Both the position numbers and the translations under genes were made by a program. From Saliphagus infecundisoli (GTDB lineage: Archaea > Halobacteriota > Halobacteria > Halobacteriales > Natrialbaceae), in contig NZ_JAIWHV010000021.1 in the NCBI RefSeq assembly GCF_020177375.1, positions 1 to 64,000 of the forward strand: DNA of 64,000 bases, given 5' to 3'. Below, piece by piece: positions 1 through 64,000 of this stretch (positions within the stretch are counted from its first letter, which is position 1; each line of letters opens with the position of its first letter). Under the pieces are notes generated by a model. It did not search any database. It was not told the DNA's origin and saw nothing but the letters and a program-made list of their open reading frames with translations.

Positions 1-205
1 TATCGATCGTCGTTGCAGACAAGTTGGCTCGTTCTTGAATGACGCCTTTGTTTCGCTCAATTTCGTCGAACGATTGTGCGGGATACTGTAACTCGCGGTC
101 GCTTTCAAGGAGGAGTTTGCGAGTAACTCCGCCGACGAGTCCCGACAGAACAGTATTCGTATCGACAATGAGCGGCTTATCTGCTTGCCAATCGTTCGGC
201 GACAT
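1..205 (-). CDS. vapC: PIN-domain toxin (VapC-like), 3' part missing
   Basis: The minus strand is open from an ATG at 205 to the window edge and reads MSPNDWQADKPLIVDTNTVLSG. The LIVDTN block is the first acidic motif of PIN-domain ribonucleases, and a later conserved-looking stretch fits the second helix region. The start overlaps the 3' end of the upstream antitoxin gene by 29 bp, the usual translational coupling of VapBC pairs. VapC proteins are Mg-dependent RNases silenced by the partner protein. Only about 68 residues are visible, so the remaining acidic residues cannot be checked. An unrelated PIN-fold protein is possible, but the neighbour makes a toxin more likely. Confidence 0.75.
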   Translation of the reverse strand, partial: MSPNDWQADKPLIVDTNTVLSGLVGGVTRKLLLESDRELQYPAQSFDEIERNKGVIQERANLSATTID

Positions 206-401
206 TACTATCAATCAACTCCGCGATTTCGTCGACGTCTTCGTCAGTTAATTCACTGTCAGCAGTGAGCCGATTCATCAACTCGAAGTCCTCAACTTTC
301 TCCTCGAAGGCATTGCGTGCGACCTCCGACCAGTTGATCTCGGGATGAGACTCCATTCGCTCTTTGAGTTCATCATCGACGTTTACGGTTACTGTTGGCA
401 T
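177..401 (-). CDS. vapB: VapB-type antitoxin, ribbon-helix-helix
   Basis: This 74-aa acidic protein starts MPTVTVNVDDELKERM, the N-terminal beta strand and first helix of archaeal ribbon-helix-helix antitoxins. WSEVARNAFEEKV follows as the second helix. The C-terminal half is Asp/Glu-rich and would wrap the toxin. The gene lies directly upstream of, and overlaps by 29 bp, the PIN-domain gene at 1-205. By family knowledge it should bind its own promoter as a dimer and neutralise the PIN RNase. Length is typical. Function is inferred from sequence style and gene order. Confidence 0.85.
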   Translation of the reverse strand: MPTVTVNVDDELKERMESHPEINWSEVARNAFEEKVEDFELMNRLTADSELTDEDVDEIAELIDSNVAERLASR

Positions 402-476
402 CGTGGATCACTTCATCACGACACTACGAGAGCGCCAGTATTAATATTTTCTGTGGATATTGTGTTCTCTGCTTCT

Positions 477-812
477 TCAATATACAACCGGCTCGATCAC
501 AACGTGGTTGTGCTTCAAGACCGGTCGTTTTGCTTCACCATCTCCCTCTCCGTGATACTCGATACTGTCGAGTTCGGCAAGACAACGAAGGTCTTGGCTT
601 ACTGCGCCTTTGTCGCGATCCAGTCGGCGCGCGAGGTCACTCACCGATGCAATGTTCTCACCATGCTGATCGAGGTACTGGAGTAATCCAAGGCGGCTCT
701 CAGTAAGAACATCTCGCCCGTTCTCTCGCCGGAGAACGAGGACATCCGTGTACTCTCGTGCATTCAGATCAGTCGCAAATTCGTCTTGCTCATAGGTTCG
801 GTCACAAGTCAT
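477..812 (-). CDS. Winged-helix DNA-binding regulator (HVO_A0114-like)
   Basis: The 111-aa protein has a central winged helix-turn-helix: RLGLLQYLDQHGENIASVSD, then LARRLDRDKGAVSQDLRCL, then a wing region around residues 80-95. This matches the small haloarchaeal HVO_A0114-type family of putative DNA-binding proteins, usually found beside a small partner gene in toxin-antitoxin-like pairs. The ATG at 812 overlaps the stop of the short upstream frame at 809-991 in an ATGA junction, suggesting co-translation. The target is unknown. Confidence 0.75.
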   Translation of the reverse strand: MTCDRTYEQDEFATDLNAREYTDVLVLRRENGRDVLTESRLGLLQYLDQHGENIASVSDLARRLDRDKGAVSQDLRCLAELDSIEYHGEGDGEAKRPVLKHNHVVIEPVVY

Positions 813-991
813 TGCACTGTTGATCGCAACACGGTGCCGCGACCGAACGGTGAATCGTTGTAACCGACCCTATCAACCAGCCGTTGTGCTATGCGATCGT
901 CCGGTTGACTACCAGTATCTGAACCAGGCTGTGGCATACCGTGTCTTATTACCTCAACGGTGATGGTCCAACCGATCCACTGAAAACTCAC
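809..991 (-). CDS. Short frame coupled to the regulator, unrecognised
   Basis: A 60-codon frame lies directly upstream of the winged-helix gene and its TGA overlaps that gene's ATG. HVO_A0114-type regulators are often paired with a small partner protein, so a coding gene here would fit. However, the residues resemble no family I know and composition is not clearly haloarchaeal coding. It may be a decayed or truncated partner. The overlap is the main argument for it. Confidence 0.3.
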   Translation of the reverse strand: MSFQWIGWTITVEVIRHGMPQPGSDTGSQPDDRIAQRLVDRVGYNDSPFGRGTVLRSTVQ

Positions 992-1024
992 ATCACCTCG
1001 ACTGATTCTCTCCCGGAACCGCGA

Positions 1025-1492
1025 TCAGGCGATCGGCTTCGGGCCACGTGACGCTACTACCACCAGGTCCGTCTTCCTCTCTCCTGCTGTCAGTAGTTCG
1101 TGCTGGTCCTCGAGATTGGCACACGCTTCCTCGGCAACCTCAAGTGCTTCCTCCAACGTTGGGACTTCCGCTTCGATCTCTCCCCAGTCCGGGTTTGCGT
1201 TCGGGTACACTCCTACTTGGTACGTTCCACGGATCCGCTCGCGCCAGCTCGGTGACGGCTGGTACAGCGATGTCGGCGCGATCGTCACCTCCATCGGCGT
1301 CGACAGTATTCCCTCTTGTATGTCCTCCTCGAAAAACCGAACTAACGAAAGGACGCACTTCCGTCGCCCCAGTGCCCACGGACGGACGCTTCCCTGCTCG
1401 CAATCCCACGCCTCGAATCGCGCGTCGATGCCTTCGGTCGTCTCGAGCCCCTGTACGGTCGCGGATCGACTAACTGAGTTCTGTATCGACAT
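1025..1492 (-). CDS. Hypothetical haloarchaeal accessory protein
   Basis: This 155-aa protein is acidic with a halophilic composition. The C-terminal half contains a probable long helix (EVPTLEEALEVAEEACANL) after a WRERIRGTYQVGVYP strand region. No signal peptide or membrane helix is seen. I do not recognise a family. The ATG at 1492 sits 14 nt downstream of an ACCCC...GGGGT hairpin shared with two other genes of this region, which supports the start and suggests common control. The element-type neighbourhood (TFB, small zinc proteins) is typical of haloarchaeal plasmids. Confidence 0.65.
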   Translation of the reverse strand: MSIQNSVSRSATVQGLETTEGIDARFEAWDCEQGSVRPWALGRRKCVLSLVRFFEEDIQEGILSTPMEVTIAPTSLYQPSPSWRERIRGTYQVGVYPNANPDWGEIEAEVPTLEEALEVAEEACANLEDQHELLTAGERKTDLVVVASRGPKPIA

Positions 1493-1506
1493 CTCTGAAA
1501 CCCTCT

Positions 1507-1521
1507 ACCCCTCCTGGGGGT
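1507..1521 (-). promoter_or_regulatory. Hairpin leader of the 1025-1492 gene
   Basis: On the plus strand this is ACCCC-TCCTG-GGGGT, a 5-bp stem. On the transcribed strand it is followed by a GGGGTAGAGGG purine tract and then ATG 14 nt away. Similar hairpins precede the starts at 3742 and 8173. It may mask a Shine-Dalgarno-like GAGG or bind a protein. Confidence 0.5.
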
Positions 1522-1644
1522 CGAACAACGCCACCGGGCGGTGTGCTCTCACGACCACTCTCTCCGAAGCCGGACCGTCCACCCCTTTCTGTGAGAGGGC
1601 GGAGCGGTGGCGCGCGATGAAAGCGTGCGTTAGCGCGCTGAACG

Positions 1645-1724
1645 CGCGAGGGACGACCGAGGATGCGCACTCGGCAAGTGCGCTCCGAAGGGAGTCGGGT
1701 GGGGAGGATGCGAGCGAAGCGAGC
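1645..1724. repeat. GC-rich dispersed repeat, copy 1
   Basis: The block begins GCGCGAGGGACGA and ends with a 28-bp stretch (1697-1724) that recurs at 5262-5289 with one mismatch, including GCGAGCGAAGCGAGC. It starts 35 bp beyond the stop codon of the minus-strand gene at 1759-2436. Several short palindromes lie around it. I see no convincing gene in 1493-1758. Confidence 0.65.
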
Positions 1725-1758
1725 AGGAGGCCGTCCACACAGAACGAGCACGACTGGA

Positions 1759-2436
1759 TCAGTCCGTGCGAGAGTCCTCCGAACGCGGCGTTGGAATCTC
1801 GATCGCCGTGAATCGGGCGTTAACAGCGCCGCACACTGGACAGTCCGCCACGTACGCACACACTTTCACTGACGCTTCCATCTCGTGAACGCCGCTACAG
1901 ACCCCACACTCATACGCTGTGACGAACTGCGAGGACGCTGTTGGTCCCGATTCGCCCGTTCCACGGTCTGGGTGAACAGGTGATGATGAGTCGTGAGCCG
2001 CCGATTCTGTATGATCGCGGTCCGGGTTAGCGTCCCCCCGCGCAGGGCTGGCGTCCCAGGCTTGCTCTGGGAGCTCGCCGTAGACCTGCGACGGGGCTCT
2101 GTCAGGCGGCTCGGCTGGTCTGGCCTCGTCGCCACGTCCAGCGTGAGGGTCTTCACATTCATCCAGCGGTTCAGGTCTGTCTGCACGTGGACCACGAGTG
2201 TCACTGCGAGAGTGCGACGGGCTGGTCGACTGGATGGCCGTCATGATGCTGAGTTCGTAGGGTGCATCTTCAGCCACAGCTTGGTCGCGGATCGGCCTCC
2301 CGATCGCAGCTGCGAGGCCGGCCAGCGGCTCGGCAACCGCTGGCTCGAGTGACTCGTGCTCGCTCATCCCGTGGAGCCAGCTTCCAACGGTGATTGCAGT
2401 CTCGATATCAAGCGTGATCGACGGATCTGGTGGCAT
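1759..2436 (-). CDS. Zinc-finger hypothetical protein with disordered linker
   Basis: The 225-aa protein has a short N-terminal helical part (residues 1-70). A long Pro/Asp/Arg/Ser-rich, probably disordered middle follows (about 75-165). The C-terminal module has two CxxC knuckles, ECGVC and DCPVC, about 20 residues apart (about 172-205). Such a pair would bind one zinc ion and often marks nucleic-acid or protein contact. No enzyme motif is seen. It lies upstream of the 1025-1492 gene on the same strand and downstream of the TFB gene. The family is not recognised. Confidence 0.6.
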   Translation of the reverse strand: MPPDPSITLDIETAITVGSWLHGMSEHESLEPAVAEPLAGLAAAIGRPIRDQAVAEDAPYELSIMTAIQSTSPSHSRSDTRGPRADRPEPLDECEDPHAGRGDEARPAEPPDRAPSQVYGELPEQAWDASPARGDANPDRDHTESAAHDSSSPVHPDRGTGESGPTASSQFVTAYECGVCSGVHEMEASVKVCAYVADCPVCGAVNARFTAIEIPTPRSEDSRTD

Positions 2437-2509
2437 GGGTGGTTCTCTCCATCCTATAATGGGGAGCGATCAACACCACGCGTTCTCAACGACCACTATA
2501 CAGGCTCTC

Positions 2510-3625
2510 TTACTGCACCGCGCCCCGTTCTCGATCGGGAAGGACGCTCGGTGTGGTCGCTTCGTCTTGCTTGGCGTATTCCGTCCGGAGTGTGGAGGAA
2601 TACCGATTGATCTTGTCTTTGCTCGTCTCGACGATCACGCTGATCGCATCAGCGACCTGCTGCATGGTGAGCCACTCGCTACCGAGCAACCGGTCTGCGG
2701 CGTAGACCGCGGCTGCCGCGACGGTCAGTCGCGGGGTTCCCGCGCCGATCGGTTCTTCGTCCGCGATCTCCATCAGGTGCTGTGCAACGTCCCTGAGACG
2801 CAGGTAGGCCCCATTATCGATCGCGCTCTTGTCGAGCGTCTCAAGGACCGTAGCAACCGCGTCTGCTCGTATCGGTGGGGTGTCAATTGAGACGTGACAC
2901 CGAATCTTGCGCGCCGCTGCACACAGCCGGACGTGACTCACTTTCCCGTAGCAGGCGACTTCTCGAGAGGGGCGATCCACCCCAGCGTCGGTCGCTGCAA
3001 GCAACACGGCGCCAGCGGCGACTCCTTCCCACGATGTCCACGCACCAGGCACGCCTGCCTCGCCAGCCCGTTTCACCAAGCGTCCAGCATCAACGACGAC
3101 GTGAGAGGGCAGGCCGAGATTGCCGCCGATCATTTGGACGTCTCGAAGCGCCTCGTTGAGTCGGATCGCGCGCTTGCTCTCGACCTGGAAGCGCTTGTGA
3201 CGTTGCTTCAGCCGGTCGTATTTGTCTCGTTGCGCGCTCGAGAGCGCGTTCCCGTAGCCGTCACTGGTGAGGTAGAACGTCGTATGCAGTCCCTTGTCGA
3301 TCCGCAGCTGGGTGACCGACTCGCAACTCCACTCGGCGGGACCGCCCCCGGTGCGTGGCCCGTGTCGACGCCGTGTCGGGCTGTGATCGATGTGATCGGC
3401 CGTGACGACCAACCCGCACACTTCGCAGTAGGACGTTTGTTCTGCCGTGATGATCCGTCCCTCGCACTCGACACACGTCGACTGGGACGCAGGTTCGTGC
3501 TCACCCGTTTTTGTTTCCGTCGCCGCGTGAGCGTCCGCGTTCGCCTGGACCTGGGAACCGACGGTGTCGTGTTCGGACTGCTGTACAGCCGGCTCGTCAA
3601 ACTGGACAAAGCGCTTCGTTGACAT
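2510..3625 (-). CDS. tfb: Transcription factor B (TFIIB homologue), divergent
   Basis: The 371-aa protein has an N-terminal zinc ribbon (CVEC ... CEVC, about residues 51-72), a linker, and two cyclin-fold repeats. The first is around SKRAIRLNEALRDVQMIG and the second around AHLMEIADEEPIG to the C-terminal VADAISVIVETSKDKINRYS helix. This is the layout of archaeal TFB, which bridges TBP on the TATA box and RNA polymerase. Haloarchaea carry many TFBs, and accessory copies can redirect transcription to a subset of promoters. A 50-residue extension precedes the ribbon, and the canonical GRPPS-like segment after the ribbon is not obvious. A 30-codon frame with its own hairpin leader lies just upstream. 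Confidence 0.9.
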   Translation of the reverse strand: MSTKRFVQFDEPAVQQSEHDTVGSQVQANADAHAATETKTGEHEPASQSTCVECEGRIITAEQTSYCEVCGLVVTADHIDHSPTRRRHGPRTGGGPAEWSCESVTQLRIDKGLHTTFYLTSDGYGNALSSAQRDKYDRLKQRHKRFQVESKRAIRLNEALRDVQMIGGNLGLPSHVVVDAGRLVKRAGEAGVPGAWTSWEGVAAGAVLLAATDAGVDRPSREVACYGKVSHVRLCAAARKIRCHVSIDTPPIRADAVATVLETLDKSAIDNGAYLRLRDVAQHLMEIADEEPIGAGTPRLTVAAAAVYAADRLLGSEWLTMQQVADAISVIVETSKDKINRYSSTLRTEYAKQDEATTPSVLPDRERGAVQ

Positions 3626-3649
3626 GGGATTTCACGGGGAGAACGGCAC

Positions 3650-3742
3650 TCACGCCGTCGCGTCTGCTTCCGACACGCCCGTCGTCGGATCGCGCCGACT
3701 CACAATCCGACTCGTCGGTTGAGACGAGACTGGTGATGCCAT
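3650..3742 (-). CDS. Possible 30-aa leader peptide upstream of tfb
   Basis: The frame reads MASPVSSQPTSRIVSRRDPT and ends with TGA at 3650-3652, 24 bp before the tfb ATG. Its ATG lies 14 nt from the hairpin at 3757-3771, exactly the spacing seen at the 1025-1492 gene. That is the reason for proposing it. The peptide itself resembles nothing known. It could be an upstream ORF controlling tfb, or the leader may simply sit in a longer tfb 5' region. Confidence 0.35.
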   Translation of the reverse strand: MASPVSSQPTSRIVSRRDPTTGVSEADATA

Positions 3743-3756
3743 TTCGACTCTCCCTC

Positions 3757-3771
3757 ACCCCTTTCGGGGGT
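3757..3771 (-). promoter_or_regulatory. Hairpin leader upstream of the tfb unit
   Basis: Plus-strand ACCCC-TTTCG-GGGGT. On the transcribed strand it runs into GGGGTGAGGGAGAG and an ATG 14 nt on. Same layout as the elements at 1507-1521 and 8184-8198. Confidence 0.5.
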
Positions 3772-3914
3772 ATGATCCAACACCAATGGCTGTCTGTGTC
3801 GATTGCAGTGCTGAACCGTGAGAAAACAGGAAAAGAGCGATATCGAACCGATCGAGCTCGCCCGAATGATGGTCAGTAGAGGATTTTTTGTTGATGACGT
3901 CCGAACCATCACGT

Positions 3915-4223
3915 ATGGCACAGCAGGCGGCCCGGATCGTGCGCGACGACGTCATGGATGGTGAACCACGGGTGGATGGACGCCGTATCACCGTCCTCCG
4001 AGTTCAGGGGCTCGTCGAAACTCGTGGGCTTCCAGCGGCAGAAGTCGCAGCCATGCACGACCTCGATGTTGCCGACGTCTACGCGGCACTCACCTACTAT
4101 TACGAACACCCAGACGAGATAGCGTCAATCCAGGAACAACGAGAGAATCGCGAACAGACAGCCCGCGATGCTGGTGCACCGACGATTGAAGAGTTAGCGG
4201 TCGATCATGAAGAGACGGGTTGA
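3915..4223 (+). CDS. DUF433-family antitoxin, partner decayed
   Basis: About 102 aa from the ATG at 3915 (MAQQAARIVRDDVMDGEPRV); an upstream ATG at 3888 would add nine residues. The motif order DGEPRVDGRRITVLRV, LPAAEVAAMHDLDVADVYAA, LTYYYEHPDEI is that of DUF433 proteins, small HTH-containing antitoxins paired with DUF5615 PIN-like toxins. The stop overlaps the start of the following toxin remnant (4220). Because that toxin is truncated, this copy is probably an orphan antitoxin. Confidence 0.8.
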   Translation: MAQQAARIVRDDVMDGEPRVDGRRITVLRVQGLVETRGLPAAEVAAMHDLDVADVYAALTYYYEHPDEIASIQEQRENREQTARDAGAPTIEELAVDHEETG

Positions 4224-4360
4224 GCGAGGTCCCGATACCACTCATATCGAGACCACCCCTTGGAAAGGGGACAGAGGATCCAACGGTTGGTGTCCATGCT
4301 CGCGAGCACGGCTACGTGGTCCTGACTGACGACAAAGATCGTAAGCGAGCGAGACAGGCC
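4220..4360 (+). pseudogene. Decayed DUF5615 PIN-like toxin
   Basis: A TTG at 4220 overlaps the DUF433 stop. The frame begins MSEVPI, as many haloarchaeal DUF5615 toxins do, then resumes at LGKGTEDPTVGVHAREHGYV followed by VLTDDKD, the diagnostic middle motif. About 20 residues of the N-terminal acidic region are missing, and the frame loses similarity after DDKDRKRARQ near 4350. It then runs into the 3' end of the opposing toxin gene at 4371. An internal deletion plus C-terminal loss makes it non-functional. Confidence 0.65.
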
Positions 4361-4370
4361 GAGTGGGCGG

Positions 4371-4688
4371 CTATACCCAATCAGTTAGGAATTCGACAAC
4401 ATTGTCTAACGTCGGGTAGGCACGGTTGACGTCCGATATGGCTCGCCTCACTTCATGGGGCTCCATCAGTTCGTCTGCGATGAAGACGCCTGAGTGATCG
4501 CTTACGGTGGAGAAGTCCTTTCGATCATAGGTGAGGACGATCCGGTCCGTGTTTCGAGCGGCCTCAAGGACTTCTTGGTCTGAAGCACCCTTTCGAAGCA
4601 TCTCTTCGACGCGACGGACGTCGTGATCGACGGATTCGACCGCAGAGATATGTGCTGGATGGACGTTTTCATCCATCAGAAAGCGCAT
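4371..4688 (-). CDS. DUF5615 PIN-like toxin
   Basis: The 105-aa protein starts MRFLMDENVHPAHISAVESV, the MRFLxDENVxP hallmark of DUF5615 PIN-like proteins. RIVLTYDRKDFS then gives the second acidic motif and GVFIADELM the following strand. Length is typical. It lies 5 bp after the DUF433 antitoxin at 4694-4987 on the same strand. By family it is a probable RNase toxin restrained by the DUF433 partner. It is convergent with the decayed pair at 3915-4360. Confidence 0.82.
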   Translation of the reverse strand: MRFLMDENVHPAHISAVESVDHDVRRVEEMLRKGASDQEVLEAARNTDRIVLTYDRKDFSTVSDHSGVFIADELMEPHEVRRAISDVNRAYPTLDNVVEFLTDWV

Positions 4689-4693
4689 TGAGG

Positions 4694-4987
4694 CTATACC
4701 TCTTCGCTCAGGTGCTCGGCGTTCGGCTTTTCGGGCCGCTGATCCCGGATTGTCTTGAGGACTTCACGCTCCTGTTCCTCGATCTGGCGGATTTCTTCAG
4801 AGTTATCAAACGCATAGGCTAACGCAACGTGGACGTCAGCAACGGTGACTCCCTCGTAGTTCGCGGCGATCTGTTCGGGTGTCTCGCCTTGCTCGTACTG
4901 GCGATAGACATGGATCACACCGATTCGAGTTCCCTCAAGGCGAGGATCCCCGCCCAAAACTTCCTCGTCCGTGACGATTTCGTTCAT
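4694..4987 (-). CDS. DUF433-family antitoxin
   Basis: The 97-aa acidic protein carries the DUF433 pattern: DEEVLGGDPRLEGTRIGV, then ETPEQIAANYEGVTVADVH, then VALAYAFDNSEEI. A charged C-terminal tail would contact the toxin. It precedes the DUF5615 toxin with a 5-bp gap and should be co-transcribed with it. These antitoxins usually repress their own promoter, which would lie just above 4987. Confidence 0.85.
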   Translation of the reverse strand: MNEIVTDEEVLGGDPRLEGTRIGVIHVYRQYEQGETPEQIAANYEGVTVADVHVALAYAFDNSEEIRQIEEQEREVLKTIRDQRPEKPNAEHLSEEV

Positions 4988-5218
4988 TGGAGTAGTATCT
5001 GGTGTACAGGTGCTTAAGCCTCAGGGCTGGATCCACGATCGGTCTCGGTCAACACACGGACACCGTCATCGATTTGATTGACCGTCTGTATCTTCTCTCA
5101 CTTCTCGGAGAACCGACCAACACTTCCGTCTGAGCAGGTCAGCCGCCGACCACCGATCTCAGGATGTTTCATCTCTGCGGGGCCGTGGCGCGTGCGAGAC
5201 TGCGCTTGCGCAGTCCGC

Positions 5219-5289
5219 GCGCGAGGGACGAGCAAAGCGACCGTAGGGAGCGAAGCGAGGAGGGTGGGGAGGACGCGAGCGAAGCGAGC
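5219..5289. repeat. GC-rich dispersed repeat, copy 2
   Basis: Starts GCGCGAGGGACGA and ends with the 28-bp block 5262-5289 that matches 1697-1724 with one mismatch. It starts 36 bp beyond the stop of the minus-strand OB-fold gene, the same spacing as copy 1. Immediately to its left, 5198-5215 is a perfect GACTGCGC-TT-GCGCAGTC inverted repeat. The rest of 4988-5324 shows no gene. Confidence 0.65.
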
Positions 5290-5324
5290 GTGTGGTTCTA
5301 CGCCAAAAAAGAGGGGAGTGTCGG

Positions 5325-6185
5325 CTACTCCTCGGTCCACCACCGGCCGTGCTCGGGGAACTCGACCCGGCTCCACCCGGTCACGGCCAGGTTGCACGTC
5401 TCGTCGTACCAGTTTTTCTTGACGTTTCGCAGCCGCACGGTCTCTCCTTCGCTCACCTTCGTCTGGTAGGAGTTCTTCCAGACCGTGAACTTGATCTTCT
5501 CCGTGTCGTCCGCGATCAATCCCACCTGTTGGATCGACGGCTTCGAGGGCTCCCACAGTTCGATCACTTCTCCCTGCACGTCCACTTCGCCCGTCTCGAC
5601 CTCGGGAACGTCCGCGATGTCCACGATCGTCCCCGCTTCAGCCTTCACTTCGTCCAGGTGCTCGAGGGTCGCGTCGATCACTGACTTTCCCTTCTCGACC
5701 TTCTCGGCCAGCCCACGGCTGACTGCCGCCCGACTTGGCCCACTGCGCACGCTCTCGGTGATCCGCACTGATTGCGTGTTCACCTCCGCAACCTCCGTCT
5801 GCTCGAGCTCCGACCGAGGATCGACCCGCTCGATCCGCCGCTCCCGGCGCTGTTCGACGACCACTTCATGGGTGCGCTCTTCACGCCCCTCTTGCTGGCC
5901 GAACGCCGCTTTCGCGCTGATCCGATCGAGCTCTTCCTCCCGAGCCCGAATCTCCTCTTCCTGGGCCAACGGCAGGTGGCCGTACTCGTTCTCCTCCCGA
6001 CCGACCACCGTCTCCGGGTGCTCGGTCTCGACTTTCGTGTGCACCTCTTGATCGACCGACGCCGCGAACTCCGGCGTCTCATCGACGACCTCGAACCCAT
6101 CCTCATCGACCGCTCGTCCGCCCTTCTGTTCGTCCGCCTGTTCATCGGCCGAAACGTCCTTGTCGCTTGGGTTGTTACTAGACAT
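5325..6185 (-). CDS. OB-fold (RPA-like) DNA-binding protein
   Basis: This 286-aa, very acidic protein has a long charged N-terminal half (about 1-130, rich in E, R and D; probable coiled coil and disorder). Its C-terminal OB fold spans about residues 185-286: VDVQGEVIELWEPSKPSIQQ, VGLIADDTEKIKFTVWKNS, VSEGETVRLRNVKKNWYD, LAVTGWSRVEFPE. This pattern resembles haloarchaeal RPA-type single-stranded DNA-binding domains. A role in replication or repair of the element is inferred, since primase and transfer genes follow. Start at 6185 is the only ATG in frame at the N-terminal end. A GGAAC...GTTCC hairpin abuts the start. Confidence 0.7.
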   Translation of the reverse strand: MSSNNPSDKDVSADEQADEQKGGRAVDEDGFEVVDETPEFAASVDQEVHTKVETEHPETVVGREENEYGHLPLAQEEEIRAREEELDRISAKAAFGQQEGREERTHEVVVEQRRERRIERVDPRSELEQTEVAEVNTQSVRITESVRSGPSRAAVSRGLAEKVEKGKSVIDATLEHLDEVKAEAGTIVDIADVPEVETGEVDVQGEVIELWEPSKPSIQQVGLIADDTEKIKFTVWKNSYQTKVSEGETVRLRNVKKNWYDETCNLAVTGWSRVEFPEHGRWWTEE

Positions 6186-6225
6186 TGGAACTCACTCGGG
6201 TTCCGAAGGCGCTCACGCGCCCGAC

Positions 6226-6249
6226 ACCGCGATGCTCATACATCGCGGT
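6226..6249. promoter_or_regulatory. Perfect inverted repeat upstream of the OB-fold gene
   Basis: ACCGCGATG-CTCATA-CATCGCGGT is a perfect 9-bp stem with a 6-nt loop, 41-64 bp before the ATG at 6185. It could be an operator or an RNA hairpin in the leader. Confidence 0.45.
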
Positions 6250-7072
6250 TTTCAACGACGTCACCGCCCGACAGACTCGTCTGCGCGCTCTCGCTTGCGC
6301 CTTCGCGAGCGCCCCCTGGGCGCGAGCGAGAGCGCGCCTTAGGAGCGGACCCAACCAGCACCGCGCGCCGACCCGCCCGAAGTGAGCGTCCAGCTTTAAG
6401 CCGCTTCTCGCGTCCGTCGACCGAACGACGACGCGCAACGATGCGACGGGCAGTGAGCGCCCGACGGTCGGCGGTGTGGTGCGGGAGGCCGTCGGGCGCG
6501 AGCAACCGAGCGAGTGTAGCGAGGAGTGACCGAGACGCAACCGAAAGCGCGCTTAATGCTGGCGTCGAGACCACATCCATTTCAGCCCGGAACGCCGCTG
6601 TGCCGGTCAGTCGGGTGGTGAGCTGGAAGCGGTGCCGTGCGGGAGTCGGCGGCGCATGCCCGGAATGGTCGGTCGCGAGCGAGCGGAGGGCGGCACGCGG
6701 CGAGCGGGGCGTGCCGTCTCATACACACCAGTCGAACAGTTCGAAAACGGCCGGCTCTTGATTCCCCCTCCTGGCGGACTGCGAAAGGGCGAGGGCGTCT
6801 CGGTCGTCCCCCGACGACGCAAGCACCGCAACGCAGTGAGGAGCACAGCGAGGCGCGGGATGCCGAGCGCCCGAGGGCTTTCGGGCGTCGTCTGCACCGT
6901 CACCTCAACTCAGACTCCATTGTCCCTCCCTCGAGATGTTCCACTTCTCCTCCTTCCCCCTCCTCCATCTCGATCACGATCGCGATCACGCCTACTGACG
7001 AGACGACCACCATCGATCACGAATCACACCGACGACTCACGATCACCCACATCATCAGTCATCTGAACATCG
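6250..7072. other. GC-rich structured stretch without a convincing gene
   Basis: Frames here are long only because of GC richness and are Arg/Ser/Pro-rich on every strand. The stretch holds more GAGCGAGC-type repeats (about 6480-6540 and 6655-6720) and a CGATCACGATCGCGATCACG run at 6971-6990 followed by further ATCAC motifs to about 7050. The latter resembles short iterons and lies between two putative DNA-binding genes. No RNA gene is recognised. Confidence 0.4.
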
Positions 7073-7354
7073 ATGAAGGCTCTCACAATCCTCCTCACAG
7101 CAGCAGTGATAACGACGATTGTGGCACTGGCGGCCCTATCGACACGGGCAACACCCCCAACACCGGATACTGAGTCACGACCATTCACTCCACAAGAGCC
7201 CTCTCTCCTCCCTATCATGATCTCCTCACACAGCACTCGATCTGGTGCTGAAAGTAGCGCGAGTGGTGATGGTATAGCGCGAGTTCTGGTAGTAGTGCGA
7301 GTGTTGATGCTCTCCAGCAGTTGCCGGTGCAGAACGAACCACGAGCAACAGTGA
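7073..7354 (+). CDS. Possible small exported peptide
   Basis: The frame begins MKALTILLTAAVITTIVALA, a good hydrophobic signal or anchor helix, followed by a Pro/Thr/Ser-rich stretch. After about residue 60 it becomes arginine- and cysteine-rich in a way not typical of haloarchaeal proteins, so the true product may be shorter or the frame may be chance. No family is recognised. The remaining 7355-7621 holds another GC-rich repeat-like patch (7370-7445) and no gene. Confidence 0.25.
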   Translation: MKALTILLTAAVITTIVALAALSTRATPPTPDTESRPFTPQEPSLLPIMISSHSTRSGAESSASGDGIARVLVVVRVLMLSSSCRCRTNHEQQ

Positions 7355-7621
7355 AAGCAGAAGCAGAAGGGAAAGCCCGGCAGCGCAGCGACCGACTCTG
7401 GAGGGAGCGAGCAGCCCCGGACCCTGGAGGTGGGGAGGGGTTCGTGGGTGGGCGGTGCTGTGCGGTGCTGATACTGGGCAGCTCGCAGAGTGGTCCGACG
7501 TCCGATCGCCGCGCGTACTCCCCTCTCGACAGCCGACGACGTCGCGATCGAACCCGCTGAACCGCTGAGATCGTGACGCCGCTGCTAGCTGGTCGCTACT
7601 CGCCTTCGCTACTCGTCTCCC

Positions 7622-8173
7622 CTAATCGCCTCTCGAGAAGAGCCCTCGGAGTCGGTCACTCACCGAGCCGAGCCACGTCCGTACTTGCACCTGGATCGCC
7701 CGCCGCAGGTCCTGCTTCAGGACTTCAACCTCCGAGTAGTACCCTCGAGCCCCCTTCGGCAGTTCGTGAAACCGCTTGTTGCAGCCGACACACGTGTACT
7801 CGAACTCTGCACGAACCCGATTCTGATGATAGTCGAGTTCGCCTCCCTCGCTGTAGTGGAACTCCTCGTAGACCAGTTTCTTCGAGACGAACTCCCGACT
7901 GTCACACCGCGGACACTGCGTCATTGCCAGCGGATCCTCTGAAACCGCTCGCGAGGGCGAGCCGGGAATCGACGAGTCCTCACTCATGCGTGGTCCCTCT
8001 CGAGTCCTCGTAGCGCCGTCTGGCTCTGACTGCGCCTCCTTCCGACCCCATGGCCCCGACTCGTTGCCTTCCTGGACCCACTCGTCGAATTCCTCCTCCA
8101 GAACCTGCTCGTCCTCGTCGTCCGATGCGTCGTCCGATTCGTCCTCCGTCTCGTGTCGGTCGCTCCATCCCAT
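7622..8173 (-). CDS. Zinc-ribbon hypothetical protein with acidic N-terminus
   Basis: The first 60 of 183 residues are dominated by Asp and Glu (DESDDASDDEDEQVLEEEFD). A zinc ribbon follows with CPRC at about 88-91 and CVGC about 40 residues on. A basic amphipathic C-terminal tail includes VEVLKQDLRRAIQVQVRTWL. A zinc ribbon plus basic helix suggests nucleic-acid binding. The family is not recognised. The ATG at 8173 lies 10 nt from the hairpin at 8184-8198. It is the last gene before the AT-rich tract next to the primase operon. Confidence 0.65.
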   Translation of the reverse strand: MGWSDRHETEDESDDASDDEDEQVLEEEFDEWVQEGNESGPWGRKEAQSEPDGATRTREGPRMSEDSSIPGSPSRAVSEDPLAMTQCPRCDSREFVSKKLVYEEFHYSEGGELDYHQNRVRAEFEYTCVGCNKRFHELPKGARGYYSEVEVLKQDLRRAIQVQVRTWLGSVSDRLRGLFSRGD

Positions 8174-8183
8174 TGTACCTCTA

Positions 8184-8198
8184 CCCCTCTCTGAGGGG
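8184..8198 (-). promoter_or_regulatory. Hairpin leader of the 7622-8173 gene
   Basis: CCCCTC-TCT-GAGGGG on the plus strand, 10 nt from the start. On the transcribed strand the sequence before it (CCGCACGGTGG) also resembles that before the hairpin at 1507-1521 (CCGCCCGGTGG), so the leaders look related beyond the hairpin. Confidence 0.5.
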
Positions 8199-9232
8199 CA
8201 ACGACACCACCGTGCGGTTGAGTACGATCACATCAAAACTACTCCCCGTTTCTCCCCGCTCCTCGAGTCCCCGAACTCCCTCACTGGTCTACTCTTCACT
8301 GCACCTCACCCACCCTGTCTCACACCTCCTTTCCACGCCATTCCAAGTTCCTCTGATATCTGGTACTTCCTCCTGATTCTCCGCTGTTTCACCGCCGTGC
8401 TTCACCCCCTCTGCTGTGCGGAGAGATGCTGGTGCTCTACGCTCTTCCAGCACCACCTCTTACTCCCGGTCGCTTAGCTGACCACCCCTCTCTTTCTCAC
8501 CCCCTTCGGCCTGTATCTCTCCCATGTCTCATTCACTCCTGGCCACTGTCCTTCTCACCCATCACCCCCGCTCTCGTGTCCATACGCTCTCTGATACATC
8601 ATCATTTCTTCCCCCTTCTCACCTCCCACCGTTCACACCCCGTCGCGCATACTTCTATTTCTGCATACCCCCCTTTTCCTTTGGACGATTTTCGGGTGTG
8701 CAAAGCCGATTTAACGGATGCAGAATAGACTAGAGGCCCGTGGTGACAATCTAAGGACGTTAAATCGTGATTCACGAGTCCTTCTTCGGCCAAAACGGTC
8801 ACCACGAGCCTGAGACAGCATTTTTCGGGCAGTAACCACTTTCATCCCGGTTCGAGACAGTACTGACGTGATTCACATGTGCGGGCAATCTTCCGGATGA
8901 CACCATCAAAATCGTTTGCACCCGCTATTTTTAGCTGTTTCAGACCTCAAATCGTGATTCACGTCCCCTTATATCTTCACCTGAAATATAGAACTTAATA
9001 TATGTTGTAGTGAATATGAGTATGCGGTGGATAGGGTGATTCAATTTATTTTTCCATGAGAAGAATTATGGAAACATTAGTGAGTGAAGTTTCTCCGAAG
9101 GGGATATTAGACTGCCAGACATTCAACAAGCACTCTATAATTTGGCCTGTGATTGACACTAAAAGGCAGGATAGTTGTATAGAATAGTGAAGTGGAAATT
9201 GGTGATTTGAGTTGGGTTAGAAGTCTCCCAAA
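8199..9232. other. Non-coding tract: pyrimidine-rich, then AT-rich
   Basis: About 8230-8700 is strikingly C/T-rich on the plus strand with no plausible gene. At about 8700 the composition changes sharply to AT-rich, reaching the stop of the primase-partner gene at 9233. The AT-rich half carries repeated CGTGATTCACG palindromes. Together these look like an origin or partition/transfer region rather than simple spacer. Confidence 0.45.
8766..8963. repeat. Repeated CGTGATTCACG palindromes (iteron-like)
   Basis: Copies are at 8766-8776 and 8953-8963 (both perfect, in the longer context AAATCGTGATTCACG), 8867-8877 (last base changed), with a partial GTGATTCA at 9036-9043. Each is a palindrome with arms CGTGA/TCACG around one base. 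Spacings are 101 and 86 bp. They lie in AT-rich DNA next to a primase operon, as replication iterons or transfer-origin sites would. Confidence 0.55.
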
Positions 9233-10759
9233 TCATTCAATACTTTCCTCTACACTATCGTACATATCGTCGGGAAACGGGAGGCTGCCGTAGATCGTGT
9301 AGGGGCACTGGTCCTGCCCGATACAGTACCGTTGCATGTCGTCGTTATCGCAGTTCATGGGGAGCGGTGTTGTACCCTTGGGACCGATCCCGCGCTCTCC
9401 ACGACGGGCTTCATATTTGATCTGGTACTCAGTGATCTCGGGATCGTGCCACGGCCACCGGCTGAAGAGATCCTGGAGATCATCGATGGTTTCCTCGAGA
9501 GATGTGTCCTGATACTGGGGGAGCCACATCACCATCCGGACGATATTGAAGAGATCTTTTCGGACGGGTTTTTCTTCGTGCAGGCGTTCATCCAGGGCCG
9601 CCAGACACGGCAGTTCGAACAGGTCTTCGAGATTGTCGACTTCGACCGGGCGCGATCCGCTACTCGCGTGAGCGATCTGGTAGGTGTTGACCCGGCCGCA
9701 CCGGTCGATCGTAATCGACTGTTGTGAGTCATTATTCGCAAGGGTGTTTCCGACCGTTCGCGGACTAGTGAACTGCTGCAGTTGTGCTTCCTCGCCGTTG
9801 GTCTCGGGGTCGTAGGCTTCGAGAGCGTTGTAGAGATCTCTCGAGGTGTGGAACTCGCCGACCTGGGTGTTCGGACTGGCACTGATCGCAGATCGCAGGA
9901 GCCGAACGAGACGTTGCCCCTGGTTCCAATTCTGCCAGAGCTTGTCGTAATGGCCGCCGCGAATGGCTCGTTCGATCCGGTCGCTAATCGCTGTTTCGTT
10001 GCCTGTAAGCCAACTGCGTTCGTCCTCGCCCAGTTCGTCTTCTTGGATCGAGCGAAGGCGAGCGAACTCGGTTTCGGCGTACTCCTGGTAGTCTTCCTCG
10101 AAGTCTTCGATCGGGATGTAGAGGCTGTTGTTCGCGAGCCGTGTCCTTATTTCGCCCGCTTCCTCGGCGCTGGTTGCTTCGTCGGTTGTGCGGGTCAGAC
10201 AGGCCCGTGAGGCGGCCGCCATCGGAATTTCGATGTAGAGAGCGTCCTCCTCGGTCTCGTCGATGTCGAACCCGGACATCGTCGTGACGTTAGTACAGAC
10301 TCGGCCTGGATGTGGCCCGTCTTCGCTGGGTGGTTTCCCGTAGAGGACTTCCGCAATGTCTTGGTAGAGTGTGGGGTCGTCGTACTCTCGGATGAGTGAG
10401 ATGAGGTTGTTCGCGAACAGTTCCCGGATGTGGTGGATGACTTGGTTACGCCGAACGGGCGTATTTTCGAAGCGGGAGTGCCCCATCACGCAAATCGTCC
10501 CAACGGTTGCGACTAGGACGAGTGTCGCAGGCCGATCGACGAACGATCGCTCGAGGGTTCGGTCGCGTTGGGCCGGTTCAAACGCACCAGTCACGAACCG
10601 TTCGACATCCGAAAGCACTGTCTCGGGATCAGGTTCGCCGTCGACGAGGTAACGATCGTAGCCACGGGCGAACAGTTGGACGATCTCGCCCGTCGTGTAC
10701 TGGGTTGGGACGGCGGCGACCAGGTAGGCATCTCGTTCGGAGTTCCGTGGGTCAACCAT
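9233..10759 (-). CDS. Cys-rich partner of the plasmid primase (PriL-like candidate)
   Basis: About 508 aa from the ATG at 10759, which lies 5 bp after the primase stop; a longer frame to 10840 would overlap the primase gene. The protein is largely helical and acidic. Its C-terminus carries a conserved-looking Cys cluster, PMNCDNDDMQRYC then GQDQCPYTIYGSLP, reminiscent of the cysteines at the C-terminus of primase large subunits or zinc-bearing primase C-terminal domains. I infer that it forms a primase complex with the upstream gene. No helicase motif is seen. The exact family is not recognised. Confidence 0.6.
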   Translation of the reverse strand: MVDPRNSERDAYLVAAVPTQYTTGEIVQLFARGYDRYLVDGEPDPETVLSDVERFVTGAFEPAQRDRTLERSFVDRPATLVLVATVGTICVMGHSRFENTPVRRNQVIHHIRELFANNLISLIREYDDPTLYQDIAEVLYGKPPSEDGPHPGRVCTNVTTMSGFDIDETEEDALYIEIPMAAASRACLTRTTDEATSAEEAGEIRTRLANNSLYIPIEDFEEDYQEYAETEFARLRSIQEDELGEDERSWLTGNETAISDRIERAIRGGHYDKLWQNWNQGQRLVRLLRSAISASPNTQVGEFHTSRDLYNALEAYDPETNGEEAQLQQFTSPRTVGNTLANNDSQQSITIDRCGRVNTYQIAHASSGSRPVEVDNLEDLFELPCLAALDERLHEEKPVRKDLFNIVRMVMWLPQYQDTSLEETIDDLQDLFSRWPWHDPEITEYQIKYEARRGERGIGPKGTTPLPMNCDNDDMQRYCIGQDQCPYTIYGSLPFPDDMYDSVEESIE

Positions 10760-10764
10760 TATGA

Positions 10765-11670
10765 TCACTCGAGAAACTGCGGCCGGGCGTCTGTCCGTGG
10801 ATCGAACGCGGGACTGTCGATCGGTTGGACGATTCGACATACCTCCGTGTGCAGCGAATAGGGAACCCGGAGCAGACGACTTCGGTCGGCGGTCACGACG
10901 GGGTCAATCGGAATCTCGTAGCGCTCGATCAGGAAATCGTTGAGCACTTCGCGACTCTGTTCGTCGTAGTCGTGTTCGGAGTCGTCATCCAGAAGGTAGA
11001 CGTGAGCGCCCTGCCCGGAATAGACGACCATCGTTTGCTCGGCACTGAGCTCGTCTTTGAAGATATCGCGCGTTTCAAAGCCGTATTCGAGTGCTCGATC
11101 GAGATCCTCGAACGCGTAGGGATAGCCTGCTGGGTCAGCCGCGTGGATACCGGATTCGGCGAGTAGCATCTCGTCACGACTTCGGTCGTCTTGATGGGCA
11201 TCGTAGTGGAGTTCCTCGTCGAGTTCCCGGTCGGCTCGCGCTGTAGCGATGTCTTTTGCATCGATATCGACCGCGATCACCCACGGACGCTCCCAATTAT
11301 CCAGCCCGTAGTACACACCCGCTGACACGGGATCGGATTTCACAACGAGATCGGGATCAGCGAGCGCATACTCGCTGTTGCCGAAGGGATCGTTACGAGC
11401 GGGGGCGCGGATGAACGACAGAACGTCCTCAATCTCATCGAAGTTTTGTGAAATCTGGTCACCAGTCGAATCCGTCCGCCACGTTGCTCGTCGGATGAAA
11501 TCTCGGTCGGGCCGCCCGTCTTTGCGGATCGGATGCCGATCGCGGAAGCTGAGTCCGAACTCTTTCGGACCAGTTGCTGTGATGAACGCCGGAAGTTCGT
11601 CTGTGTACTCGGGAAACTCTTGGTCGTAATAGGTGTAAATCTCGTCTCGGGTGGCTTCTCTCCACGTCAT
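10765..11670 (-). CDS. Archaeo-eukaryotic primase catalytic subunit (PriS-like)
   Basis: The start is taken as ATG 11670 (MTWREATRDEIYTYYDQEFP), giving 301 aa; the longer frame to 11775 has an arginine-rich non-native N-terminus. The three AEP motifs are visible: WVIAVDIDAKD with the catalytic DxD at about 135-137, VVYSGQGAHVYLLDD at about 216-229 (the SGxxGxH motif), and RLLRVPYSLHTEV at about 265-277. The family makes primers for replication. It is shorter than cellular PriS (about 380 aa) and clusters with transfer genes, so it is probably the element's own primase. It overlaps the upstream membrane-protein gene by 4 bp. Confidence 0.85.
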   Translation of the reverse strand: MTWREATRDEIYTYYDQEFPEYTDELPAFITATGPKEFGLSFRDRHPIRKDGRPDRDFIRRATWRTDSTGDQISQNFDEIEDVLSFIRAPARNDPFGNSEYALADPDLVVKSDPVSAGVYYGLDNWERPWVIAVDIDAKDIATARADRELDEELHYDAHQDDRSRDEMLLAESGIHAADPAGYPYAFEDLDRALEYGFETRDIFKDELSAEQTMVVYSGQGAHVYLLDDDSEHDYDEQSREVLNDFLIERYEIPIDPVVTADRSRLLRVPYSLHTEVCRIVQPIDSPAFDPRTDARPQFLE

Positions 11671-11978
11671 GACCCCACCCCCGCGAACTGGAGGAAGTCG
11701 ATCGCGACAATTGCCGCCAAGGGCGCAACGACTCCGACCACGACACCATCTCCTCGTCGTGGAAACGGCGTCCAACTCGGAATAAGGATTGAGCCAACGA
11801 TCACTCGGAAAGTGAAGAGAACGAACAATAAGAGTGCGTAGACGACGAGCGCGACAAAGATGTGGCTGAGCCCGATTTCCATCAATCTCCCATAGGTGTA
11901 GATTGGAATGTGTTGGGAAAGATATGCTGACACTATGTCCAAGTCCGAAACAATGCTCTGGAGCAAGGTGAGTGGCAT
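11667..11978 (-). CDS. Small membrane protein between primase and VirD4 genes
   Basis: The 103-aa protein has two hydrophobic segments, about residues 36-64 (HIFVALVVYALLLFVLFTF) and about 78-98. Its ATG overlaps the stop of the upstream VirD4-like gene and its stop overlaps the primase start, so it is translationally coupled on both sides. Such placement suggests a membrane part of the transfer apparatus or a membrane tether for the DNA-processing proteins. No family is recognised. Confidence 0.65.
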   Translation of the reverse strand: MPLTLLQSIVSDLDIVSAYLSQHIPIYTYGRLMEIGLSHIFVALVVYALLLFVLFTFRVIVGSILIPSWTPFPRRGDGVVVGVVAPLAAIVAIDFLQFAGVGS

Positions 11979-14900
11979 TATTCGTTCACCACCTCGTCTA
12001 ATTTCCTGAAAGTTTGTATTGTTGTCATTCCCTCCTCTTCGAAGCCGGCGACAGACTCTTGCATACGAGACAGTTCACGAGCTGCGCGTCCAGTCACGGT
12101 CCCAGGCAATCGCTCTTCGTCAGCAAGCAGTTCGATTGTGGCTCGAGCCTCGCTGAGAGCGGGGAATGCCCAGACGGCATCTGCCTCAACAGCCGCCATC
12201 TTGTCATAGTCAGAGATAATCGCCTGAGGATTGTTCGACGCCATTTCAACTTCGCCAACCCACAGTAGTGTATCATCAGCATCGAACCCGGCGACGTCGA
12301 ATATCGTCTCTGGACCGTGCTCGAAATATCGTTCAACCCGACCCACCTCATCGACCGCGCCGATCCAGCGACTTAGTAATTCAACACCGACTTTGTGGGG
12401 TGTCTTCTCTCCGAGATCGCCAACGCCAGCTTCCGCCGTGATCGTTTCATCGAGTAGCTCCCTCCCCTCAGGAAGGACTGTGTAGTACAGTCGCCGATTC
12501 ACCCGGGCTTGTTCGAGGAGTCCGTTCTCGATCAGTACCTCAACATCGAGCCCAGGGAGGTCCTCTTCCAACTTGTCCATCCCCTCCAAGAGCGTATAGT
12601 CTGGAAGCTCCCGGTTCATCGAATCCAGAACACGTTTCAGGAACGTTGCGTCATCGCGAGAAAGCCCCTGCCTCCGAAGCGTCGCATCGTCGACCGGGCT
12701 GGTATCCGTCGCCTCTTCGTGACCACCGAAGAACGAACTCCCCACCGCCTCGTCCAGCGACTCGCCGTCGCTCTCGGTGTCTTCTCTCGAGTCGGCGTCT
12801 TCGCCGTCTTCGATCTCCTCGAACGTCGACTGTTCGGGAAGACTGTCCATCTCATCGCCTTCATCTTCGGACGCAGATTCAGCTGACTGCGTGTCCGACT
12901 CGGAATCCGGCTCTGCATTGAGTCCCGGTGTCCCCAATTGCTCTGTCTCCGACTCTGGGTCTGACCCCGGCGGCGATTCTGATCTCGATCCTGCATCTGG
13001 TGCTGGCGGCGATCCAACACTACGTTCGGTCCCAGAAGGAGAATCGCCCCACTCCGACCACTCGAGCGTGTCCTCGTGCGTGGGCACGTCCAAGCCGTAC
13101 TTGTCGTCAGTTCGCTCAACGACTTCCGGCAAGAGTTCGTCGTCGAAGCGTGCCTGCTCGGTCGCCGACAGCGGCTCGTCGCTCTCTGGGTGACCACTGA
13201 TGATCGGGAGCGAGTGCAACGTCAGCGGTGCAGGTCGATCCTCACCGAAGCGCGGACTCGCGAGCTTCGTGAACCACTCGCCTGACGCGATCCGATTGAT
13301 CCGGTTGCGAACATCCTCAACGGACAGATCGTCGTGCGTGAACGTTTTCGCAAACCGGTCCGTGATCGAGATGTCCCCGACCATTTTCGTATGCACCTCC
13401 GTCAACAGCTCTTCGTACGCGCCGTTGTTGCCATCGTCCCAAGAGTTGACCTGCTCGGGATACTGCATTACGAGTCCCATGCTCAGCCCCGATGAACGAC
13501 CCTGTGGAAGGAGCTGATCGGCGACTAACTCCGTCGCGATGAACGGCGCAGCCTCCTCGAGGATCACGTTCACCACATTGTCTGGCGACGACCGCCGTCG
13601 GTGCTGAATCGAGTGCCACAGATTACTCAACAGGACCGTGGTCAACCCACGCTGGGCGTCGAGCGTGAGGTCGCCGAGGTCGAACAGGATCGTCACGTCC
13701 TCGTTGAGGAGATCGCGGAAATCGAAATGGACGTCCTGATCGTGGAACCCGTAGAGGCTATCGCCATCGGCCTCACGACCGGGCCTGTGGCGCAACATCC
13801 AGTGGAGGTTGCGGTCCTCTTTCAACCGGTTGAGCCGGTTCTGAACCGCACTCATCGACGTATGGAACTGGTGGTCTTCCTTGTTGAACTGGCTGGCTAA
13901 CGACTCGTGGATATCGTCGTTGATCCCCGAAACGTCCGGCAGTTCTCGCGCACGCTGCATCCGCGTTGCGGCCTCGACCAGATCGTCCAGCCCGAATACG
14001 TCATCCCCGTGAACGGGGTCGAATAATGCGTGGATGAGAAACGTCAGAATCTCGTTCGCGACGAACGCCTGTTCGTGACGCTCTGCACCCATAATCATCC
14101 GCATCAACGCGTGGAAGTGGTCAGCTTTCTCCTTGACCGCGGTCTCCCGATCATGGCCGGCTTCGAGCGCGGGTCGAAGATCGAAAAACGAGACCGCTGG
14201 GAGTGTTTCGGGCTCACGGAAGTAGTAGACGTCCTCGAGTGAGCCATGCCGCTTGTAGTGGCCCATGAGGTAGTTCGTGCACATCCCGTCGCCTTTCGGC
14301 TCGAAGAGGATGTTCGGCCCTGGCGTCGTCTCGCTGAGCGAGAGGAGCATCCGATTGACGAGTTGGCTCTTCCCACCGCCGGTCGTCGCACAGACGAGCC
14401 AGTGGCGCTTCAGCTGGTCCGGCGGCACGCGAAGTGGCCCATCAATGGAGCTAGCAGGATCCTCGCCGAGCACCATTCCTGTCGTGTACTGCCGACGCTG
14501 GGCGGCTTCCAAGCCGGGGAGTGACGTCCGGCTTTCTGGATTCGCGTGGGTTTCCTTGGTGGCCTCGTCCGTGAGGTGTTCCGTGCTCGGTACGATGATC
14601 ATGTTGCAGAGTTCGTTCGGATCGAGGTGGAGGTCGGGCGTCGAGCGACCGAGTCGCTTGCCAGTCACGACGTCTCGATTCAAGACACGGTTGAAGCAGC
14701 GCCGCGAGTACGTCCGGCTACGGCGGGCGACCAACCCCTTGTCGTATAGTTTCTCGCTCTCAATGCCATAGAATCGCCCCTCCAGCGGGTCGAACACCGT
14801 GCTGATGCTTCGGAGCGACTGTTTGAGCTCGGACGTGTCACTGCTCGCCGACTTCGGGGGGACGGTTACGACCCGCAGGTTAGCCGTGAACGTATGCCCC

Positions 14901-16639
14901 AAGTCTTCTGTTTGGAGGTTGTCGATCAGATCACGATCGGCTTCGGGAATCGGCTGAGACTCCTGTGGATGGTGCTCTTGCTGGGGTTCGGCGCCATAGA
15001 TGAGGTCTTCGATAGCTTGAATGATGACATCTCCCCACGTTTCTCGGTCGCCTCTGATACGCTCAATCCGTTGATTACCACTGTGAGTCGAATCCGGTTC
15101 ACCTTCGAACGCGGCTTGGAAGACGATCGGATGATCGGTCGTTGCGAAGTGGTCGATCAGTACAGTGAGAGGGGCGTGTGAGCTATCTTTCGTGAAGTCT
15201 TCGTCATCAAGTTCCTCGTCGAAGAGCCTGATCGGCGTCATTGGATCGCCACTGCCAGTCCATCGCAGACTATACGGCTCAACGTCGTCTGGATGGGGTC
15301 GCGCGAGAACGCCCTCGCCGGTATCAACGGGGGTGTCGAGTCCGAATCTCAGTGAGCCTGGATCGCGGTTTTCTTCCTCCTCTTGTTTCCGAAGTGCGTC
15401 AAGATCAACGCTTGGGAGTTTCCCTCCAAGCGGGGTGTTGGCTCCCGACTCCGACCCCAACTCCGGCTCCGATCCCGTTCTCGATACCGTCCCCGTCCCC
15501 TGGCCGTCGCTGATACCGGCCCCATCAGCAGCGAGGGGTTGATCGCCGTGAACGCGGGTGATCGCTTCGACCTCTTCGACAGAGGTCTGAAGCGCCCCCT
15601 TTTCCAGCGCTGTCTCGAACTCCTCGTAGCTGTATTGCTCTGGAGCGACGAGTTTCTCGGCCAGATCGACGGTCACGCGTTCGATTTCGACAGTATCCGG
15701 GTAGGCGGAGTTGAGCCGATCATAGAGCGTCGAGAGGTGCTGGTCAGTCGAGTAGTAGAACTCGATTGGCGCATCCGTGCCGTTGCTGTAGATGGTGAAA
15801 TCGAACGTCAGCGGGTCAGGGCTGGCGAACGGGTTAATCCGTTGCCAGAACGATTCTTCGGTCGGGTTCAGGGCGTGCAAAGGGCGGATTTGATTGACGA
15901 TTTCTGAGGGCGCCCGTTCACCCGTCGAGGGAATGACGCGGACGTACTCCTGTTTGCGATCGAGCGGAGAGTCAGTGGACGCGTCGAGAGTGAGGACGTT
16001 CGCTTCGACCTCCTTCGGGTTGTGGATGCCTTTGCAGACCACCTTTGGGATCTCGGCTTCGACCGTCCGGAACGTGATCGTCCCGTAGGAAAGCAGTCGT
16101 CCCACGAGCGACTGGTGACGAGTGATTTCGACGACACGCTCGAGAGCGAGCTTCGCAAACTGATCCTGTCGAATCCCTCTCGTGCGCGCGTAGAGGGTGT
16201 CTGAGGTGAGAACGTATTCGGTTCGAACCGACCGTACCAGTGGAAGCAGGCCGACGACAACGCCCGTGACTCCGAGGGTGATTGGGATCGCCCCAAGCCA
16301 CCACAATGGGAGGGTGACGCTCGTCACGACCAGCCCCAGCTCGACCGGCGCGAGCCCGATGAGGGCCGGCCCCGTAGCGAATCCGGCAACGCTGGGAGTC
16401 GCGAGGGCGACTGCAAGCCCAACGAGGAGGATCGCGCCCACGTACGCACGAAGACCGCTCCGAGCCAGCGGCGTGCCAGCCCACCGAACGTCGAGGTCGG
16501 CAACGTCAGCTACTCGGTCGTCTTCTGCAACGATCCACTCGAGATTCGGAGTGTCGTCCGTCCCGTCGTGGGCAGACGCACTCGCTCGATCGTCGTCCGC
16601 TTGGTCGTCCGTTGGATTGTTGTCTATTGGATTGGTCAT
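11978..16639 (-). CDS. VirD4/TraG-like coupling ATPase with nuclease-like C-terminus
   Basis: The 1553-aa protein starts with a charged tail, then transmembrane helices at about 64-87 and 97-135 and a PH-like (bPH2) domain at about 140-210. A large linker with Ser/Gly/Asp stretches follows. The P-loop ATPase has Walker A CATTGGGKSQLV (Lys757), NVILEEAAPFI as Walker B near 1028, and a coupling-protein-like QYPEQVNSW segment. A second acidic linker (about 1150-1300) leads to a winged-helix-like part and a terminal domain (about 1435-1520) with DVAGFDADDTLLWVGEVEMA, which resembles the core of PD-(D/E)XK nucleases. VirD4 proteins pass DNA to a type IV secretion channel. The nuclease-like tail and PH domain are unusual. 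The nuclease assignment is tentative. Confidence 0.8.
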   Translation of the reverse strand: MTNPIDNNPTDDQADDDRASASAHDGTDDTPNLEWIVAEDDRVADVADLDVRWAGTPLARSGLRAYVGAILLVGLAVALATPSVAGFATGPALIGLAPVELGLVVTSVTLPLWWLGAIPITLGVTGVVVGLLPLVRSVRTEYVLTSDTLYARTRGIRQDQFAKLALERVVEITRHQSLVGRLLSYGTITFRTVEAEIPKVVCKGIHNPKEVEANVLTLDASTDSPLDRKQEYVRVIPSTGERAPSEIVNQIRPLHALNPTEESFWQRINPFASPDPLTFDFTIYSNGTDAPIEFYYSTDQHLSTLYDRLNSAYPDTVEIERVTVDLAEKLVAPEQYSYEEFETALEKGALQTSVEEVEAITRVHGDQPLAADGAGISDGQGTGTVSRTGSEPELGSESGANTPLGGKLPSVDLDALRKQEEEENRDPGSLRFGLDTPVDTGEGVLARPHPDDVEPYSLRWTGSGDPMTPIRLFDEELDDEDFTKDSSHAPLTVLIDHFATTDHPIVFQAAFEGEPDSTHSGNQRIERIRGDRETWGDVIIQAIEDLIYGAEPQQEHHPQESQPIPEADRDLIDNLQTEDLGHTFTANLRVVTVPPKSASSDTSELKQSLRSISTVFDPLEGRFYGIESEKLYDKGLVARRSRTYSRRCFNRVLNRDVVTGKRLGRSTPDLHLDPNELCNMIIVPSTEHLTDEATKETHANPESRTSLPGLEAAQRRQYTTGMVLGEDPASSIDGPLRVPPDQLKRHWLVCATTGGGKSQLVNRMLLSLSETTPGPNILFEPKGDGMCTNYLMGHYKRHGSLEDVYYFREPETLPAVSFFDLRPALEAGHDRETAVKEKADHFHALMRMIMGAERHEQAFVANEILTFLIHALFDPVHGDDVFGLDDLVEAATRMQRARELPDVSGINDDIHESLASQFNKEDHQFHTSMSAVQNRLNRLKEDRNLHWMLRHRPGREADGDSLYGFHDQDVHFDFRDLLNEDVTILFDLGDLTLDAQRGLTTVLLSNLWHSIQHRRRSSPDNVVNVILEEAAPFIATELVADQLLPQGRSSGLSMGLVMQYPEQVNSWDDGNNGAYEELLTEVHTKMVGDISITDRFAKTFTHDDLSVEDVRNRINRIASGEWFTKLASPRFGEDRPAPLTLHSLPIISGHPESDEPLSATEQARFDDELLPEVVERTDDKYGLDVPTHEDTLEWSEWGDSPSGTERSVGSPPAPDAGSRSESPPGSDPESETEQLGTPGLNAEPDSESDTQSAESASEDEGDEMDSLPEQSTFEEIEDGEDADSREDTESDGESLDEAVGSSFFGGHEEATDTSPVDDATLRRQGLSRDDATFLKRVLDSMNRELPDYTLLEGMDKLEEDLPGLDVEVLIENGLLEQARVNRRLYYTVLPEGRELLDETITAEAGVGDLGEKTPHKVGVELLSRWIGAVDEVGRVERYFEHGPETIFDVAGFDADDTLLWVGEVEMASNNPQAIISDYDKMAAVEADAVWAFPALSEARATIELLADEERLPGTVTGRAARELSRMQESVAGFEEEGMTTIQTFRKLDEVVNE

Positions 16640-16715
16640 TCAAATCTCACCTCATGAACTTGCAGACGGGTGAACACGGGTCCCACAGACCAGTCGCGCT
16701 CGAGGAACTGCTGTC

Positions 16716-19700
16716 CTAATCGTCATCATCGAGACTCACCTCCACGTCTCCAGGGGCTGATCCACCACTGTCTGGCCTGCCTGGCGCCCCATCAGCAGCA
16801 GTGTCACTGCTGGTGGTGAACTCGGTCCGAGCAGTACCGATCCATTTCTCTAAAAGCGTCGAGGAGATGAGTACCTCCTTCTCGAGAGAATTGAGATCGA
16901 CTGCGGCAAGATCCTCTACTGTTTCGATCCCCGCCTCACGGAGCTGACCGCTGTAGGACTCCCCGATACCCGTGATCGTCGTGACCTCTTGGCGATCGTC
17001 TTCTGTTCTGTCACCCGCTTTCTCGTTGCTGGACGGTTCGTGCGCGTTTTCTCGTTCGGTAGGAGCGTCTTCACTCTCATCCTCGAGTGTCTCGACGTCT
17101 GGTTCTCCGTCAGTGTTCTCGGTGCTGCGTTCCTCCTGTTCATTCCCGTTTTCGTCTCCAGTTTTGTCTTCTGTCGGCGTCTCACGCTCTTCTGTTTCCT
17201 TTGCTAACTCGTCCTCACCATCTGTCTCTGTGGTCGTCGTCCCGATCGAGTCATCACCTGCGGAGAGTGTGTCTGCAGTGCCGGCGGTACTGTCAGTAGT
17301 CTCGCCAACCGCCGACTGATCCTCCTCGTGAATTGCCGCGAGAGCAGACTCAAGTGGACCTGGCCCGTCGCTCGTGTCCGTGGTATCGTGTTCGTCGCCC
17401 CCCGCCTCAGTGCTCTCCTCGTCTTCGCTCTCGTCGGCTCGGGCGTCGGCTGACTTACTAACAGCCCCCTCGCTGTCGTCTGTCACCTGCTCATCGCTGT
17501 TCGTGTCAGAGTCAGAGATTCCGAAAGCCCGATCGAAGGCTTCGGTGTCGCTCACGTGAGCACCCATGTAGTGGTGGAACGCGCCGTGCGTCTCCGCGTC
17601 GTAACTCAACAACGCGTCCTCGAAACTCCCAGAGGACACACGAAACGTATACCATTCTTGTTCATCGCTGAATCCGACGATGCCAGTCGTATACCCAACG
17701 TCGGCCTCTCCCGTCACTGCCTCGCTGGTGACGAAATTATACTGGCTCTCGTTTAGCCCGAACGCGTCAGCGACCGACCGATCGAGGTCCTTTAACCGGA
17801 AGAACTCGGTGGTCGTACACTGCCCTCGAATTGCGTCTTTGTGGCCCGCTTCGTCATCGTTCCCGCTAATGAATTCGTCTGCACGGTGCGAGAGGAACCA
17901 CAGCCCCGCGTCGTAGTGCCGCCAGTGGCGTGCGGCCTGCTGGAGCCAGGGCAACATCTCCTCGCTGTGCAAGAGATAGTGCGCCTCGTCGATGACGAAA
18001 ATCGTCTCTTCGGGCGCGCGCTTGACCATCTCGTAGACGTTGCGCAACAGGAGTTGGAGCATCGTCGACTTGTCTGCCGTACCTAGCGCCTCGATCTGCT
18101 GCAGGTCCAGGTAGTTGACTTCGCCCTCCTCGAGGGTCACCTCGCTCTCCCCGATCAAGTGCTGGTAGCGCCCGTGCTTCTTGAAACCGACCAGCTTGCG
18201 GAGGAACTGCCGCACCTCCTGTTTGACCTCCTCCCCTTCGATATTATGGCCCGAAAGGGTGTACTCAGTGGGGTTCTCGAGCATTGCCGTCGTCTGCTCG
18301 ATAAAGTCGTCCATCGTCGGACTCTCCCGGCCGTGGGTCTCCGGCTGACCAGGGTAGATTCCCGCCTCGCGGTAGGTTTCTGTGACGATCTCGCTGACGA
18401 GATGTTTGAAATCATCCGGGTCACCGCCCTGCGCCTTGATGATCGAGAGGACCCAGCTCACGGCCGAATCGCGGGCCATCCCGAACGGATCGACGTCTTT
18501 GGTCGTCATTACCGTCTCGGGCGTTTCCTGGATCAACAGCGGGTTGATGGTCGTATTCCCGTCGACGATGATTCGGTTGCCGTTGACTGCCTCCGTGTGC
18601 TGGTAAAAGTCGCCCATCGTATCGAGCAACACGACCGTCCGATCCTCCTCACCAAGCCACCAGCGCAGGGCCTGCTTGCCTGCATGGTATGTCTTCCCCG
18701 ATCCCGAGTCCGCTAACGTGAGCTTATGCCCAGCCCCGCCTCGTTCGAACTGGCTCGCGACGATCTTCTGTCCGTGATGTTCCGAGCGGCCGTACTCCAC
18801 GCCATCTTCGTCTTGGATGTTCGACCGGGCAAATGGGAACAGGGCACCGAGCGCCCCATCACACACCATCGTCGTGTGGTCCTTCCACGAGAGTTCATTG
18901 TACTGGTCGCGAGCACCCGGAGCGCCCGATTTAAACAGTTCGTCGGCTCTCGACGACGATATCGCGGACAGTTCCGCAGGGGTGTCCTCGACCGCGTTCA
19001 ACACTGGCTCTTCAGCCTCCTCAAGTGCGCGGCGTTTCGCGACATCGAGGGTGAGCGTCTCCGGTGATTCGTACCCCTGTTCGATCTGTTCTTCGGCCAG
19101 ATCGAGCGCCCGCTTCGATCCGGCCCGGACAGTGAGATAGCCGTTGAGCTCGAACGGTCGGACTGTCGTCTGCTTGAGAAGCCGATACATCGCCTGGTAG
19201 TAGTGGACGTCCTCGGTCATCACCGACGACTCGATATCGTCGACCTCCTGCCGATCACTGATATCCGCATCAATATCCTGAATCCGTGGTTTGAGTCGCT
19301 CGATCGCGTCAGCCTTGTCGACCGGGCGTGCGCGGATGCGGAAATCGAAATCAACCCCACCGAGCGTCTGCAACGCTTTGAAGATATTTGACGGCGGGCG
19401 TTTGCGCCACCCAGTCAGCCAGTACGTCCGTGCGTACTGATCGCCGACCTCGACATAATCGTCGTGGACGTCGACAGTCCGCGGAGAAAGGGCGTCCTGC
19501 AAGGGCGAAGAGTCTACACCACGATCACCGTCCGTCTCCGAGTTGCCCACCGGATGGAACAACCCTTCTCGAATCCGAGCAAGCGTGGTCGTCTCTGATG
19601 CTGTCTCCGAGTCGTCGATCACATCCTCGGCAGGTCCAGCTTCAGCGGGTGATTGGAGCAGTTGAGTGACAACGCTGTCCGTCGGCTCTACCCCGGTCGC

Positions 19701-20936
19701 TCCGCCATCGCCCGCGACTTCAACCTCATCGATGCCTGCAACCGCATCGAGCGATAGTTGCCCATCGGCCTCTTCGCCGAGGTCTTCACCTGCGGTGGTT
19801 GCCTCCACGTTGGTTCGAGCCTGCTCATCGAGATGTGCGTCGACCGCTCCCGGTCGGTGACTCTCCTTCTTCGCCTGCTCGTGCTCGTGAGCACCCGATT
19901 CGGCCGATTTGATATCAGGCCACACCGAAAGGTTCGCTGTCTGCGACGCTGATTCGTCGCTGAACTCCCGGTGTTCGACTCCGGCCCAGTATTTCGCCAG
20001 GAGGACCGCGTGTTCAGCAGGGTCAATCAGCTCTCCCGAACAGCCGCTCACCGAGCCCGCGACGGCCTTCGCCGAGGCGACCCGATCCCGCAATCGACGC
20101 CGCATCTGCTTGCGCTGGCGAACATTCGAGGACCCACCACTCCTGAGCGAAAACAGTGAGCCATCATCCTCCTGGAATCGGTCATCGAGATCAAAGGGGT
20201 CGACCTCGACAACAATATACGAACGAAGATCGCGAGCATCCCATCCTTCGGCCTCCTCCTTCTCGAATTGGACGTAATCTCTCAACAACTCTCGGGCGAT
20301 GACCCACTCGTCACCACCGAACCGGTCACTATGGTATTGCTCACGGTACTTGTCCGTAATCTCGTCAACGTCGGTGTCAAACGTCGTCATGAAGAAATCG
20401 AACGGGCCATCCATCTCGCGGCGGATAGCGAGCGTGAGGTCTTTGACCATCTCGTTCGCCGCTGACGAGGACTGCCGTTCAGTATGCCGACCATCTACGC
20501 GCACAATCGCGACATACCGGCCATCCTCCATCTCAGCAAACCCATTCGAGAAGATGCGCTTGACACCGTGGATCGGCTCAACCGATGACTCAACGTGATC
20601 TTGTGGATACTGCCAGCGAAGGACAACTGATCGAAGGCCCGCACGGGCACGGTCGAGCCCGGTCGTTGTTTCATAATCCGTCGTCGCCGAGATCAGGATC
20701 CCGATCACTGCCAACGGAACCCCGATTGCCGCCGTCGTCCAGAACAGCCCGGATCCACTCATGAATGGCGAGCTGAAAATCCCGAAAAAGAAGACGAATC
20801 CCCCGGGTGCGCCGTAGAGAAGATGTTTGAGGGCGTATCCCTGGATTTTGATTGACGAGTCGACGTACGGAAGCGCCAACTGTGCTGGATCTCGATTCGT
20901 TTCCTCTGAGCCGCTTACCGTTGATTGGGTTGACAT
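16716..20936 (-). CDS. VirB4-like conjugation ATPase with N-terminal membrane helices and HhH tail
   Basis: The 1406-aa protein has two hydrophobic helices at about 42-62 and 64-84, as in VirB3-VirB4 fusions. A VirB4 N-terminal region follows, interrupted by an acidic insert (about 340-480). The ATPase domain has Walker A TLADSGSGKTYHAGK (Lys748) and Walker B TIFVIDEAHYLLH near 982. An acidic, Ser/Thr/Glu-rich linker (about 1120-1315) precedes a C-terminal helix-hairpin-helix DNA-binding-like module, ITGIGESYSGQLREAGIETV. VirB4 energises type IV secretion. The length is well above the usual 800 aa. Its gene lies 12 bp after the VirB6-like gene and 76 bp before the VirD4-like gene. Confidence 0.88.
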   Translation of the reverse strand: MSTQSTVSGSEETNRDPAQLALPYVDSSIKIQGYALKHLLYGAPGGFVFFFGIFSSPFMSGSGLFWTTAAIGVPLAVIGILISATTDYETTTGLDRARAGLRSVVLRWQYPQDHVESSVEPIHGVKRIFSNGFAEMEDGRYVAIVRVDGRHTERQSSSAANEMVKDLTLAIRREMDGPFDFFMTTFDTDVDEITDKYREQYHSDRFGGDEWVIARELLRDYVQFEKEEAEGWDARDLRSYIVVEVDPFDLDDRFQEDDGSLFSLRSGGSSNVRQRKQMRRRLRDRVASAKAVAGSVSGCSGELIDPAEHAVLLAKYWAGVEHREFSDESASQTANLSVWPDIKSAESGAHEHEQAKKESHRPGAVDAHLDEQARTNVEATTAGEDLGEEADGQLSLDAVAGIDEVEVAGDGGATGVEPTDSVVTQLLQSPAEAGPAEDVIDDSETASETTTLARIREGLFHPVGNSETDGDRGVDSSPLQDALSPRTVDVHDDYVEVGDQYARTYWLTGWRKRPPSNIFKALQTLGGVDFDFRIRARPVDKADAIERLKPRIQDIDADISDRQEVDDIESSVMTEDVHYYQAMYRLLKQTTVRPFELNGYLTVRAGSKRALDLAEEQIEQGYESPETLTLDVAKRRALEEAEEPVLNAVEDTPAELSAISSSRADELFKSGAPGARDQYNELSWKDHTTMVCDGALGALFPFARSNIQDEDGVEYGRSEHHGQKIVASQFERGGAGHKLTLADSGSGKTYHAGKQALRWWLGEEDRTVVLLDTMGDFYQHTEAVNGNRIIVDGNTTINPLLIQETPETVMTTKDVDPFGMARDSAVSWVLSIIKAQGGDPDDFKHLVSEIVTETYREAGIYPGQPETHGRESPTMDDFIEQTTAMLENPTEYTLSGHNIEGEEVKQEVRQFLRKLVGFKKHGRYQHLIGESEVTLEEGEVNYLDLQQIEALGTADKSTMLQLLLRNVYEMVKRAPEETIFVIDEAHYLLHSEEMLPWLQQAARHWRHYDAGLWFLSHRADEFISGNDDEAGHKDAIRGQCTTTEFFRLKDLDRSVADAFGLNESQYNFVTSEAVTGEADVGYTTGIVGFSDEQEWYTFRVSSGSFEDALLSYDAETHGAFHHYMGAHVSDTEAFDRAFGISDSDTNSDEQVTDDSEGAVSKSADARADESEDEESTEAGGDEHDTTDTSDGPGPLESALAAIHEEDQSAVGETTDSTAGTADTLSAGDDSIGTTTTETDGEDELAKETEERETPTEDKTGDENGNEQEERSTENTDGEPDVETLEDESEDAPTERENAHEPSSNEKAGDRTEDDRQEVTTITGIGESYSGQLREAGIETVEDLAAVDLNSLEKEVLISSTLLEKWIGTARTEFTTSSDTAADGAPGRPDSGGSAPGDVEVSLDDDD

Positions 20937-20948
20937 TGGGTTGGGTGG

Positions 20949-22604
20949 TTAGGAGTTCAGTATCCGATCGATGCGTTCCTTCTCCATTTCGTCGAACGTT
21001 TGGTGCTCATAATCGGCATCAATCGGGTCGACACTGTTCTGGTTCGTGTTGCTCGTCTCGACTGACTGCCCGGTGCTCCCGTCAGAGGACCCACTACGTG
21101 ACGACGAGCCCCCGCCGTCACCCGTGGTAGACGTGGGTGACCCACCGTCGCCAGAGCCACCACTATCCGTGCTGGATCCCCCACTACTCCTGCCAAACCG
21201 ATCGCGGATCCCACTGGTCCACCCGCTACCAGTAGAATATTGATCGAGGGTCGTTTGTTCGCCAGACCCGCGATCATAGAAGTCCGAGGCGATGCGTTTG
21301 ACTTCTCCCGGCGCCCGGTGGACTGTTCGATCCAACGCTTTTTCCGTTGGTTCCCTTCCCATCTTGATCGATGCGGCGAGCTGGGCCTTCTGAAGGAACT
21401 TCCACGGAAGATATGCGAGTGCGAAACCGACCCCGAACGCGATTAACACGATCGAGCCGGCAGTTCCCGCGACCGATTCGCCCAGCGGGAGGAATATGAG
21501 GAATCGTAAGATGATCGACTGGATGATCGAGAGAGCCAGAAGACCCCCAAAGATGAACAACCCAAAGCTGCCGTAAGCACGAGCTTGACCGTGAGACGCC
21601 CATGCAGCCCACATCAAAGGCCAAAACAGCCCCACGACATACGTCAGAAAGTTCATTGCGATGATCGCGACTAAGGCTGCGATGACGATGATCCCCTTGA
21701 AGAATACTAAGACAGCCAATACAATCACGCCAAGCCCGAATCGAACCGCGCCGTCGACGCTGATGAACTGCTCACCATCGGGATAGATTTCTTGAGCTAA
21801 TTCGGCAAATAAATGCAGTAAACCGGGGAAGAACACGAACGTCCCAAATATCATCAGCCCTGCAAACCCGACCCGCTTCCACGATCGCCGTCTCTTTTCG
21901 GCGCTATCATAAGAAAACGAAATGCCGAACTGCGTGATGAGCCACATGATACCGAGGACAAGCGGCCACGACATCACGGAATAAACGGTCTGCCAGAACC
22001 CACTCTCAGGTTCGGTCCAAGTCGAGGGATCCGTCGCCTCACCAGGTGCGGGAACTTGGATAGCATACGCGTGCAACGCGTTGATAAGCGCAATCAACTC
22101 GTTGAGTGCTGCCGTGGTGAAATACACCGCCACAGAGTGAGCCCACTCGCCTGGCGAATGTACTGCATCGGCTCCGCCCGTTATTGTTTCCTCTGCGGCT
22201 TTCGCCGTGTCGTAAATGTTACCGAGTCTTTCAGCCCCCGGAACATGTTCTTCGGCAACATCTCTTCCCCGATCCAGGACCGCGTTTCGAGCATTTTTGG
22301 CATCCTCTATCGGGGAAAAGCCACTCCCGCCATCATCCACCTCAGATGCATTCTCATTCGAGCTATTTTCTTCCTCACCAGTGTCTTCGACCACCACGTC
22401 TTCAGAATCCCCGCCACCATAGTCGATTGAGATGTTCGAGCTGCCATCGGGCTCCGCACCGAATCCATCATCCTCCGATTCATTACTCTCGTTCTCTTGA
22501 GCCTCGGCGACACTCACACCACCAAGTAATGGGATACTCAGCAGTCCGAGACCCAAAACCGCGATCAGTATCCACCGTGTATCGATTGGTAGTTGGGATC
22601 CCAT
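20949..22604 (-). CDS. VirB6/TrbL-like polytopic membrane protein
   Basis: The 551-aa protein has an N-terminal signal peptide (WILIAVLGLGLLSIPLLGG, cleavage near AEAQ) and an acidic exterior region to about residue 105. About six membrane helices lie between residues 165 and 410. A hydrophilic Ser/Gly-rich tail (about 455-515) ends in a charged helix. Multi-pass proteins of this layout sit next to VirB4 as channel proteins. Assignment is by topology and position, not by motif. The 9-bp gap to the upstream gene and 12-bp gap to virB4 indicate one operon. Confidence 0.7.
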   Translation of the reverse strand: MGSQLPIDTRWILIAVLGLGLLSIPLLGGVSVAEAQENESNESEDDGFGAEPDGSSNISIDYGGGDSEDVVVEDTGEEENSSNENASEVDDGGSGFSPIEDAKNARNAVLDRGRDVAEEHVPGAERLGNIYDTAKAAEETITGGADAVHSPGEWAHSVAVYFTTAALNELIALINALHAYAIQVPAPGEATDPSTWTEPESGFWQTVYSVMSWPLVLGIMWLITQFGISFSYDSAEKRRRSWKRVGFAGLMIFGTFVFFPGLLHLFAELAQEIYPDGEQFISVDGAVRFGLGVIVLAVLVFFKGIIVIAALVAIIAMNFLTYVVGLFWPLMWAAWASHGQARAYGSFGLFIFGGLLALSIIQSIILRFLIFLPLGESVAGTAGSIVLIAFGVGFALAYLPWKFLQKAQLAASIKMGREPTEKALDRTVHRAPGEVKRIASDFYDRGSGEQTTLDQYSTGSGWTSGIRDRFGRSSGGSSTDSGGSGDGGSPTSTTGDGGGSSSRSGSSDGSTGQSVETSNTNQNSVDPIDADYEHQTFDEMEKERIDRILNS

Positions 22605-22613
22605 GCCTGGGAA

Positions 22614-23060
22614 TCAGAACACGAATGGCATGGTAACCAGTATCTCGCCACCCTCGAGGCAGCTGTCGAGGTTAACACCGACATAATCAAGCACTGCGCC
22701 TGCAGATCCGAGGAATAAGCCCCCGACGAGCGTAATTACGCCATTGACAACCGTGTTGCGCTCGCCTCGGCGACCACTGCCACGGCCAGTTCCCAAGAAG
22801 CCGATCGCAATTTGAGCCAACCCGATCAGGATGAGGACCAACGTCAGCAACCCAAAGAAGAGGAATATGGCCTGTCCGAGCGCGCCCGAACAAGCAACAG
22901 TACTAGCTTCCTCGAGCGCTGACTGGGCAATGACTGGCTGGATCAAGAGCACCGCCGCTGCGACGAATACTGTGATCTGAGCTATTGCGACACTCTGGCC
23001 AACCAGGACACGTTTCGTTGCCTGGGTTAATCTCCCATGGCAATTGTCATCCGGTCCCAT
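22614..23060 (-). CDS. Pilin-like (VirB2/TrbC-type) small membrane protein
   Basis: The 148-aa protein has a hydrophobic signal-like helix (about 23-45, ending PVIAQSALEEA). A Cys-containing loop and two more membrane helices separated by a short basic GTGRGSGRRGERN loop follow. This signal + helix + basic loop + helix plan is that of VirB2-type pilins. It is the first gene of the long minus-strand string and lies upstream of the VirB6-like gene. The two cysteines could form a disulphide outside the cell. Assignment by topology and context only. Confidence 0.6.
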   Translation of the reverse strand: MGPDDNCHGRLTQATKRVLVGQSVAIAQITVFVAAAVLLIQPVIAQSALEEASTVACSGALGQAIFLFFGLLTLVLILIGLAQIAIGFLGTGRGSGRRGERNTVVNGVITLVGGLFLGSAGAVLDYVGVNLDSCLEGGEILVTMPFVF

Positions 23061-23304
23061 GCAAGAGCCACTCTAGCCAATTGTATAAATAATTTAGGGT
23101 AATTTCAGTCCATTTTACTAATTTAATACACACTATAAATTATTAAAATATATCTATAGTCAGACCCTATGATTAATTATATACTATCTTTTACTTTTAG
23201 CAGTTCAACTATTAGCTATTAGTTTTGCGCTGTTTTATAAGAAATCATAAATAAGTATAAAGAATCTAGCAGTAGAGCCTCTTCAAACTAAGAGGAGACA
23301 CTGT
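23061..23304. promoter_or_regulatory. AT-rich divergent promoter region
   Basis: This 244-bp gap separates the first gene of the transfer operon (minus) from the beta-helix lipoprotein gene (plus). It is very AT-rich, with several TATA-box candidates such as TTGTATAAATAATTTAG near 23080 and CTATAAATTATTAAAATATA near 23135. GAGGAG at 23292-23297 is a Shine-Dalgarno-like site that supports the GTG start at 23305. Confidence 0.55.
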
Positions 23305-24717
23305 GTGAAACCCTCCACACTGGCTCGTCGAAAAGTCTTAGCCGGAATCGGGGCTACCACAGGGGCAGCAATCCTCGCAGGCTGTGGCGACCAAATGCAA
23401 CAGCGAAGACAACGGTATAGCACAATGGAGGGCGGAGACGTCTCACCTGTAATCTCTCCCGAGGACTATGCACAGCAGTTTTCCGAAGTTGTGAATCTCG
23501 TTGGCGATTTCGGTGCGGACCCATCGGGCGAACAGCCGATCGATGCCCCTCTCAGACAAGCCTGGGATAACGACCGGCTGATCGTACTCCCGGAAGGCGA
23601 ATACAAGATGAATCGGCCGTTCCGACGGACGAGGACCTCGAACGTTGGGTTAATCGGCCAGAACGCGACTATCCGGCATGGTGAGGTCAAAGCAATCAAT
23701 AGACACACTGTCGATCGGGGCGAGTATACCGGCTCTACGATGATGTTCCGTATCGGGACCCCAACGAGCCCACATGGCGATCTCGTCTTCGGCGGCCTCA
23801 TTTTCGACTGGGGATGGCATAAGAACGCAGGAATGCAGGGCCTCAATGCGTTCATCGATGGACAGGCTGAGATCCGGAATATCGTCTTTCAGGGGACTCA
23901 TTCGCTTGGGTCGTTCGCCAATTTGCGCGTCGCGAGCGCCACGCCCGACTCGGTGGCTCTCGTTGACTCGGTCGATATGCGCGGGGGCGGGCTCCACTAC
24001 ATCGATACGATCAACACGCGAGAAGAGCGCCGATTCGATGAGGGACCTGAGCATCCCGATTTCGGGCAAAGCTGGGGCTCGACGGGGTTTACGGGCCATC
24101 CCGATCAACAGGGGACGACCGTGATCCGCAACATGGTCTGTGGCCCCTGGCCCGATAACACGGTCTATCCTCGAGGGGGCACCGGCCGAAAGATCGTCTC
24201 GGGGTGTACCGTCTGGAACGGCGGTGGGTCCCAAATCCGGAACAATGGAGGCGATGATTGGGAACCCGTCGAATGGCTGGATGGAACCGACAACAAAGAG
24301 GAAGCCCTCAACGGGCCGTATCCAGGCTCCGTGATCGAGAACTGCCACGTCCTCATCGATGAGAAGCCGGAGGGTGTCTACATCAACCCGCGTGGAATCC
24401 TACTTCAGGATGGTCCGCAACTCGTGCGCAACTGTGAAGTCGAGATCTCGTATGCCGAGGGCGGCGGGGCTGGAGGGACGTACGGCTTCGGGACGCGCGG
24501 CGAAGGCGGATCGGCACCGGCCGGCCCAGCCGTCGTCGAGAACTCAACAATTACGCTCCACGAAAACACGGATGCGATCTACGTCTCGCCGTACACAAAC
24601 TCCCTCGAGGTCCACGATATCGAGATCAACACTGTCGGCTGGGAGGCTGGCCTTCGTCGCCTCGTTGGTGGCGTGGGCACCGATAATCTTCAAAACGTTA
24701 TCGTCAACTCAGACTGA
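23305..24717 (+). CDS. Tat-exported lipoprotein with right-handed beta-helix
   Basis: The 470-aa protein starts at a GTG (MKPSTLARRKVLAGIGATTG) preceded by GAGGAG. RRKVLAG is a Tat motif and LAGC gives a lipid-anchored Cys27. From about residue 60 the sequence follows a pectate-lyase-like beta-helix plan: NLVGDFGADPSGEQPID, DNDRLIVLPEGEYKM, then repeated short strand-turn units (VIENCHVLI, LVRNCEVEIS, VVENSTITLH, LEVHDIEINT). Such folds act as polysaccharide lyases or hydrolases or as phage/surface spikes. Catalytic residues are not evident. The gene is divergent from the transfer operon, so a surface role in mating or attachment is possible. Confidence 0.75.
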   Translation: MKPSTLARRKVLAGIGATTGAAILAGCGDQMQQRRQRYSTMEGGDVSPVISPEDYAQQFSEVVNLVGDFGADPSGEQPIDAPLRQAWDNDRLIVLPEGEYKMNRPFRRTRTSNVGLIGQNATIRHGEVKAINRHTVDRGEYTGSTMMFRIGTPTSPHGDLVFGGLIFDWGWHKNAGMQGLNAFIDGQAEIRNIVFQGTHSLGSFANLRVASATPDSVALVDSVDMRGGGLHYIDTINTREERRFDEGPEHPDFGQSWGSTGFTGHPDQQGTTVIRNMVCGPWPDNTVYPRGGTGRKIVSGCTVWNGGGSQIRNNGGDDWEPVEWLDGTDNKEEALNGPYPGSVIENCHVLIDEKPEGVYINPRGILLQDGPQLVRNCEVEISYAEGGGAGGTYGFGTRGEGGSAPAGPAVVENSTITLHENTDAIYVSPYTNSLEVHDIEINTVGWEAGLRRLVGGVGTDNLQNVIVNSD

Positions 24718-24747
24718 CATCCTTTCTGGAAAGACGGTCTTCATGTG

Positions 24748-25722
24748 TTAGCGAAGAGTAACTGACGCAAGGATTTCTTCTGCCAACTCAGCGTACTCCT
24801 CGTCGTATTCTGGTCGCGAAACCTGAACGGAAGTCAAGTACTCGTTTCCATGCTCATTTACCAAGAGTTCGTGAGCGAATAGTGGATTCTCTGGGCTCTC
24901 AGTCACCTCGATGACGAACCGATGGCCGTCCTCACCGCTCGTGAGTGTCATCGGCTCGTCTTCATGGATTTCAAAACCTGGGTTGGGCTCGAAATTCTGT
25001 CGGTAGTTGGTGACATCCCCCTCAAGATCGAGAGAGGTTTCCCTGATGTCAATCCAGAGCCATGCAGTTTCGTTGGAGTTAGCGATTATAACCGGGATAC
25101 TCTCGTCCGTCTCGACCATCTCCCAATCAGCAGGGTAGTCAACTTGATAGGACAACGCCTCGATGATGATCTGCTCAAACTCCCTCTCTTCCTCAGACTC
25201 GTTTTGATTGCTTTCGGAATCGTTCTCGTCGTCACTTGACTCGGTGCTGCTGTTGTCGGTGCTGTCGTTGTCCAGATTTTCCTGGGACTCCTCAGCTGTA
25301 TCGTTCTCCTCCTCGGTATCTGTCTCATTGTCGTCCGGTTCGTTGTCTAAATCTGCTTGATCGCCCTCGGAGTCGTTCTCATCATCGTCATCCGATTCGT
25401 CGTCGTTGGGTTCTTCCTCGAGTATCGAGTCGTCATTATCGTCAGATTCACTTCCCTCATCGTCGTCCGATCCAGTATCGTTGCTTTGGTTGTCGTCTGG
25501 TGACTCGGTGTCGGTGATTTCCTTTCTTTCACCATCTGGTTGGGTCGATGTGTTTTCTGACCCATTGCCGTCTGTCTCGTTCTCCGGCTCCCCAGCCTCC
25601 TCATCGTCATCTCCAAGTCCGAGGCATCCCACCGTTCCACTCAAGATTGTGAGGGACCCAACTCCCAAGATCCAATTACGGCGCGTTGTGGTTTCTGGAT
25701 CTGTCAAGTGTCCTCCGTCCAT
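24748..25722 (-). CDS. Acidic lipoprotein with PsbP/DUF1795-like C-terminal domain
   Basis: TTRRNWILGVGSLTILSG followed by TVGC marks a Tat-type lipoprotein signal with Cys33. Residues about 37-180 are an extreme low-complexity tract of D, E, S, N and T, a hydrophilic stalk. The last 140 residues are a folded domain (ALSYQVDYPADWEMVETD ... NYRQNFEPNPGFEIHEDEPM ... EEILASVTLR) with the pattern of PsbP-like or DUF1795 lipoproteins. It probably stands off the membrane through the surface layer. It lies 2 bp downstream of the next membrane-protein gene and should share its transcript. Confidence 0.7.
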   Translation of the reverse strand: MDGGHLTDPETTTRRNWILGVGSLTILSGTVGCLGLGDDDEEAGEPENETDGNGSENTSTQPDGERKEITDTESPDDNQSNDTGSDDDEGSESDDNDDSILEEEPNDDESDDDDENDSEGDQADLDNEPDDNETDTEEENDTAEESQENLDNDSTDNSSTESSDDENDSESNQNESEEEREFEQIIIEALSYQVDYPADWEMVETDESIPVIIANSNETAWLWIDIRETSLDLEGDVTNYRQNFEPNPGFEIHEDEPMTLTSGEDGHRFVIEVTESPENPLFAHELLVNEHGNEYLTSVQVSRPEYDEEYAELAEEILASVTLR

Positions 25723-25724
25723 CG

Positions 25725-26606
25725 TTAGTTACTGCTGTTGTTGTCGTTATTGTCTTCCTCAAAATTGTTGGTGATTTGCATGGTCCCCTCGATCTTATCC
25801 TGAAACTCCTCATTGGAAATGTCACCCGAATAATAATTTCGAGCCCACTCTCCATCAACTGAATAAGATCCTTGCTCTTCTCCTTCATAATCTGAGATCG
25901 TAACGCGAAGACCGTCCGTCTTTTCTTTCATTTTCCCATCGTATTCCTCGGCAAATTCGTTTTGGAGAATGTTATCAAACATAACGTATTCAACTGTGAT
26001 ATCGACAATCTCTTCGGACAGGGATTCACGCTCTTCTGCATAAGAAATATACTCAATATGCATAACACCATCAGATATTGCTCCATTTGTCACTTCATAC
26101 CCTTTCTCTCTCAGCATATCCTCAAATACTGCAAGCGTATTAGCGGCCTTTTCGTCCTCTGAAAGTTCCTCTCCCGAACCTCCCTCACTATCACCAAGGA
26201 ACGAGTCCCCACCAAACCCCCCATCATTGAGAGCGTCCGTCTCATTCGCCTCTTGGTCAACTGATAGTTTGTCGGCGTCACCCTCGGTATCATTCTCGGC
26301 TGGACTGTCAGAGCCACCCGCATCCCCGAGCACCACGAACGGCGCGACACCGAGGCTTATGACCAGCAGGACCACCACTGTGAGGGCGAAAAACGTCACT
26401 GCTGCCGGCATCACCCCTCCGCCGGGGGAGAAGCCGGGCGTGTCGCGCCGTGCGAGCCGATCTGCCACTCTGTTGTAGTTCGAGAACACGGCGAACGCGA
26501 GAACCGCTGGTACCAGTGGGAAGCAGACGACGTACAGTACGAACACGACCGTATTTCGCAGTGTCCGGCCAGCTTCCATCCCTGGAATATACGTTGTGAG
26601 TGCCAT
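25725..26606 (-). CDS. Membrane protein with extracytoplasmic domain
   Basis: The 293-aa protein has two N-terminal membrane segments (about 18-42 and 67-92), a Gly/Asp/Ser-rich acidic linker (about 95-150) and a C-terminal soluble domain of about 140 residues (NTLAVFEDMLREKGYEV ... IEYISYAEERESLSEEIVD). The N-terminal part resembles haloarchaeal DUF-type zinc-less membrane modules, with no clear family. The soluble domain has no motif I recognise. It is co-oriented and nearly contiguous with the acidic lipoprotein gene, suggesting a surface pair. Confidence 0.6.
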   Translation of the reverse strand: MALTTYIPGMEAGRTLRNTVVFVLYVVCFPLVPAVLAFAVFSNYNRVADRLARRDTPGFSPGGGVMPAAVTFFALTVVVLLVISLGVAPFVVLGDAGGSDSPAENDTEGDADKLSVDQEANETDALNDGGFGGDSFLGDSEGGSGEELSEDEKAANTLAVFEDMLREKGYEVTNGAISDGVMHIEYISYAEERESLSEEIVDITVEYVMFDNILQNEFAEEYDGKMKEKTDGLRVTISDYEGEEQGSYSVDGEWARNYYSGDISNEEFQDKIEGTMQITNNFEEDNNDNNSSN

Positions 26607-26686
26607 TGGCTCGCTTTACCTGTTCTATGATACTAGATATCTATTGGTGATAAATTTTCCCCCAATATTGTGACTCGTGGCCATCA

Positions 26687-27352
26687 TCATCGGAGATGAC
26701 CTCGCCACAGTGCCCACACCCCGATTAGAACGGGAGGCCACACTAACAGCGCCGTTGACAGCAGTGCAGGACTCACCCCAACACCCTGCAAGACGATTGC
26801 TGATATCCCTGTCGCACCCAGTCCGAGGACCGTGGTGATGAATAGCGGTTTCGAAAGAACGACTACTAACACGACCACTGTCGGGATGCCGATCCAGACC
26901 GCCTCGGTCTCGAGTGAACCGATGTGAACTCCCGTTCCATAGGCGAGCAAGCGACCAAACAGACCAACCCAGACCGACATGATGAGCGCGGCGAGAATCC
27001 CTCGTAGGCTCGCTCGCACTGCCCCAATCCGATACACTATCGGCCCGTCGCCGACCCAGCCGTCCTGGAAGATATTGTGCTCGTGGCTGTTCTGGTGACA
27101 GGGCTCGCACAGCGTCTCGAGGTTCGACAGGTGATTCGACCCGCCGTTGGCGTACGCCTGGATGTGGTGAGCGTGCAAGCGTTCGCCGTCGTCACCAGCG
27201 TGGGGTCCGCTCTGTCGCCCACAGTTCTGGCACGTCCAGTCGTCTCGTCGATACACTGTCTTGCGGCGTGCCTCCCAGTCCGGCGGATTCTTCCCCGAGT
27301 ACGTCTCTGGATCGTCATAGCGAGAGTTGATCTGGGAGTCGTACTGACTCAT
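26687..27352 (-). CDS. Membrane-anchored HNH endonuclease
   Basis: The first 95 of 221 residues form a classic HNH domain: CQNC at 41-44, LHAHHIQAYANGGSNHLSN with the HH pair at 62-63 and the Asn near 77, and LCEPCHQNSHEHN at 82-92 completing the zinc site. Residues about 110-220 contain three to four hydrophobic helices (ILAALIMSVWVGLFG, VWIGIPTVVVLVVVL, GLGATGISAIVLQGVG, LLVWPPVLIGVWAL). A nuclease tethered at the membrane could cut incoming DNA or process DNA at the transfer channel. The ATG overlaps the stop of a 43-codon upstream frame (ATGA). Confidence 0.8.
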   Translation of the reverse strand: MSQYDSQINSRYDDPETYSGKNPPDWEARRKTVYRRDDWTCQNCGRQSGPHAGDDGERLHAHHIQAYANGGSNHLSNLETLCEPCHQNSHEHNIFQDGWVGDGPIVYRIGAVRASLRGILAALIMSVWVGLFGRLLAYGTGVHIGSLETEAVWIGIPTVVVLVVVLSKPLFITTVLGLGATGISAIVLQGVGVSPALLSTALLVWPPVLIGVWALWRGHLR

Positions 27353-27480
27353 TCAATCTCTCCCTCCACGAGTCGTGTCTCATCGAAGACGATCTGCTCG
27401 GTTCCCGAGTCAAGGCATCCTGCCACTTCCAAACCGGCCAGCGGCGCACTTGAGACGGTGAGCAGCCGCCATCGATTCAT
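27349..27480 (-). CDS. 43-aa lipoprotein-like peptide coupled to the HNH gene
   Basis: From ATG 27480 the frame reads MNRWRLLTVSSAPLAGLEVA, then GCLDSGTEQIV, and ends TGA at 27349-27351 inside the HNH start (ATGA). LEVAGC fits a lipobox, so the mature product would be about 22 residues on a lipid anchor. It is very short. The coupling to the nuclease gene and the signal-like N-terminus are the support. Small lipoproteins beside transfer genes can be entry-exclusion factors in other systems, but that is only a guess here. Confidence 0.4.
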   Translation of the reverse strand: MNRWRLLTVSSAPLAGLEVAGCLDSGTEQIVFDETRLVEGEIE

Positions 27481-27553
27481 ATTGGCCTATCTTATATTTC
27501 TCTACATAAGTGTTCGGTTGGAGTGAGAGAACGTTGAGATGAGTACTGAGATG

Positions 27554-27595
27554 GTTACCCCACAACGATTAATAATCTAGATCTCGTGGGGTAAC
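27554..27595. promoter_or_regulatory. Perfect 10-bp dyad over the chaperone-operon promoter
   Basis: GTTACCCCAC (27554-27563) and GTGGGGTAAC (27586-27595) are perfect inverted repeats separated by 22 bp. The spacer contains ATTAATAATC, a TATA-like box about 30 bp before the ATG at 27606, as expected for a leaderless haloarchaeal transcript. The dyad would be an excellent repressor operator for the 27606-31206 genes. Confidence 0.6.
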
Positions 27596-27605
27596 GCCAA
27601 GGACG

Positions 27606-27983
27606 ATGGCCGAAGACAAACCCGAATCGCCTGATCTCCCAAAAACTCTCCTCGAGCCTCTCGAACGGCAGTCACCCACTCGCCTCGAAGAAGTGAGTGC
27701 GTACGCTCGTGAACTCGCCCGGTGGAAGCGTGAACGCGAACAAGAACTCACCGACGCTCAAGAACAGGACTCAATCAGCGACGACGAACAGGCCAAACTC
27801 GAAGCACGCGGAATTTCGACCGATCCGGCCGACTACGACGACGTCACTGCTAGTCGAGCCTATATTACGATTAAGGAAACGAAACCTGGCTATAAGTATT
27901 ATTACTGGCAATGGAGATCTGGAGAGGACTCCTGGAAGAACCAATACATCGCCCCCGTCGACCCAAAGGACACGACCAGCTGA
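27606..27983 (+). CDS. Small DUF6788-like protein, first gene of the chaperone operon
   Basis: The 125-aa protein has an N-terminal helical half (LERQSPTRLEEVSAYAREL ...) and a short C-terminal module, AYITIKETKPGYKYYYWQW then SWKNQYIAPVDP. That module resembles the compact beta motif of DUF6788-type proteins common in haloarchaea and proposed to bind nucleic acid. The gene begins 10 bp after the dyad and is followed after 22 bp by the Hsp70 gene. It may be the regulator of the operon. Function is not established. Confidence 0.6.
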   Translation: MAEDKPESPDLPKTLLEPLERQSPTRLEEVSAYARELARWKREREQELTDAQEQDSISDDEQAKLEARGISTDPADYDDVTASRAYITIKETKPGYKYYYWQWRSGEDSWKNQYIAPVDPKDTTS

Positions 27984-28005
27984 CACCCCCCTCACCACTA
28001 AACTC

Positions 28006-29631
28006 ATGAGTGATACACCTGCAATCGGGATTGATCTGGGAACAACCAACAGCGCAATTGCCCTTGCTGAGGCGGGCACAGGCGATCTCACAATCCTCGA
28101 AAACGGCAGCGGTGAGCGGACTACACCCTCTGTCGTGAGTTATGACGGCGTTGAAGCGCGTGTTGGCACTCCAGCTGTAAACCAGGCCGTCCAATATCCA
28201 GGACGAACTGTCTTCTCGGTCAAACGGCTGATGGGAAGCGATGAGGTCGTTGTCTTCGACAATACCCTGACGAACACCACGGAAGAACTCACGCCCGAAG
28301 AAGTCTCCGCACTCATCCTCAAGAAACTAAAACAAGACGCTGAACACCATCTCGAGCAGTCGATTACGAACGCGGTGATCACTGTTCCGGCGTATTTTAA
28401 CGACGATCAGCGGCAGGCAACCAAACACGCGGGGGAGATTGCAGGCTTGACTGTCGATCGGATCATCAACGAACCCACCGCTGCCTGTCTCGCTTTCGGA
28501 CTTCAAGGCGGTGAGGGCGAGACCGTCCTCGTGTACGATCTCGGTGGCGGCACGTTCGATAGTTCGCTCGTCAGCGTCGGCGGTGGCGTTTTCGAGGTCG
28601 TCGCGACCAACGGTGAGACCCAACTCGGCGGTGATGACTGGGACGACACGATTGTCGACTGGCTCATCGAGCGGATCGAACGCGAACTCTCGATCGCGTT
28701 CGACGCCGAGGCCAACCCGATCGCACTCGAACGACTGTTCGACGCTGCCCAGCAGGCCAAGCACGACCTCTCCGCGCGAGAACGGACGACCATCTCCATC
28801 CCGTTCCTCGAGATCGATGGAGAGACACACAACGTCGAATACGAGCTGGCACGCGATGAGTTCGAAGCGATGACGGATCACCTCGTCGAGACCACGATTG
28901 AGTGCTGTGCGGAACTCCTCGAGGATGCAGGCTATACACCAGCAGCGATAGACACGGTGCTGCTCGTCGGTGGCGCAACCCGAATGCCTCAAATCCAGAA
29001 CTACGTTGAAGCGTTCTTTAATCACCCACCCTCGAAACGGGTGAATCCTGACGAAGCAGTTGCCCTCGGCGCAGCAGCCCAGGCGGCGATCATCCACGAA
29101 ACCGCCCTTCCCGTGCCAGCCGATGACAGAAGCGGTGGACAGACCCCCTCTCTGGAAAAGAACCAACCCAACAGAACACTCGAAACGACCTCTGCCAACA
29201 CGAACGATATTGTTCTTGCCGACGTCACGCCACAATCACTCGGCGTCAGAACAATAGATTTGGAAACGAGAGAATACTATTACAGCGTGCTAATCAACCG
29301 AAACTCACCGATTCCAGCACGCGCCACGGACAGATTCTCAACGTTGGATGACAATCAAGAGTACGTCAGGTTTCCGGTCTATCAGGGGAATAGTCCCACG
29401 CTGGACGAGAACGAACAGATTGACGAGTTCAAAATTGGACCGATCCCACCCCGTCCGAGGGGGGAGCCGAATATTGAAGTAGAGTTCCAACTCGACGAAA
29501 ACGGGATTCTCCACGCCAGCGCCGAAGATATCGACCACAACATTGGCACCGAGATCGAAATCCAACCGACAATGACACTGACACAACACGAAATATCCAA
29601 ACTCCGCCAAACCCTCCCCGTCCTCCGATAA
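28006..29631 (+). CDS. Hsp70 (DnaK-like) ATPase lacking the C-terminal lid
   Basis: The start is the ATG at 28006, where the nucleotide-binding domain begins at once: GIDLGTTNSAIALAEAG. Other signatures are VPAYFNDDQRQATKHAGEIA, VYDLGGGTFDSSLV and VLLVGGATRMPQIQ. The substrate-binding beta domain follows (from about residue 410, VTPQSLGVRTIDLE). The protein stops at about 541 residues, soon after ENGILHASAEDIDHN, so the helical lid of DnaK (usually 600-640 aa) is essentially missing. It therefore resembles specialised Hsp70s rather than the housekeeping one. No grpE is seen. The J-domain gene follows 30 bp downstream. Confidence 0.88.
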   Translation: MSDTPAIGIDLGTTNSAIALAEAGTGDLTILENGSGERTTPSVVSYDGVEARVGTPAVNQAVQYPGRTVFSVKRLMGSDEVVVFDNTLTNTTEELTPEEVSALILKKLKQDAEHHLEQSITNAVITVPAYFNDDQRQATKHAGEIAGLTVDRIINEPTAACLAFGLQGGEGETVLVYDLGGGTFDSSLVSVGGGVFEVVATNGETQLGGDDWDDTIVDWLIERIERELSIAFDAEANPIALERLFDAAQQAKHDLSARERTTISIPFLEIDGETHNVEYELARDEFEAMTDHLVETTIECCAELLEDAGYTPAAIDTVLLVGGATRMPQIQNYVEAFFNHPPSKRVNPDEAVALGAAAQAAIIHETALPVPADDRSGGQTPSLEKNQPNRTLETTSANTNDIVLADVTPQSLGVRTIDLETREYYYSVLINRNSPIPARATDRFSTLDDNQEYVRFPVYQGNSPTLDENEQIDEFKIGPIPPRPRGEPNIEVEFQLDENGILHASAEDIDHNIGTEIEIQPTMTLTQHEISKLRQTLPVLR

Positions 29632-29661
29632 GCAACAGCTCCCCAACACCCACCCCGGCCA

Positions 29662-31206
29662 ATGTCCAGCACCGATCCCGACCCTGATCCCGACGCAAAC
29701 TACTACGAGATCCTCGGTGTCACCCAGGACGCTACCGACGACGCTATTATTGCAGCATATCGGGAGAAAATCAAGAAACACCACCCGGATCTGAGCGATG
29801 CTGAGAACGCCCAAGAGATGACACAGTTGATCAATGAGGCCAAAGCCGTCCTCACCGATTCAAAGAAACGATCACGATACGATCGCCGCCGTACTCGCGA
29901 CCAAGACACGTCCACTCGGAGCGAGAAGACAGAGACCGAAGCAGACCCACACCGCACGAACCAGAATCGAAATCATCGGACGAACCAGAATCGAAACCAC
30001 CGCACGAACCAGAACCGAAATCATCGGACGAATCAGAACCGAAACCACCGAAAGGAGCGCCGCCAGTCACGAACCCGAACGCGCTCACGCACAGGCTCAC
30101 GAACGGCTGACGAGGATGCGGATGATGACAGCGACCAAACCGAATCACGGACAGAGACCAATGACAGTCGTCAGTCGTACATCGGAGCTGTGTTTGCCAC
30201 TTTTTGGGAAGTATACTACACTATCGACCAGTGGCTCAGCCACCCAGCCAAGCGATTCGCGCCGTTCCGACACTTCTTCTCGCCTCCGAGTTTCCGTGCG
30301 GTCATCGGCGAACCACGTCGGTGGCTCCTCGCACCGACGTCGATTCGGCTCCTGATCGCGGCATGCTTCGCCGTCCCAGTCCTCATCTGGCTTGATCGAA
30401 CCCTGGGTTCGCTTTCTCTTTCTCAGGGACTTGCCGTAGTGGTGGCCGCAGTCGTCCTCAGCCACGCTGGCTATGGATGGCTTGGGCCATTCTCGTTCGA
30501 ACCTCGAGAGCCCCGTTCGAAGCCGAGCTTCAATCCTGGGATGACTGCTCCCGTCTACCCGATGGTGATCGCAAACCTCGCCGGGTTCACTCTGGTCCTC
30601 ATCGGCTATCTGACTGGCGCACCGTTCGGTGGACTCGGGTGGATGTTCTCCGCGATCGTCGGGCTAGTCATTTTCAGCCTGTTTTTGACCCCCATCTGTG
30701 TGTTTCTGGGAGTCTGTCTCGAGGCGATCCGTACGCACAAGCGGCTGCTTCGTGGGGCGGGACTTGGTATGAAGTTCACGCCAGTTTTCGTGTTCCTGTT
30801 TGCATTCACAACGTGGGGTTGGAATGTGAATCTTTCAGATGCCATTACGGACAGTTCACAGGCTCCTGAGACGGTTTGGATTCCACAGGTCCTGGTTGGC
30901 CCGCTTGAGGTAGGGACACTCGTGACGTTTCTGATCGGGATGGTGATGCTGGGGTGTCTGCTGGCGAGCGTGCTCTACATGGGCCGGTTTTTCGCGCGGG
31001 CGCCAAGCTGGGACCGGTATCAACACGGCTATTCGATCCGGCCTGGCGTGTGGAATCTGATCGTGACGCTGCCCGTCGCGATCATTGGGTGGGCCACGAT
31101 CTCAAACGTCGACGTTGCTGTCGTTTTCCTCGGTGGGCTGCTGGTCCTTCCGGTTCCGCTTGCGAGCGCGTATGAACTCCGCCGCTGGCTTGAACCCTGG
31201 ATCTGA
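29662..31206 (+). CDS. Membrane J-domain protein, partner of the Hsp70
   Basis: Residues 14-76 are a J domain (NYYEILGVTQDATDDAIIAA ... KKHHPDLSD with HPD at 41-43 ... SRYDRRR). A highly charged region follows, including four exact RTNQNRNH repeats at 98-129 and an Arg/Ser-rich stretch. From about residue 230 to 500 the protein is hydrophobic with about eight membrane helices. It lacks the Gly/Phe and zinc-finger parts of DnaJ, so it is a specialised co-chaperone that would recruit the lid-less Hsp70 to the membrane. The 514-aa length and multi-pass domain are unusual. The membrane domain is not recognised. Confidence 0.82.
   Translation: MSSTDPDPDPDANYYEILGVTQDATDDAIIAAYREKIKKHHPDLSDAENAQEMTQLINEAKAVLTDSKKRSRYDRRRTRDQDTSTRSEKTETEADPHRTNQNRNHRTNQNRNHRTNQNRNHRTNQNRNHRKERRQSRTRTRSRTGSRTADEDADDDSDQTESRTETNDSRQSYIGAVFATFWEVYYTIDQWLSHPAKRFAPFRHFFSPPSFRAVIGEPRRWLLAPTSIRLLIAACFAVPVLIWLDRTLGSLSLSQGLAVVVAAVVLSHAGYGWLGPFSFEPREPRSKPSFNPGMTAPVYPMVIANLAGFTLVLIGYLTGAPFGGLGWMFSAIVGLVIFSLFLTPICVFLGVCLEAIRTHKRLLRGAGLGMKFTPVFVFLFAFTTWGWNVNLSDAITDSSQAPETVWIPQVLVGPLEVGTLVTFLIGMVMLGCLLASVLYMGRFFARAPSWDRYQHGYSIRPGVWNLIVTLPVAIIGWATISNVDVAVVFLGGLLVLPVPLASAYELRRWLEPWI
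29953..30048 (+). repeat. Four 24-bp in-frame tandem repeats
   Basis: Four tandem units encode RTNQNRNH in the linker of the J-protein. Units differ at a few third positions. They lengthen a basic Asn-rich linker between J domain and membrane part. Copy number may vary between relatives. Confidence 0.85.
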
Positions 31207-31411
31207 CGCCCTGCTAGTGCCGATATTTGACCAGCAAATTTCACGGCTCACCATAATTATGGACCCCCCGAGCTTGACCCGAGGCACTCGGCCTGCCCTG
31301 CCTGGAGAGTGGTAGCCTCCTCACCCACACTCGATGGCACTGTTGAATTCAATAGAGTTGGTTGGAAAACAACGGGTAATGTTAAGTAGTAATGTCTAAC
31401 AGATATGAGAT

Positions 31412-31600
31412 ATGATAGAGAACCCCAATGAAATGTCAAGAACTCCGCCTCTACCGATTCTTCCAGCAACGTTTGCTGTAGGGGTAACGTTCATTCTCCT
31501 TCACTTCACTTTGGAAAACCCCTTTGTGACGGTCTTAACAGCAGCACAAGCAGGAGACATGGAATTTCTTCTGCCTCTCTTGGGTATCGCCTTTCTTTAG
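31412..31600 (+). CDS. Short membrane protein or remnant
   Basis: The 62-codon frame from ATG 31412 has a hydrophobic segment LPATFAVGVTFILLHFTL and a second one near its end. It stops at TAG, but the same frame stays open and hydrophobic beyond the stop up to the transposase ATG at 31699, so it may be a truncated longer membrane protein. No family recognised. The rest of 31207-31698 shows no gene. Confidence 0.3.
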   Translation: MIENPNEMSRTPPLPILPATFAVGVTFILLHFTLENPFVTVLTAAQAGDMEFLLPLLGIAFL

Positions 31601-31698
31601 CCCGTTGCATGGTTTCGAAATCAGCTCGGAAATATCGTACAGCAGTCACTAATTGCAGGAATAGTCACTTTCACTAGACTAGAAGTCGGAGTAGTGCT

Positions 31699-33294
31699 AT
31701 GAGTACCAGCACCTCCGACGCCTGCGACAACACCGCCTATTCGCATAAGATCACCGTTCGTGGATACCTCCAAACCCACGGCGAGGTCGCCTCCAAGGAC
31801 GATCTCCGCGCCGGCACCGACGTGCCGGCGTGGTACATCACTAACATCGCCTCCCAAGCCCCCTTCTACACTTCCTTGAACCACAACAACGAGTACGTCG
31901 CCAGCAAGCACATCGTCGGCCACCGATCCACTCACGACGGGTTCTGGCGGCCCGAGGTGGATGACGGCGTCGCCGTCTTCCACCGCAAGGAAGACGCCAA
32001 GCCGACGCTCAAACACCTCGCGTTCCGCCGTCCATCCGGGCTGACCGCATCCGAAGCAAACGACCTTCTCGGTCGTCGCTCCTACCGCCCACTCCAGAAG
32101 CTCGCTGACCAACAGGAAGTACACGCCACGGAATGGCTAGACACCACCGTCTACACCCACAGCTGGCCGTCCCGCAGGGACGACCAGCTGGCTCAGCGTG
32201 AAACCGACCAGCCAGCCGATGTCACTCCCGACGATCCTGCTGACGACGGCTACCTCTACCGTGACGAACTCGTTGCAACCTTCCTCTCGGTCGCTGTCTC
32301 GGAACTTCAGTCAATCTCTCCCGAACGAGCTGCCGCACTCGTCCTGCGGCAGTTCGAGGGCGACTCCTTCGACGCCCTCGAACGCCGTCTTCAGCGCAAT
32401 CACTCATTTCGAGAGGCTCTCGACTACACCGAGCCAGAGGACGTCCCGGATGGGACGTCGCTCTGGCGGGCCTTCGATGAACTTCATCCCGATGAACTCC
32501 GAGACTGCCTCCAGTCGATGTGCGGCGAGTTGCTTGCCGATCACGAACATGGCGGTGAGTTCGTCGTGATCGATGGAACGCACATCGCGGCGTGGGCGAA
32601 TACGCGTGATGAGATCGAAAATGGCGAAGTTGAAGGTGCGAGCTGGGGGAAACACGAAGGATCGTTCTACGGGTACAAGGTGTTTCTCGTGGTGGATGCG
32701 GCAACGGAGCTGCCGGTCGCCATCACGATGGAGACCGGCAAGAGGAACGACAGTGCGGCGTTCGAACCGCTCGTTGAGGAGTTCAACGAGCGGTACGACA
32801 CTGACGATCTCCAGGCAGCCCTCGCCGATGCCGGCTTTGACAGTCAGGATAACCGCGACTTCTGTCAGGATCAGCTCGATTGTCCGTTGCTGACGGCGAT
32901 CAATCCTCGCCGATCGTCGCCGTTAGCAACGATCAAGGACGAAATCAAGGAACTGTTCAAGGAACACGGCGAGGAGATCGACAGTCCCTACGACGCTCTG
33001 GAGCGGCTGCCACAGAAGCAACTCTCGGAGTACGGTGTTTCCGTCGGAAACGTCGAGGAGACGTACATTTTTCAGGCAATCAAAGAACGGATGCATCGAC
33101 ACCTGCGGGCAGGTGTCGAGCGCGTATTCTCGCGTCTGAAGTCCTTTACCGGCCTTGATCGCGTCCGCGCACGCAAGAAGAACAACGTTGAGACTCACGT
33201 CGTTCTCTCGGCAGTAGCGCTGGTTGCAGCGTCTCTCACTGCACAACGGCAGAACAAACCAGGGTTGATACGGTCACCGAGTCGGCTCATCTGA
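31699..33294 (+). CDS. DDE transposase (Transposase_11 type), apparently intact
   Basis: The 531-aa protein has an N-terminal DNA-binding region (about 1-170), a linker and a DDE core. The core shows FVVIDGTHIAAWAN (first Asp), ALADAGFDSQDNRDF (second Asp) and RAGVERVFSRLKSFTGLDRV (Glu). The C-terminal VETHVVLSAVALVAASLTA helix fits haloarchaeal IS5/IS1182-like transposases. No frameshift is seen. I could not define terminal inverted repeats with confidence. A strong stem-loop with a T-run follows 32 bp downstream. It separates the chaperone operon from the sugar region. Confidence 0.8.
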   Translation: MSTSTSDACDNTAYSHKITVRGYLQTHGEVASKDDLRAGTDVPAWYITNIASQAPFYTSLNHNNEYVASKHIVGHRSTHDGFWRPEVDDGVAVFHRKEDAKPTLKHLAFRRPSGLTASEANDLLGRRSYRPLQKLADQQEVHATEWLDTTVYTHSWPSRRDDQLAQRETDQPADVTPDDPADDGYLYRDELVATFLSVAVSELQSISPERAAALVLRQFEGDSFDALERRLQRNHSFREALDYTEPEDVPDGTSLWRAFDELHPDELRDCLQSMCGELLADHEHGGEFVVIDGTHIAAWANTRDEIENGEVEGASWGKHEGSFYGYKVFLVVDAATELPVAITMETGKRNDSAAFEPLVEEFNERYDTDDLQAALADAGFDSQDNRDFCQDQLDCPLLTAINPRRSSPLATIKDEIKELFKEHGEEIDSPYDALERLPQKQLSEYGVSVGNVEETYIFQAIKERMHRHLRAGVERVFSRLKSFTGLDRVRARKKNNVETHVVLSAVALVAASLTAQRQNKPGLIRSPSRLI

Positions 33295-33326
33295 CGGTCG
33301 CGCCATCTGTCCAAAAAACAGGTGTC

Positions 33327-33366
33327 GCCGCCTGAGAGGCATCGCTCTCAGGCGGCTGTTTTTTCT
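33327..33366 (+). terminator. Stem-loop terminator after the transposase gene
   Basis: GCCGCCTGAGAG (33327-33338), loop GCATCG, CTCTCAGGCGGC (33345-33356) form a perfect 12-bp stem followed by TGTTTTTTT. It looks like a bacterial-type intrinsic terminator, though archaeal termination mainly needs the T-run. It could also be part of the insertion sequence end. Confidence 0.65.
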
Positions 33367-33589
33367 GAAAGAAGCTCGACCAATCAGGCTGATCTACCGG
33401 CCGATTCAGCCATTTCTATCAAAAATCGTTCCATCGTTTCACCAACTCTACTGATGGAGTCCGGATTCAGGCCCGATCGTTCCGTCTGGCGATTTGATTT
33501 TGAACGTGCAACAGGGTATCTAGCAGTGCCGCACTCCACAAGAAATCGACTGCCTGTCAGCTGTGGGGGCGGCAGACATCAATACGAGC

Positions 33590-33708
33590 GATCCATTTTA
33601 TTGACAGTTGTGGTTTGTTTAGCCAGCAGCGTTTCCATAGGTGACTACACCGTGTCAAGGCTGTCTACCTCGATCGCGGCTTCTACAACAGCGTGTGACG
33701 CCTAACTA
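33590..33708 (+). pseudogene. Transposase fragment
   Basis: Around 33651-33706 one frame reads HRVKAVYLDRGFYNSV before a stop. This matches the second-Asp region of a common group of haloarchaeal transposases. Frames upstream are full of stops. It is a small relic of another insertion sequence. The rest of 33369-33774 has no recognisable gene. Confidence 0.35.
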
Positions 33709-33774
33709 ATGGTAATTGAATCACAACCATACGAATGTAATACCCTTATACGTTTCGGACCGGGAAACGGTTTG

Positions 33775-34533
33775 CTATTGCCGGAGGAGAGCGATCTCAA
33801 TCTCGCTTACTGTGCTGACGACAAGCCCCGTGAGGTCTTCTTCGAGTTTCTTCCCGATCATGCGGTCGATATTTCCTGAGATGCTGACTGCACCGACTGG
33901 TTCGTCATCAACCACGATCGGCGCCCCGACGCATTGGACAGCGGGATCGTGTTCACCCCTTTCGAAAGCCACCCCCTGATCTCGAATTGAGCGTAGCTCG
34001 TTCCTGAGTTCCTGTTTGTCGATGATCGTTTTTTCCGTGAATTGTTGAAGACCATGATCTTCAATTAGCTTTTCGGTCAACTCTAACGACTGTGAGAGGA
34101 TCGCCTTTCCGCCGGCCGTTGCATGAAGAGGGACCCGACCGCCGACAGCAGGGAGGGGATCGCTTTCAACTGACATACCATCATTTCGATAGAGGTAAAC
34201 TCCACGTTCTTCCTCGACGATCATCAAGTTTGTCGTTGCTCGTGTTGTTTTGGCTAGTTCATCAACAATTGGTTTCGCTAAACGAAATAATTTAGATCGC
34301 TTTTGAATCCGTTTCCCAACTCGAAGATATTGAAGACTTAGCCGGTAAACCTTTTCTTCCTTGACCACGTAGCCTACTCCCCGAAGCGTCGCCAGGTGCT
34401 TGTGGACTGTCCCCTTCGGGACGCCTGTCTCCTCAGCCAATTCCGTTACTCGTAATGGGCCGTGGTCGGCGAGAACATCAATAATTTGAAAGGACGTCTC
34501 GACCGCGTTGATCGTTGTCGATCCGTCTGACAT
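33775..34533 (-). CDS. IclR-family transcriptional regulator
   Basis: The start is taken at ATG 34533 (MSDGSTTINAVETSFQIIDV), giving 252 aa; in-frame sequence up to 34707 is AT-rich and not conserved-looking. The N-terminal winged helix has LRVTELAEETGVPKGTVHKH as recognition region. The C-terminal effector domain includes RVPLHATAGGKAILSQ and QCVGAPIVVDDEPVGAVSIS, both typical of IclR. It lies divergent from the GH2 gene at 35238 and probably controls that or nearby sugar genes in response to a small carbon-source metabolite. Confidence 0.88.
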   Translation of the reverse strand: MSDGSTTINAVETSFQIIDVLADHGPLRVTELAEETGVPKGTVHKHLATLRGVGYVVKEEKVYRLSLQYLRVGKRIQKRSKLFRLAKPIVDELAKTTRATTNLMIVEEERGVYLYRNDGMSVESDPLPAVGGRVPLHATAGGKAILSQSLELTEKLIEDHGLQQFTEKTIIDKQELRNELRSIRDQGVAFERGEHDPAVQCVGAPIVVDDEPVGAVSISGNIDRMIGKKLEEDLTGLVVSTVSEIEIALLRQ

Positions 34534-35237
34534 ACTTTGACTCTCATCCAAATCACAATAACTATTTCGGTTATCGAAACATATTACTAGCTTGCTTAAT
34601 ATTAGAGGGACAAATTTATATAAAGAAAAACGGCTACGAAAAACGATCTTCGGATAATTTTGAGAATTCAGCGGTCCAGTGGGTTGGTCTTCGCTCGAAA
34701 GGTCCATCCCGCTTTTGCATAGATTCTGACTCTATCAGAGGAGGAACAGATCCGACGTCTTCCGAATACATATAATATATCCAACGTTCAAAACTGAGTT
34801 TAGTGGTTCCGTGAGGAAGTTTCTACCGAAGTGGTAGATCGTGGCAAAATTGATCTGTTCCAGGTGATCACGAAGCACTTCACCAAGAGGCTTCCGAGAC
34901 TTGCTCAGATTCATAGGGCCCCCGTAGCCTTAGTCATGATGAGGTTCATTCTGGCGAGATGATTCTCCAGATATGTGTCCAACCCCTGGCGCTGGTACCG
35001 ATAGCGTTGTAGACCGGTTCTGTCGTTAGCCGTAGACGGCCTATCTTTCTATAAAAATAACAATATATCATCATATTAGAACTATAATTAAAATCGATAG
35101 GTTTTTACGTGTTGGTTATTTCCTTGCAAAGGTTACTGTCAACACTAGCCACGATTGACGAGGACGTAGCGATCGGCTGGACCGGTCCGCGACGAAATGC
35201 AGGGGGACAGTAAACGACTACACACCCAATCATAAGC
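34534..35237. other. AT-rich gap with diverged repeat and short frame
   Basis: The gap between the IclR and GH2 genes carries repeat copy A (34625-34810). A 59-codon minus-strand frame at 34735-34914 reads MNLSKSRKPLGEVLRDHLEQ then INFATIYHFGRNFL. It looks protein-like but ends early and may be a gene relic. Near 35040-35101 there are A/T tracts and AATCGATAGG (35092-35101), also found upstream of the GH51 gene at 47414. Confidence 0.4.
34625..34810. repeat. Diverged direct repeat, copy A
   Basis: Aligns with 38595-38815 at roughly 70 per cent over the best part, for example AAAAACGGCTACGAAAAACG against AAAAACGGGCACGAGAAGCG, and TCCAACGTTCAAAACTGAG against TCCAACGTCCAAAGCTGAG. Most mismatches in the best block fall at every third base, so the copies probably descend from coding sequence. 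The copies flank the GH2 gene. Confidence 0.5.
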
Positions 35238-38200
35238 ATGCACGAAGAAAGCGAGCAGAACGAGCAACGTAAAGCTGCAAAGGATTCCCGCGCCACTGCC
35301 CGAAAAGCGCTAGACTCGCAATCCGAACTCCCGGCCAACTCGGTAGGCCAGCAAACGATGGCCACAGACGACGGATCCGTGGACAAATCTGGCCTATCGG
35401 TTGATCGACGGACATTTCTGACAAGTGTCGGAATCATAGGTGCGACGAGCACCGCCATCACCGGTGCACAAGCGAGCGAAGGGAAAAGTAAAACGACTAC
35501 AAAATCGACACAATTGGACGCCTCGGAGTGGGAACCAGTGGATGTCCCATTCGATATGGCGACGCCCTGGTATAACGAAGTTTCGCCGGCTACCGTGCAC
35601 GACGAGTATCCACGGCCTCAGCTCGTCCGTGAGGAATGGCGAAATCTCAACGGCGTCTGGGAGTTTTCGAGCGCAAGTGAAGGTGAGTCAGCACCTACCG
35701 GTCAGGAACTTAACGAGAACATTCTCGTACCTTTCCCTCCCGAATCGTCGCTCTCGGGAGTCCAGCGCCATGAGGACCGAATGTGGTATCGAACCACATT
35801 CTCCATTCCTCACGATTGGCTCGTACCGACGGCCCATCCGGGGCAGGGGATTGAGAACAATCCCAATTCACAACGGCTCTTGTTACACTTCGAGCGTGTC
35901 GACTGGGAGGCGACGGTGTATGTCAACGGTGAGGAAGTGACCATCCACCGTGGCGGCTACGACAGCTTCGCTATTGACGTCACCGACTACCTCACCGACG
36001 AAGGCAAGCAAGAACTCGTCGTCGGGGTTTACGACCCGACTGATACCGGCACGCAGCCGGTCGGGAAGCAGGAGGTCGAACAGGACCGCGACATCTTCTT
36101 CACCCCCTCATCGGGCATTTGGGACACGGTCTGGCTCGAACCGGTCCCTGATGCTAGCATCGAAGGTCTGGATCTGACGCCGAATATTGAGGAAGAACAG
36201 CTAGAGCTTACCGTCGACGCTCCCGAGAGGGCAACTGTCAAGGCCACCGCTTTCGACGGCGACGAGAAAGTCAGTAGCATCACCGGTCGGGCGAACGAGG
36301 AACTTTCGCTCCCAGTTCCGGATCCTCATCTGTGGTCGCCCGACGATCCATTCCTCTACGACCTCGAAGTAGAGCTTTACGACAGTGCGAGCAGGCAAAA
36401 GGAAGACAATAGTCGGGGTAACGCCAATGGCCGAAATAACGTTAGGGACGACGAGAAGGTAAACCGAGGAGCAAGTAGTCCTAGCGGGCGCGGCCAGGCC
36501 GTCGACGTAGTCGAAAGCTACTTCGGTATGCGCTCAATCGGCAAGCAGTCGATACGTGGAGTGGTCCGTCCTACGCTAAACGGCAAGTTCGTCTTCCACA
36601 ACGGTATCTACGACCAGGGTTACTGGCCCGACGGCCTCTACACGCCCCCAACAGACAATGCCCGCAAATACGACCTCGAGCTCGCGAAGGACCTTGGCTT
36701 CAACGCCTACCGTAAACACATCAAGATCCCTTCGAAGCGGTGGTACTACTGGGCTGACAAACTGGGACTGCTCGTCTGGCAGGACGTGCCGAACCAGCCC
36801 CTGGGCCAGCCCGCCAGGAACGAGGACGCCCAAGAGTCGTTCCGATCGGAGCTTCGGGACATGATTGCGCAGAACGACAACCACCCGTCGCTCGCTGTCT
36901 GGATTCCCGTCAACGAGGGTTGGGGCCACGGCAAGACGAACTACGACCGAATCCGTTCGACGACGGACTTCGTCCGGAACTTGGACAGTGAACGCCTGAT
37001 CAACAGCCTGAGCGGCATCGATACGATGTTCGTCGATGGCGAAGTCAAAGGCGACATGCTCGACAACCACAACTATGGCCAGGTGACGCCCCTGCCGGAA
37101 CCGACTGACACGCAGATGTCTGTTGTCGGCGAGTCCTCGGCTGGCTGGACACCCATCGACGGCCACCAATGGGACGACGGGAGCCCGAGCGGGAACACGC
37201 CTGCGGTCCTCGTCGACAACCTGATCACCCGCGCCGAGAACAATTGGCAGTACATGATGGAAGATGGCTTCAGCGGCGCGATCAATCTCCAAACGACCGA
37301 CACCGAGTATCACTATCAGGGAGTTGTTACCTACGACCGCGAGGTATTCAAACCGGACCTCGTCTCTGACGACGCAGTCTCCCGGATCAGGGAGGCGAAT
37401 CAGGCGCTGATCGACGCCTCGAAGCAAATCGACCAGCGTCCGTATCCCTCCGTCGACGCCCCGGCATCGATCAGCGCCGACGAAGGCTTCGAATTATTCG
37501 GGATGCTCACGAATCCCGAGCGCGAGGAAGCAGGTTCGTTTGCGGCCCGGAACGTCGAGTTCAGCGTAGGCGTCCTGCCGAGTGGCTTCTCGAGCGAGGC
37601 CAAGACCGCGACGACGTTCGACGCGATCCCCGAAGGGTCGTCCGAGACGGTCCACTGGATGATCACCGTAGATGAAGACTCGGTCGACCCCGACATCTAC
37701 GAGTTCGCCGTCGAGGTGTCCTTCGAGTACGAAAACGAGGTGTTCACGGTCACCGAGACGGTCGAGATCGAGGTTGTGGCCGGTGAGCCTCGCCTCGTGG
37801 GGTCGTGGCCGTTTGACAACGGCAGCGGCGACACCGCTACCGATGTCGCCGGCGGAAACGACGGCACGCTCGTCGGTGATCCGCAGTGGATGAGCGGGAA
37901 AGCCGGTTCGGCGCTCGCCTTCGATGGGAACGGCGATTACGTCGACGCGAATACGAACGTCCTGGATACCACCTGGGACTACAGCGTTGCGGCGTGGGTC
38001 AAACTCGATGATGCCAGCGGATTTCAGACGGCCGTGAGCCAGGTGATGGGCGATGGCACCGCCTTCTTCCTCCAATACCTCGGCGCCGAAGGGAAGTTCA
38101 GCTTCAGCTTTTTCGGCGGCCGCGCATTCGGCGGCCCCACCGTCGAAGCCGGGCAGTGGTACCACCTCGCCGCCGTCCACGACACTTACGAGGGCAGGGC

Positions 38201-38399
38201 AAAGCTCTACGTTGATGGCGAACGGGTCGCTGCTATCGACCGCGAGCCGACGGCCAGCAGCGGCAACTTGCTCGTCGGGCGCGCAACGGTCGACGGGAAT
38301 GCCGTCGACTTCTGGAATGGGACGATCGACGAGGTCCGCGTTTACCAGTCGTCGCTCGATGATGCGACTGTCCGCGACCTCTACGAATCGAGTCAATAG
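35238..38399 (+). CDS. Exported GH2 glycoside hydrolase with LamG-like C-terminus
   Basis: The 1053-aa protein (or about 1013 from ATG 35358) has a Tat signal DRRTFLTSVGIIGATSTAIT. The GH2 sugar-binding domain (EWRNLNGVWEFSSASEGESA ... MWYRTTFSIP), immunoglobulin-like domain and TIM barrel follow. The acid/base is in WIPVNEGWGHG (Glu560) and the nucleophile in VVGESSAGW (Glu632). A concanavalin-like LamG domain (about 855-1050, SWPFDNGSGDTATDVAG ... VAAWVKLDD ... LYVDGERVAAIDR) would bind carbohydrate. It probably acts outside the cell on beta-galactoside- or related plant glycans. A Glu/Asn-rich insert lies near residues 390-415. Specificity cannot be read from sequence. Confidence 0.88.
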   Translation: MHEESEQNEQRKAAKDSRATARKALDSQSELPANSVGQQTMATDDGSVDKSGLSVDRRTFLTSVGIIGATSTAITGAQASEGKSKTTTKSTQLDASEWEPVDVPFDMATPWYNEVSPATVHDEYPRPQLVREEWRNLNGVWEFSSASEGESAPTGQELNENILVPFPPESSLSGVQRHEDRMWYRTTFSIPHDWLVPTAHPGQGIENNPNSQRLLLHFERVDWEATVYVNGEEVTIHRGGYDSFAIDVTDYLTDEGKQELVVGVYDPTDTGTQPVGKQEVEQDRDIFFTPSSGIWDTVWLEPVPDASIEGLDLTPNIEEEQLELTVDAPERATVKATAFDGDEKVSSITGRANEELSLPVPDPHLWSPDDPFLYDLEVELYDSASRQKEDNSRGNANGRNNVRDDEKVNRGASSPSGRGQAVDVVESYFGMRSIGKQSIRGVVRPTLNGKFVFHNGIYDQGYWPDGLYTPPTDNARKYDLELAKDLGFNAYRKHIKIPSKRWYYWADKLGLLVWQDVPNQPLGQPARNEDAQESFRSELRDMIAQNDNHPSLAVWIPVNEGWGHGKTNYDRIRSTTDFVRNLDSERLINSLSGIDTMFVDGEVKGDMLDNHNYGQVTPLPEPTDTQMSVVGESSAGWTPIDGHQWDDGSPSGNTPAVLVDNLITRAENNWQYMMEDGFSGAINLQTTDTEYHYQGVVTYDREVFKPDLVSDDAVSRIREANQALIDASKQIDQRPYPSVDAPASISADEGFELFGMLTNPEREEAGSFAARNVEFSVGVLPSGFSSEAKTATTFDAIPEGSSETVHWMITVDEDSVDPDIYEFAVEVSFEYENEVFTVTETVEIEVVAGEPRLVGSWPFDNGSGDTATDVAGGNDGTLVGDPQWMSGKAGSALAFDGNGDYVDANTNVLDTTWDYSVAAWVKLDDASGFQTAVSQVMGDGTAFFLQYLGAEGKFSFSFFGGRAFGGPTVEAGQWYHLAAVHDTYEGRAKLYVDGERVAAIDREPTASSGNLLVGRATVDGNAVDFWNGTIDEVRVYQSSLDDATVRDLYESSQ

Positions 38400-38594
38400 C
38401 GAATCGCCCGGGCTTTCCTGCCCCGAATCGTGTTGCTGGCCCTTTCCCGTGCCCCGATCGCACGACTGCAGACAGCCGGGGTGACACCCTTCAGATTACA
38501 GATTGAAGAACCGAGGCGATAGAGTTCGTGGTGCCTATGCCAGAAGAGTCTTCCGTAGCTCAGCTTTTTCAATTAGAGGTTACATGTGTATCGC

Positions 38595-38815
38595 AAAAAC
38601 GGGCACGAGAAGCGGTATTCTGGTGATTTCAAATATTCGGCGAGCCAGTGAGTCGATCTTCAGTGTAAAGAACGAGCTAGTTTTCAAGTCAGTGCGGCTC
38701 CAGTAAAAGGAATAAGATTCGGCTAACTTTCCGAATACGTGTGAAAACGCCGGTTTCTCGTCCCTTTTCGACCCCTCATATATGAGAATCCAACGTCCAA
38801 AGCTGAGCTATAACG
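38595..38815. repeat. Diverged direct repeat, copy B
   Basis: Second copy of the element at 34625-34810, same orientation, downstream of the GH2 gene. It contains stops in every frame. The rest of 38400-38912 holds no gene I can support; this is also the gap between two convergent GH2 genes. Confidence 0.5.
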
Positions 38816-38912
38816 AAAACTGATCGGCAGCGGCCGGTCGTTGCATCTCTCTTCTTGCTCGGTAGTCGTCGACTGACGCGACGCCGTGGTCATCACCGAG
38901 CCGCGTTTATAG

Positions 38913-41531
38913 TTACTCGGCTAATTCGGCGACTAGGCGGTCGACGATCGCCGTCGCAACAGGGTGACTCCCGTACCTGTCGGTGACCCTGAGCGTGCAG
39001 ATGGTGCGATCCTCCCGCGTCATTACGACCGCGCCGCCGTTCTCGAGCCAACCTTCCGTGTAGCCGATAGACACGTCGTCGTCGGGTCCGGTATCGGTGA
39101 CGTAGCCGTACGGATAGAGTTCCTCAAACGCCCAGCCAGGAACGCTACTGATCTCCGGCAGGAGGTCTTGGTAGAGCAACGACGCACAGAGGTTCCAGCT
39201 GTCGCCCTCGTCGAGTCCGCGATACTGGAACGAGCCGCCGCTGTCCACGGGCACCCGGCCGTCTGCGTCCGGAACGACAAGCGTGGGGCCGTTGGCCACG
39301 GACTCGTCGGTGACAAGCGAAACATCTGCATCCGTCGCCGTGTTAGCGACCTCGTAACCCCGTTCGGCGAGGGCGGAGGCGAGCCGGCCGGATTCCGCGT
39401 ACACGGCAGGGGTGTCAGCCGGTTCGGCGCTCGGGCCGACAGTCACCGAACGCGCGACGCGCTGATCGAGATCCGGGGCCTCTGCGGTGAGTTCGAACTG
39501 CCGGAGGTCGTTCGTCACCGGTGCGTCGAAGGCCAGCACGTCCGCGACACGGATCGCGTCGTGAGCGTCGACCGAGAGCTCGTACGTCCGCTTGGTGTCG
39601 CTGCTGGGGACGCTAGCGTCGACGGTCACCGTCACGTCGACCGCCTCAGTCCGGTCATTGACGAGGAGCAGATCCGCCGTAATACGGTTTCCGTTCCAGG
39701 CGACGGGCGTCGATGGTTCGAGGTGGAGCATAACAGGGGCGTTGATCCGTGAGAAGTCGTCGTAGATGGCCTTCTCCTGGCGTTCGTAGTCGAGGATCCC
39801 GTTGAACTCCCACTCGATGTCGGTGAGCTCGGTGATCACGTAGCCGCTGACCCCTTTGTGGGCACGCATGTCAGCGATGATTGTCTCGATGCTCTGGAAC
39901 TCCCGGCGCTGCCAGGCGTCTCCGAGCGCTTCGAACGAGTCGAACACGTCGGCCAAGTGGCTGGCGTCAAACTTCGCCTGGACATCACCTGGCCGTTTCA
40001 TGCCCTCGAGGAAGTCGTGCTCAAACCAGTGGGGCTCACCATCTGAGGCCTCAAGGAGTTTCGGCACGTCCGGGAGTCCCCACGTCCCGAACTCGGAGAC
40101 GAGCAGCGGTGCCTCTTCGGGATCGGTTCGGACATCGCCATAGTTGCCCGCGGGGTTCTCAACGATCTCACCCAGTCGGTCGCGCCACGGATCGACGCGG
40201 TCGGGCACGACGAAGTACTCGTGGTAGTCGTTGAGGTCTGTCGCGACGTGCGCCCATCCCGAGTTGTCACAGACTAGCCGCGTCGGATCGTAGTCCTTTG
40301 TCTCGTGATACAGCGACTCGATATAGTCCTGTTTCTCCTCATCAGTCCACAGAAACTCGTCGTCCTCGTGACCGCCGACGCCCCATTCTTCGTTGTAAAG
40401 CGACCAGATGATCACGCTGGGGTTGTTGAAGTCGCGGTCGATCATCCCGCGGAGTTGTTCGCGTACGAGTTCTTTCGAGCGGTCAGTGTAGCGGATAGGG
40501 TTGGCGGGTTCCTCCCAGACGAGCATCCCCATACGGTCGGCCAGCTCAACGAATTTGGGATGGGCAGGTTTGATGTGCTTGCGTAGGAGGTTGAACCCGA
40601 GTTCCTTCGCAGCCTCGATCTCCTGCTCGAAGGTTTCCAATTCGGCCGGTCGGTAGTATGTGTCCGGGTAGAACGCCTGATCGAGTGCTCCCCGCATCGT
40701 GAACAGCTCACCGTTGAGAAAGAGTTCGCCATCCTCGAACGAGACACTGCGCATACCGAAGTAGTCCTCGTAGGTGTCGACCGTCTCCCCGCCATCCAGT
40801 TTGATCGTCAGGTCGTACAGGGCCGGGGAGTCGGGCCGCCAGTACTCTGCGTCAGGGATTGAAAACGTGACTGAGGCCGCGCCATCCTCGACCGTGACAG
40901 CAGAGGAGGCGACGGTGGAGCCCTCGCGTTCAATCTCGATGCGCGCTTCTGGGACGGGTGCGCCGCCGACGATGGTCAGGTCGACGGTCGCGGTGTCGTC
41001 GGACAAGTCGGGCTTGACGCGGACATCGTCGACCCGTGTCTCGGGAACGGTAAAGAGGTCGACGCGCTGCCACGGACCGCTGACGCGGGTGTACCACGGC
41101 GTACCCTGCTTGCCATGCGGGATCTCGGAGAGATCCTCTGGGTCGTGGACCCGGAGGACGACGGTGTTCCCGCCGGCCTCGACCGCGTCTGTGGCATCGA
41201 GCGTGAAGGGGAGGTAGCCACCGCAGTGTTCGCCGACGCGCTTGCCATTGATCCACACAGTCGCTTCGAAGTCAACCGCGCCAAAGGTGAGCAACAGCCG
41301 CTCGTTTTCGTCGACGCCGTCGATGGAGAACACCTGTCGGTACCAAGCGGTCCCGGTGTACTCGCGCAGGTCGTCTTCCTCCTGCCAGGAGTGGGGAATC
41401 GACACCATCCGAGCATCGTCCCAATCTCCCGCTGGATCGAGGCGATCCACGTCGCCGCTCTCGTCCGTAGCGAACTCCCAGTCTCCTGTCAGCGATAACT
41501 CTGGATCCCGATTTTCCGGGGTCGTAACCAT
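38913..41531 (-). CDS. Cytoplasmic GH2 beta-glycosidase
   Basis: The 872-aa protein has no signal peptide. Domains run: jelly-roll sugar-binding (LTGDWEFATDES ... TAWYRQVFSIDG ... WINGKRVGEHCGGYLPFTLD), Ig-like (about 180-270), and TIM barrel with RGALDQAFYPDTYYRP. The acid/base is in WSLYNEEWGVG (Glu381) and the nucleophile in LVSEFGTWGLP (Glu480). The C-terminal part (about 600-872) has further beta domains. It is probably a beta-galactosidase or beta-glucuronidase acting on imported oligosaccharides. It is divergent from the dehydratase remnant and arabinofuranosidase genes, so both strands may share control in 41532-41761. Confidence 0.88.
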   Translation of the reverse strand: MVTTPENRDPELSLTGDWEFATDESGDVDRLDPAGDWDDARMVSIPHSWQEEDDLREYTGTAWYRQVFSIDGVDENERLLLTFGAVDFEATVWINGKRVGEHCGGYLPFTLDATDAVEAGGNTVVLRVHDPEDLSEIPHGKQGTPWYTRVSGPWQRVDLFTVPETRVDDVRVKPDLSDDTATVDLTIVGGAPVPEARIEIEREGSTVASSAVTVEDGAASVTFSIPDAEYWRPDSPALYDLTIKLDGGETVDTYEDYFGMRSVSFEDGELFLNGELFTMRGALDQAFYPDTYYRPAELETFEQEIEAAKELGFNLLRKHIKPAHPKFVELADRMGMLVWEEPANPIRYTDRSKELVREQLRGMIDRDFNNPSVIIWSLYNEEWGVGGHEDDEFLWTDEEKQDYIESLYHETKDYDPTRLVCDNSGWAHVATDLNDYHEYFVVPDRVDPWRDRLGEIVENPAGNYGDVRTDPEEAPLLVSEFGTWGLPDVPKLLEASDGEPHWFEHDFLEGMKRPGDVQAKFDASHLADVFDSFEALGDAWQRREFQSIETIIADMRAHKGVSGYVITELTDIEWEFNGILDYERQEKAIYDDFSRINAPVMLHLEPSTPVAWNGNRITADLLLVNDRTEAVDVTVTVDASVPSSDTKRTYELSVDAHDAIRVADVLAFDAPVTNDLRQFELTAEAPDLDQRVARSVTVGPSAEPADTPAVYAESGRLASALAERGYEVANTATDADVSLVTDESVANGPTLVVPDADGRVPVDSGGSFQYRGLDEGDSWNLCASLLYQDLLPEISSVPGWAFEELYPYGYVTDTGPDDDVSIGYTEGWLENGGAVVMTREDRTICTLRVTDRYGSHPVATAIVDRLVAELAE

Positions 41532-41761
41532 ATACGAGAAAGATAGGAACCGATTACTTGAGTTTACTGGTCGAGGCAGCCGATGCAGCCATCGCAGTGT
41601 CCGCAGGTTCCGGGGTCTGAGCGGGCGGCTGGGTAGCCCGTGAGGCGGGACGAATCAGGACCGCGTGTCCCAGTTCAGCTGAGTCGTCTCCTCACAAGCA
41701 TTCCGGTTGGCAAAACAATTATATCGAGGGCGGGAAGACGTTTAGTCGAGGGTCCCAGGTA

Positions 41762-42917
41762 ATGACAATTTCTGACTTCGAACTCTACAAATTTCTGGTC
41801 CAATGGCTGTTCCTCCCTCTCGAAACCAACGACGGACTCGTTGGCTGGGGCGAGCCGGCCGTTGAGGGCCGGGCGAAGACGGTCCAGACGGCGGTCAAGG
41901 AACTGCTGGACAACTACTTGCCCGGTACGGACCCCGCCGATGTTGAGGATCACTGGCAGGCAATCTACAGCGGCAGCTTCGATCGCGGTGGGCTGGCCCT
42001 GATGAGCACCATCGCCGGCATCGACCAGGCGCTATGGGACATCAAGGACAAGCAGTTCGGTGCGCCCGTCCACGCAACTGTTGGGCGGGGCCGCATGCGA
42101 TCGGATGCGAGTCTACCAGTAGATCGGCGCGACCGGCCAGCCGACATTGCCGAGCAGGCCCGGGAGAAGGTTGTTGACGGCTTCACCACTCTCAAGATGA
42201 ATACGACGCCGAATTCCGCCGCGTCAAAACCTCGCAGGCGGTCGAAGCAGTGGGCGAGCGGCTCCGGATCGTCCGCGAGACCGTCGGTAACGAGGTCGTC
42301 ATCGGTGTGGACTTTCACGGCTGGGTCGACAAGTCAGTGGCCAAATGCCTCATCGCGGCGCTCGAATCGCACTCACCCTTCTTCATCGAAGAGTCAGTCT
42401 TGTCGGCACAGAACAATGCTCTGCCATACATTGCCCAGCACGCGACGACATCGGTTGCGACGAGCGGGTGAATGTACTCGCCCTGGGAATACAAACAGGT
42501 CTTCGAGCAGGGGACTGTCGACGTGATCCAGCCGATTTCAGTCACGCGGGCGGGATCATCAAAGCGAAGAAGATCATCACAATGGTCGAGGCCTACGACA
42601 GTGCGCTACCAGCGCACTGTCGGCTCGGTTTCATCGCGCTCGCGTCATGTCTCCAGGTCGATGCCTGCTCGCCGAACGCGTTCATTCAGGAGCAGAGCCT
42701 CGACATCCACTACTACGAGACCAACAACGTTCTCGACTACCTCGGCAATCCTGCTGCCTTTAAGTACGGCGAGGGCTACATCGAGTTGCCTAGTGATCTT
42801 GGCTCGGGGGTGGAGATCGACGAAGTCCACGTCCGCGAACAGACCGAAGCGAACGTGGACTGGCACAACCCGGTCTGGCGTCATGGCGACAACATTGTCG
42901 CGGAGTGGTGGGAACAG
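41762..42917 (+). pseudogene. dgoD: Broken sugar-acid dehydratase (DgoD-like, enolase superfamily)
   Basis: Recognisable blocks appear in several frames: LVGWGEPAVEGRAKTVQTAV and AGIDQALWDIKDKQFGAPVH (frame of 41762), GNEVVIGVDFHGWVDKS and PFFIEESVLSAQNNALPYIA (from about 42220), MYSPWEYKQVFEQGTVDVIQ (after TGA 42469-42471), and SHAGGIIKAKKII, NAFIQEQSLDIHYYE (from about 42537). This is the order of haloarchaeal galactonate-type dehydratases. At least two frameshifts (near 42215 and 42535), a local shift with TAG near 42115, and the TGA disable it. The last segment is in frame with the next gene. Confidence 0.82.
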
Positions 42918-44810
42918 ATGAGTGCTACCCGAATACGGCCGGTCGAACGTGCGTACGACTTACTCCCGTTGGGTGCTATCGAACCGCGCGGCTGGTTACG
43001 GCAGCAACTCGAGATTCAGGCCAACGGCCTCACTGGCCACCTCGACGAATGCTGGTCCGATATAGGCGATAGTCAGTGGCTCGGCGGCGAGCGTGGCGGC
43101 TGGGAACGGGGCCCCTACTACGTCGATGGCCTCCTCCCGCTCGCCCATCTCCTCAACGACGAGGCACTGATCAAGAAGTCCGAGATGTGGGTCGAGGCCT
43201 TCCTTGACAGCCAGGACGACGACGGCTGGATCGGACCCGCCGAGCAGGCCCGCGACCAGGGGTACGAGTACGACCCCTGGCCACGCTTCGTCGTCCTAAA
43301 GGTGCTCAGGCAATACTACGAGGTGAGTGGAGAGGAACGGATTCTCAACGCTATGCTGTCGTTCTGCGAGTATCTTTCAACGGCACTGGACGACAACCCC
43401 CTCGAGAGCTGGGGTCACTACCGCTGGGCTGATCTCGTCGTGAGCGTCCTGTGGCTGTCCGAGCGCACTGACGAGCCGTGGCTACTCAACCTGGCTAGGA
43501 CAGCCGCGGAACAGGGCTTTGAATGGGGCAACCACTTCGATGGCCTTCATGGGTTCCGCAGACCCCATACGACCAAACGCGACGAAACAGACCACGCCGC
43601 ACACGTCGTCAATAACGCGATGGGGATCAAGGCGCCCGGCGTCCGCTACCTGTTGACCGGCAAGACCGACGACCGGGTCGGCTCGGCGCAGGCTATCAAC
43701 GCGCTCGATAGGTACCATGGCCAGGCGACGGGCCTGTATTCGGGTGACGAGTTCTTCGGTGGCAAGCACCCCTCGCGCGGCACCGAACTGTGCGGCGTTG
43801 TCGAGTACATGTACTCTCTGGAAGTTCTCGCCTCTATCCATGGCAACGCCCGCTTCGGCGACCGCCTTGAACGCCTCGCCTTCAACGGCCTCCCAGCGAC
43901 GTTCACGCCCGACATGTGGACCCAGCAGTACGACCAGCAAGCGAACCAGGTGATCTGCAACGTCGCAGAGAAGGACTGGTTCAACGACCCGGAGGCCAAT
44001 GTCTTCGGACTGGCGCCGAACTTCGGCTGCTGTACCGCCAATATGCACCAGGGCTGGCCGAAATTCGCGTCTCACCTCTGGATGCGTGACGGCGATGAAC
44101 TCGCCACGATCGCCTTCGCACCGAACGCGGTGACGACAGACCTCGACGGCCAGCAAATTACGGTCAGTGAGGAAACCAACTATCCCTTCGGGGAGTCAGT
44201 CGTCTTCACCGTCGAGACGGATGAGCCAGCGACCTTCGCGCTTTCAATCCGGCTTCCGTGGTGGGTCGAGACCACCACAGTCACAACGCCCGATCACGGG
44301 ACCGAGACGATTGAGGCGACGGCCGATTATCATACTGTCGAGCGAAGGTGGACTGACGGCGACGCGGTTAAGGTGGCTTTCGAGACGCCGACACGCGTCG
44401 AGCGCCGCTACCACGGTGCGGTCACGATCCACCGTGGCCCGCTGACGTTCTCGTTCCCAATTGACGCCGAACGCAAGCAGATCGGCGGCAAGATTCCCCA
44501 CGCCGACTGGGAGTTCTATCCGACAGAGCCGTGGAACTACGGCCTCGAACTCAACCTCGACGACCCCGCGTCATCGGTGTCGGTCGCTTTCAACGAGCCT
44601 GGCAACGTCCCCTTCTCGCCCGAGAGCGCGCCGGTCACGGCAAGCGTCGACGGCCAGCTCGTCGCCGACTGGGGTATGGACTCCGACTACGCTTGGGCGG
44701 ACACCGTCCCTAGCGGCGTCGTCAGGGGGGGTGGAGACAGCGAGTCGCTGACGCTGATTCCCTACGGCTGTACGAATCTCCGCGTCACCGAGTTTCCTTG
44801 GGTCCAATAA
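42918..44810 (+). CDS. GH127 beta-L-arabinofuranosidase (DUF1680)
   Basis: The start is taken at ATG 42918 (MSATRIRPVERAYDLLPLGA), giving 630 aa. The frame is open further upstream into the dehydratase remnant, but those residues belong to that family. The alpha/alpha barrel carries TELCGVVEYMYSLE (Glu290, Cys292) and NFGCCTANMHQGWP (Cys371, Cys372). These match the Glu and zinc-bound cysteines of GH127, one of which is the nucleophile. No signal peptide, so it acts in the cytoplasm on imported arabino-oligosaccharides. The GH51 gene follows 55 bp later on the same strand. Confidence 0.88.
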   Translation: MSATRIRPVERAYDLLPLGAIEPRGWLRQQLEIQANGLTGHLDECWSDIGDSQWLGGERGGWERGPYYVDGLLPLAHLLNDEALIKKSEMWVEAFLDSQDDDGWIGPAEQARDQGYEYDPWPRFVVLKVLRQYYEVSGEERILNAMLSFCEYLSTALDDNPLESWGHYRWADLVVSVLWLSERTDEPWLLNLARTAAEQGFEWGNHFDGLHGFRRPHTTKRDETDHAAHVVNNAMGIKAPGVRYLLTGKTDDRVGSAQAINALDRYHGQATGLYSGDEFFGGKHPSRGTELCGVVEYMYSLEVLASIHGNARFGDRLERLAFNGLPATFTPDMWTQQYDQQANQVICNVAEKDWFNDPEANVFGLAPNFGCCTANMHQGWPKFASHLWMRDGDELATIAFAPNAVTTDLDGQQITVSEETNYPFGESVVFTVETDEPATFALSIRLPWWVETTTVTTPDHGTETIEATADYHTVERRWTDGDAVKVAFETPTRVERRYHGAVTIHRGPLTFSFPIDAERKQIGGKIPHADWEFYPTEPWNYGLELNLDDPASSVSVAFNEPGNVPFSPESAPVTASVDGQLVADWGMDSDYAWADTVPSGVVRGGGDSESLTLIPYGCTNLRVTEFPWVQ

Positions 44811-44865
44811 GCTGGCTCTCTTTATCGCCGGTACAATTAAGAGAAGGGTCGACAACAGTTAGCGC

Positions 44866-47019
44866 ATGAGTCGAGAAGAATCTACTGTCTCGATAGCCGT
44901 CGATACTGACGACGCGAGCGAGTGGTCCGTTTCACCGCTGCTGTTCGGCAAATTCCAGGAACACCTCGACAGCGCCATCTACCCGGGCGTCTACGAGGAC
45001 TACCTCCGGAACGGCTCCTTCGAGGTGTGGAACGCCTCCGGTGGGGGGCCCATGGCCGGCATCGTCTTCGATGATATTGCTGAGCACGACGGGATCGCCT
45101 ACCCCTGGCAGCCAACCGGTGATGGGGCGACGTATGAACAGGTGACCGGCGGGATCCACGGGCGCCACCGCGACGACGCGCTCGACGGCGGCCCGGAGGT
45201 TCCTGAGGAGTGCTACCCCGTACCCCAGGAAGTAACGGAGCCACGGTTCCAGCGGCTCTCGTTCGAGAATAGTGACGAGGGGGGCGTCTTCCAGCGCGTC
45301 GCGCTCCCTGACGAACGCGCCCGGATGTTCAACGTAACGGTGACCGTCCGCAGCGAGGGCATCGACGAGTGCACCGTCGCGCTAACCGCGCCCGACGGCG
45401 ATGCCCTAGTGTCAGCGATGGTCCCAGTGACGGGCTCGTGGGAGTGTGTGGAGGTTGAACTCGAACTCGACGCTGCGATCGACGAGCGCTACGCAGAGCC
45501 CCAGTACGGCACGTACGATCTGACGATCACGGCCGACGGACCGGGCCACCTGGACCTTGACTGGTCGACCCTGATCCCCGGAGACGCCGTTGAGGGAATC
45601 TACAACCCCGCGACGATCAACCTACTGCGGGACTTCGACGTGACGACGATCCGCTGGCCTGGTGGAAACTACGCTAGTCAAGTCCATTGGCGGGACACGA
45701 TCGGCCCCGTTGAGGAGCGGCCGGTTGTCCCGATCGTCAACTGGGGCGGCCTAGAACCCAACTATCTCGGGACTAACGAGTGGCTCCGCTTCTGCGAACT
45801 GGCTGATGTTGAACCCTATATCACAGTGCCGTTCTGGTCCGCAACGGGGCCAGAAGAGGCGGCTGACTGGGTTGAGTACATTAACGGCGACCCTGAAGAG
45901 AGCAAGCTGGGTGCGCTTCGAGCCGAACACGGTTATGAAGAGCCGTGGGATGTAACATACTGGGGCGTCGGAAACGAAGTTTGGGGCCACTGGCAGGTCG
46001 GAAATACCGATGCCGCGACCTATGCCGAAGGGTATGTCGAGTATCGCGACGCAATGCGAGAAGTTGATCCGGATATCGAAGTCGACGCGAGTGCAATTGA
46101 CCCCTGGTTCACCAGCGTCTACGATGGTGCCTCAGCGGACAGTCATGAGAGCGAACCACCAATCTGGAATGAGGTACTCTTCGAGAAGGCTGGTGATGCC
46201 ATTGAGGGGATTGACCTCCACCGTTACACTGCCGGGATTAAGGGTAACAACACGGAAGCGCGTGAGACCTGGTGTGAGGAACACAGCGAGGACCCCATCG
46301 GATACAACGAAATACTTGTTAACTTTCCACAGGTCTACGACCGTCTATTGTCGGACGTTGAGGATCTCGCCGTTGAGAACGGATCACCCAATTGCCGCCT
46401 AACGATCGGTGAGTGGAACCTCGGGCCAGCGGTCAACGAAGATTGGCCGGCTGCGCAGACGGGGACTATGGCTCATGCCGCCTACGCTGCGAAAACCTTC
46501 CAGACGTTCATCCGCCATGGAGAGTATGTCCAGATGGGGCACTGGACTGATTACACTCTATACCCCCACCCCGATCCGCACGGACCGGCGCCACCCCATC
46601 CCGGCGCGTATATCCAGCGTGAGATGGCCGAACCCCTTCTGGAGAGCGACGCCAAGTGGGCAGTCGCTGATACGAACGTCGAAAGTCCAGACCGCCCCTT
46701 CCTCCAAACCGGTAATTGGAGCCTGCCAGCTGATAATATAGCGCTCGTTGACGCCGTGACGATCGTCAGTGATGACGGCACCACTCACACGTTTGCGACC
46801 AATGGTTCGCTCTGCGAGACGTATGAAACGAGCGTTGAGTTCGACGACGGCGGCGGCAGCACTGAGGTTACGCTGTACCGTCCGGTCGACGACGATCCAT
46901 TCTTGGTTCAAGAGTCCCGGAATAAACCAGACGCCTTTGAGATCGAGACGTTTACCCTCGAGGATGGATATGTTGAGCTCCCGCCGGCATCGTTCATGAA
47001 GCTCACGCGGCAGATCTGA
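44866..47019 (+). CDS. GH51 alpha-L-arabinofuranosidase, copy 1
   Basis: The 717-aa cytoplasmic protein opens SVSPLLFGKFQEHLDSAIYP, the GH51 strand-1 motif. A carbohydrate-binding-like insert (about 130-240) precedes the barrel with TTIRWPGGNYASQVHW. The acid/base is in GVGNEVWGHWQ (Glu371) and the nucleophile in TIGEWNLGPA (Glu516). The C-terminal beta domain ends VELPPASFMKLTRQI. The family cleaves alpha-L-arabinofuranosyl side chains of arabinan and arabinoxylan. It lies downstream of GH127 and upstream of a second GH51, an arabinan-degrading set. Confidence 0.9.
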   Translation: MSREESTVSIAVDTDDASEWSVSPLLFGKFQEHLDSAIYPGVYEDYLRNGSFEVWNASGGGPMAGIVFDDIAEHDGIAYPWQPTGDGATYEQVTGGIHGRHRDDALDGGPEVPEECYPVPQEVTEPRFQRLSFENSDEGGVFQRVALPDERARMFNVTVTVRSEGIDECTVALTAPDGDALVSAMVPVTGSWECVEVELELDAAIDERYAEPQYGTYDLTITADGPGHLDLDWSTLIPGDAVEGIYNPATINLLRDFDVTTIRWPGGNYASQVHWRDTIGPVEERPVVPIVNWGGLEPNYLGTNEWLRFCELADVEPYITVPFWSATGPEEAADWVEYINGDPEESKLGALRAEHGYEEPWDVTYWGVGNEVWGHWQVGNTDAATYAEGYVEYRDAMREVDPDIEVDASAIDPWFTSVYDGASADSHESEPPIWNEVLFEKAGDAIEGIDLHRYTAGIKGNNTEARETWCEEHSEDPIGYNEILVNFPQVYDRLLSDVEDLAVENGSPNCRLTIGEWNLGPAVNEDWPAAQTGTMAHAAYAAKTFQTFIRHGEYVQMGHWTDYTLYPHPDPHGPAPPHPGAYIQREMAEPLLESDAKWAVADTNVESPDRPFLQTGNWSLPADNIALVDAVTIVSDDGTTHTFATNGSLCETYETSVEFDDGGGSTEVTLYRPVDDDPFLVQESRNKPDAFEIETFTLEDGYVELPPASFMKLTRQI

Positions 47020-47413
47020 GACTGATCTGAAACTTAGATAGCTGGATCGACGGGCTTCAAACGGCGAATTTTTCGTCTGTTGTCCCTACAGTCGAAATCC
47101 GGCAGAAAATACATAATTATACTATATTTCAATAGAAAAAGGGGAGAATCAGCCATAATGACACCAATCAGAATAGATATCAACCTAGATCAAATTTAGC
47201 TAAACGGTGTATTCCAAAAACTTCACATCAGAGGAATCCGTGATGTCCACGTGGGGTTCTCGAAGAGTATTTTCCACCTCCACCGGCGAACTCCGTTCAG
47301 TTCAATTTCAATCTATCAGTACCGGTTAAACATAGCTATTTATCGTACGACAATTAGATAATCGATAGGATTCCCAGGGAAACCTATTTCACGGTCGACT
47401 TTGATCGATAGAT
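47020..47413. promoter_or_regulatory. Promoter region of the second GH51 gene
   Basis: AT-rich gap of 394 bp without a gene. It contains ACATAATTATACTATATTTC near 47110, CTATTTATCGTACGACAATT near 47340, and AATCGATAGG at 47360-47369, shared with 35092-35101 upstream of the exported GH2 gene. GATCGATAGATATGG immediately precedes the start. An IclR site is plausible but unproven. Confidence 0.4.
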
Positions 47414-49549
47414 ATGGTCGATAGCGACCTGTTAGTTCACTCTGAGACCGACGACACGTCGATGGCGCATATCACCGTTGACGCAAACCAGCGAGCCGAT
47501 TTCCATGTAGAGCCAAAGCTCTATGGGAAGTTCTGTGAGCACCTCGGCAATAACATATACCAAGGGAAGGAAGCCCAGATATTGTTCAACCCGACATTCG
47601 GTGAGTGGCACTTCCGAGGTGTCGAACGCCGACCCAGTGGAGGCTTCGTCAGCGAGAGCGATCGCGAACGGATCGAAGAACGGGTCCGGGACCACGGCAG
47701 GCCCCTGGCGTATCCACCCGAGTCTGATCCCGACGCGCTGCTCGGGGCCTACGAGGACGCACTGGCTTTTGGCTGGCAGCCCGCAGGTGATGTACTGACC
47801 AGTCCTGACACTGGCCCGAACGGTAACCGTGCCCAGCGGCTCCAGGTTGACGAAACCGGTGCCGGTGTATTTCAGGAGACGCGACTCCCCTTACACCGGG
47901 TGAGCGAGTACGAGTTCAGGACACAGATCCGGGCCACAGCGTCCACTACTGCTCGCATCTCCATTCGAACCGACGAGACTCTCTGTGACGAGTCGATACT
48001 CGACATCGGTACGGAGTGGAAGACGGTGGAGGGGACGCTCGAAGTACCAGACGATGTCGATCCTGATGCCGTCTACGAGGTGTTGCTCACCGCCGATGAC
48101 ACGACCGACCTTGTCGTTGAGCGGCTGTTGTTGTATCCCGGTGACCACATTGACTATGCTGATCCCGAGGTCGTTGAGTACCTACAAGAGTCAGACCTGC
48201 CGCTGCTTCGATGGCCCGGCGGCAACTTCGTCTCTGGCTACGACTGGCGTGACGGGATCGGTCCTGTCGACGAGCGACCGGAGCGCATCAATCCGGCGTG
48301 GGACGGGCTCGAACCGAATCTCTTCGGTACCGCCGAGTTTGTCACGCTCTGTGGGCATGTCGGCTGTGAACCCTCTATCTGTGTTAACGCAGGGGACGGG
48401 ACCCCCGAAGAGGCCGCAAAGTGGGTTGAGTACTGCAACGGCTCGACGGATACAGAAATGGGCCAACTCCGCGCCGAACACGGTCACCCAGAGCCATTTG
48501 ATATTACCTACTGGGAGATCGGAAACGAGCTCTGGGGCAAATGGCAGGTCCACTGGACGACGCCAAAAGGTAACGCCGACCGTTACCGACAGTTCCGCGA
48601 GGCCATGCTTGAGGCCGATTCCGATATCTTGGTCACGGCCTGTGGCGTCGTGGCCAATGAGGAACGTCCCTGGAACCAGGTCTTATTGGACGAATGCAGT
48701 AAGGACGTCCGCGCTATCTCCTCACACCCGCTTGCCGGAGGGCAGGTCGACGAGGAGACCGATCCGGACGAGCTGTACCACGCGTTCATGGGCTACTCCG
48801 ACCAGCTCACGGACCAGTACGCAGACCTCAAAACGCAGATGCACGAGGCGGGTGTCGAAAATCCGAAACTCAACGTCACGGAACTCCAGCTGTTCGCCAG
48901 TTTCAACGCCGGTGCGGAGGGCGTCGGCCGCAAAGATGGCGGTAGCTCCAGTGACGAAGGCGCCTCGCTTACGCCAGAGACCATGCCGACGCCGACGACG
49001 ATCAGTGAGGCAATCTACGACGCCTGTATGCGCCACGACTTGATCCGGCTCGGTGAATTTACTGAACTCCTTACCCATTCAGCGACGGTTAATCACGGCG
49101 GCGGGCTGCAGAAAGAAGGCGAGCGTGTCTGGGCGGATCCGTGCCACTACGGGCGCTCGATCGGGACAGTGCAGGCAGGTGCGACTCCAGTCGCCGTTGA
49201 GCTTGAGTGCGACTCGATCACTACTGAGTCGACCTTCCGCGAGATCCAACCCGTTGACGTGCCCCTAGTTGACGCGATGGCAACCATCAACGGCGGGATT
49301 CTCAACGTTATCGTCGTGAATCGCACGAGTCAAGATGATCCAGTATCAGTTACCCTAGAGATAGATGGGTTTGAGCCTAAAAACGAGGCGACGCTCACCA
49401 CACTCGGAAGTGACGAACTGTACGACAAGAATACTCGCGAGGACCCGGAGAAGGTGACGCCGGACGTCGACACAATCACCGTCAGCGACGGTGCAGTATT
49501 CGACCTTCCCTCGTACTCGATGGCTCGCATCGACTTCGAGCAGGTGTAA
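47414..49549 (+). CDS. GH51 alpha-L-arabinofuranosidase, copy 2
   Basis: The 711-aa protein could also start at ATG 47462 (MAHITVDANQRADFHVEPKL), just before the conserved part. Signatures are EPKLYGKFCEHLGNNIYQG, PLLRWPGGNFVSGYDWRDG, acid/base in WEIGNELWGKWQ (Glu372) and nucleophile in NVTELQLFASF (Glu490). The N-terminal segment around HFRGVERRPSGGFVSESDRE is longer than usual. No signal peptide. It differs substantially from copy 1, so the two may act on different linkages. It sits alone between two intergenic regions and is convergent with the IclR gene. Confidence 0.9.
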   Translation: MVDSDLLVHSETDDTSMAHITVDANQRADFHVEPKLYGKFCEHLGNNIYQGKEAQILFNPTFGEWHFRGVERRPSGGFVSESDRERIEERVRDHGRPLAYPPESDPDALLGAYEDALAFGWQPAGDVLTSPDTGPNGNRAQRLQVDETGAGVFQETRLPLHRVSEYEFRTQIRATASTTARISIRTDETLCDESILDIGTEWKTVEGTLEVPDDVDPDAVYEVLLTADDTTDLVVERLLLYPGDHIDYADPEVVEYLQESDLPLLRWPGGNFVSGYDWRDGIGPVDERPERINPAWDGLEPNLFGTAEFVTLCGHVGCEPSICVNAGDGTPEEAAKWVEYCNGSTDTEMGQLRAEHGHPEPFDITYWEIGNELWGKWQVHWTTPKGNADRYRQFREAMLEADSDILVTACGVVANEERPWNQVLLDECSKDVRAISSHPLAGGQVDEETDPDELYHAFMGYSDQLTDQYADLKTQMHEAGVENPKLNVTELQLFASFNAGAEGVGRKDGGSSSDEGASLTPETMPTPTTISEAIYDACMRHDLIRLGEFTELLTHSATVNHGGGLQKEGERVWADPCHYGRSIGTVQAGATPVAVELECDSITTESTFREIQPVDVPLVDAMATINGGILNVIVVNRTSQDDPVSVTLEIDGFEPKNEATLTTLGSDELYDKNTREDPEKVTPDVDTITVSDGAVFDLPSYSMARIDFEQV

Positions 49550-49731
49550 CTCGCAACCCTAGGTTCACTCATTGTTCTACGCATTACTCACGAGGGACGA
49601 AATTTTATCGAGCAGTTTTCATACCTGCAACCTGATCTTAGATTCTAAGATGATGCATGTAATTCTTGCCGAACCAACGATTTATCATTGAGAACTTCAC
49701 ATTCATAGTCTAAGAAATAGCAGACCGTGTG

Positions 49732-50511
49732 TTAGTGGTGTTCAAGCCGAAGTTCGATATTTTCAACAGTGGCGTGAAGTAATTCCAAGATTTCTTCTTG
49801 ATTCTGTTCGATTCCTGCCTTCGGGCCTGAGACGCTGATAGAGCCCAATACGTTGTCCTCAAACACGATTGGCAGCCCAATTCCCTTGATATGACTGAAT
49901 TCCTCCTCATCGTTAATCGCATACCCTCGGTCGAGGACATCTTCGAGTTCCTCGCGGTAGATTCGCTTGTCAGTAATTGTCTTCTTAGTGATAGGCTCAA
50001 AGTTTGAATTCGACAATATCGAATCAAGATGATCCTCATTAACGTGTGCCAAGATAGCCTTCCCCAATTCTGAGCTGTGGATATCGACATCTCCTCCTGA
50101 GTAATTCCCTGTGCTGATTTCCCAGTCTGTCTTCGAAAAGTCCACCAAGAACACTTCGTCTCCTTCGAGAATTGCAAGATGTGACGTTAATCCATGTTCA
50201 CTCACCGTTGTGCGTAGTTTATTCGTCAAGCGATTAATTTCGGGCATAGACTCTTCGTACACGGCATGTCGCCGGCGCGCTTGGCCGCCATACCGGAGGA
50301 TTCTCAGACTTAGGTAGTAGCCATCTTCGTCCTGTTTGATTAAGCCAAGACTGCGAAACGTTTGCAGGTAATCGTGTGTAGTGCTTCTTGCAAGACCTAC
50401 CTCTTCAGCAATTGTACTTAGTTTCGATTGGCCGTTTTCATGTAGAAAATCGATAATATCGAACACTCTTTGAACAGTTTTAATTTTTCGATTTGGTTGA
50501 GATGTCATCAC
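49732..50511 (-). CDS. IclR-family transcriptional regulator, second copy
   Basis: The 259-aa protein has an N-terminal winged helix (VQRVFDIIDFLHENGQSKLS, then TIAEEVGLARSTTHDYLQTF) and an IclR effector domain (FLVDFSKTDWEISTG ... DVDIHSSELGKAILAHVNED ... KGIGLPIVFEDNVLGSISVS). It lies between the second GH51 gene and an IclR remnant and sugar dehydrogenase on the other strand. It probably regulates the arabinose/xylose genes. The start MMTSQPN could be either of two adjacent ATGs. Confidence 0.88.
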   Translation of the reverse strand: MMTSQPNRKIKTVQRVFDIIDFLHENGQSKLSTIAEEVGLARSTTHDYLQTFRSLGLIKQDEDGYYLSLRILRYGGQARRRHAVYEESMPEINRLTNKLRTTVSEHGLTSHLAILEGDEVFLVDFSKTDWEISTGNYSGGDVDIHSSELGKAILAHVNEDHLDSILSNSNFEPITKKTITDKRIYREELEDVLDRGYAINDEEEFSHIKGIGLPIVFEDNVLGSISVSGPKAGIEQNQEEILELLHATVENIELRLEHH

Positions 50512-50799
50512 ATATGGGCGTCACAAGTCCATACTTATAAATCACTCGGAACTGTTCCTGTCAATGGTGTATCTAAGAAGGAACGGTAGTTTACATCCTT
50601 GTTCTGTTTTCATTTCCCATCTAGCTCAGTGGCTGACTGAGAGTTCCATGCACCGGCGGGAAAGGATTACAATCATATGTTTGTAATCAGCATCCATAAG
50701 CGAGCAGTAATGAGATGAAAGTCTCTGATGCTCTTCATAGGAGATCGTTGATACTGCTGAGCAGTCGCTACGGAATCAAAGGGACTGCGTCGAATTTTA

Positions 50800-51163
50800 A
50801 GAAACACAATGGCTCTAACATGTTCCTCGCCGACTTCTCGAGGACCGACTGGGACATTAGCGCGGGGATTACTCCGACAGCGACGTCGACATCCGTAGTT
50901 CAGAACGTGAAAGGAGAACCTTGTAACACGTTATCAGGGATCAACTCAATTCGATATTGTCGAATAGAGAGTTCGAACCTTTCACTGAACATATCATCAC
51001 CGACAAGGAAACCTACAGAGAGGTAATCAAGACCGTTCAAGACCAGGGATACACGATCAACGATGAAGAGGAATCTATCAGTGTCTCAGGCCAGGCAGGG
51101 GTCAAAAAGGATTAGCACAGTCCTAGAACTGGTGCAGACTTCCATCGAAAATGTCGAATTATA
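50800..51163 (+). pseudogene. IclR regulator remnant
   Basis: Fragments related to the effector domain of the gene at 49732-50511 appear in shifting frames: MFLADFSRTDWDISAGIT (from 50820), a NSIRYCRIESSNLS-type shifted stretch, ITDKETYREVIKTVQDQGYT then INDEEESISVSGQAGVKKD, and LELVQTSIENVEL to about 51163. The DNA-binding half is missing. Orientation is opposite to the intact gene. It is a decayed paralogue next to the dehydrogenase that it may once have controlled. Confidence 0.65.
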
Positions 51164-51275
51164 ACGAGAACACCGCTGACTGACGGTCTCGTTTGTTCCA
51201 GCACGCAACCGTGAATCCCAGCGAGAGATCGCCGCCTCAACTAGCGCTTTATACTCTGCTCCAGAATAGCCGACC

Positions 51276-52322
51276 ATGTTGCAGAACTTGGCCCGCGACG
51301 AAATGGCGCGCCGCGACTGGGACTCCGGGATCAATACGACTGTCAGGTTTGCGCTCGTCGGGCTTGGCGGCTTCACGGAGGGCGTCGTACTCTCAGCGAT
51401 CCAAGAGACTGACTACTGTACAGCGACCGTCGGCATTACTGGAACGCCGGAGACAGGCGAACGCCTCGCCGACGAGTACAACCTGAAGCGCGTCCTCTCG
51501 TACGACGAGTTCCACGATGGTGAGGGGGTCGACGACTACGATGCAGTGTACGTCTGCACGCCGAACGCGCTCCACCTCGAGTACGCCGAGTCGGCAGCTG
51601 ACTTGGGCAAGCCCGTTCTCTGTGAGAAACCCCTCGAAGCGACGACGGAACGCGCGCGTCGACTCCGCGACGCGTGCAATGAAGCAGGTGTGACCCTGAT
51701 GACAGCCTACCGGATGCAACTCGAACCGGTGACCAGACGTCTCCGTGAATGGGTTCGCGACGGGGAACTTGGTGATATCGTCGCTGTCCGCGGGAGTCTC
51801 GACATCGACGTGCCGACCGATCAGTGGCGGTTCGACGAGACCCTCGCTGGCGGCGGAGCGATGATGGACATCGGTATCTACCCTCTTAACACGTCCCGGT
51901 TCGTCCTTGACGCGGAACCGACCACCGTGACGGCCCAAACGGCAAGTCCGCGCGAGATCGAGGTTGACGAGCACGTCGCCTTCCAGCTCTCGTTCCCCAA
52001 GGGTGTCACCGCCCACGGTCAGGCAAGTTTCGAGGCTCAACCGAAGACGGAGTTTCAGCTAGTTGGGACTGCCGCGACGGTGAGTTTCTCGCCGGCGTTC
52101 AGCGTTGCGCAGGACCGCACGGTGGAGATCCATAAAGACGGCCAGATGACTGAGTTAGAAACCAACTGGGGTCACGAAGTCATCGAGGAATTTGACTACT
52201 TCGCCCATTGCCTTGAGACGGGGACGAATCCTGCACCTGACGGGGATGAAGGCATTCGCGACCTCGAGATCGTCGACGCGATCTACAAGTCGGTGATGAT
52301 GGACGAGACCATTCCCCTCTAA
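51276..52322 (+). CDS. gfo6: Gfo/Idh/MocA oxidoreductase, D-xylose 1-dehydrogenase type
   Basis: The 348-aa protein has an N-terminal Rossmann fold (VRFALVGLGGFTEGVVLSAI), DAVYVCTPNALHLEYAESAA and the family EKP motif in GKPVLCEKPLEATTERAR. The C-terminal substrate domain has TAYRMQLEPVTRRLREW and LAGGGAMMDIGIYPLNTSRF. These blocks closely follow the haloarchaeal Gfo6/XacA enzymes, which oxidise D-xylose (and L-arabinose) with NADP as the first step of oxidative pentose degradation. It would receive pentoses released by the GH127 and GH51 enzymes. A sugar-acid dehydratase for the next step is only present as a pseudogene of a different type. Confidence 0.85.
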   Translation: MLQNLARDEMARRDWDSGINTTVRFALVGLGGFTEGVVLSAIQETDYCTATVGITGTPETGERLADEYNLKRVLSYDEFHDGEGVDDYDAVYVCTPNALHLEYAESAADLGKPVLCEKPLEATTERARRLRDACNEAGVTLMTAYRMQLEPVTRRLREWVRDGELGDIVAVRGSLDIDVPTDQWRFDETLAGGGAMMDIGIYPLNTSRFVLDAEPTTVTAQTASPREIEVDEHVAFQLSFPKGVTAHGQASFEAQPKTEFQLVGTAATVSFSPAFSVAQDRTVEIHKDGQMTELETNWGHEVIEEFDYFAHCLETGTNPAPDGDEGIRDLEIVDAIYKSVMMDETIPL

Positions 52323-52339
52323 ATTTCCGTACATCAAGG

Positions 52340-53155
52340 AGACAGCGCGCACGTTGATTCCATGGATGCTCTTGGGTAGGTGATTGTTGATGAGTCAGAG
52401 TGGGTTTCGAGGATGGTTTTGAGCGTCTCTCGCCCCGGTTTGCGGTAGATACGCTGGTGTAGGCTGAGATGAAGTGGTCACCGTCATCGCTGACCGCGCC
52501 TAACAGATTGATCGACGCTTGACCGCCCGAGACCGGCAGTCTCGGGCGGGAGTTCACCGGAAACCATGCTCGTTATTGCGTGGTCTTGATCACTTGCGTG
52601 TGCTGATCGATGACAACGATTCGACGGCCTGTTGCCTTCAGCGCCGGCCACTTTTTTTGAACTCCTCACGCCAGCGCTGTTGTTCAGCGGGATTTGCTTT
52701 GTAGTGACGCGGGCGGGCTGTCTGGTAAGACAGACCCGACCGCTTCATGACACGATACATGTGTACCAGCGAATATTGACGTCGAACGTCTCAGCGATGT
52801 ACTCACGGACGAGAGCTGGTGTCCATGTTGGTTGATCGTAGCCTGCCTCTGACGGCGACGCTGGCGGCGTCGCCGTCAGTTCTGTCCACTGGTCGTCAGT
52901 GAGACGAGTGGATTGGCTGGGACGAGGGAGGTCGCCGAGCGCGGTTGGTTCGCGCTCGGCGACGGTCTCGAGCCAATCGTACACTGTTTGTTCGGGGAAT
53001 CCAAGCAGCTGTTCGATCTCTGCCAGTGACTTTCCCTGTCGATACAGCAGAGCACTCGTGAGGCGTTTGATCGCTTTCGCATCCGTCTTCGTTCGCAGTT
53101 GCTGGCGCAACTGCTCCTCATCGACATCATCTAACTTCCCGCCCCATGTCGTCAT
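52340..53155 (-). pseudogene. IS630-type transposase, frameshifted
   Basis: The N-terminal part (53155 to 52745) is an HTH region: TKTDAKAIKRLTSALLYRQG, KSLAEIEQLLGFPEQTVYDW, ALVREYIAETFDVNIRWY. It then shifts frame into HMYRVMKRSGLSYQTARPRH and YKANPAEQQRWREEF. Further broken pieces include RRIVVIDQHTQVIKTTQ and INLLGAVSDDGDHFISA. These are the order of haloarchaeal IS630 transposases, but a frameshift near 52760 and later stops make it inactive. Confidence 0.75.
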
Positions 53156-53199
53156 GAGTCTCTCTATGCGCCCAAGAGATATGAACTAGTCAGCCGATC

Positions 53200-53724
53200 C
53201 CTATGAGAGGACTGGCCGTCACCGGGAGAGTAGGTACTATAGGGTCGGAGCTGCTCGTTGACGAAATCTCCGCTCAATCGACCAATTCCTCGGAATCCGG
53301 CTGGGAACTCAAGGATCCGCCATTGGACACACTGTGGACCGACGAGGTCGGGCCCGACAACGCACATCCTGAGTATCCGCGACCCAGTTGGCCCGCGAAG
53401 ACTGGCAGAACCTTAACGGCGCCTGCCAGTTCGCCCCGGCCACAGAGGGAGAATCCCCGCCCGTCGGCCGGGACCTCAATGAGCGGATTCTAGCACCCTA
53501 TCCGGTCGAATCCGCGCTGTCGGGGATCAAGCGCTATGAACCACGAATATGTAATAGCGAGCCTGGACAGCGAACCAATCGATGGGGCCACGGTCGCGAC
53601 TGACAACCGCCATGCCGCCCTCACGTTCGATATCGGAGCAACGACTGCGCCTACCTCAACGGTGAACCGCGCTTCCACGTCTCGTCCCCTTTACGATTCA
53701 ACCAAATTGGGATGTGCCGACTAG
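53200..53724 (+). pseudogene. 5' fragment of a GH2 gene
   Basis: Pieces match the N-terminal region of the GH2 protein at 35238-38399: LDTLWTDEVGPDNAHPEYPR, then in another frame REDWQNLNGACQFAPATEGE, SPPVGRDLNERILAPYPVES and ALSGIKRYEPR. A frameshift near 53390 and loss of everything after about 53700 leave only the sugar-binding domain start. It abuts the IS630 remnant, so the deletion may be linked to that element. Confidence 0.7.
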
Positions 53725-53872
53725 CCTAAGTTCGACGATTTCAGCCGGTCGTTGACGCTAACGATCAGTTCACACTATTACTGCCACCGGCACCGGTCGT
53801 GAAAATTGAACACCATTGGTCCCCGTAAGCAGAGATAGAAACGTTCAACCGGTAATACGATGTAGTCGATGT

Positions 53873-54121
53873 ATGGACAATGTCTTTTGGGACACGATTT
53901 GTGGGATGTTACCGTGGTTTCGAATACTGGCACTCATCGACGCAGTGGTACTGGTACTTCTCTCCTTCTCGTTTCTGTACACTGATCCCGGTAGCGGCCC
54001 CTTTATCGCGGCACTTATGACATTGATTATTGTCGTGATTTCATTGGTCGTGTACGGGTTCATTGCCCATCGGTGTGCTGCACGTGAGGAAATAACATTC
54101 GACTCAACTGATGACAACTGA
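53873..54121 (+). CDS. Small two-helix membrane protein
   Basis: About 82 aa from ATG 53873 (MDNVFWDTICGMLPWFRILA); an upstream in-frame start at 53816 is less likely because the extra residues look non-native. Two hydrophobic helices, ILALIDAVVLVLLSFSFLY and FIAALMTLIIVVISLVVYGF, are joined by a short DPGSG turn, with a short acidic tail. No family recognised. It stands alone between the GH2 remnant and the transporter operon. Confidence 0.5.
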   Translation: MDNVFWDTICGMLPWFRILALIDAVVLVLLSFSFLYTDPGSGPFIAALMTLIIVVISLVVYGFIAHRCAAREEITFDSTDDN

Positions 54122-54299
54122 CCAGATAGCTAGCCAACTACCACTAACGCTCTTCGCCTTCAAATGAGGCTATTCAACATAGCGCGGGACGGCACCGCTC
54201 ACAGTTTGGATGTGAAAATGACAATTAGATAGAGGTCCGGGCTACAGAGCTTAGAAGGGATGAGCGCAGATTATTTGAGTTAAATGAAGAAGCGCGGTG

Positions 54300-55271
54300 T
54301 CAGTTTTCTTCAGCCGTGGAGTTGACGTACCGGGCCTTCAGTCGAGGATTAAAGATCTTGTCTGCGGCCTGTCCGAGCATAATGAGGCCATACGAGAGGA
54401 TTACGACGGCTGCCATCGGGAGAATAAGCCAGTGGGCCGTGTCCCACGTGTAAAGGGACCCCGCGTTGTAAGCCCGCTGCATCATCAGCCCCCAGTTCGG
54501 AAACGTCTGGGGTAGGATGCCAAGGAAGTACAGCCCGATCGATCCAAAAATTACGCCACGCGCAGCGTTGACGGTGTTAATAACAATATAGGGCATGAGA
54601 TTCGGAATGATCTCGCGGAGTAAGATCGTGCGAGTATTTAGACCCACAATCTGTGACGCCTCAATGAACGACTCTTCACGGAGGCTCAACACTTCCGAAC
54701 GCAGCGCTCGCGCGAGTCCTGCCCATGCTGGAAGACTAATGACGACGCCAACAATGAATGGTTCACGCGGTGTGAATACGATAGACAGAACGATGATCAG
54801 TGGGAGACCGGGAATTGCGATCACCGAGTCAGTGAGCGTCATCAAGGCCTGATCTATCCGGCCGCCCGAGTACCCCGATAGGGTCCCGATAGCGATGGCG
54901 ACCGTCATTGAGAAGACGGCTCCGCCGAGCATCATTTGCAACATTCCCGGGGTCGCGTGGACGATCTGACTAAGGATGTCAGCGCCGTACCGGTTTGTCC
55001 CCAGCGGATGCTCGAAATTCTGAAACGCTGGTTGTAGGACCGGCCCCGTGTTCTCAGGTTCAGGGATGAGTGCGATCCCGACCGTACCCATTAGCAGGTA
55101 AAAAGTAAGGATTGACAGTCCCACTGCCCCTCTGCGATCTGACAAGAGTATCTGCATGGGGGTTACAATATTTGCAGACAGCCAGTCTTGATATCTATCT
55201 TTTCGAGAGCGTTCGATATCTGAGACTGTATCAAACGAAGATACCTGGCTGTGGGGTTCAGAGGAACTCAT
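54300..55271 (-). CDS. dppC: Dpp/Opp-type ABC permease (DppC-like)
   Basis: The 323-aa protein has an N-terminal membrane helix after a cytoplasmic tail, then the OppC-type core: NFEHPLGTNRYGADILSQIV, further helices, and the ATPase-contacting loop EVLSLREESFIEASQIVGLN preceding RTILLREIIPNLMPYIV. It overlaps the DppB-like gene by 4 bp (ATGA) and is the last gene of the operon. In haloarchaea such transporters import peptides or oligosaccharides. The surrounding glycosidases favour oligosaccharides. Confidence 0.88.
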   Translation of the reverse strand: MSSSEPHSQVSSFDTVSDIERSRKDRYQDWLSANIVTPMQILLSDRRGAVGLSILTFYLLMGTVGIALIPEPENTGPVLQPAFQNFEHPLGTNRYGADILSQIVHATPGMLQMMLGGAVFSMTVAIAIGTLSGYSGGRIDQALMTLTDSVIAIPGLPLIIVLSIVFTPREPFIVGVVISLPAWAGLARALRSEVLSLREESFIEASQIVGLNTRTILLREIIPNLMPYIVINTVNAARGVIFGSIGLYFLGILPQTFPNWGLMMQRAYNAGSLYTWDTAHWLILPMAAVVILSYGLIMLGQAADKIFNPRLKARYVNSTAEEN

Positions 55272-56284
55272 CGGCTCCCCTCCCCACTATCTATTCGTGG
55301 ATCCAGCTTTCCATAGGTTAGATCGGCAATTATCATGCCACAGATAACGCCGATCGTGATGATCAGGAACATTCCCATCATGAGGGGGTAGTCACGATTG
55401 TTGATTGCCTTGAGTAGTAATAGTCCGGCACCTCGATACGTGAATATCTCCTCCAAAATGACCGCACCACCGAAAACGGTCCCGATAGCAAGCAGTAAGC
55501 TCGTGTACATTGGCAGGATTGCATTCCGGCCAACATAATGCAGGGCAATTCGGGTATTCGAGAGGCCACGAAGTGACGCGACCCGAAGGTAGTCCTCGCC
55601 CAAAATTCGGACGCTGTTACCGCGCATTGATAGTGATTGCCCGAATGCTGCCGGAATGGTGAACGAGATAATTGGTAGAGCCGCATGATAGAGGACGTCA
55701 GAGATATATGCGATGGAGAGGCTAGCTTCAATCTCGCCGCTGGTATATCCGCTTGTTGGGAACCAGCCCAACTGATAGCCAAGAATATACACAGAAAGTA
55801 CGCCGATGACGTAGTACGGAATTGAGGTTAAAAACGTCGCAAACGAGCTGAGCCCGATGTCGATCCTATTCCCCTCGTTGTAAGCCATCCACGCACCGAT
55901 CGTGATGCCGATCACAAACGACAGCAGGATCGAACTCGCCGTGACGAGAAGCGTCCATGGCATTGCTTCGCCAATAAGTTCTGCGACCGGCTGGTTATAC
56001 CAGATAGATTCTCCAAGATCCCCCTGCACAATTGAAATCATGTATTCAACGTACTGTTGCCAGACTGGTTTATCGGGATTGATATTGATATACGTCTCGG
56101 CAAGCTGATTAAGTCGCTGTCGTTCCTGTTCAGTGAGACTGCCTTGTGAGGTAATAAGTTGGGCTTTGAGATATTCAACAGGCCCTCCAGGCATCTGTCT
56201 GATGAGGACAAACGTGAAAGTGATAACGAGATATGCTGTGAACATACCTTGGAGAATCCGTTTACCCACCCATCGGACGTTCAT
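55268..56284 (-). CDS. dppB: Dpp/Opp-type ABC permease (DppB-like)
   Basis: The 338-aa protein starts MNVRWVGKRILQGMFTAYLV, the usual DppB first helix. FVLIRQMPGGPVEYLKAQ and an extracytoplasmic loop follow, then the permease core with the coupling loop RMRGN-type SMRGNSVRILGEDYLRVASL and LRGLSNTRIALHYVGRNAIL. Six membrane helices in the normal arrangement. It pairs with the overlapping DppC-like gene to form the channel. The binding-protein gene lies 240 bp upstream. Confidence 0.88.
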   Translation of the reverse strand: MNVRWVGKRILQGMFTAYLVITFTFVLIRQMPGGPVEYLKAQLITSQGSLTEQERQRLNQLAETYININPDKPVWQQYVEYMISIVQGDLGESIWYNQPVAELIGEAMPWTLLVTASSILLSFVIGITIGAWMAYNEGNRIDIGLSSFATFLTSIPYYVIGVLSVYILGYQLGWFPTSGYTSGEIEASLSIAYISDVLYHAALPIISFTIPAAFGQSLSMRGNSVRILGEDYLRVASLRGLSNTRIALHYVGRNAILPMYTSLLLAIGTVFGGAVILEEIFTYRGAGLLLLKAINNRDYPLMMGMFLIITIGVICGMIIADLTYGKLDPRIDSGEGSR

Positions 56285-56523
56285 GATATCACCTCATCAG
56301 CATCAATACTACCTAAAAAGGTGCCGCTTAGCAGTGACTGTTGGCCGGTGCCTTGAGAATCTCTGTAGCGGGTTGCTTTAACATGCGAGCACATAGTCAG
56401 TATGGATCAGTTTATTACTTATATCTTACTGTGAGCGGCTAGTTGCCTTCTATACAATCAAATGTTAACTATTTATTAGTTATGTTTTCCTTTCGATCTA
56501 ACCATCGTAGTCCGGCGATTCAA

Positions 56524-58425
56524 TTATTCTGTTTTCGCTTGCAGGATCGTTTTATTAGAGTCCTCTCGGGTTTCCTTAAGGAGCTGGGAGGGTGGGAACT
56601 GAATGCCCATGATGTCTGCATCTGGTTCCGGGAATTCCCAGTGATCGGTTGTAATGAGAGAGGAGAGTCCAGCGTTGGTAATGGGCATTACAGGTAGCGC
56701 CTGGTTGATAAACCAGGCGAACTGCTGTGCGTATTCCGTAAGTTCGTCTTCCTGGGCGACCGCTAGGTCGCTCTGCAACTGTCGCAAGTCGACTTCTTCG
56801 GTCTCTCCATCAGGTTCACCAAACGGTGGTAGTTCCACTGTCTCCTGTGGAACCCCGACTTCAGCGATGATCTGGGGATTGAGGACGTTTGTGGTGTAGA
56901 ACCAGGGATGTCCAGGCCCGGCAGTGACGTGCCACGTCATCGTATAATTACCTTGTGACTTTCGCTGGGACCACGAACTAGTCGAGACGGTGGTGTCAGT
57001 GAAGTCCACACCGAATTCTTCGAAGTGGGTACCTAACGTCGTCGCGATTCCTGTTGCGTCGGGCCAGCTGGCACCCATCCACTCGAACGAAACAGTTTCG
57101 CCGTCCGATGTTTGCCACATGCCATCAACTTGTTCAAGTCCGGCTTCACGCATCATTTCAGCAGCTTTCTCGGGCTGAGAACTAACGCCGTATTCTTCGA
57201 GTTGCCCTCGAGCGTCCTCGCTGAGGAGGTCCTCGGCGAGGACATCGGTGTATCCCGATACCTGCCCCAGAAGACTATGGCGTGGGTTCATATTCCGGAT
57301 GAGGCGTTCTCTATCAATGAGATATGCCAGCGCTTTGCGCGCGTTTCGTTGTCCCCAGACCGGGTGTTCATGGTTGATCACAGGCGCGATACATTCGTTA
57401 GCTGGGAGCGTGAAGTGTTCCATGTGCTCCGGGTACTGGTTCTTCGTATCTTCGGTGACTGAGTGATGGGTTGCCATGTCCATCTCGTCTGAGATCGACA
57501 TTTGCCAGATCCCGTTGTCGCTAGTCACTTGGCGGAACTCGTACTCGGGGATATTATACTCGTAAGGCCAATGTTCGTTCTGCTCGAAGATCCACCTGTC
57601 CGACTGCCGTTCGGACAGTACAAGCGGACCGTTAGCGGCCGGTTGACCACTATCGACGGCGTAGGTCCAAGACTGAAGGTCCTCTTGAGCACTGGATCGT
57701 TCATCCTCACTCAAATCCTGGTTTGCCAGTTCGATCCATTGATCCCACTCGCCCCCTTCCTTGACAATGATGAACCGGTTGAGATTGGCCTGTAGTATGT
57801 TGGTACTATATGGTCGATCTACCTCAAATACGATCGTGGTCTCGTCAGGGACTTCCATCGACTCAATCCGGTTCCAGATCGGATAATCAAGCATTTCGGC
57901 GATCCGGAACTGGTTGGCAATGTCGTTCGCTGTAACCGTAGATCCATCATTCCAGCTGTGACTGTCGTCAATCTGGATCGTCGCTGTCGTATCCTCTAAT
58001 GTGAACTCATTTCCGAGTCGAGAACGGAATTCTCCAGTGCTTGCATTGAAGGCGAACAGTTGAATGGAGTAGAACTGCTCAAATCCTGCGTGCTGGGCTG
58101 GATTATAGGGATTGAAGTGCGAATTGTCAGGGGGCGCATTTGTGAATAACGTGGCAGTCGAGTCAATTGGACTACCGTTACCACCGTTGCCACCATTGCC
58201 ACCGTTGCCATCGTCACTACCGTTGCCACCATTGCCACCGTTGCCATCGTCACTACCGTTGCCACCATTGCCACCGTTGCCATCGTCACTACCGTTACCA
58301 CCGTTGCCACCAATGCAGCCAGCCAGCCCCGACACCGCAGCGATACCCCCCATTTGAAGGATCCGCCGTCGAGACCGATTGTTAGTTGCGTGGCTACCAA
58401 CCTCTATCTCCTTTTCGGGTGCCAT
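56524..58425 (-). CDS. ABC-transporter substrate-binding lipoprotein (family 5)
   Basis: From ATG 58425 (a GTG at 58431 is also possible) the protein has 633 aa. RSRRRILQMGG is a Tat motif and SGLAGC puts the lipidated Cys at 37. A Gly/Asn/Asp repeat linker (about 38-88) precedes the mature domain with TLEDTTATIQIDDSHSWNDG, STVTANDIANQFRIAEML, WGQRNARKALAYLIDRERLI and ALPVMPITNAG, all typical of SBP family 5 (DppA/OppA). It captures oligosaccharides or peptides outside the membrane for the two permeases downstream. Confidence 0.88.
   Translation of the reverse strand: MAPEKEIEVGSHATNNRSRRRILQMGGIAAVSGLAGCIGGNGGNGSDDGNGGNGGNGSDDGNGGNGGNGSDDGNGGNGGNGGNGSPIDSTATLFTNAPPDNSHFNPYNPAQHAGFEQFYSIQLFAFNASTGEFRSRLGNEFTLEDTTATIQIDDSHSWNDGSTVTANDIANQFRIAEMLDYPIWNRIESMEVPDETTIVFEVDRPYSTNILQANLNRFIIVKEGGEWDQWIELANQDLSEDERSSAQEDLQSWTYAVDSGQPAANGPLVLSERQSDRWIFEQNEHWPYEYNIPEYEFRQVTSDNGIWQMSISDEMDMATHHSVTEDTKNQYPEHMEHFTLPANECIAPVINHEHPVWGQRNARKALAYLIDRERLIRNMNPRHSLLGQVSGYTDVLAEDLLSEDARGQLEEYGVSSQPEKAAEMMREAGLEQVDGMWQTSDGETVSFEWMGASWPDATGIATTLGTHFEEFGVDFTDTTVSTSSWSQRKSQGNYTMTWHVTAGPGHPWFYTTNVLNPQIIAEVGVPQETVELPPFGEPDGETEEVDLRQLQSDLAVAQEDELTEYAQQFAWFINQALPVMPITNAGLSSLITTDHWEFPEPDADIMGIQFPPSQLLKETREDSNKTILQAKTE
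58173..58314 (-). repeat. 36-bp tandem repeats in the lipoprotein linker
   Basis: Three near-identical 36-bp units encode GNGGNGGNGSDD, plus a shorter variant end. They form a flexible hydrophilic spacer between lipid anchor and binding domain. Copy number is likely unstable by slippage. Confidence 0.8.
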
Positions 58426-58482
58426 AATCACAACTAAGTAAATAGACCCACTTATATCTAATTGATAATAATATGATTGTTC

Positions 58483-59217
58483 GGCAGTGTCTAGTCAACG
58501 AGCGAGCAGTCCTCGGGTTTGGCTACCATAGCTACCCAAGAACTGCTCAACGTTACGCTCGAACCCGATGCGCTTGACTGTTGGGTCAAGGAGAGTACGG
58601 CGACCGCTCTGAGGCCGCTCTTAGGCGGCTCCATTCGACAGGACTCTCGCTTCGTGAAACCGCTGTAGCTTTCGAGCTGTTTGGCAAGACTCGATCCCAT
58701 CAGGCAGTATTTCAGTGGGTTAGCTGGTTGGGGAGGAAGTCCAGACCCGCCGACGGTGAAGTCGTCACGGGGCGCCGTCGACGAGACAGCTGTGATGATC
58801 GGAATTGAACGACAGTGGCTGTACGCCGCCATCAATATCGAGACGAAACTTCTGCGGATGTCTGGTTCCCCTAGACGAGGAACAGATCCAGCGGCCGCGT
58901 TTCTCGACCGACTGACCGAGAAACACGACCTCCCAAAGTCGACATTTCTCGTCGATGGAATGGGCTACCTGACCGCCCTTGCACGGTGCGATCTCCACGG
59001 TCATCTGGATGACGTCGAGCGGAATTTGATCGAGAAATGGTTCCAGACGCTCGCAATACGGATCGATCGGTTCTATCAGACGTGGATGGGGCGGCAAGCC
59101 AGTGCTCAGCGCTAGCTCACCGCCTTCATCCACTACTATAACCGGTAACGACCGATTCAGCGACTCGATTACCGTACTCCCGCCGAGGAAGTGGTGAACT
59201 GATGACTAGACACTACC
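58483..59217 (+). mobile_element. IS6-type element with degenerate transposase
   Basis: GGCAGTGTCTAGTCA at 58483-58497 and TGACTAGACACTACC at 59203-59217 are inverted repeats with one mismatch, delimiting 735 bp, a typical IS6-size element. The inside encodes a frameshifted IS6 transposase: LSLRETAVAFELFG, SHQAVFQWVSWL, DETAVMIGIERQWLYAAINI, FLDRLTEKHDLPKSTFLVDG, and DRFYQTWMG. No clear target duplication is seen. The element sits between the ATPase and binding-protein genes of the ABC transporter. Confidence 0.8.
58530..59200 (+). pseudogene. IS6 transposase, frameshifted
   Basis: The HTH part (HSTGLSLRETAVAFELFGKT) and the catalytic part (VDETAVMIGIERQWLYAAIN) are in different frames, with a shift near 58740-58780. 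A premature TAG comes after RQASAQR near 59114, followed by remnants of the C-terminal HYYNR region. The catalytic Asp of FLVDGMGYLTALAR is present, but the frameshift means no complete protein can be made. Confidence 0.75.
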
Positions 59218-59242
59218 ATTATTTGTTTAGCACCTTTCTTAT

Positions 59243-61402
59243 TCAGGTATCTTTGTTTGTAGTGAGTTCCGGGCTCTCCCAATACTCGTGATTAGGATCT
59301 TCACGGAAGCACGCAGCCTTCTGGTTATCGGCGCTTTCAGCTTCGTATAATGGGGGAGTCTGCTGAGTACAGACCTCTCTCGCCTCAGGGCAGCGAGTGT
59401 GAAACCGGCAGCCACTCGGGGGATCCACCGGATCGGGAATGTCGATAGTTCGGATCGGACTTTCGGACATTGCCTGCATCTCTCTGAGCTTTGGAGTTGC
59501 CCACCGAAGTGCCTTCGTGTAGGGATGGCGCGGCTCTCGAATGATCTGGTCCGCGGGCCCTATCTCAACGATCTCTCCAAGGTACATTACACCGATCCGA
59601 CCACCTGATTTTTCCGTGATGTACTTCGCGTTCGAGAGATCGTGAGAGATGAATAGAAAGGCCGTCTGGAATTGCTCCTGGAGCTCAAGCATGAGATCCA
59701 TCATCTCAACACGAAGCGAGACGTCTAACGCACTGATCGCTTCGTCAGCGAGAATCATGTCAGGTTCCATCAGCAGCGCACGAATGAGTGCAACTCGTTG
59801 TTTCTCGCCGCCTGAAAGCTGATGAGGATATCGTTCTGCATAATCTTCGGGTGGTGCCATTCCGACCCGGTCCAGCAGTCCCAAGATCCGGGCTTCTCGG
59901 TCAGCAGGCCCGAGGTCATTGTCGCGGTGTTTTAGGGGGAGGTCAAGTGACCTAATTACCGTACGGTTGGGATTGAGTGAACTACCTGGATCCTGGTGAA
60001 TAATCTGCAGCGAACGCCTGATCTCTTCCCACGGGATATTTGCATCCCCGGAGCCATCTTTAGCAGCCCAGATGTCTTGGCCTCGGTAAGTGACGCTACC
60101 ACCTGTTGGACGCTCAGCGCCAATTGCTGTCTTGCCCAGTGTTGTCTTTCCACAACCACTTTCACCGACCAGTGCGATCACTTCACTTTCGTGGATATCC
60201 AGATCGATACCGTCTACCGCCCGCACAGTCTCCGGTTCGGAGAAGAAGTCAAATAGCCCACTCTCCTCCTCAAAGTGCACCTCCAAATTATTAAGGGAGA
60301 CGACAGTGTCATCGCTCTGATGACCGTATGAGACATCATAACCTGATTTATTTTCATCCACTTCAGCCGATAGTAAGGGGATCTCTTCTATGGCGCGCTC
60401 CCAATAGTGACACCTAGCAGCGTGCGAGTCGCCCATGGAATAGTATCCCGGATCATTTTGGGTACAGTCCTTCTGCGCAATCGGACATCGAGGATGATAC
60501 GAACACCCGCTTGGGACATTCACTGGATCGGGACTTGAGCCCTCAATCGCCTCCATCTCATCTGCAGGTGCATCAACGTTTGGTGTAGAGTTTAGAAGCG
60601 CACGCGTATAGGGATGTCCGCTCCCTGTAACGATATCGTTGGTCGGCCCCACCTCGACGAACTCGAACGCATAAAGAACAGCGAGTCGATCGGAGAGTTC
60701 GGCGACGAGCGGCAGGTCGTGCGTAATGAAGACGATTGTGAGATCGTACTTTTCCTTTATTGTTTCCAATAATTGCAGGATCGACCGTTGCATCAGAAGG
60801 TCAAGTGCTGCAGTCGGCTCATCCATTACTAACAGTTGTGGGTCCAACACGAGGCTCAGTGCGATGAGCGCGCGCTGTTTCATCCCGCCCGAGAGCTCGT
60901 GAGGATACGCGTCAAGTACCCGATCGGGCTCAAGGTAGAGGTCAGATAAGAGTTCATGGGCCCGGCGCATCCCCTCTTCATCGTTTACATCGTGAGCGCG
61001 AATCGTCTCTAAAAAGTGACCTCGGATTTTCTTCGTCGGGTTGAACGAACTCATTGCGCCTTGGAATACCATCGAGACTTCCTCCCATCGATAGCGCTTG
61101 AGTTCTTGTTCGCTCATCCCCAACACGTCAACAGACGAATTTGGTTCGGGGGAGTAGGTGATATCGCCCGAGAGAACCCCTGGTTCAACGACGGCATCGA
61201 GAAGTGCGGATGCGAACATCGACTTTCCGCTGCCGCTCTCGCCGACGATACCGAGGGTTTCTCCCCGATGAATGTCCATGTTGACCTGATTCAGAACTTT
61301 GGAAGCTCCACGATCCATTTCAAACCTTACGCTGACGTCCTTGACTTCAAAGATCGTGTCTATAGTGTCATCTGTCTGAGATTTAGCGGACGATTGACTC
61401 AT
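59243..61402 (-). CDS. Fused double ATPase of the Dpp/Opp-type transporter (DppD-DppF)
   Basis: The start is taken at ATG 61402 or 61408 (MKMSQSSAKSQT); upstream residues in frame to 61507 look non-native. The ~719-aa protein holds two complete nucleotide-binding domains. The first has GIVGESGSGKSMFASAL, LSGGMKQRALIALSL and LLVMDEPTAALD, with the C-terminal GCSYHPRCPIAQKDC tail. The second has ALVGESGCGKTTLGKTA, LSGGEKQRVALIRAL, MILADEAISALD and GCRFHTRCPEAREVC. Dpp/Opp ATPases are normally two genes. Here one polypeptide would serve both permeases. Confidence 0.9.
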   Translation of the reverse strand: MSQSSAKSQTDDTIDTIFEVKDVSVRFEMDRGASKVLNQVNMDIHRGETLGIVGESGSGKSMFASALLDAVVEPGVLSGDITYSPEPNSSVDVLGMSEQELKRYRWEEVSMVFQGAMSSFNPTKKIRGHFLETIRAHDVNDEEGMRRAHELLSDLYLEPDRVLDAYPHELSGGMKQRALIALSLVLDPQLLVMDEPTAALDLLMQRSILQLLETIKEKYDLTIVFITHDLPLVAELSDRLAVLYAFEFVEVGPTNDIVTGSGHPYTRALLNSTPNVDAPADEMEAIEGSSPDPVNVPSGCSYHPRCPIAQKDCTQNDPGYYSMGDSHAARCHYWERAIEEIPLLSAEVDENKSGYDVSYGHQSDDTVVSLNNLEVHFEEESGLFDFFSEPETVRAVDGIDLDIHESEVIALVGESGCGKTTLGKTAIGAERPTGGSVTYRGQDIWAAKDGSGDANIPWEEIRRSLQIIHQDPGSSLNPNRTVIRSLDLPLKHRDNDLGPADREARILGLLDRVGMAPPEDYAERYPHQLSGGEKQRVALIRALLMEPDMILADEAISALDVSLRVEMMDLMLELQEQFQTAFLFISHDLSNAKYITEKSGGRIGVMYLGEIVEIGPADQIIREPRHPYTKALRWATPKLREMQAMSESPIRTIDIPDPVDPPSGCRFHTRCPEAREVCTQQTPPLYEAESADNQKAACFREDPNHEYWESPELTTNKDT

Positions 61403-61615
61403 TTTCATCGCTTCTTTAGAATACGAGCCTTGAAGCGTTATAATGATTATGCCAACCTGGTGATAGATTTGAAGAGTGCTCGTCTCGATACGAGGGCAAT
61501 GCTCCAAGCGGACCCACCTCGCCTACTTCGGTGAAGGGGTGTGTGTTTTCATTGCGGAGATGACGGTCATCGTGAAATGAAAGCCGGTCAATAAGGACGT
61601 CCAGCAGTACTAATG

Positions 61616-61929
61616 CAAGAAGATCGAGAACCACTTCAATGACCTCACGAATCCAATCTTTGGTCAGCTCCGCTTGGAGATTGAGAAATACTGCCAAGTT
61701 GAATGTAAGACAGAGTCGGAGTGGGATCAATCACACTGGTTTGAGACCATCTCGCCGGAGATTTATCGTCTGTTGCTCGGCGGATCAGCCGGCAAACACA
61801 ATAGCCATGCATCGATCAACTTGACCAGCCTCAATCGTGATCAGCCTTCACAGTACTACGCCACCCGTGCACACTACCGCGTCCGGCCACTGAAAGTGAC
61901 TGCTCTCGTAGACGTGAAGATGTTGTAGG
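61616..61929 (+). pseudogene. IS5-type transposase remnant
   Basis: One frame from about 61674 reads SPEIYRLLLGGSAGKHNSHA, SINLTSLNRDQPSQYYATRA and HYRVRPLKVTALVDVKML before a stop. This is the pattern around the first catalytic Asp of haloarchaeal IS5 transposases, although the Asp position looks changed (SINLTS for the usual IDATF). Upstream frames are broken. The ISH8-type element lies immediately to the right. Region 61409-61615 shows no gene. Confidence 0.55.
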
Positions 61930-61930
61930 G

Positions 61931-63335
61931 CCATCCGTCTTTAGTTAGGAGACGAACCGCGTGACAGCGGCGACTTATCGAGACTTCTTTTCGAGAGGAA
62001 TGAGGAGGCGACGGCTGTGCACACCAAAGCCTCCTCATCCCGGCTTATGCGTCGTCTCACTACACTGTTTCCCTCCGAGTTCCTCGAAGAGCACGCCGAG
62101 GAACTCGGCGTGGTCGAACGCGACCGCAAGCTCCAGATTCCCGCGTTCGTCTGGGCGTTCGTGTTCGGCTTCGCCGCAGGCGAGAGCCGAACACTCGCTG
62201 GCTTCCGACGCAGCTACAATTCCACAGCCGACGAGACGATCTCACCTGGCGGCTTCTATCAGCGGTTGACGCCCTCGCTCGCGGAGTACCTCCGCGAGCT
62301 CGTCGAGCGCGGTCTCGACGAGGTCGCTGTTCCCGACGCTGTCGACGCTGATATCGACCGATTTAGGGACGTGATGATCGCGGATGGAACCATCCTGCGG
62401 TTGCACGAGTTTCTCTCCGAGGAGTACGAAGCCCGGAAAGAGGAGCAGGCTGGAGCAACGCTCCACCTGCTCCACAATGCCACCGACCAGACGATCGAAC
62501 GGCTTGACGTGACTGACGAAAAAGCGCACGACAGCACGCTCTTCAAGACAGGGCCGTGGCTGCAGGGGCGGCTCGTTCTCCTCGACCTCGCGTACTTCAA
62601 GTACCGCCGCTTCGCGTTGATCGATGAGAACGATGGCTACTTCGTGAGTCGGTTGAAGCAGAGCGCGAACCCGGTAATAACGGCCGAATTACGGGGATGG
62701 CGCGGCCGCGCCATCCCCCTGGAGGGTGAGCAGATCCACGATATTGTGGACGATCTTCGCCGCGAGTACATCGATGTGGAGGTCGAAGCGGAATTCAAGC
62801 GAGGACTGTACCATGGAACGCGGTCGCTGGATACGAAGCGGTTCCGCGTCGTCGGCGTCCGCAACGAGGACGCCGATGACTACCATCTCTACATCACAAA
62901 TCTCCCGAGAGAGGAGTTCCTGCCAGCTGATCTTGCAACGCTGTACCGGTGTCGGTGGGAGGTGGAGTTGTTGTTCCGTGAGCTGAAAACGCAGTACGAA
63001 CTCGACGAGTTCGATACGAGCAATCCGGTGGTTGTTGAGATTCTGCTGTACGCAGCGGTGCTGTCACTGTTGGTAAGCCGTGATCTGCTGGATCTGGTCA
63101 CCGAGGAGGCCGACGATGAGATCGTGTTTCCGCCGGAACGCTGGGCGGCGACCTTCCGGTCGCACGCCCAGCTCATCCTCCACGAACTCGGCGAACACCT
63201 CGGCTATTCCCCACCGCCGCTGTTGGAACGACTGATCGAAGACGCACAGAAGATTCACCGAGAACGACCGATCCTCCAAGAGACGCTCGCTACCGCTACG
63301 CAACCGAGGTGTGAGGGCTAACTAAAGACAGATGG
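61931..63335 (+). mobile_element. ISH8-type insertion sequence, intact
   Basis: CCATCCGTCTTTAGTTAG (61931-61948) and CTAACTAAAGACAGATGG (63318-63335) are 18-bp inverted repeats with one mismatch. TTGTAGGG occurs at 61923-61930 and again at 63336-63343 as an 8-bp target duplication. The length of 1405 bp and the transposase fit the ISH8 group of IS4. The perfect target duplication indicates a fairly recent insertion. Confidence 0.92.
62047..63321 (+). CDS. ISH8-type (IS4 family) transposase
   Basis: Starting at ATG 62047 (MRRLTTLFPSEFLEEHAEEL; a GTG at 62017 is possible), the protein has about 424 aa. Catalytic features: VMIADGTILRLHEF (first Asp), LVLLDLAYFKYRRFALID (second Asp), and the YREK signature in YRCRWEVELLFRELKTQYEL. 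No frameshift is seen and the stop lies just inside the right inverted repeat. The element should be capable of moving. Confidence 0.9.
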   Translation: MRRLTTLFPSEFLEEHAEELGVVERDRKLQIPAFVWAFVFGFAAGESRTLAGFRRSYNSTADETISPGGFYQRLTPSLAEYLRELVERGLDEVAVPDAVDADIDRFRDVMIADGTILRLHEFLSEEYEARKEEQAGATLHLLHNATDQTIERLDVTDEKAHDSTLFKTGPWLQGRLVLLDLAYFKYRRFALIDENDGYFVSRLKQSANPVITAELRGWRGRAIPLEGEQIHDIVDDLRREYIDVEVEAEFKRGLYHGTRSLDTKRFRVVGVRNEDADDYHLYITNLPREEFLPADLATLYRCRWEVELLFRELKTQYELDEFDTSNPVVVEILLYAAVLSLLVSRDLLDLVTEEADDEIVFPPERWAATFRSHAQLILHELGEHLGYSPPPLLERLIEDAQKIHRERPILQETLATATQPRCEG

Positions 63336-63444
63336 TTGTAGGGCATAGCCAAAGGTTTGGTCGCGTCGCAAAGTCCTCTAGAGTTCAGTAGCAACTGACT
63401 CCCGTGAGGACGGGGTCACCTCTGGTGTCCACCCGAGGTGCCCC

Positions 63445-64000
63445 ATGCACGCCACAATCGACGTGCGGTTCACGATTAGCATCGACGACCACAAAACGAT
63501 ACCGCTCGCCATGCTCGCCGAGTTCCTCACCGATCAGGACATCGAGTCAGCGATCCTCGAATCCGTGGTCGAAAGCCTCGACGCGAGCCGCGTCGAGGCG
63601 TATTGCGGCGAAAAACACGCCCACGGAAACGGTGACCACCGCTTCCAACGAGCCGGCACCGACACCCGCACAGCCGTCACAACGGCCGGAGAACACGAGT
63701 TCTCCCTCCACTACATCGAAGACACTGCCGCTGACCACGACCAACCCAGCTATTTCCGGCCCGTCGAAGACGTTCTCGGCTTCGACGGCCAAAACCGCTA
63801 TCAACAGGATATTGCAGCCACAAGCATCGATCTTGCCACCTCCCTCAGCTATCGTGACGCAGCTGATCACGGCGACGGCATCCTCTCGAAGATGCCGTCG
63901 CCGACCACCATCAACCGCCGAGCCAAAGAATACGGCACCACCCTCAAGCAGTTCCTTCCCGACTGTGTGGCCGGAACTGAAGCCGATGCCGTCGTGGCTG
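63445..64000 (+). CDS. ISH6-type transposase, 3' part missing
   Basis: From ATG 63445 the frame is open to the window end (185 residues): MHATIDVRFTISIDDHKTIP, VEAYCGEKHAHGNGDHRFQR, TDTRTAVTTAGEHEFSLHY, YFRPVEDVLGFDGQNRYQQD, TTINRRAKEYGTTLKQFLPD, VAGTEADAVVA. These blocks are those of ISH6 transposases of halophilic archaea. The catalytic half lies beyond the window, so intactness cannot be judged. The left end of the element should be within 63344-63444. Confidence 0.88.
   Translation, partial: MHATIDVRFTISIDDHKTIPLAMLAEFLTDQDIESAILESVVESLDASRVEAYCGEKHAHGNGDHRFQRAGTDTRTAVTTAGEHEFSLHYIEDTAADHDQPSYFRPVEDVLGFDGQNRYQQDIAATSIDLATSLSYRDAADHGDGILSKMPSPTTINRRAKEYGTTLKQFLPDCVAGTEADAVVA

Follow-up and report, generated by a model that had tools for sequence, protein, structure and literature searches.

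We propose that the operon described here encodes a plasmid transfer module of haloarchaea, in which a minimal type IV channel would be combined with a coupling ATPase bearing its own DNA-processing end and with a pair of priming proteins; we put the probability of this reading at roughly 0.45. The operon lies in a 64-kb stretch of DNA (the window), which represents nearly the whole of its contig, C13, since the latter measures only 64,923 bp in a host genome of 4.53 Mb. Its occurrence is not due to chance: the same genome contains three further copies (on contigs C16, C5 and C30, with 73-84% identity), four in total, and relatives of the coupling ATPase are found on 145 sequenced plasmids, all of which are typed by MOB-suite as non-mobilizable. 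The predicted module is widespread in haloarchaea.

Genes of the operon

The first-pass annotation described a co-directional string of reading frames for pilin-like, VirB6-like, VirB4 and VirD4-like proteins, a small membrane protein and primases, and all of these frames were confirmed on the minus strand:

22614..23060, minus strand: pilin-like protein (VirB2 position), 148 aa, three hydrophobic segments by hydropathy; putative role
20949..22604, minus strand: VirB6-like polytopic membrane protein, 551 aa, six or more hydrophobic segments by topology
16716..20936, minus strand: VirB4 ATPase, 1406 aa, with a VirB3/PrgI-like N-terminal part (NCBIfam conjugal VirB4 models, E 1e-20)
11978..16639, minus strand: VirD4-like coupling ATPase, 1553 aa (profiles, fold, conservation)
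11667..11978, minus strand: small membrane protein, 103 aa, 2 TM by hydropathy; also present in the C16 copy
10765..11775, minus strand: PriS-like primase (TIGR00335, E 4e-11)
9233..10840, minus strand: primase-associated protein (NCBIfam NF038197, E 4e-212)

The first four frames are separated by intergenic gaps of 9-76 bases, and the operon continues downstream of them with the membrane ORF, the primase and the primase-associated gene, where it ends at 9233. The primase genes claimed for the string are real ones (PriS-like and NF038197), but they lie outside the interval 11978-23060 to which they had been assigned.

The VirB4 assignment is firm at the level of sequence, with a Walker A motif (GSGKT) at 745 and IDEAH at 982 accompanying the profile matches; a C-terminal helix-hairpin-helix (HHH_5, E 2.5e-5) stays under the Pfam cut-off. 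The N-terminal 480 aa match a separate 374-aa Haloferax gene (E 5e-10), that is, VirB3 and VirB4 are fused in the window, and on some related plasmids the N-terminal part is a VirB3/PrgI-like membrane gene of its own. For the 148-aa and 551-aa proteins, hydropathy and operon position suggest the pilin-like and VirB6-like labels, respectively. The former displays a weak profile similarity (hhalign E 0.005, prob 7%) to a 138-aa Haloferax protein at the same operon position, and the gene at the VirB6 position of the C5 copy matches a polytopic 354-aa Haloferax protein (E 2e-9). The PriS-like primase probably starts at the ATG at 11670, because DNA conservation among the copies begins at 11670-11672. 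Its neighbor, the primase-associated protein, is weakly PriL-like (PriL, E 0.027) and has C-terminal cysteines; we considered it as a hidden relaxase and dropped this idea, as the only profiles that it matches are those of its own family and, weakly, that of PriL.

Several other genes surround the operon. Next to it lie a frame whose product has a lipobox-like N-terminus (23305-24717) and a second, lipoprotein-like one (24748-25722); conservation of the DNA at 23305-25722 extends to the C16 and C30 copies, which are flanked by similar sequence (72-84%). The operon strand further encodes a TFIIB-like protein (2510-3625) and an SSB-like protein with an OB fold (5325-6185); other transfer elements of archaea are likewise accompanied by TFIIB genes (PMC6563490). 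Further away lie a DnaK (HSP70) and DnaJ-like pair (27697-31206) and a cargo region (31699-63321) flanked by DDE transposases, in which genes for the degradation of polysaccharides (GH2, GH127, arabinofuranosidases) are accompanied by an oligopeptide-type ABC transporter and an IclR regulator.

The C-terminal domain of the coupling ATPase

The VirD4-like protein, recognized as such already in the first-pass annotation, is a HerA/TraD-type ATPase, with Pfam DUF87 over the cut-off and NCBIfam SXT_TraD at E 9e-4; a relative within the family also scores over the cut-off of Pfam T4SS-DNA_transf. Its predicted architecture consists of a TM part with a bPH domain, a P-loop ATPase at about residues 640-1180, and a winged helix followed by a PD-(D/E)xK nuclease at about residues 1318-1553. 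The AlphaFold2 model of the ATPase core reached a pLDDT of 44 and was therefore left unused. The C-terminal region was modeled separately, based on 21 homologues:

11981..12784, minus strand: winged helix and PD-(D/E)xK-like nuclease region, residues 1286-1553 (AlphaFold2, PDB Foldseek, conservation)

This model is of moderate quality (mean pLDDT 64, core mostly 70-90) and predicts a winged helix and then an a-b-b-b-a-b core, in which H1415 falls in the first helix and D1448 in the second strand, while the third strand ends with E1463 and E1465. Two features of PD-(D/E)xK enzymes, the core fold and a pair of acidic residues on strands 2 and 3 (D1448 and E1463), are present in it. When the nuclease half was compared with the PDB by Foldseek, DrdV (prob 0.98), 3dnx (0.96), EndoMS/NucS (0.8), the Holliday-junction resolvase Hjc (0.69) and SfsA were retrieved, all of them established PD-(D/E)xK folds; the remaining half matched winged-helix proteins, and the model as a whole gave no PDB match below 0.001. 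H1415, D1448 and E1463 are invariant in all 71 aligned relatives that cover the region (72 sequences), 17 distant ones included, and E1465, which occupies the place of the classical PD-(D/E)xK lysine, is kept in 68 of the 71. Fold prediction and conservation together support a predicted PD-(D/E)xK nuclease behind a winged helix, in line with the nuclease-like C-terminus annotated at first pass and at odds with a fold unrelated to nucleases, which had been named there as the contrary outcome.

Such a nuclease could also resect or trim DNA ends, or act on incoming DNA, in the manner proposed for HerA-NurA or for Thermus TdtA and its NurA-like nuclease, rather than place a site-specific initiation nick. 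This is consistent with the similarity of the coupling ATPase to HerA and with the presence of EndoMS/NucS and Hjc among the nearest folds, and it has precedents: HerA-NurA has been proposed to generate ssDNA for archaeal transfer (PMC9905601), and efficient Thermus transjugation requires a NurA homologue (PMC5365140). The Thermus TdtA-NurA element resembles our unit in pairing a HerA/FtsK-type pump with a nuclease and in having no relaxase; it differs in that its NurA-type nuclease is separate, a VirB4 channel is absent and competence of the recipient is required. The domain described here, in contrast, is fused to the pump, NurA structures are absent among the best 50 PDB fold matches of the C-terminal model, and the winged helix together with a plasmid-specific repeat element (see below) suggests site specificity, for which reasons we regard end trimming as unlikely.

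Relaxase profiles and the non-coding element

The host genome in full, together with nine complete operon-bearing plasmids, was scanned with six Pfam relaxase models (PF03432, PF08751, PF03389, PF01076, PF02486 and PF13814, for MOBP, F, Q, V, T and C). None exceeded the cut-off on contig C13, in agreement with the first-pass claim that no relaxase is visible in the window. A relaxase just outside the window in the same conserved unit, which had been named as evidence to the contrary, was likewise not found, for none of the six profiles, HUH models included, had a match above the cut-off on the nine plasmids. In the host genome there is a single match, a MOBP fragment that terminates contig C45 (L109; 10,238 bp):

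C45, 1-1462 and 9402-10238: TrwB-like coupling protein and MOBP relaxase fragment, the latter cut off by the contig end

As this fragment resides in the same genome, a relaxase acting in trans is possible; alternatively, a relaxase might still be unrecognised, and the C-terminal domain would then be a DNA-binding or structural tail. The MOBP fragment with its TrwB-like partner would fit this explanation, as would the standalone relatives of the winged helix-nuclease in other genomes and the prevalence of MOBC over other relaxase classes in a plasmidome dominated by haloarchaea (PMC8563766). C45, however, is a separate, canonical mobilisation unit with its own coupling protein, the nine complete operon plasmids are free of matches to the six profiles, and the catalytic-type residues of the domain are invariant rather than decayed. 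Taken together, this makes a relaxase in trans or a structural tail quite improbable.

If the fused nuclease processes DNA, it may do so at a conserved stretch behind the primase-associated gene, whose stop is at 9233:

8583..8970, minus strand: conserved non-coding element, candidate oriT or origin
8767..8962, minus strand: GTGAATCAC three times (8954-8962, 8868-8876, 8767-8775), upstream of the core
8660..8704, minus strand: inverted repeat enclosing the core (arms 8694-8704 and 8660-8670), covariation across 7 sequences
8677..8691, minus strand: core AAATCGTCCAAAGGA

Part of this stretch is conserved among the operon copies, though apparently non-coding, and the element follows the primase-associated gene in all four copies of the host genome. 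With up to one mismatch, the core occurs 4 times in the 4.53-Mb genome, exactly once per operon copy, as against 0 in the backward control and 0 expected in window shuffles. The element is matched by 12 plasmids in blastn, and in the 8 of these for which coupling-gene coordinates are listed it lies about 2.7-3 kb downstream of the coupling gene, just behind the primase genes. The repeats upstream of the core are common within one plasmid and differ in sequence between plasmids (GTGAATCAC three times here, CGTCGCGCG three times on C30). The arms of the inverted repeat are paired in 75% of cells over 7 sequences, against a background of 39%, with compensatory changes, and re-dealt arms reach the observed pairing in 0.25% of trials (0.0025); since the register was picked by scanning, this covariation is suggestive rather than proof, and in four Natrinema-type sequences the inverted repeat does not form. 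Two further candidates were rejected: the CGTGANTCACG palindrome is weak as a stand-alone signal (equalled in 2 of 100 window shuffles) and was counted within the repeat set, and an upstream hairpin around CCTTAGA is strong in a few sequences only. The element could be an oriT or, equally, a replication origin.

These observations can be accommodated in the following mechanism. The pilin-like, VirB6-like and VirB3/VirB4 proteins would form a minimal type IV secretion channel, through which the unit would transfer DNA. The C-terminal domain would act on the non-coding element behind the primase genes: its winged helix would recognize the plasmid-specific repeats, and its PD-(D/E)xK nuclease would cut or nick at or near the core; the substrate would presumably be single-stranded. 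The ATPase would then pump DNA out via the VirB6/VirB4/pilin channel, and the PriS-like primase and its partner would prime or make the complementary strand. That the coupling protein is the transfer-initiating nickase replacing the relaxase, with the element as its oriT and with winged helix and repeats co-evolving for plasmid specificity, is a narrower proposal that we put forward only tentatively.

Distribution of the module and its relation to known systems

A search of 394 genomes of the class located the winged helix-nuclease domain in 180, and all of its matches in a 120-genome sample of the phylum fall inside the window's own order. The synteny comparison of haloarchaeal plasmids suggested at first pass revealed that most of the loci examined keep the order VirB4, coupling ATPase with its C-terminal domain, primase and primase-associated protein. 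We call operons like that of the window, in which the ATPase ends in the winged helix-nuclease, the PriS-like primase comes next and the primase-associated protein last, type A. Three operons, on pCBA1229, pNG600 and a Halomontanus plasmid, were designated type B:

L010:2904-18081, type B operon
L011:4956-21378, type B operon
L012:11995-17901, type B operon

Their ATPases belong to the same family and have a C-terminus resembling primase-C/Pox_D5; the next gene on pCBA1229 and the Halomontanus plasmid encodes an NrS-1 polymerase HBD domain, and exodeoxyribonuclease VII genes lie upstream of the operon in pCBA1229 and pNG600. It follows from this comparison that these coupling proteins come with a priming system, and that C-terminus and primase type tend to switch jointly. 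It also follows that the nuclease is not universal to the transfer system, and these operons, whose ATPase lacks the domain, together with the MOBP fragment elsewhere in the host, speak against the proposed mechanism. The pairing of coupling protein and primase is not absolute either, given one chromosomal nuclease-type copy (L094) with an NrS-1 HBD gene nearby instead and another (L086) between metabolic genes. Standalone winged helix-nuclease relatives of about 292 aa (L081-L084, L091), none of which has a coupling protein encoded in the surrounding 5 kb or so, might act in trans or represent mobilisable forms. Neither the coupling protein nor pAM373 TraX had relatives in scans of viral contigs.

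It is conceivable that the primase pair and the element constitute a replication module that merely neighbors the transfer genes, with the nuclease serving transfer without that site. Primases of the archaeo-eukaryotic type are typically found among the replication proteins of mobile elements (PMC5862659), and the repeats and inverted repeat would suit an origin too. Yet the primase pair goes with the type A coupling protein on plasmids of diverse kinds, and in type B both the C-terminus and the primase type are different; we therefore consider this explanation somewhat unlikely. An anti-phage or DNA-uptake device in place of conjugation would be hinted at by a weak PADLOC similarity to mad8/HerA and by the archaeal Ced/Ted relatives that import DNA (PMC9905601). 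The PADLOC matches, however, reflect generic ATPase similarity only, for which reason a defense identity was set aside, and the unit resides on plasmids with primase genes, unlike a chromosomal uptake system, so that we judge such a role highly improbable.

Returning to the transfer module, its layout resembles that of the MOBC relaxases. These nickases combine a winged helix with a PD-(D/E)xK domain, and a covalent intermediate has not been seen for them; one of them, pAD1 TraX, binds direct repeats distant from nic (PMC12857230). With MOBC proteins (pAD1 TraX, pAM373, pGIAK1; PF13814, Replic_Relax) the C-terminal region shares this domain pair and an H/D/ExE pattern, and their partner coupling proteins are HerA-like or of the TraM-recognition type. 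In six Gram-positive plasmids the MOBC gene directly precedes the coupling-protein gene, a few bases apart or overlapping, so that the same two functions as in the window protein are present there, but unfused; in pAM373 and a Listeria plasmid the two genes do not adjoin, and the CloDF13 sequence record has no MobC annotated. In contrast to MOBC, the window nuclease is fused to the coupling protein and has no Pfam match, PF13814 included. An initial hhalign value of 1e-4 was traced to the winged helix alone once the domain was split (winged helix against winged helix, E 1e-5, in a fold that is common generally), whereas the nuclease core gave E 0.19, within the range of column-shuffled decoys, which reach 0.07. 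For this reason we do not claim MOBC membership; the window protein resembles a MOBC/coupling-protein pair in layout.

Archaeal elements with VirB4 and VirD4 and no relaxase are well known, and unrecognised relaxases have been suspected in them (PMC3158045, PMC9905601, PMC6563490). The Sulfolobus pNOB8 family, thaumarchaeal ICEs and Thermococcus pT33-3 likewise combine VirB4 and VirD4 with polytopic membrane proteins and no recognised relaxase; to this the window unit adds the winged helix-nuclease on the coupling protein, the primase genes and the non-coding element, an arrangement not reported for such elements in the literature searched. Transfer nuclease and priming are tied together also in the RSF1010-type MobA, an HUH relaxase with a fused primase, whereas our unit has no HUH profile match, its PriS-like primase is a separate gene and the nuclease sits on the pump.

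Relaxase-less archaeal transfer being already known, what is new is the nuclease fusion, the primase linkage and the cis-element; the literature searched, whose coverage was incomplete, holds no description of a coupling protein-PD-(D/E)xK fusion in such plasmids or of the element. From 2011 at the latest (PMC3158045), the question has been raised of why archaeal conjugation seems to miss a relaxase, and papers of 2023 and 2025 (PMC9905601, PMC12857230) continue to describe it as open. A predicted nuclease joined to the pump, primer genes and a conserved site may together represent a relaxase-free way to start transfer. The fused nuclease and its candidate cis-site would offer a directly testable answer for many plasmids now typed as non-mobilizable, the hosts of which include the genetically tractable Haloferax and Halobacterium.

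Follow-up and report, generated by a model that had tools for sequence, protein, structure and literature searches.

Reviews report no recognisable relaxase in archaeal conjugative plasmids (PMC12857230, PMC9905601), and archaea may have relaxases that are still unknown (PMC3158045). An operon of Saliphagus infecundisoli raises the same question: which of its proteins, if any, cuts the DNA that is to be transferred? It lies in a window of 64,000 nucleotides taken from contig C13 of the 76-contig, 4.53-Mb genome, where a first-pass annotation had described a conjugation-like operon without a visible relaxase and had suggested that the coupling protein itself may cut DNA. We consider it probable that the operon is a haloarchaeal conjugation module whose coupling protein (VirD4/T4CP) and relaxase form a single polypeptide, the "missing" relaxase most likely being, on the grounds of homology and a structural model, the C-terminal domain of the coupling protein.

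The operon is on the minus strand, with its open reading frames at the places first given and separated by short gaps or overlaps (Table 1). The order of transcription is a three-TM protein, a six-TM VirB6-like protein, VirB4, the 1,553-residue VirD4/T4CP, a small TM protein, PriS and a PriL-like protein. The two primase genes lie outside the span first given, 11978–23060. Sequence matches confirm the 1,406-residue product as VirB4 (NF045975, E 1.3e-20; TIGR00929, E 3e-9; both below the curated NCBIfam cut-offs), and its C-terminus matches HHH_5 (E 2.5e-5). The PriS assignment is confirmed in the same way (TIGR00335, E 4.4e-11; PF01896, E 6e-4), and the last gene matches the "primase-associated protein" model NF038197 (E 4e-212), with a weak match to the PriL model (E 0.027). 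The pilin-like and VirB6-like labels are given by topology only, three and six hydrophobic stretches respectively: Pfam makes no assignment for the 148-residue protein and NCBIfam gives no match above cut-off, and the 551-residue protein has no family assignment in either. Among the loci searched, the gene for the 103-residue membrane protein was found only in the close copy L036.

Table 1. Features of the transfer operon and of the adjacent non-coding block, in window coordinates.
Feature	Position	Strand	Basis
148-aa protein, three hydrophobic stretches, pilin-like	22614..23060	-	topology only
551-aa polytopic membrane protein, VirB6-like, six hydrophobic stretches	20949..22604	-	topology only
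VirB4-type ATPase, 1,406 aa, C-terminal helix-hairpin-helix	16716..20936	-	NCBIfam, HHH_5
VirD4/T4CP-type coupling protein, 1,553 aa	11978..16639	-	TM stretches, bPH_2, ATPase, C-terminal MOBC-like domain
MarR-like winged helix of VirD4 tail, residues ~1317–1398	12446..12691	-	AlphaFold, VIA, profile comparison
PD-(D/E)XK-type nuclease core of VirD4 tail, residues ~1403–1553	11981..12433	-	AlphaFold topology, conservation, profile comparison
103-aa membrane protein, two hydrophobic stretches	11667..11978	-	hydrophobicity
PriS-type primase small subunit, probable start 11670	10765..11670	-	TIGR00335, PF01896
Primase-associated protein, PriL-like	9233..10840	-	NF038197
Non-coding core, candidate oriT or replication origin	8655..8780	.	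conserved in four own copies and related genome G002

The neighbourhood of the transfer unit contains an HNH endonuclease gene upstream (26687–27352; PF01844, E 1e-9), an adjoining HSP70 (DnaK) gene with a DnaJ-domain gene after it (27697–31206), and a glycoside hydrolase cluster (GH2 family, GH127 and alpha-L-arabinofuranosidases) with IclR regulators (35238–49549).

The operon is present four times in its own genome, on C13 and in three further copies on C5, C16 and C30, and related units occur at 64 named loci from GTDB genomes and on 145 PLSDB plasmids, so it is not a chance arrangement. Close relatives sit on PLSDB plasmids of Natrinema, Haloterrigena, Halobacterium, Haloarcula and many more, and the candidate relaxase is present in about half of the sampled haloarchaeal genomes (150 of 292). 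Gene order is conserved across these units: VirB4, VirD4 with its tail, PriS and the PriL-like gene follow one another on one strand in 55 of the 64 haloarchaeal loci, with a 4-bp overlap between VirD4 and PriS in 48 of 61. The membrane genes upstream of VirB4 vary from branch to branch. A search of IMG/VR viral contigs for the tail domain found none. All 145 plasmids are labelled "non-mobilizable" in PLSDB, a label that we dropped as evidence because CloDF13 itself is labelled likewise, as are 21 of the 22 haloarchaeal plasmids in which a relaxase was matched.

The C-terminal tail of the coupling protein had been described as nuclease-like at residues 1430–1553. The nuclease fold is borne out by the structural model, but the domain is larger, spanning residues ~1317–1553 and consisting of a MarR-like winged helix and a PD-(D/E)XK-type nuclease core. 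Residues 1301–1553 were modelled with AlphaFold from 21 sequences (pLDDT 87, pTM 0.85), and in this model the winged helix is followed by alpha-beta-beta-beta-alpha-beta, the element order of the PD-(D/E)XK core. In searches with Foldseek and VIA the first half of the tail matches MarR-family proteins (VIA Z 8.5 to MarR 3cjn) and the second half matches many PD-(D/E)XK enzymes, each at middling scores, including NucS/EndoMS, Card1, Can2, AF1548, EcoT38I and the nickase Nt.BspD6I. Direct sequence searches of the tail against Pfam and the PDB gave no match, and neither did Pfam PF13814 (Replic_Relax) over its cut-off. Six residues, H1415, D1448, E1463, E1465, D1477 and W1490, are invariant in all 82 aligned diverse sequences, which represent several VirD4 branches and seven stand-alone tail proteins. 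Three VirD4 proteins that at first appeared to be tail-less (L049–L051) carry a divergent H...PD...E-V-E domain, which scores 29.4 (E 0.002) against MOBC relaxases. They belong to a second VirD4 branch, in which another conserved stretch runs from this domain to the C-terminus.

The original study of TraX, by Francia et al. in 2013, is said to have described MarR-like and PD-(D/E)XK domains with an E-x-E pair. TraX belongs to MOBC, a relaxase class related to restriction endonucleases; its N-terminus is a winged helix and no covalent intermediate was seen (PMC12857230). For comparison with the tail we took from bacterial plasmids 16 MOBC proteins, in which H114, P147, D148, E161, E163 and K167 are invariant, R171 is nearly so and Y172 is found in many. 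Aligned by hhalign, the tail profile matches these proteins over 146 columns with a probability of 94.5%, a score of 57.3 and E≈8e-8, and the H, D and E-x-E of the tail are in register with the MOBC residues. As hhalign E-values are pairwise and differ from database E-values, we rely on controls: the highest score of 200 column shuffles is 21.7, the reversed alignment scores 13.2, and haloarchaeal Mrr and NucS families built likewise score only 10–17, which is noise level. Each half of the tail also matches by itself, the nuclease half with a score of 32.1 (E 2.5e-4; shuffle maximum 18.4) and the winged-helix half with E 2.4e-5, and Gram-positive MOBC proteins alone give E 6e-5. With a shallower alignment of 8 Gram-negative MobC sequences the hhalign match was not significant, although the motifs were aligned already, and it became significant once Gram-positive MOBC proteins were added. 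By this profile evidence the tail is homologous to MOBC relaxases. The failure of PF13814 to find it is shared by the bacterial MOBC-type proteins of L214 and L215.

The lysine and the arginine/tyrosine pair that follow E-x-E in MOBC proteins are not kept in the tail, where the lysine position is N or H, and the proline before the aspartate (MOBC P147) is found among haloarchaeal VirD4 proteins only in clade-2. Since K, R and Y are not kept we name the tail a MOBC-like sister family rather than filing it as MOBC; since the K/R positions are not conserved its active site is altered, activity cannot be assumed, and its chemistry may differ from that of MOBC. The loss of the K/R/Y set would suit a catalytically altered MOBC relative that is kept only for DNA recognition, docking the motor at a specific site, with cleavage left to some other unrecognised protein or with double-stranded DNA moved without cleavage, and it has been proposed that archaeal conjugation differs from the bacterial scheme (PMC9905601). 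We judge this unlikely: a dead nuclease would hardly hold six residues, H, D and E-x-E among them, invariant in 82 of 82 sequences, and the primase pair in the conserved unit fits single-stranded DNA. The suggestion that the coupling protein itself cuts DNA draws strong support from homology and the predicted fold, through the invariant H/D/E-x-E residues and the relation to MOBC.

The remainder of the coupling protein has the features of a T4CP, an N-terminal TM anchor and a HerA/FtsK/TrwB-type motor. It has three N-terminal TM stretches, a bPH_2 domain at residues 139–212 and a HerA/TrwB-type ATPase region at ~690–1200. Sequence models match it weakly (DUF87, E 1.8e-5; TraD, E 9e-4), and the diverged relative L054 matches TrwB_AAD_bind (E 4e-7). 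The model of residues 690–1200 (pLDDT 73) finds TrwB, Cag-beta, VirB4 and HerA in fold searches, with TrwB reaching a TM-score of up to 0.55 of target and a Foldseek E of ~2e-5; the VirD4 core called at first pass is thus recovered. We take the protein as VirD4-type, noting that by sequence evidence alone HerA would fit too. HerA is among the top fold matches and DUF87 is the main Pfam match, which would be expected of a HerA–nuclease type machine that resects or degrades DNA in repair or defence, with no part in conjugation. This is very improbable: TrwB and Cag-beta are equal or better matches by TM-score, the gene is tightly linked to VirB4 and to genes for polytopic membrane proteins and is often carried on plasmids, its product has TM anchors, and the tail matches MOBC rather than Mrr or NucS, the two nuclease families used as controls.

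A separate relaxase was found neither in the operon nor in the related units. Genome-wide, PF03432 (MOBP HUH relaxase) has its sole match on contig C45 and none in the operon, and a MOBP-like relaxase profile found no match in the VirD4CT loci searched. Conversely, the pNG500-type units, whose MOBP relaxase is separate, have short T4CPs that lack the tail; this complementarity speaks for the tail as the relaxase. The absence of a relaxase reported at first pass accordingly holds for canonical relaxases in the conserved unit, but the fused, nuclease-type tail is most likely a relaxase. C45 (L151) is a contig of 10,238 bp, probably circular because its two ends overlap in one reading frame, and encodes a NikA-like RHH protein and, after it, an in-frame fusion of a PF03432 relaxase with a TrwB/TraG-type coupling protein; with a relaxase–T4CP fusion of its own, it resembles a small mobilizable plasmid. 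That the operon needs a canonical relaxase in trans, such as the one that C45 supplies in the same genome, is the least probable explanation, given that C45 has its own T4CP, and so resembles a mobilizable plasmid that makes use of the channel, and that the VirD4CT loci searched contain no MOBP-like relaxase.

With the tail as a fused relaxase, transfer could proceed as follows. The C-terminal winged helix would bind a site on the element, and the MOBC-like PD-(D/E)XK domain would nick one strand at that site by means of its H/D/E-x-E cluster and a metal ion. The membrane-anchored hexameric VirD4 motor would then pump the nicked strand through a VirB4/VirB6-like channel, and the co-transcribed PriS/PriL-like primase would probably prime the complementary strand, in the donor or in the recipient. 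Such a tail is a variant and not a new principle, since it belongs to a branch that is sister to a known class of non-HUH relaxases. More tentatively, with chances a little short of even, it may represent a distinct archaeal relaxase family, whose nickase resides permanently within the translocation motor and has H, D, E-x-E and D in its active site but not the bacterial MOBC lysine and arginine/tyrosine. The enzyme could not travel covalently bound to the DNA, as HUH relaxases do, and the nicked strand would be handed over within one hexamer.

The non-coding block at 8655–8780 could be an oriT or a replication origin. After its core lie copy-specific imperfect palindromes, CGTGATTCACG at 8766 and 8953 (0.12 expected in the window). 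Over 8583–8970 the core is accompanied by palindromes that differ among the four copies in one genome, as expected of replicon- or element-specific iterons.

Stand-alone versions of the tail, of ~270–347 residues, occur at L052 (8936–9811), L152 (10195–11070), L153, L154, L155, L156 and L157. In all seven loci the gene adjoins a divergent partner of ~260–370 residues, weakly resolvase-like in L052, where a tyrosine integrase, a UvrD helicase and a possible primase are nearby and no coupling protein was noticed in 20 kb. These loci are possibly mobilizable elements. Searches for att repeats bounding them gave none that was convincing, and "integrative mobilizable element" stays a lead for this reason. 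A sequence of 18–27 bp beginning CTCGAAGCCCAGTGGCGC is found near the stand-alone gene in L152, L052, L154 and L155, on both sides of it in L152 (10138 and 11167), and is possibly a binding or recombination site.

As a haloarchaeal VirB4/VirD4 unit the operon is ordinary; its coupling protein is not. A survey of a Halobacteria-dominated plasmidome reported 41 MOBC-profile matches and made no link to VirD4 (PMC8563766), and we found no published description of a T4CP–MOBC-like fusion in the open-access literature that we searched. The tail is a concrete candidate for the missing archaeal relaxase, with named residues to mutate, and the fusion predicts that DNA initiation and pumping are coupled in one protein. 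If this is true, haloarchaeal plasmids now typed "non-mobilizable" become recognisable as conjugative.

The closest known systems are the MOBC relaxases, CloDF13 MobC and pAD1 TraX, with which the tail shares the succession of MarR-like winged helix and PD-(D/E)XK-type core, the register of H...D...E-x-E and a significant profile–profile match. In most of the bacterial plasmids fetched the MOBC gene directly adjoins the T4CP gene, whereas the haloarchaeal tail is fused to the T4CP C-terminus, a context that supports the proposed role of the tail. The tail further differs in being archaeal and undetected by PF13814, in lacking the K and R/Y after E-x-E, and in D1477 and W1490, which are invariant only in the haloarchaeal family. 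The Sulfolobus and Thermococcus conjugative plasmids (pNOB8, pT33-3) resemble the operon in having VirB4- and VirD4-like proteins while no relaxase has been recognised in them (PMC12857230, PMC9905601). Haloarchaea also have MOBP modules for processing plasmid DNA, C45 being one example. In pNG500 of Haloarcula marismortui and in a plasmid of Haloarcula sp. JP-L23 the module consists of a separate MOBP-like relaxase and a short T4CP, with a small protein encoded upstream. In pNG500 a VirB4-like conjugal transfer gene adjoins this module, as in the operon, and C45 likewise joins relaxase and T4CP in one protein. In both types, unlike the operon, the T4CP is short and has no C-terminal MOBC-like tail, the relaxase is of MobA/VirD2 type and either precedes the T4CP or forms its N-terminus, and no PriS/PriL is annotated in the unit.
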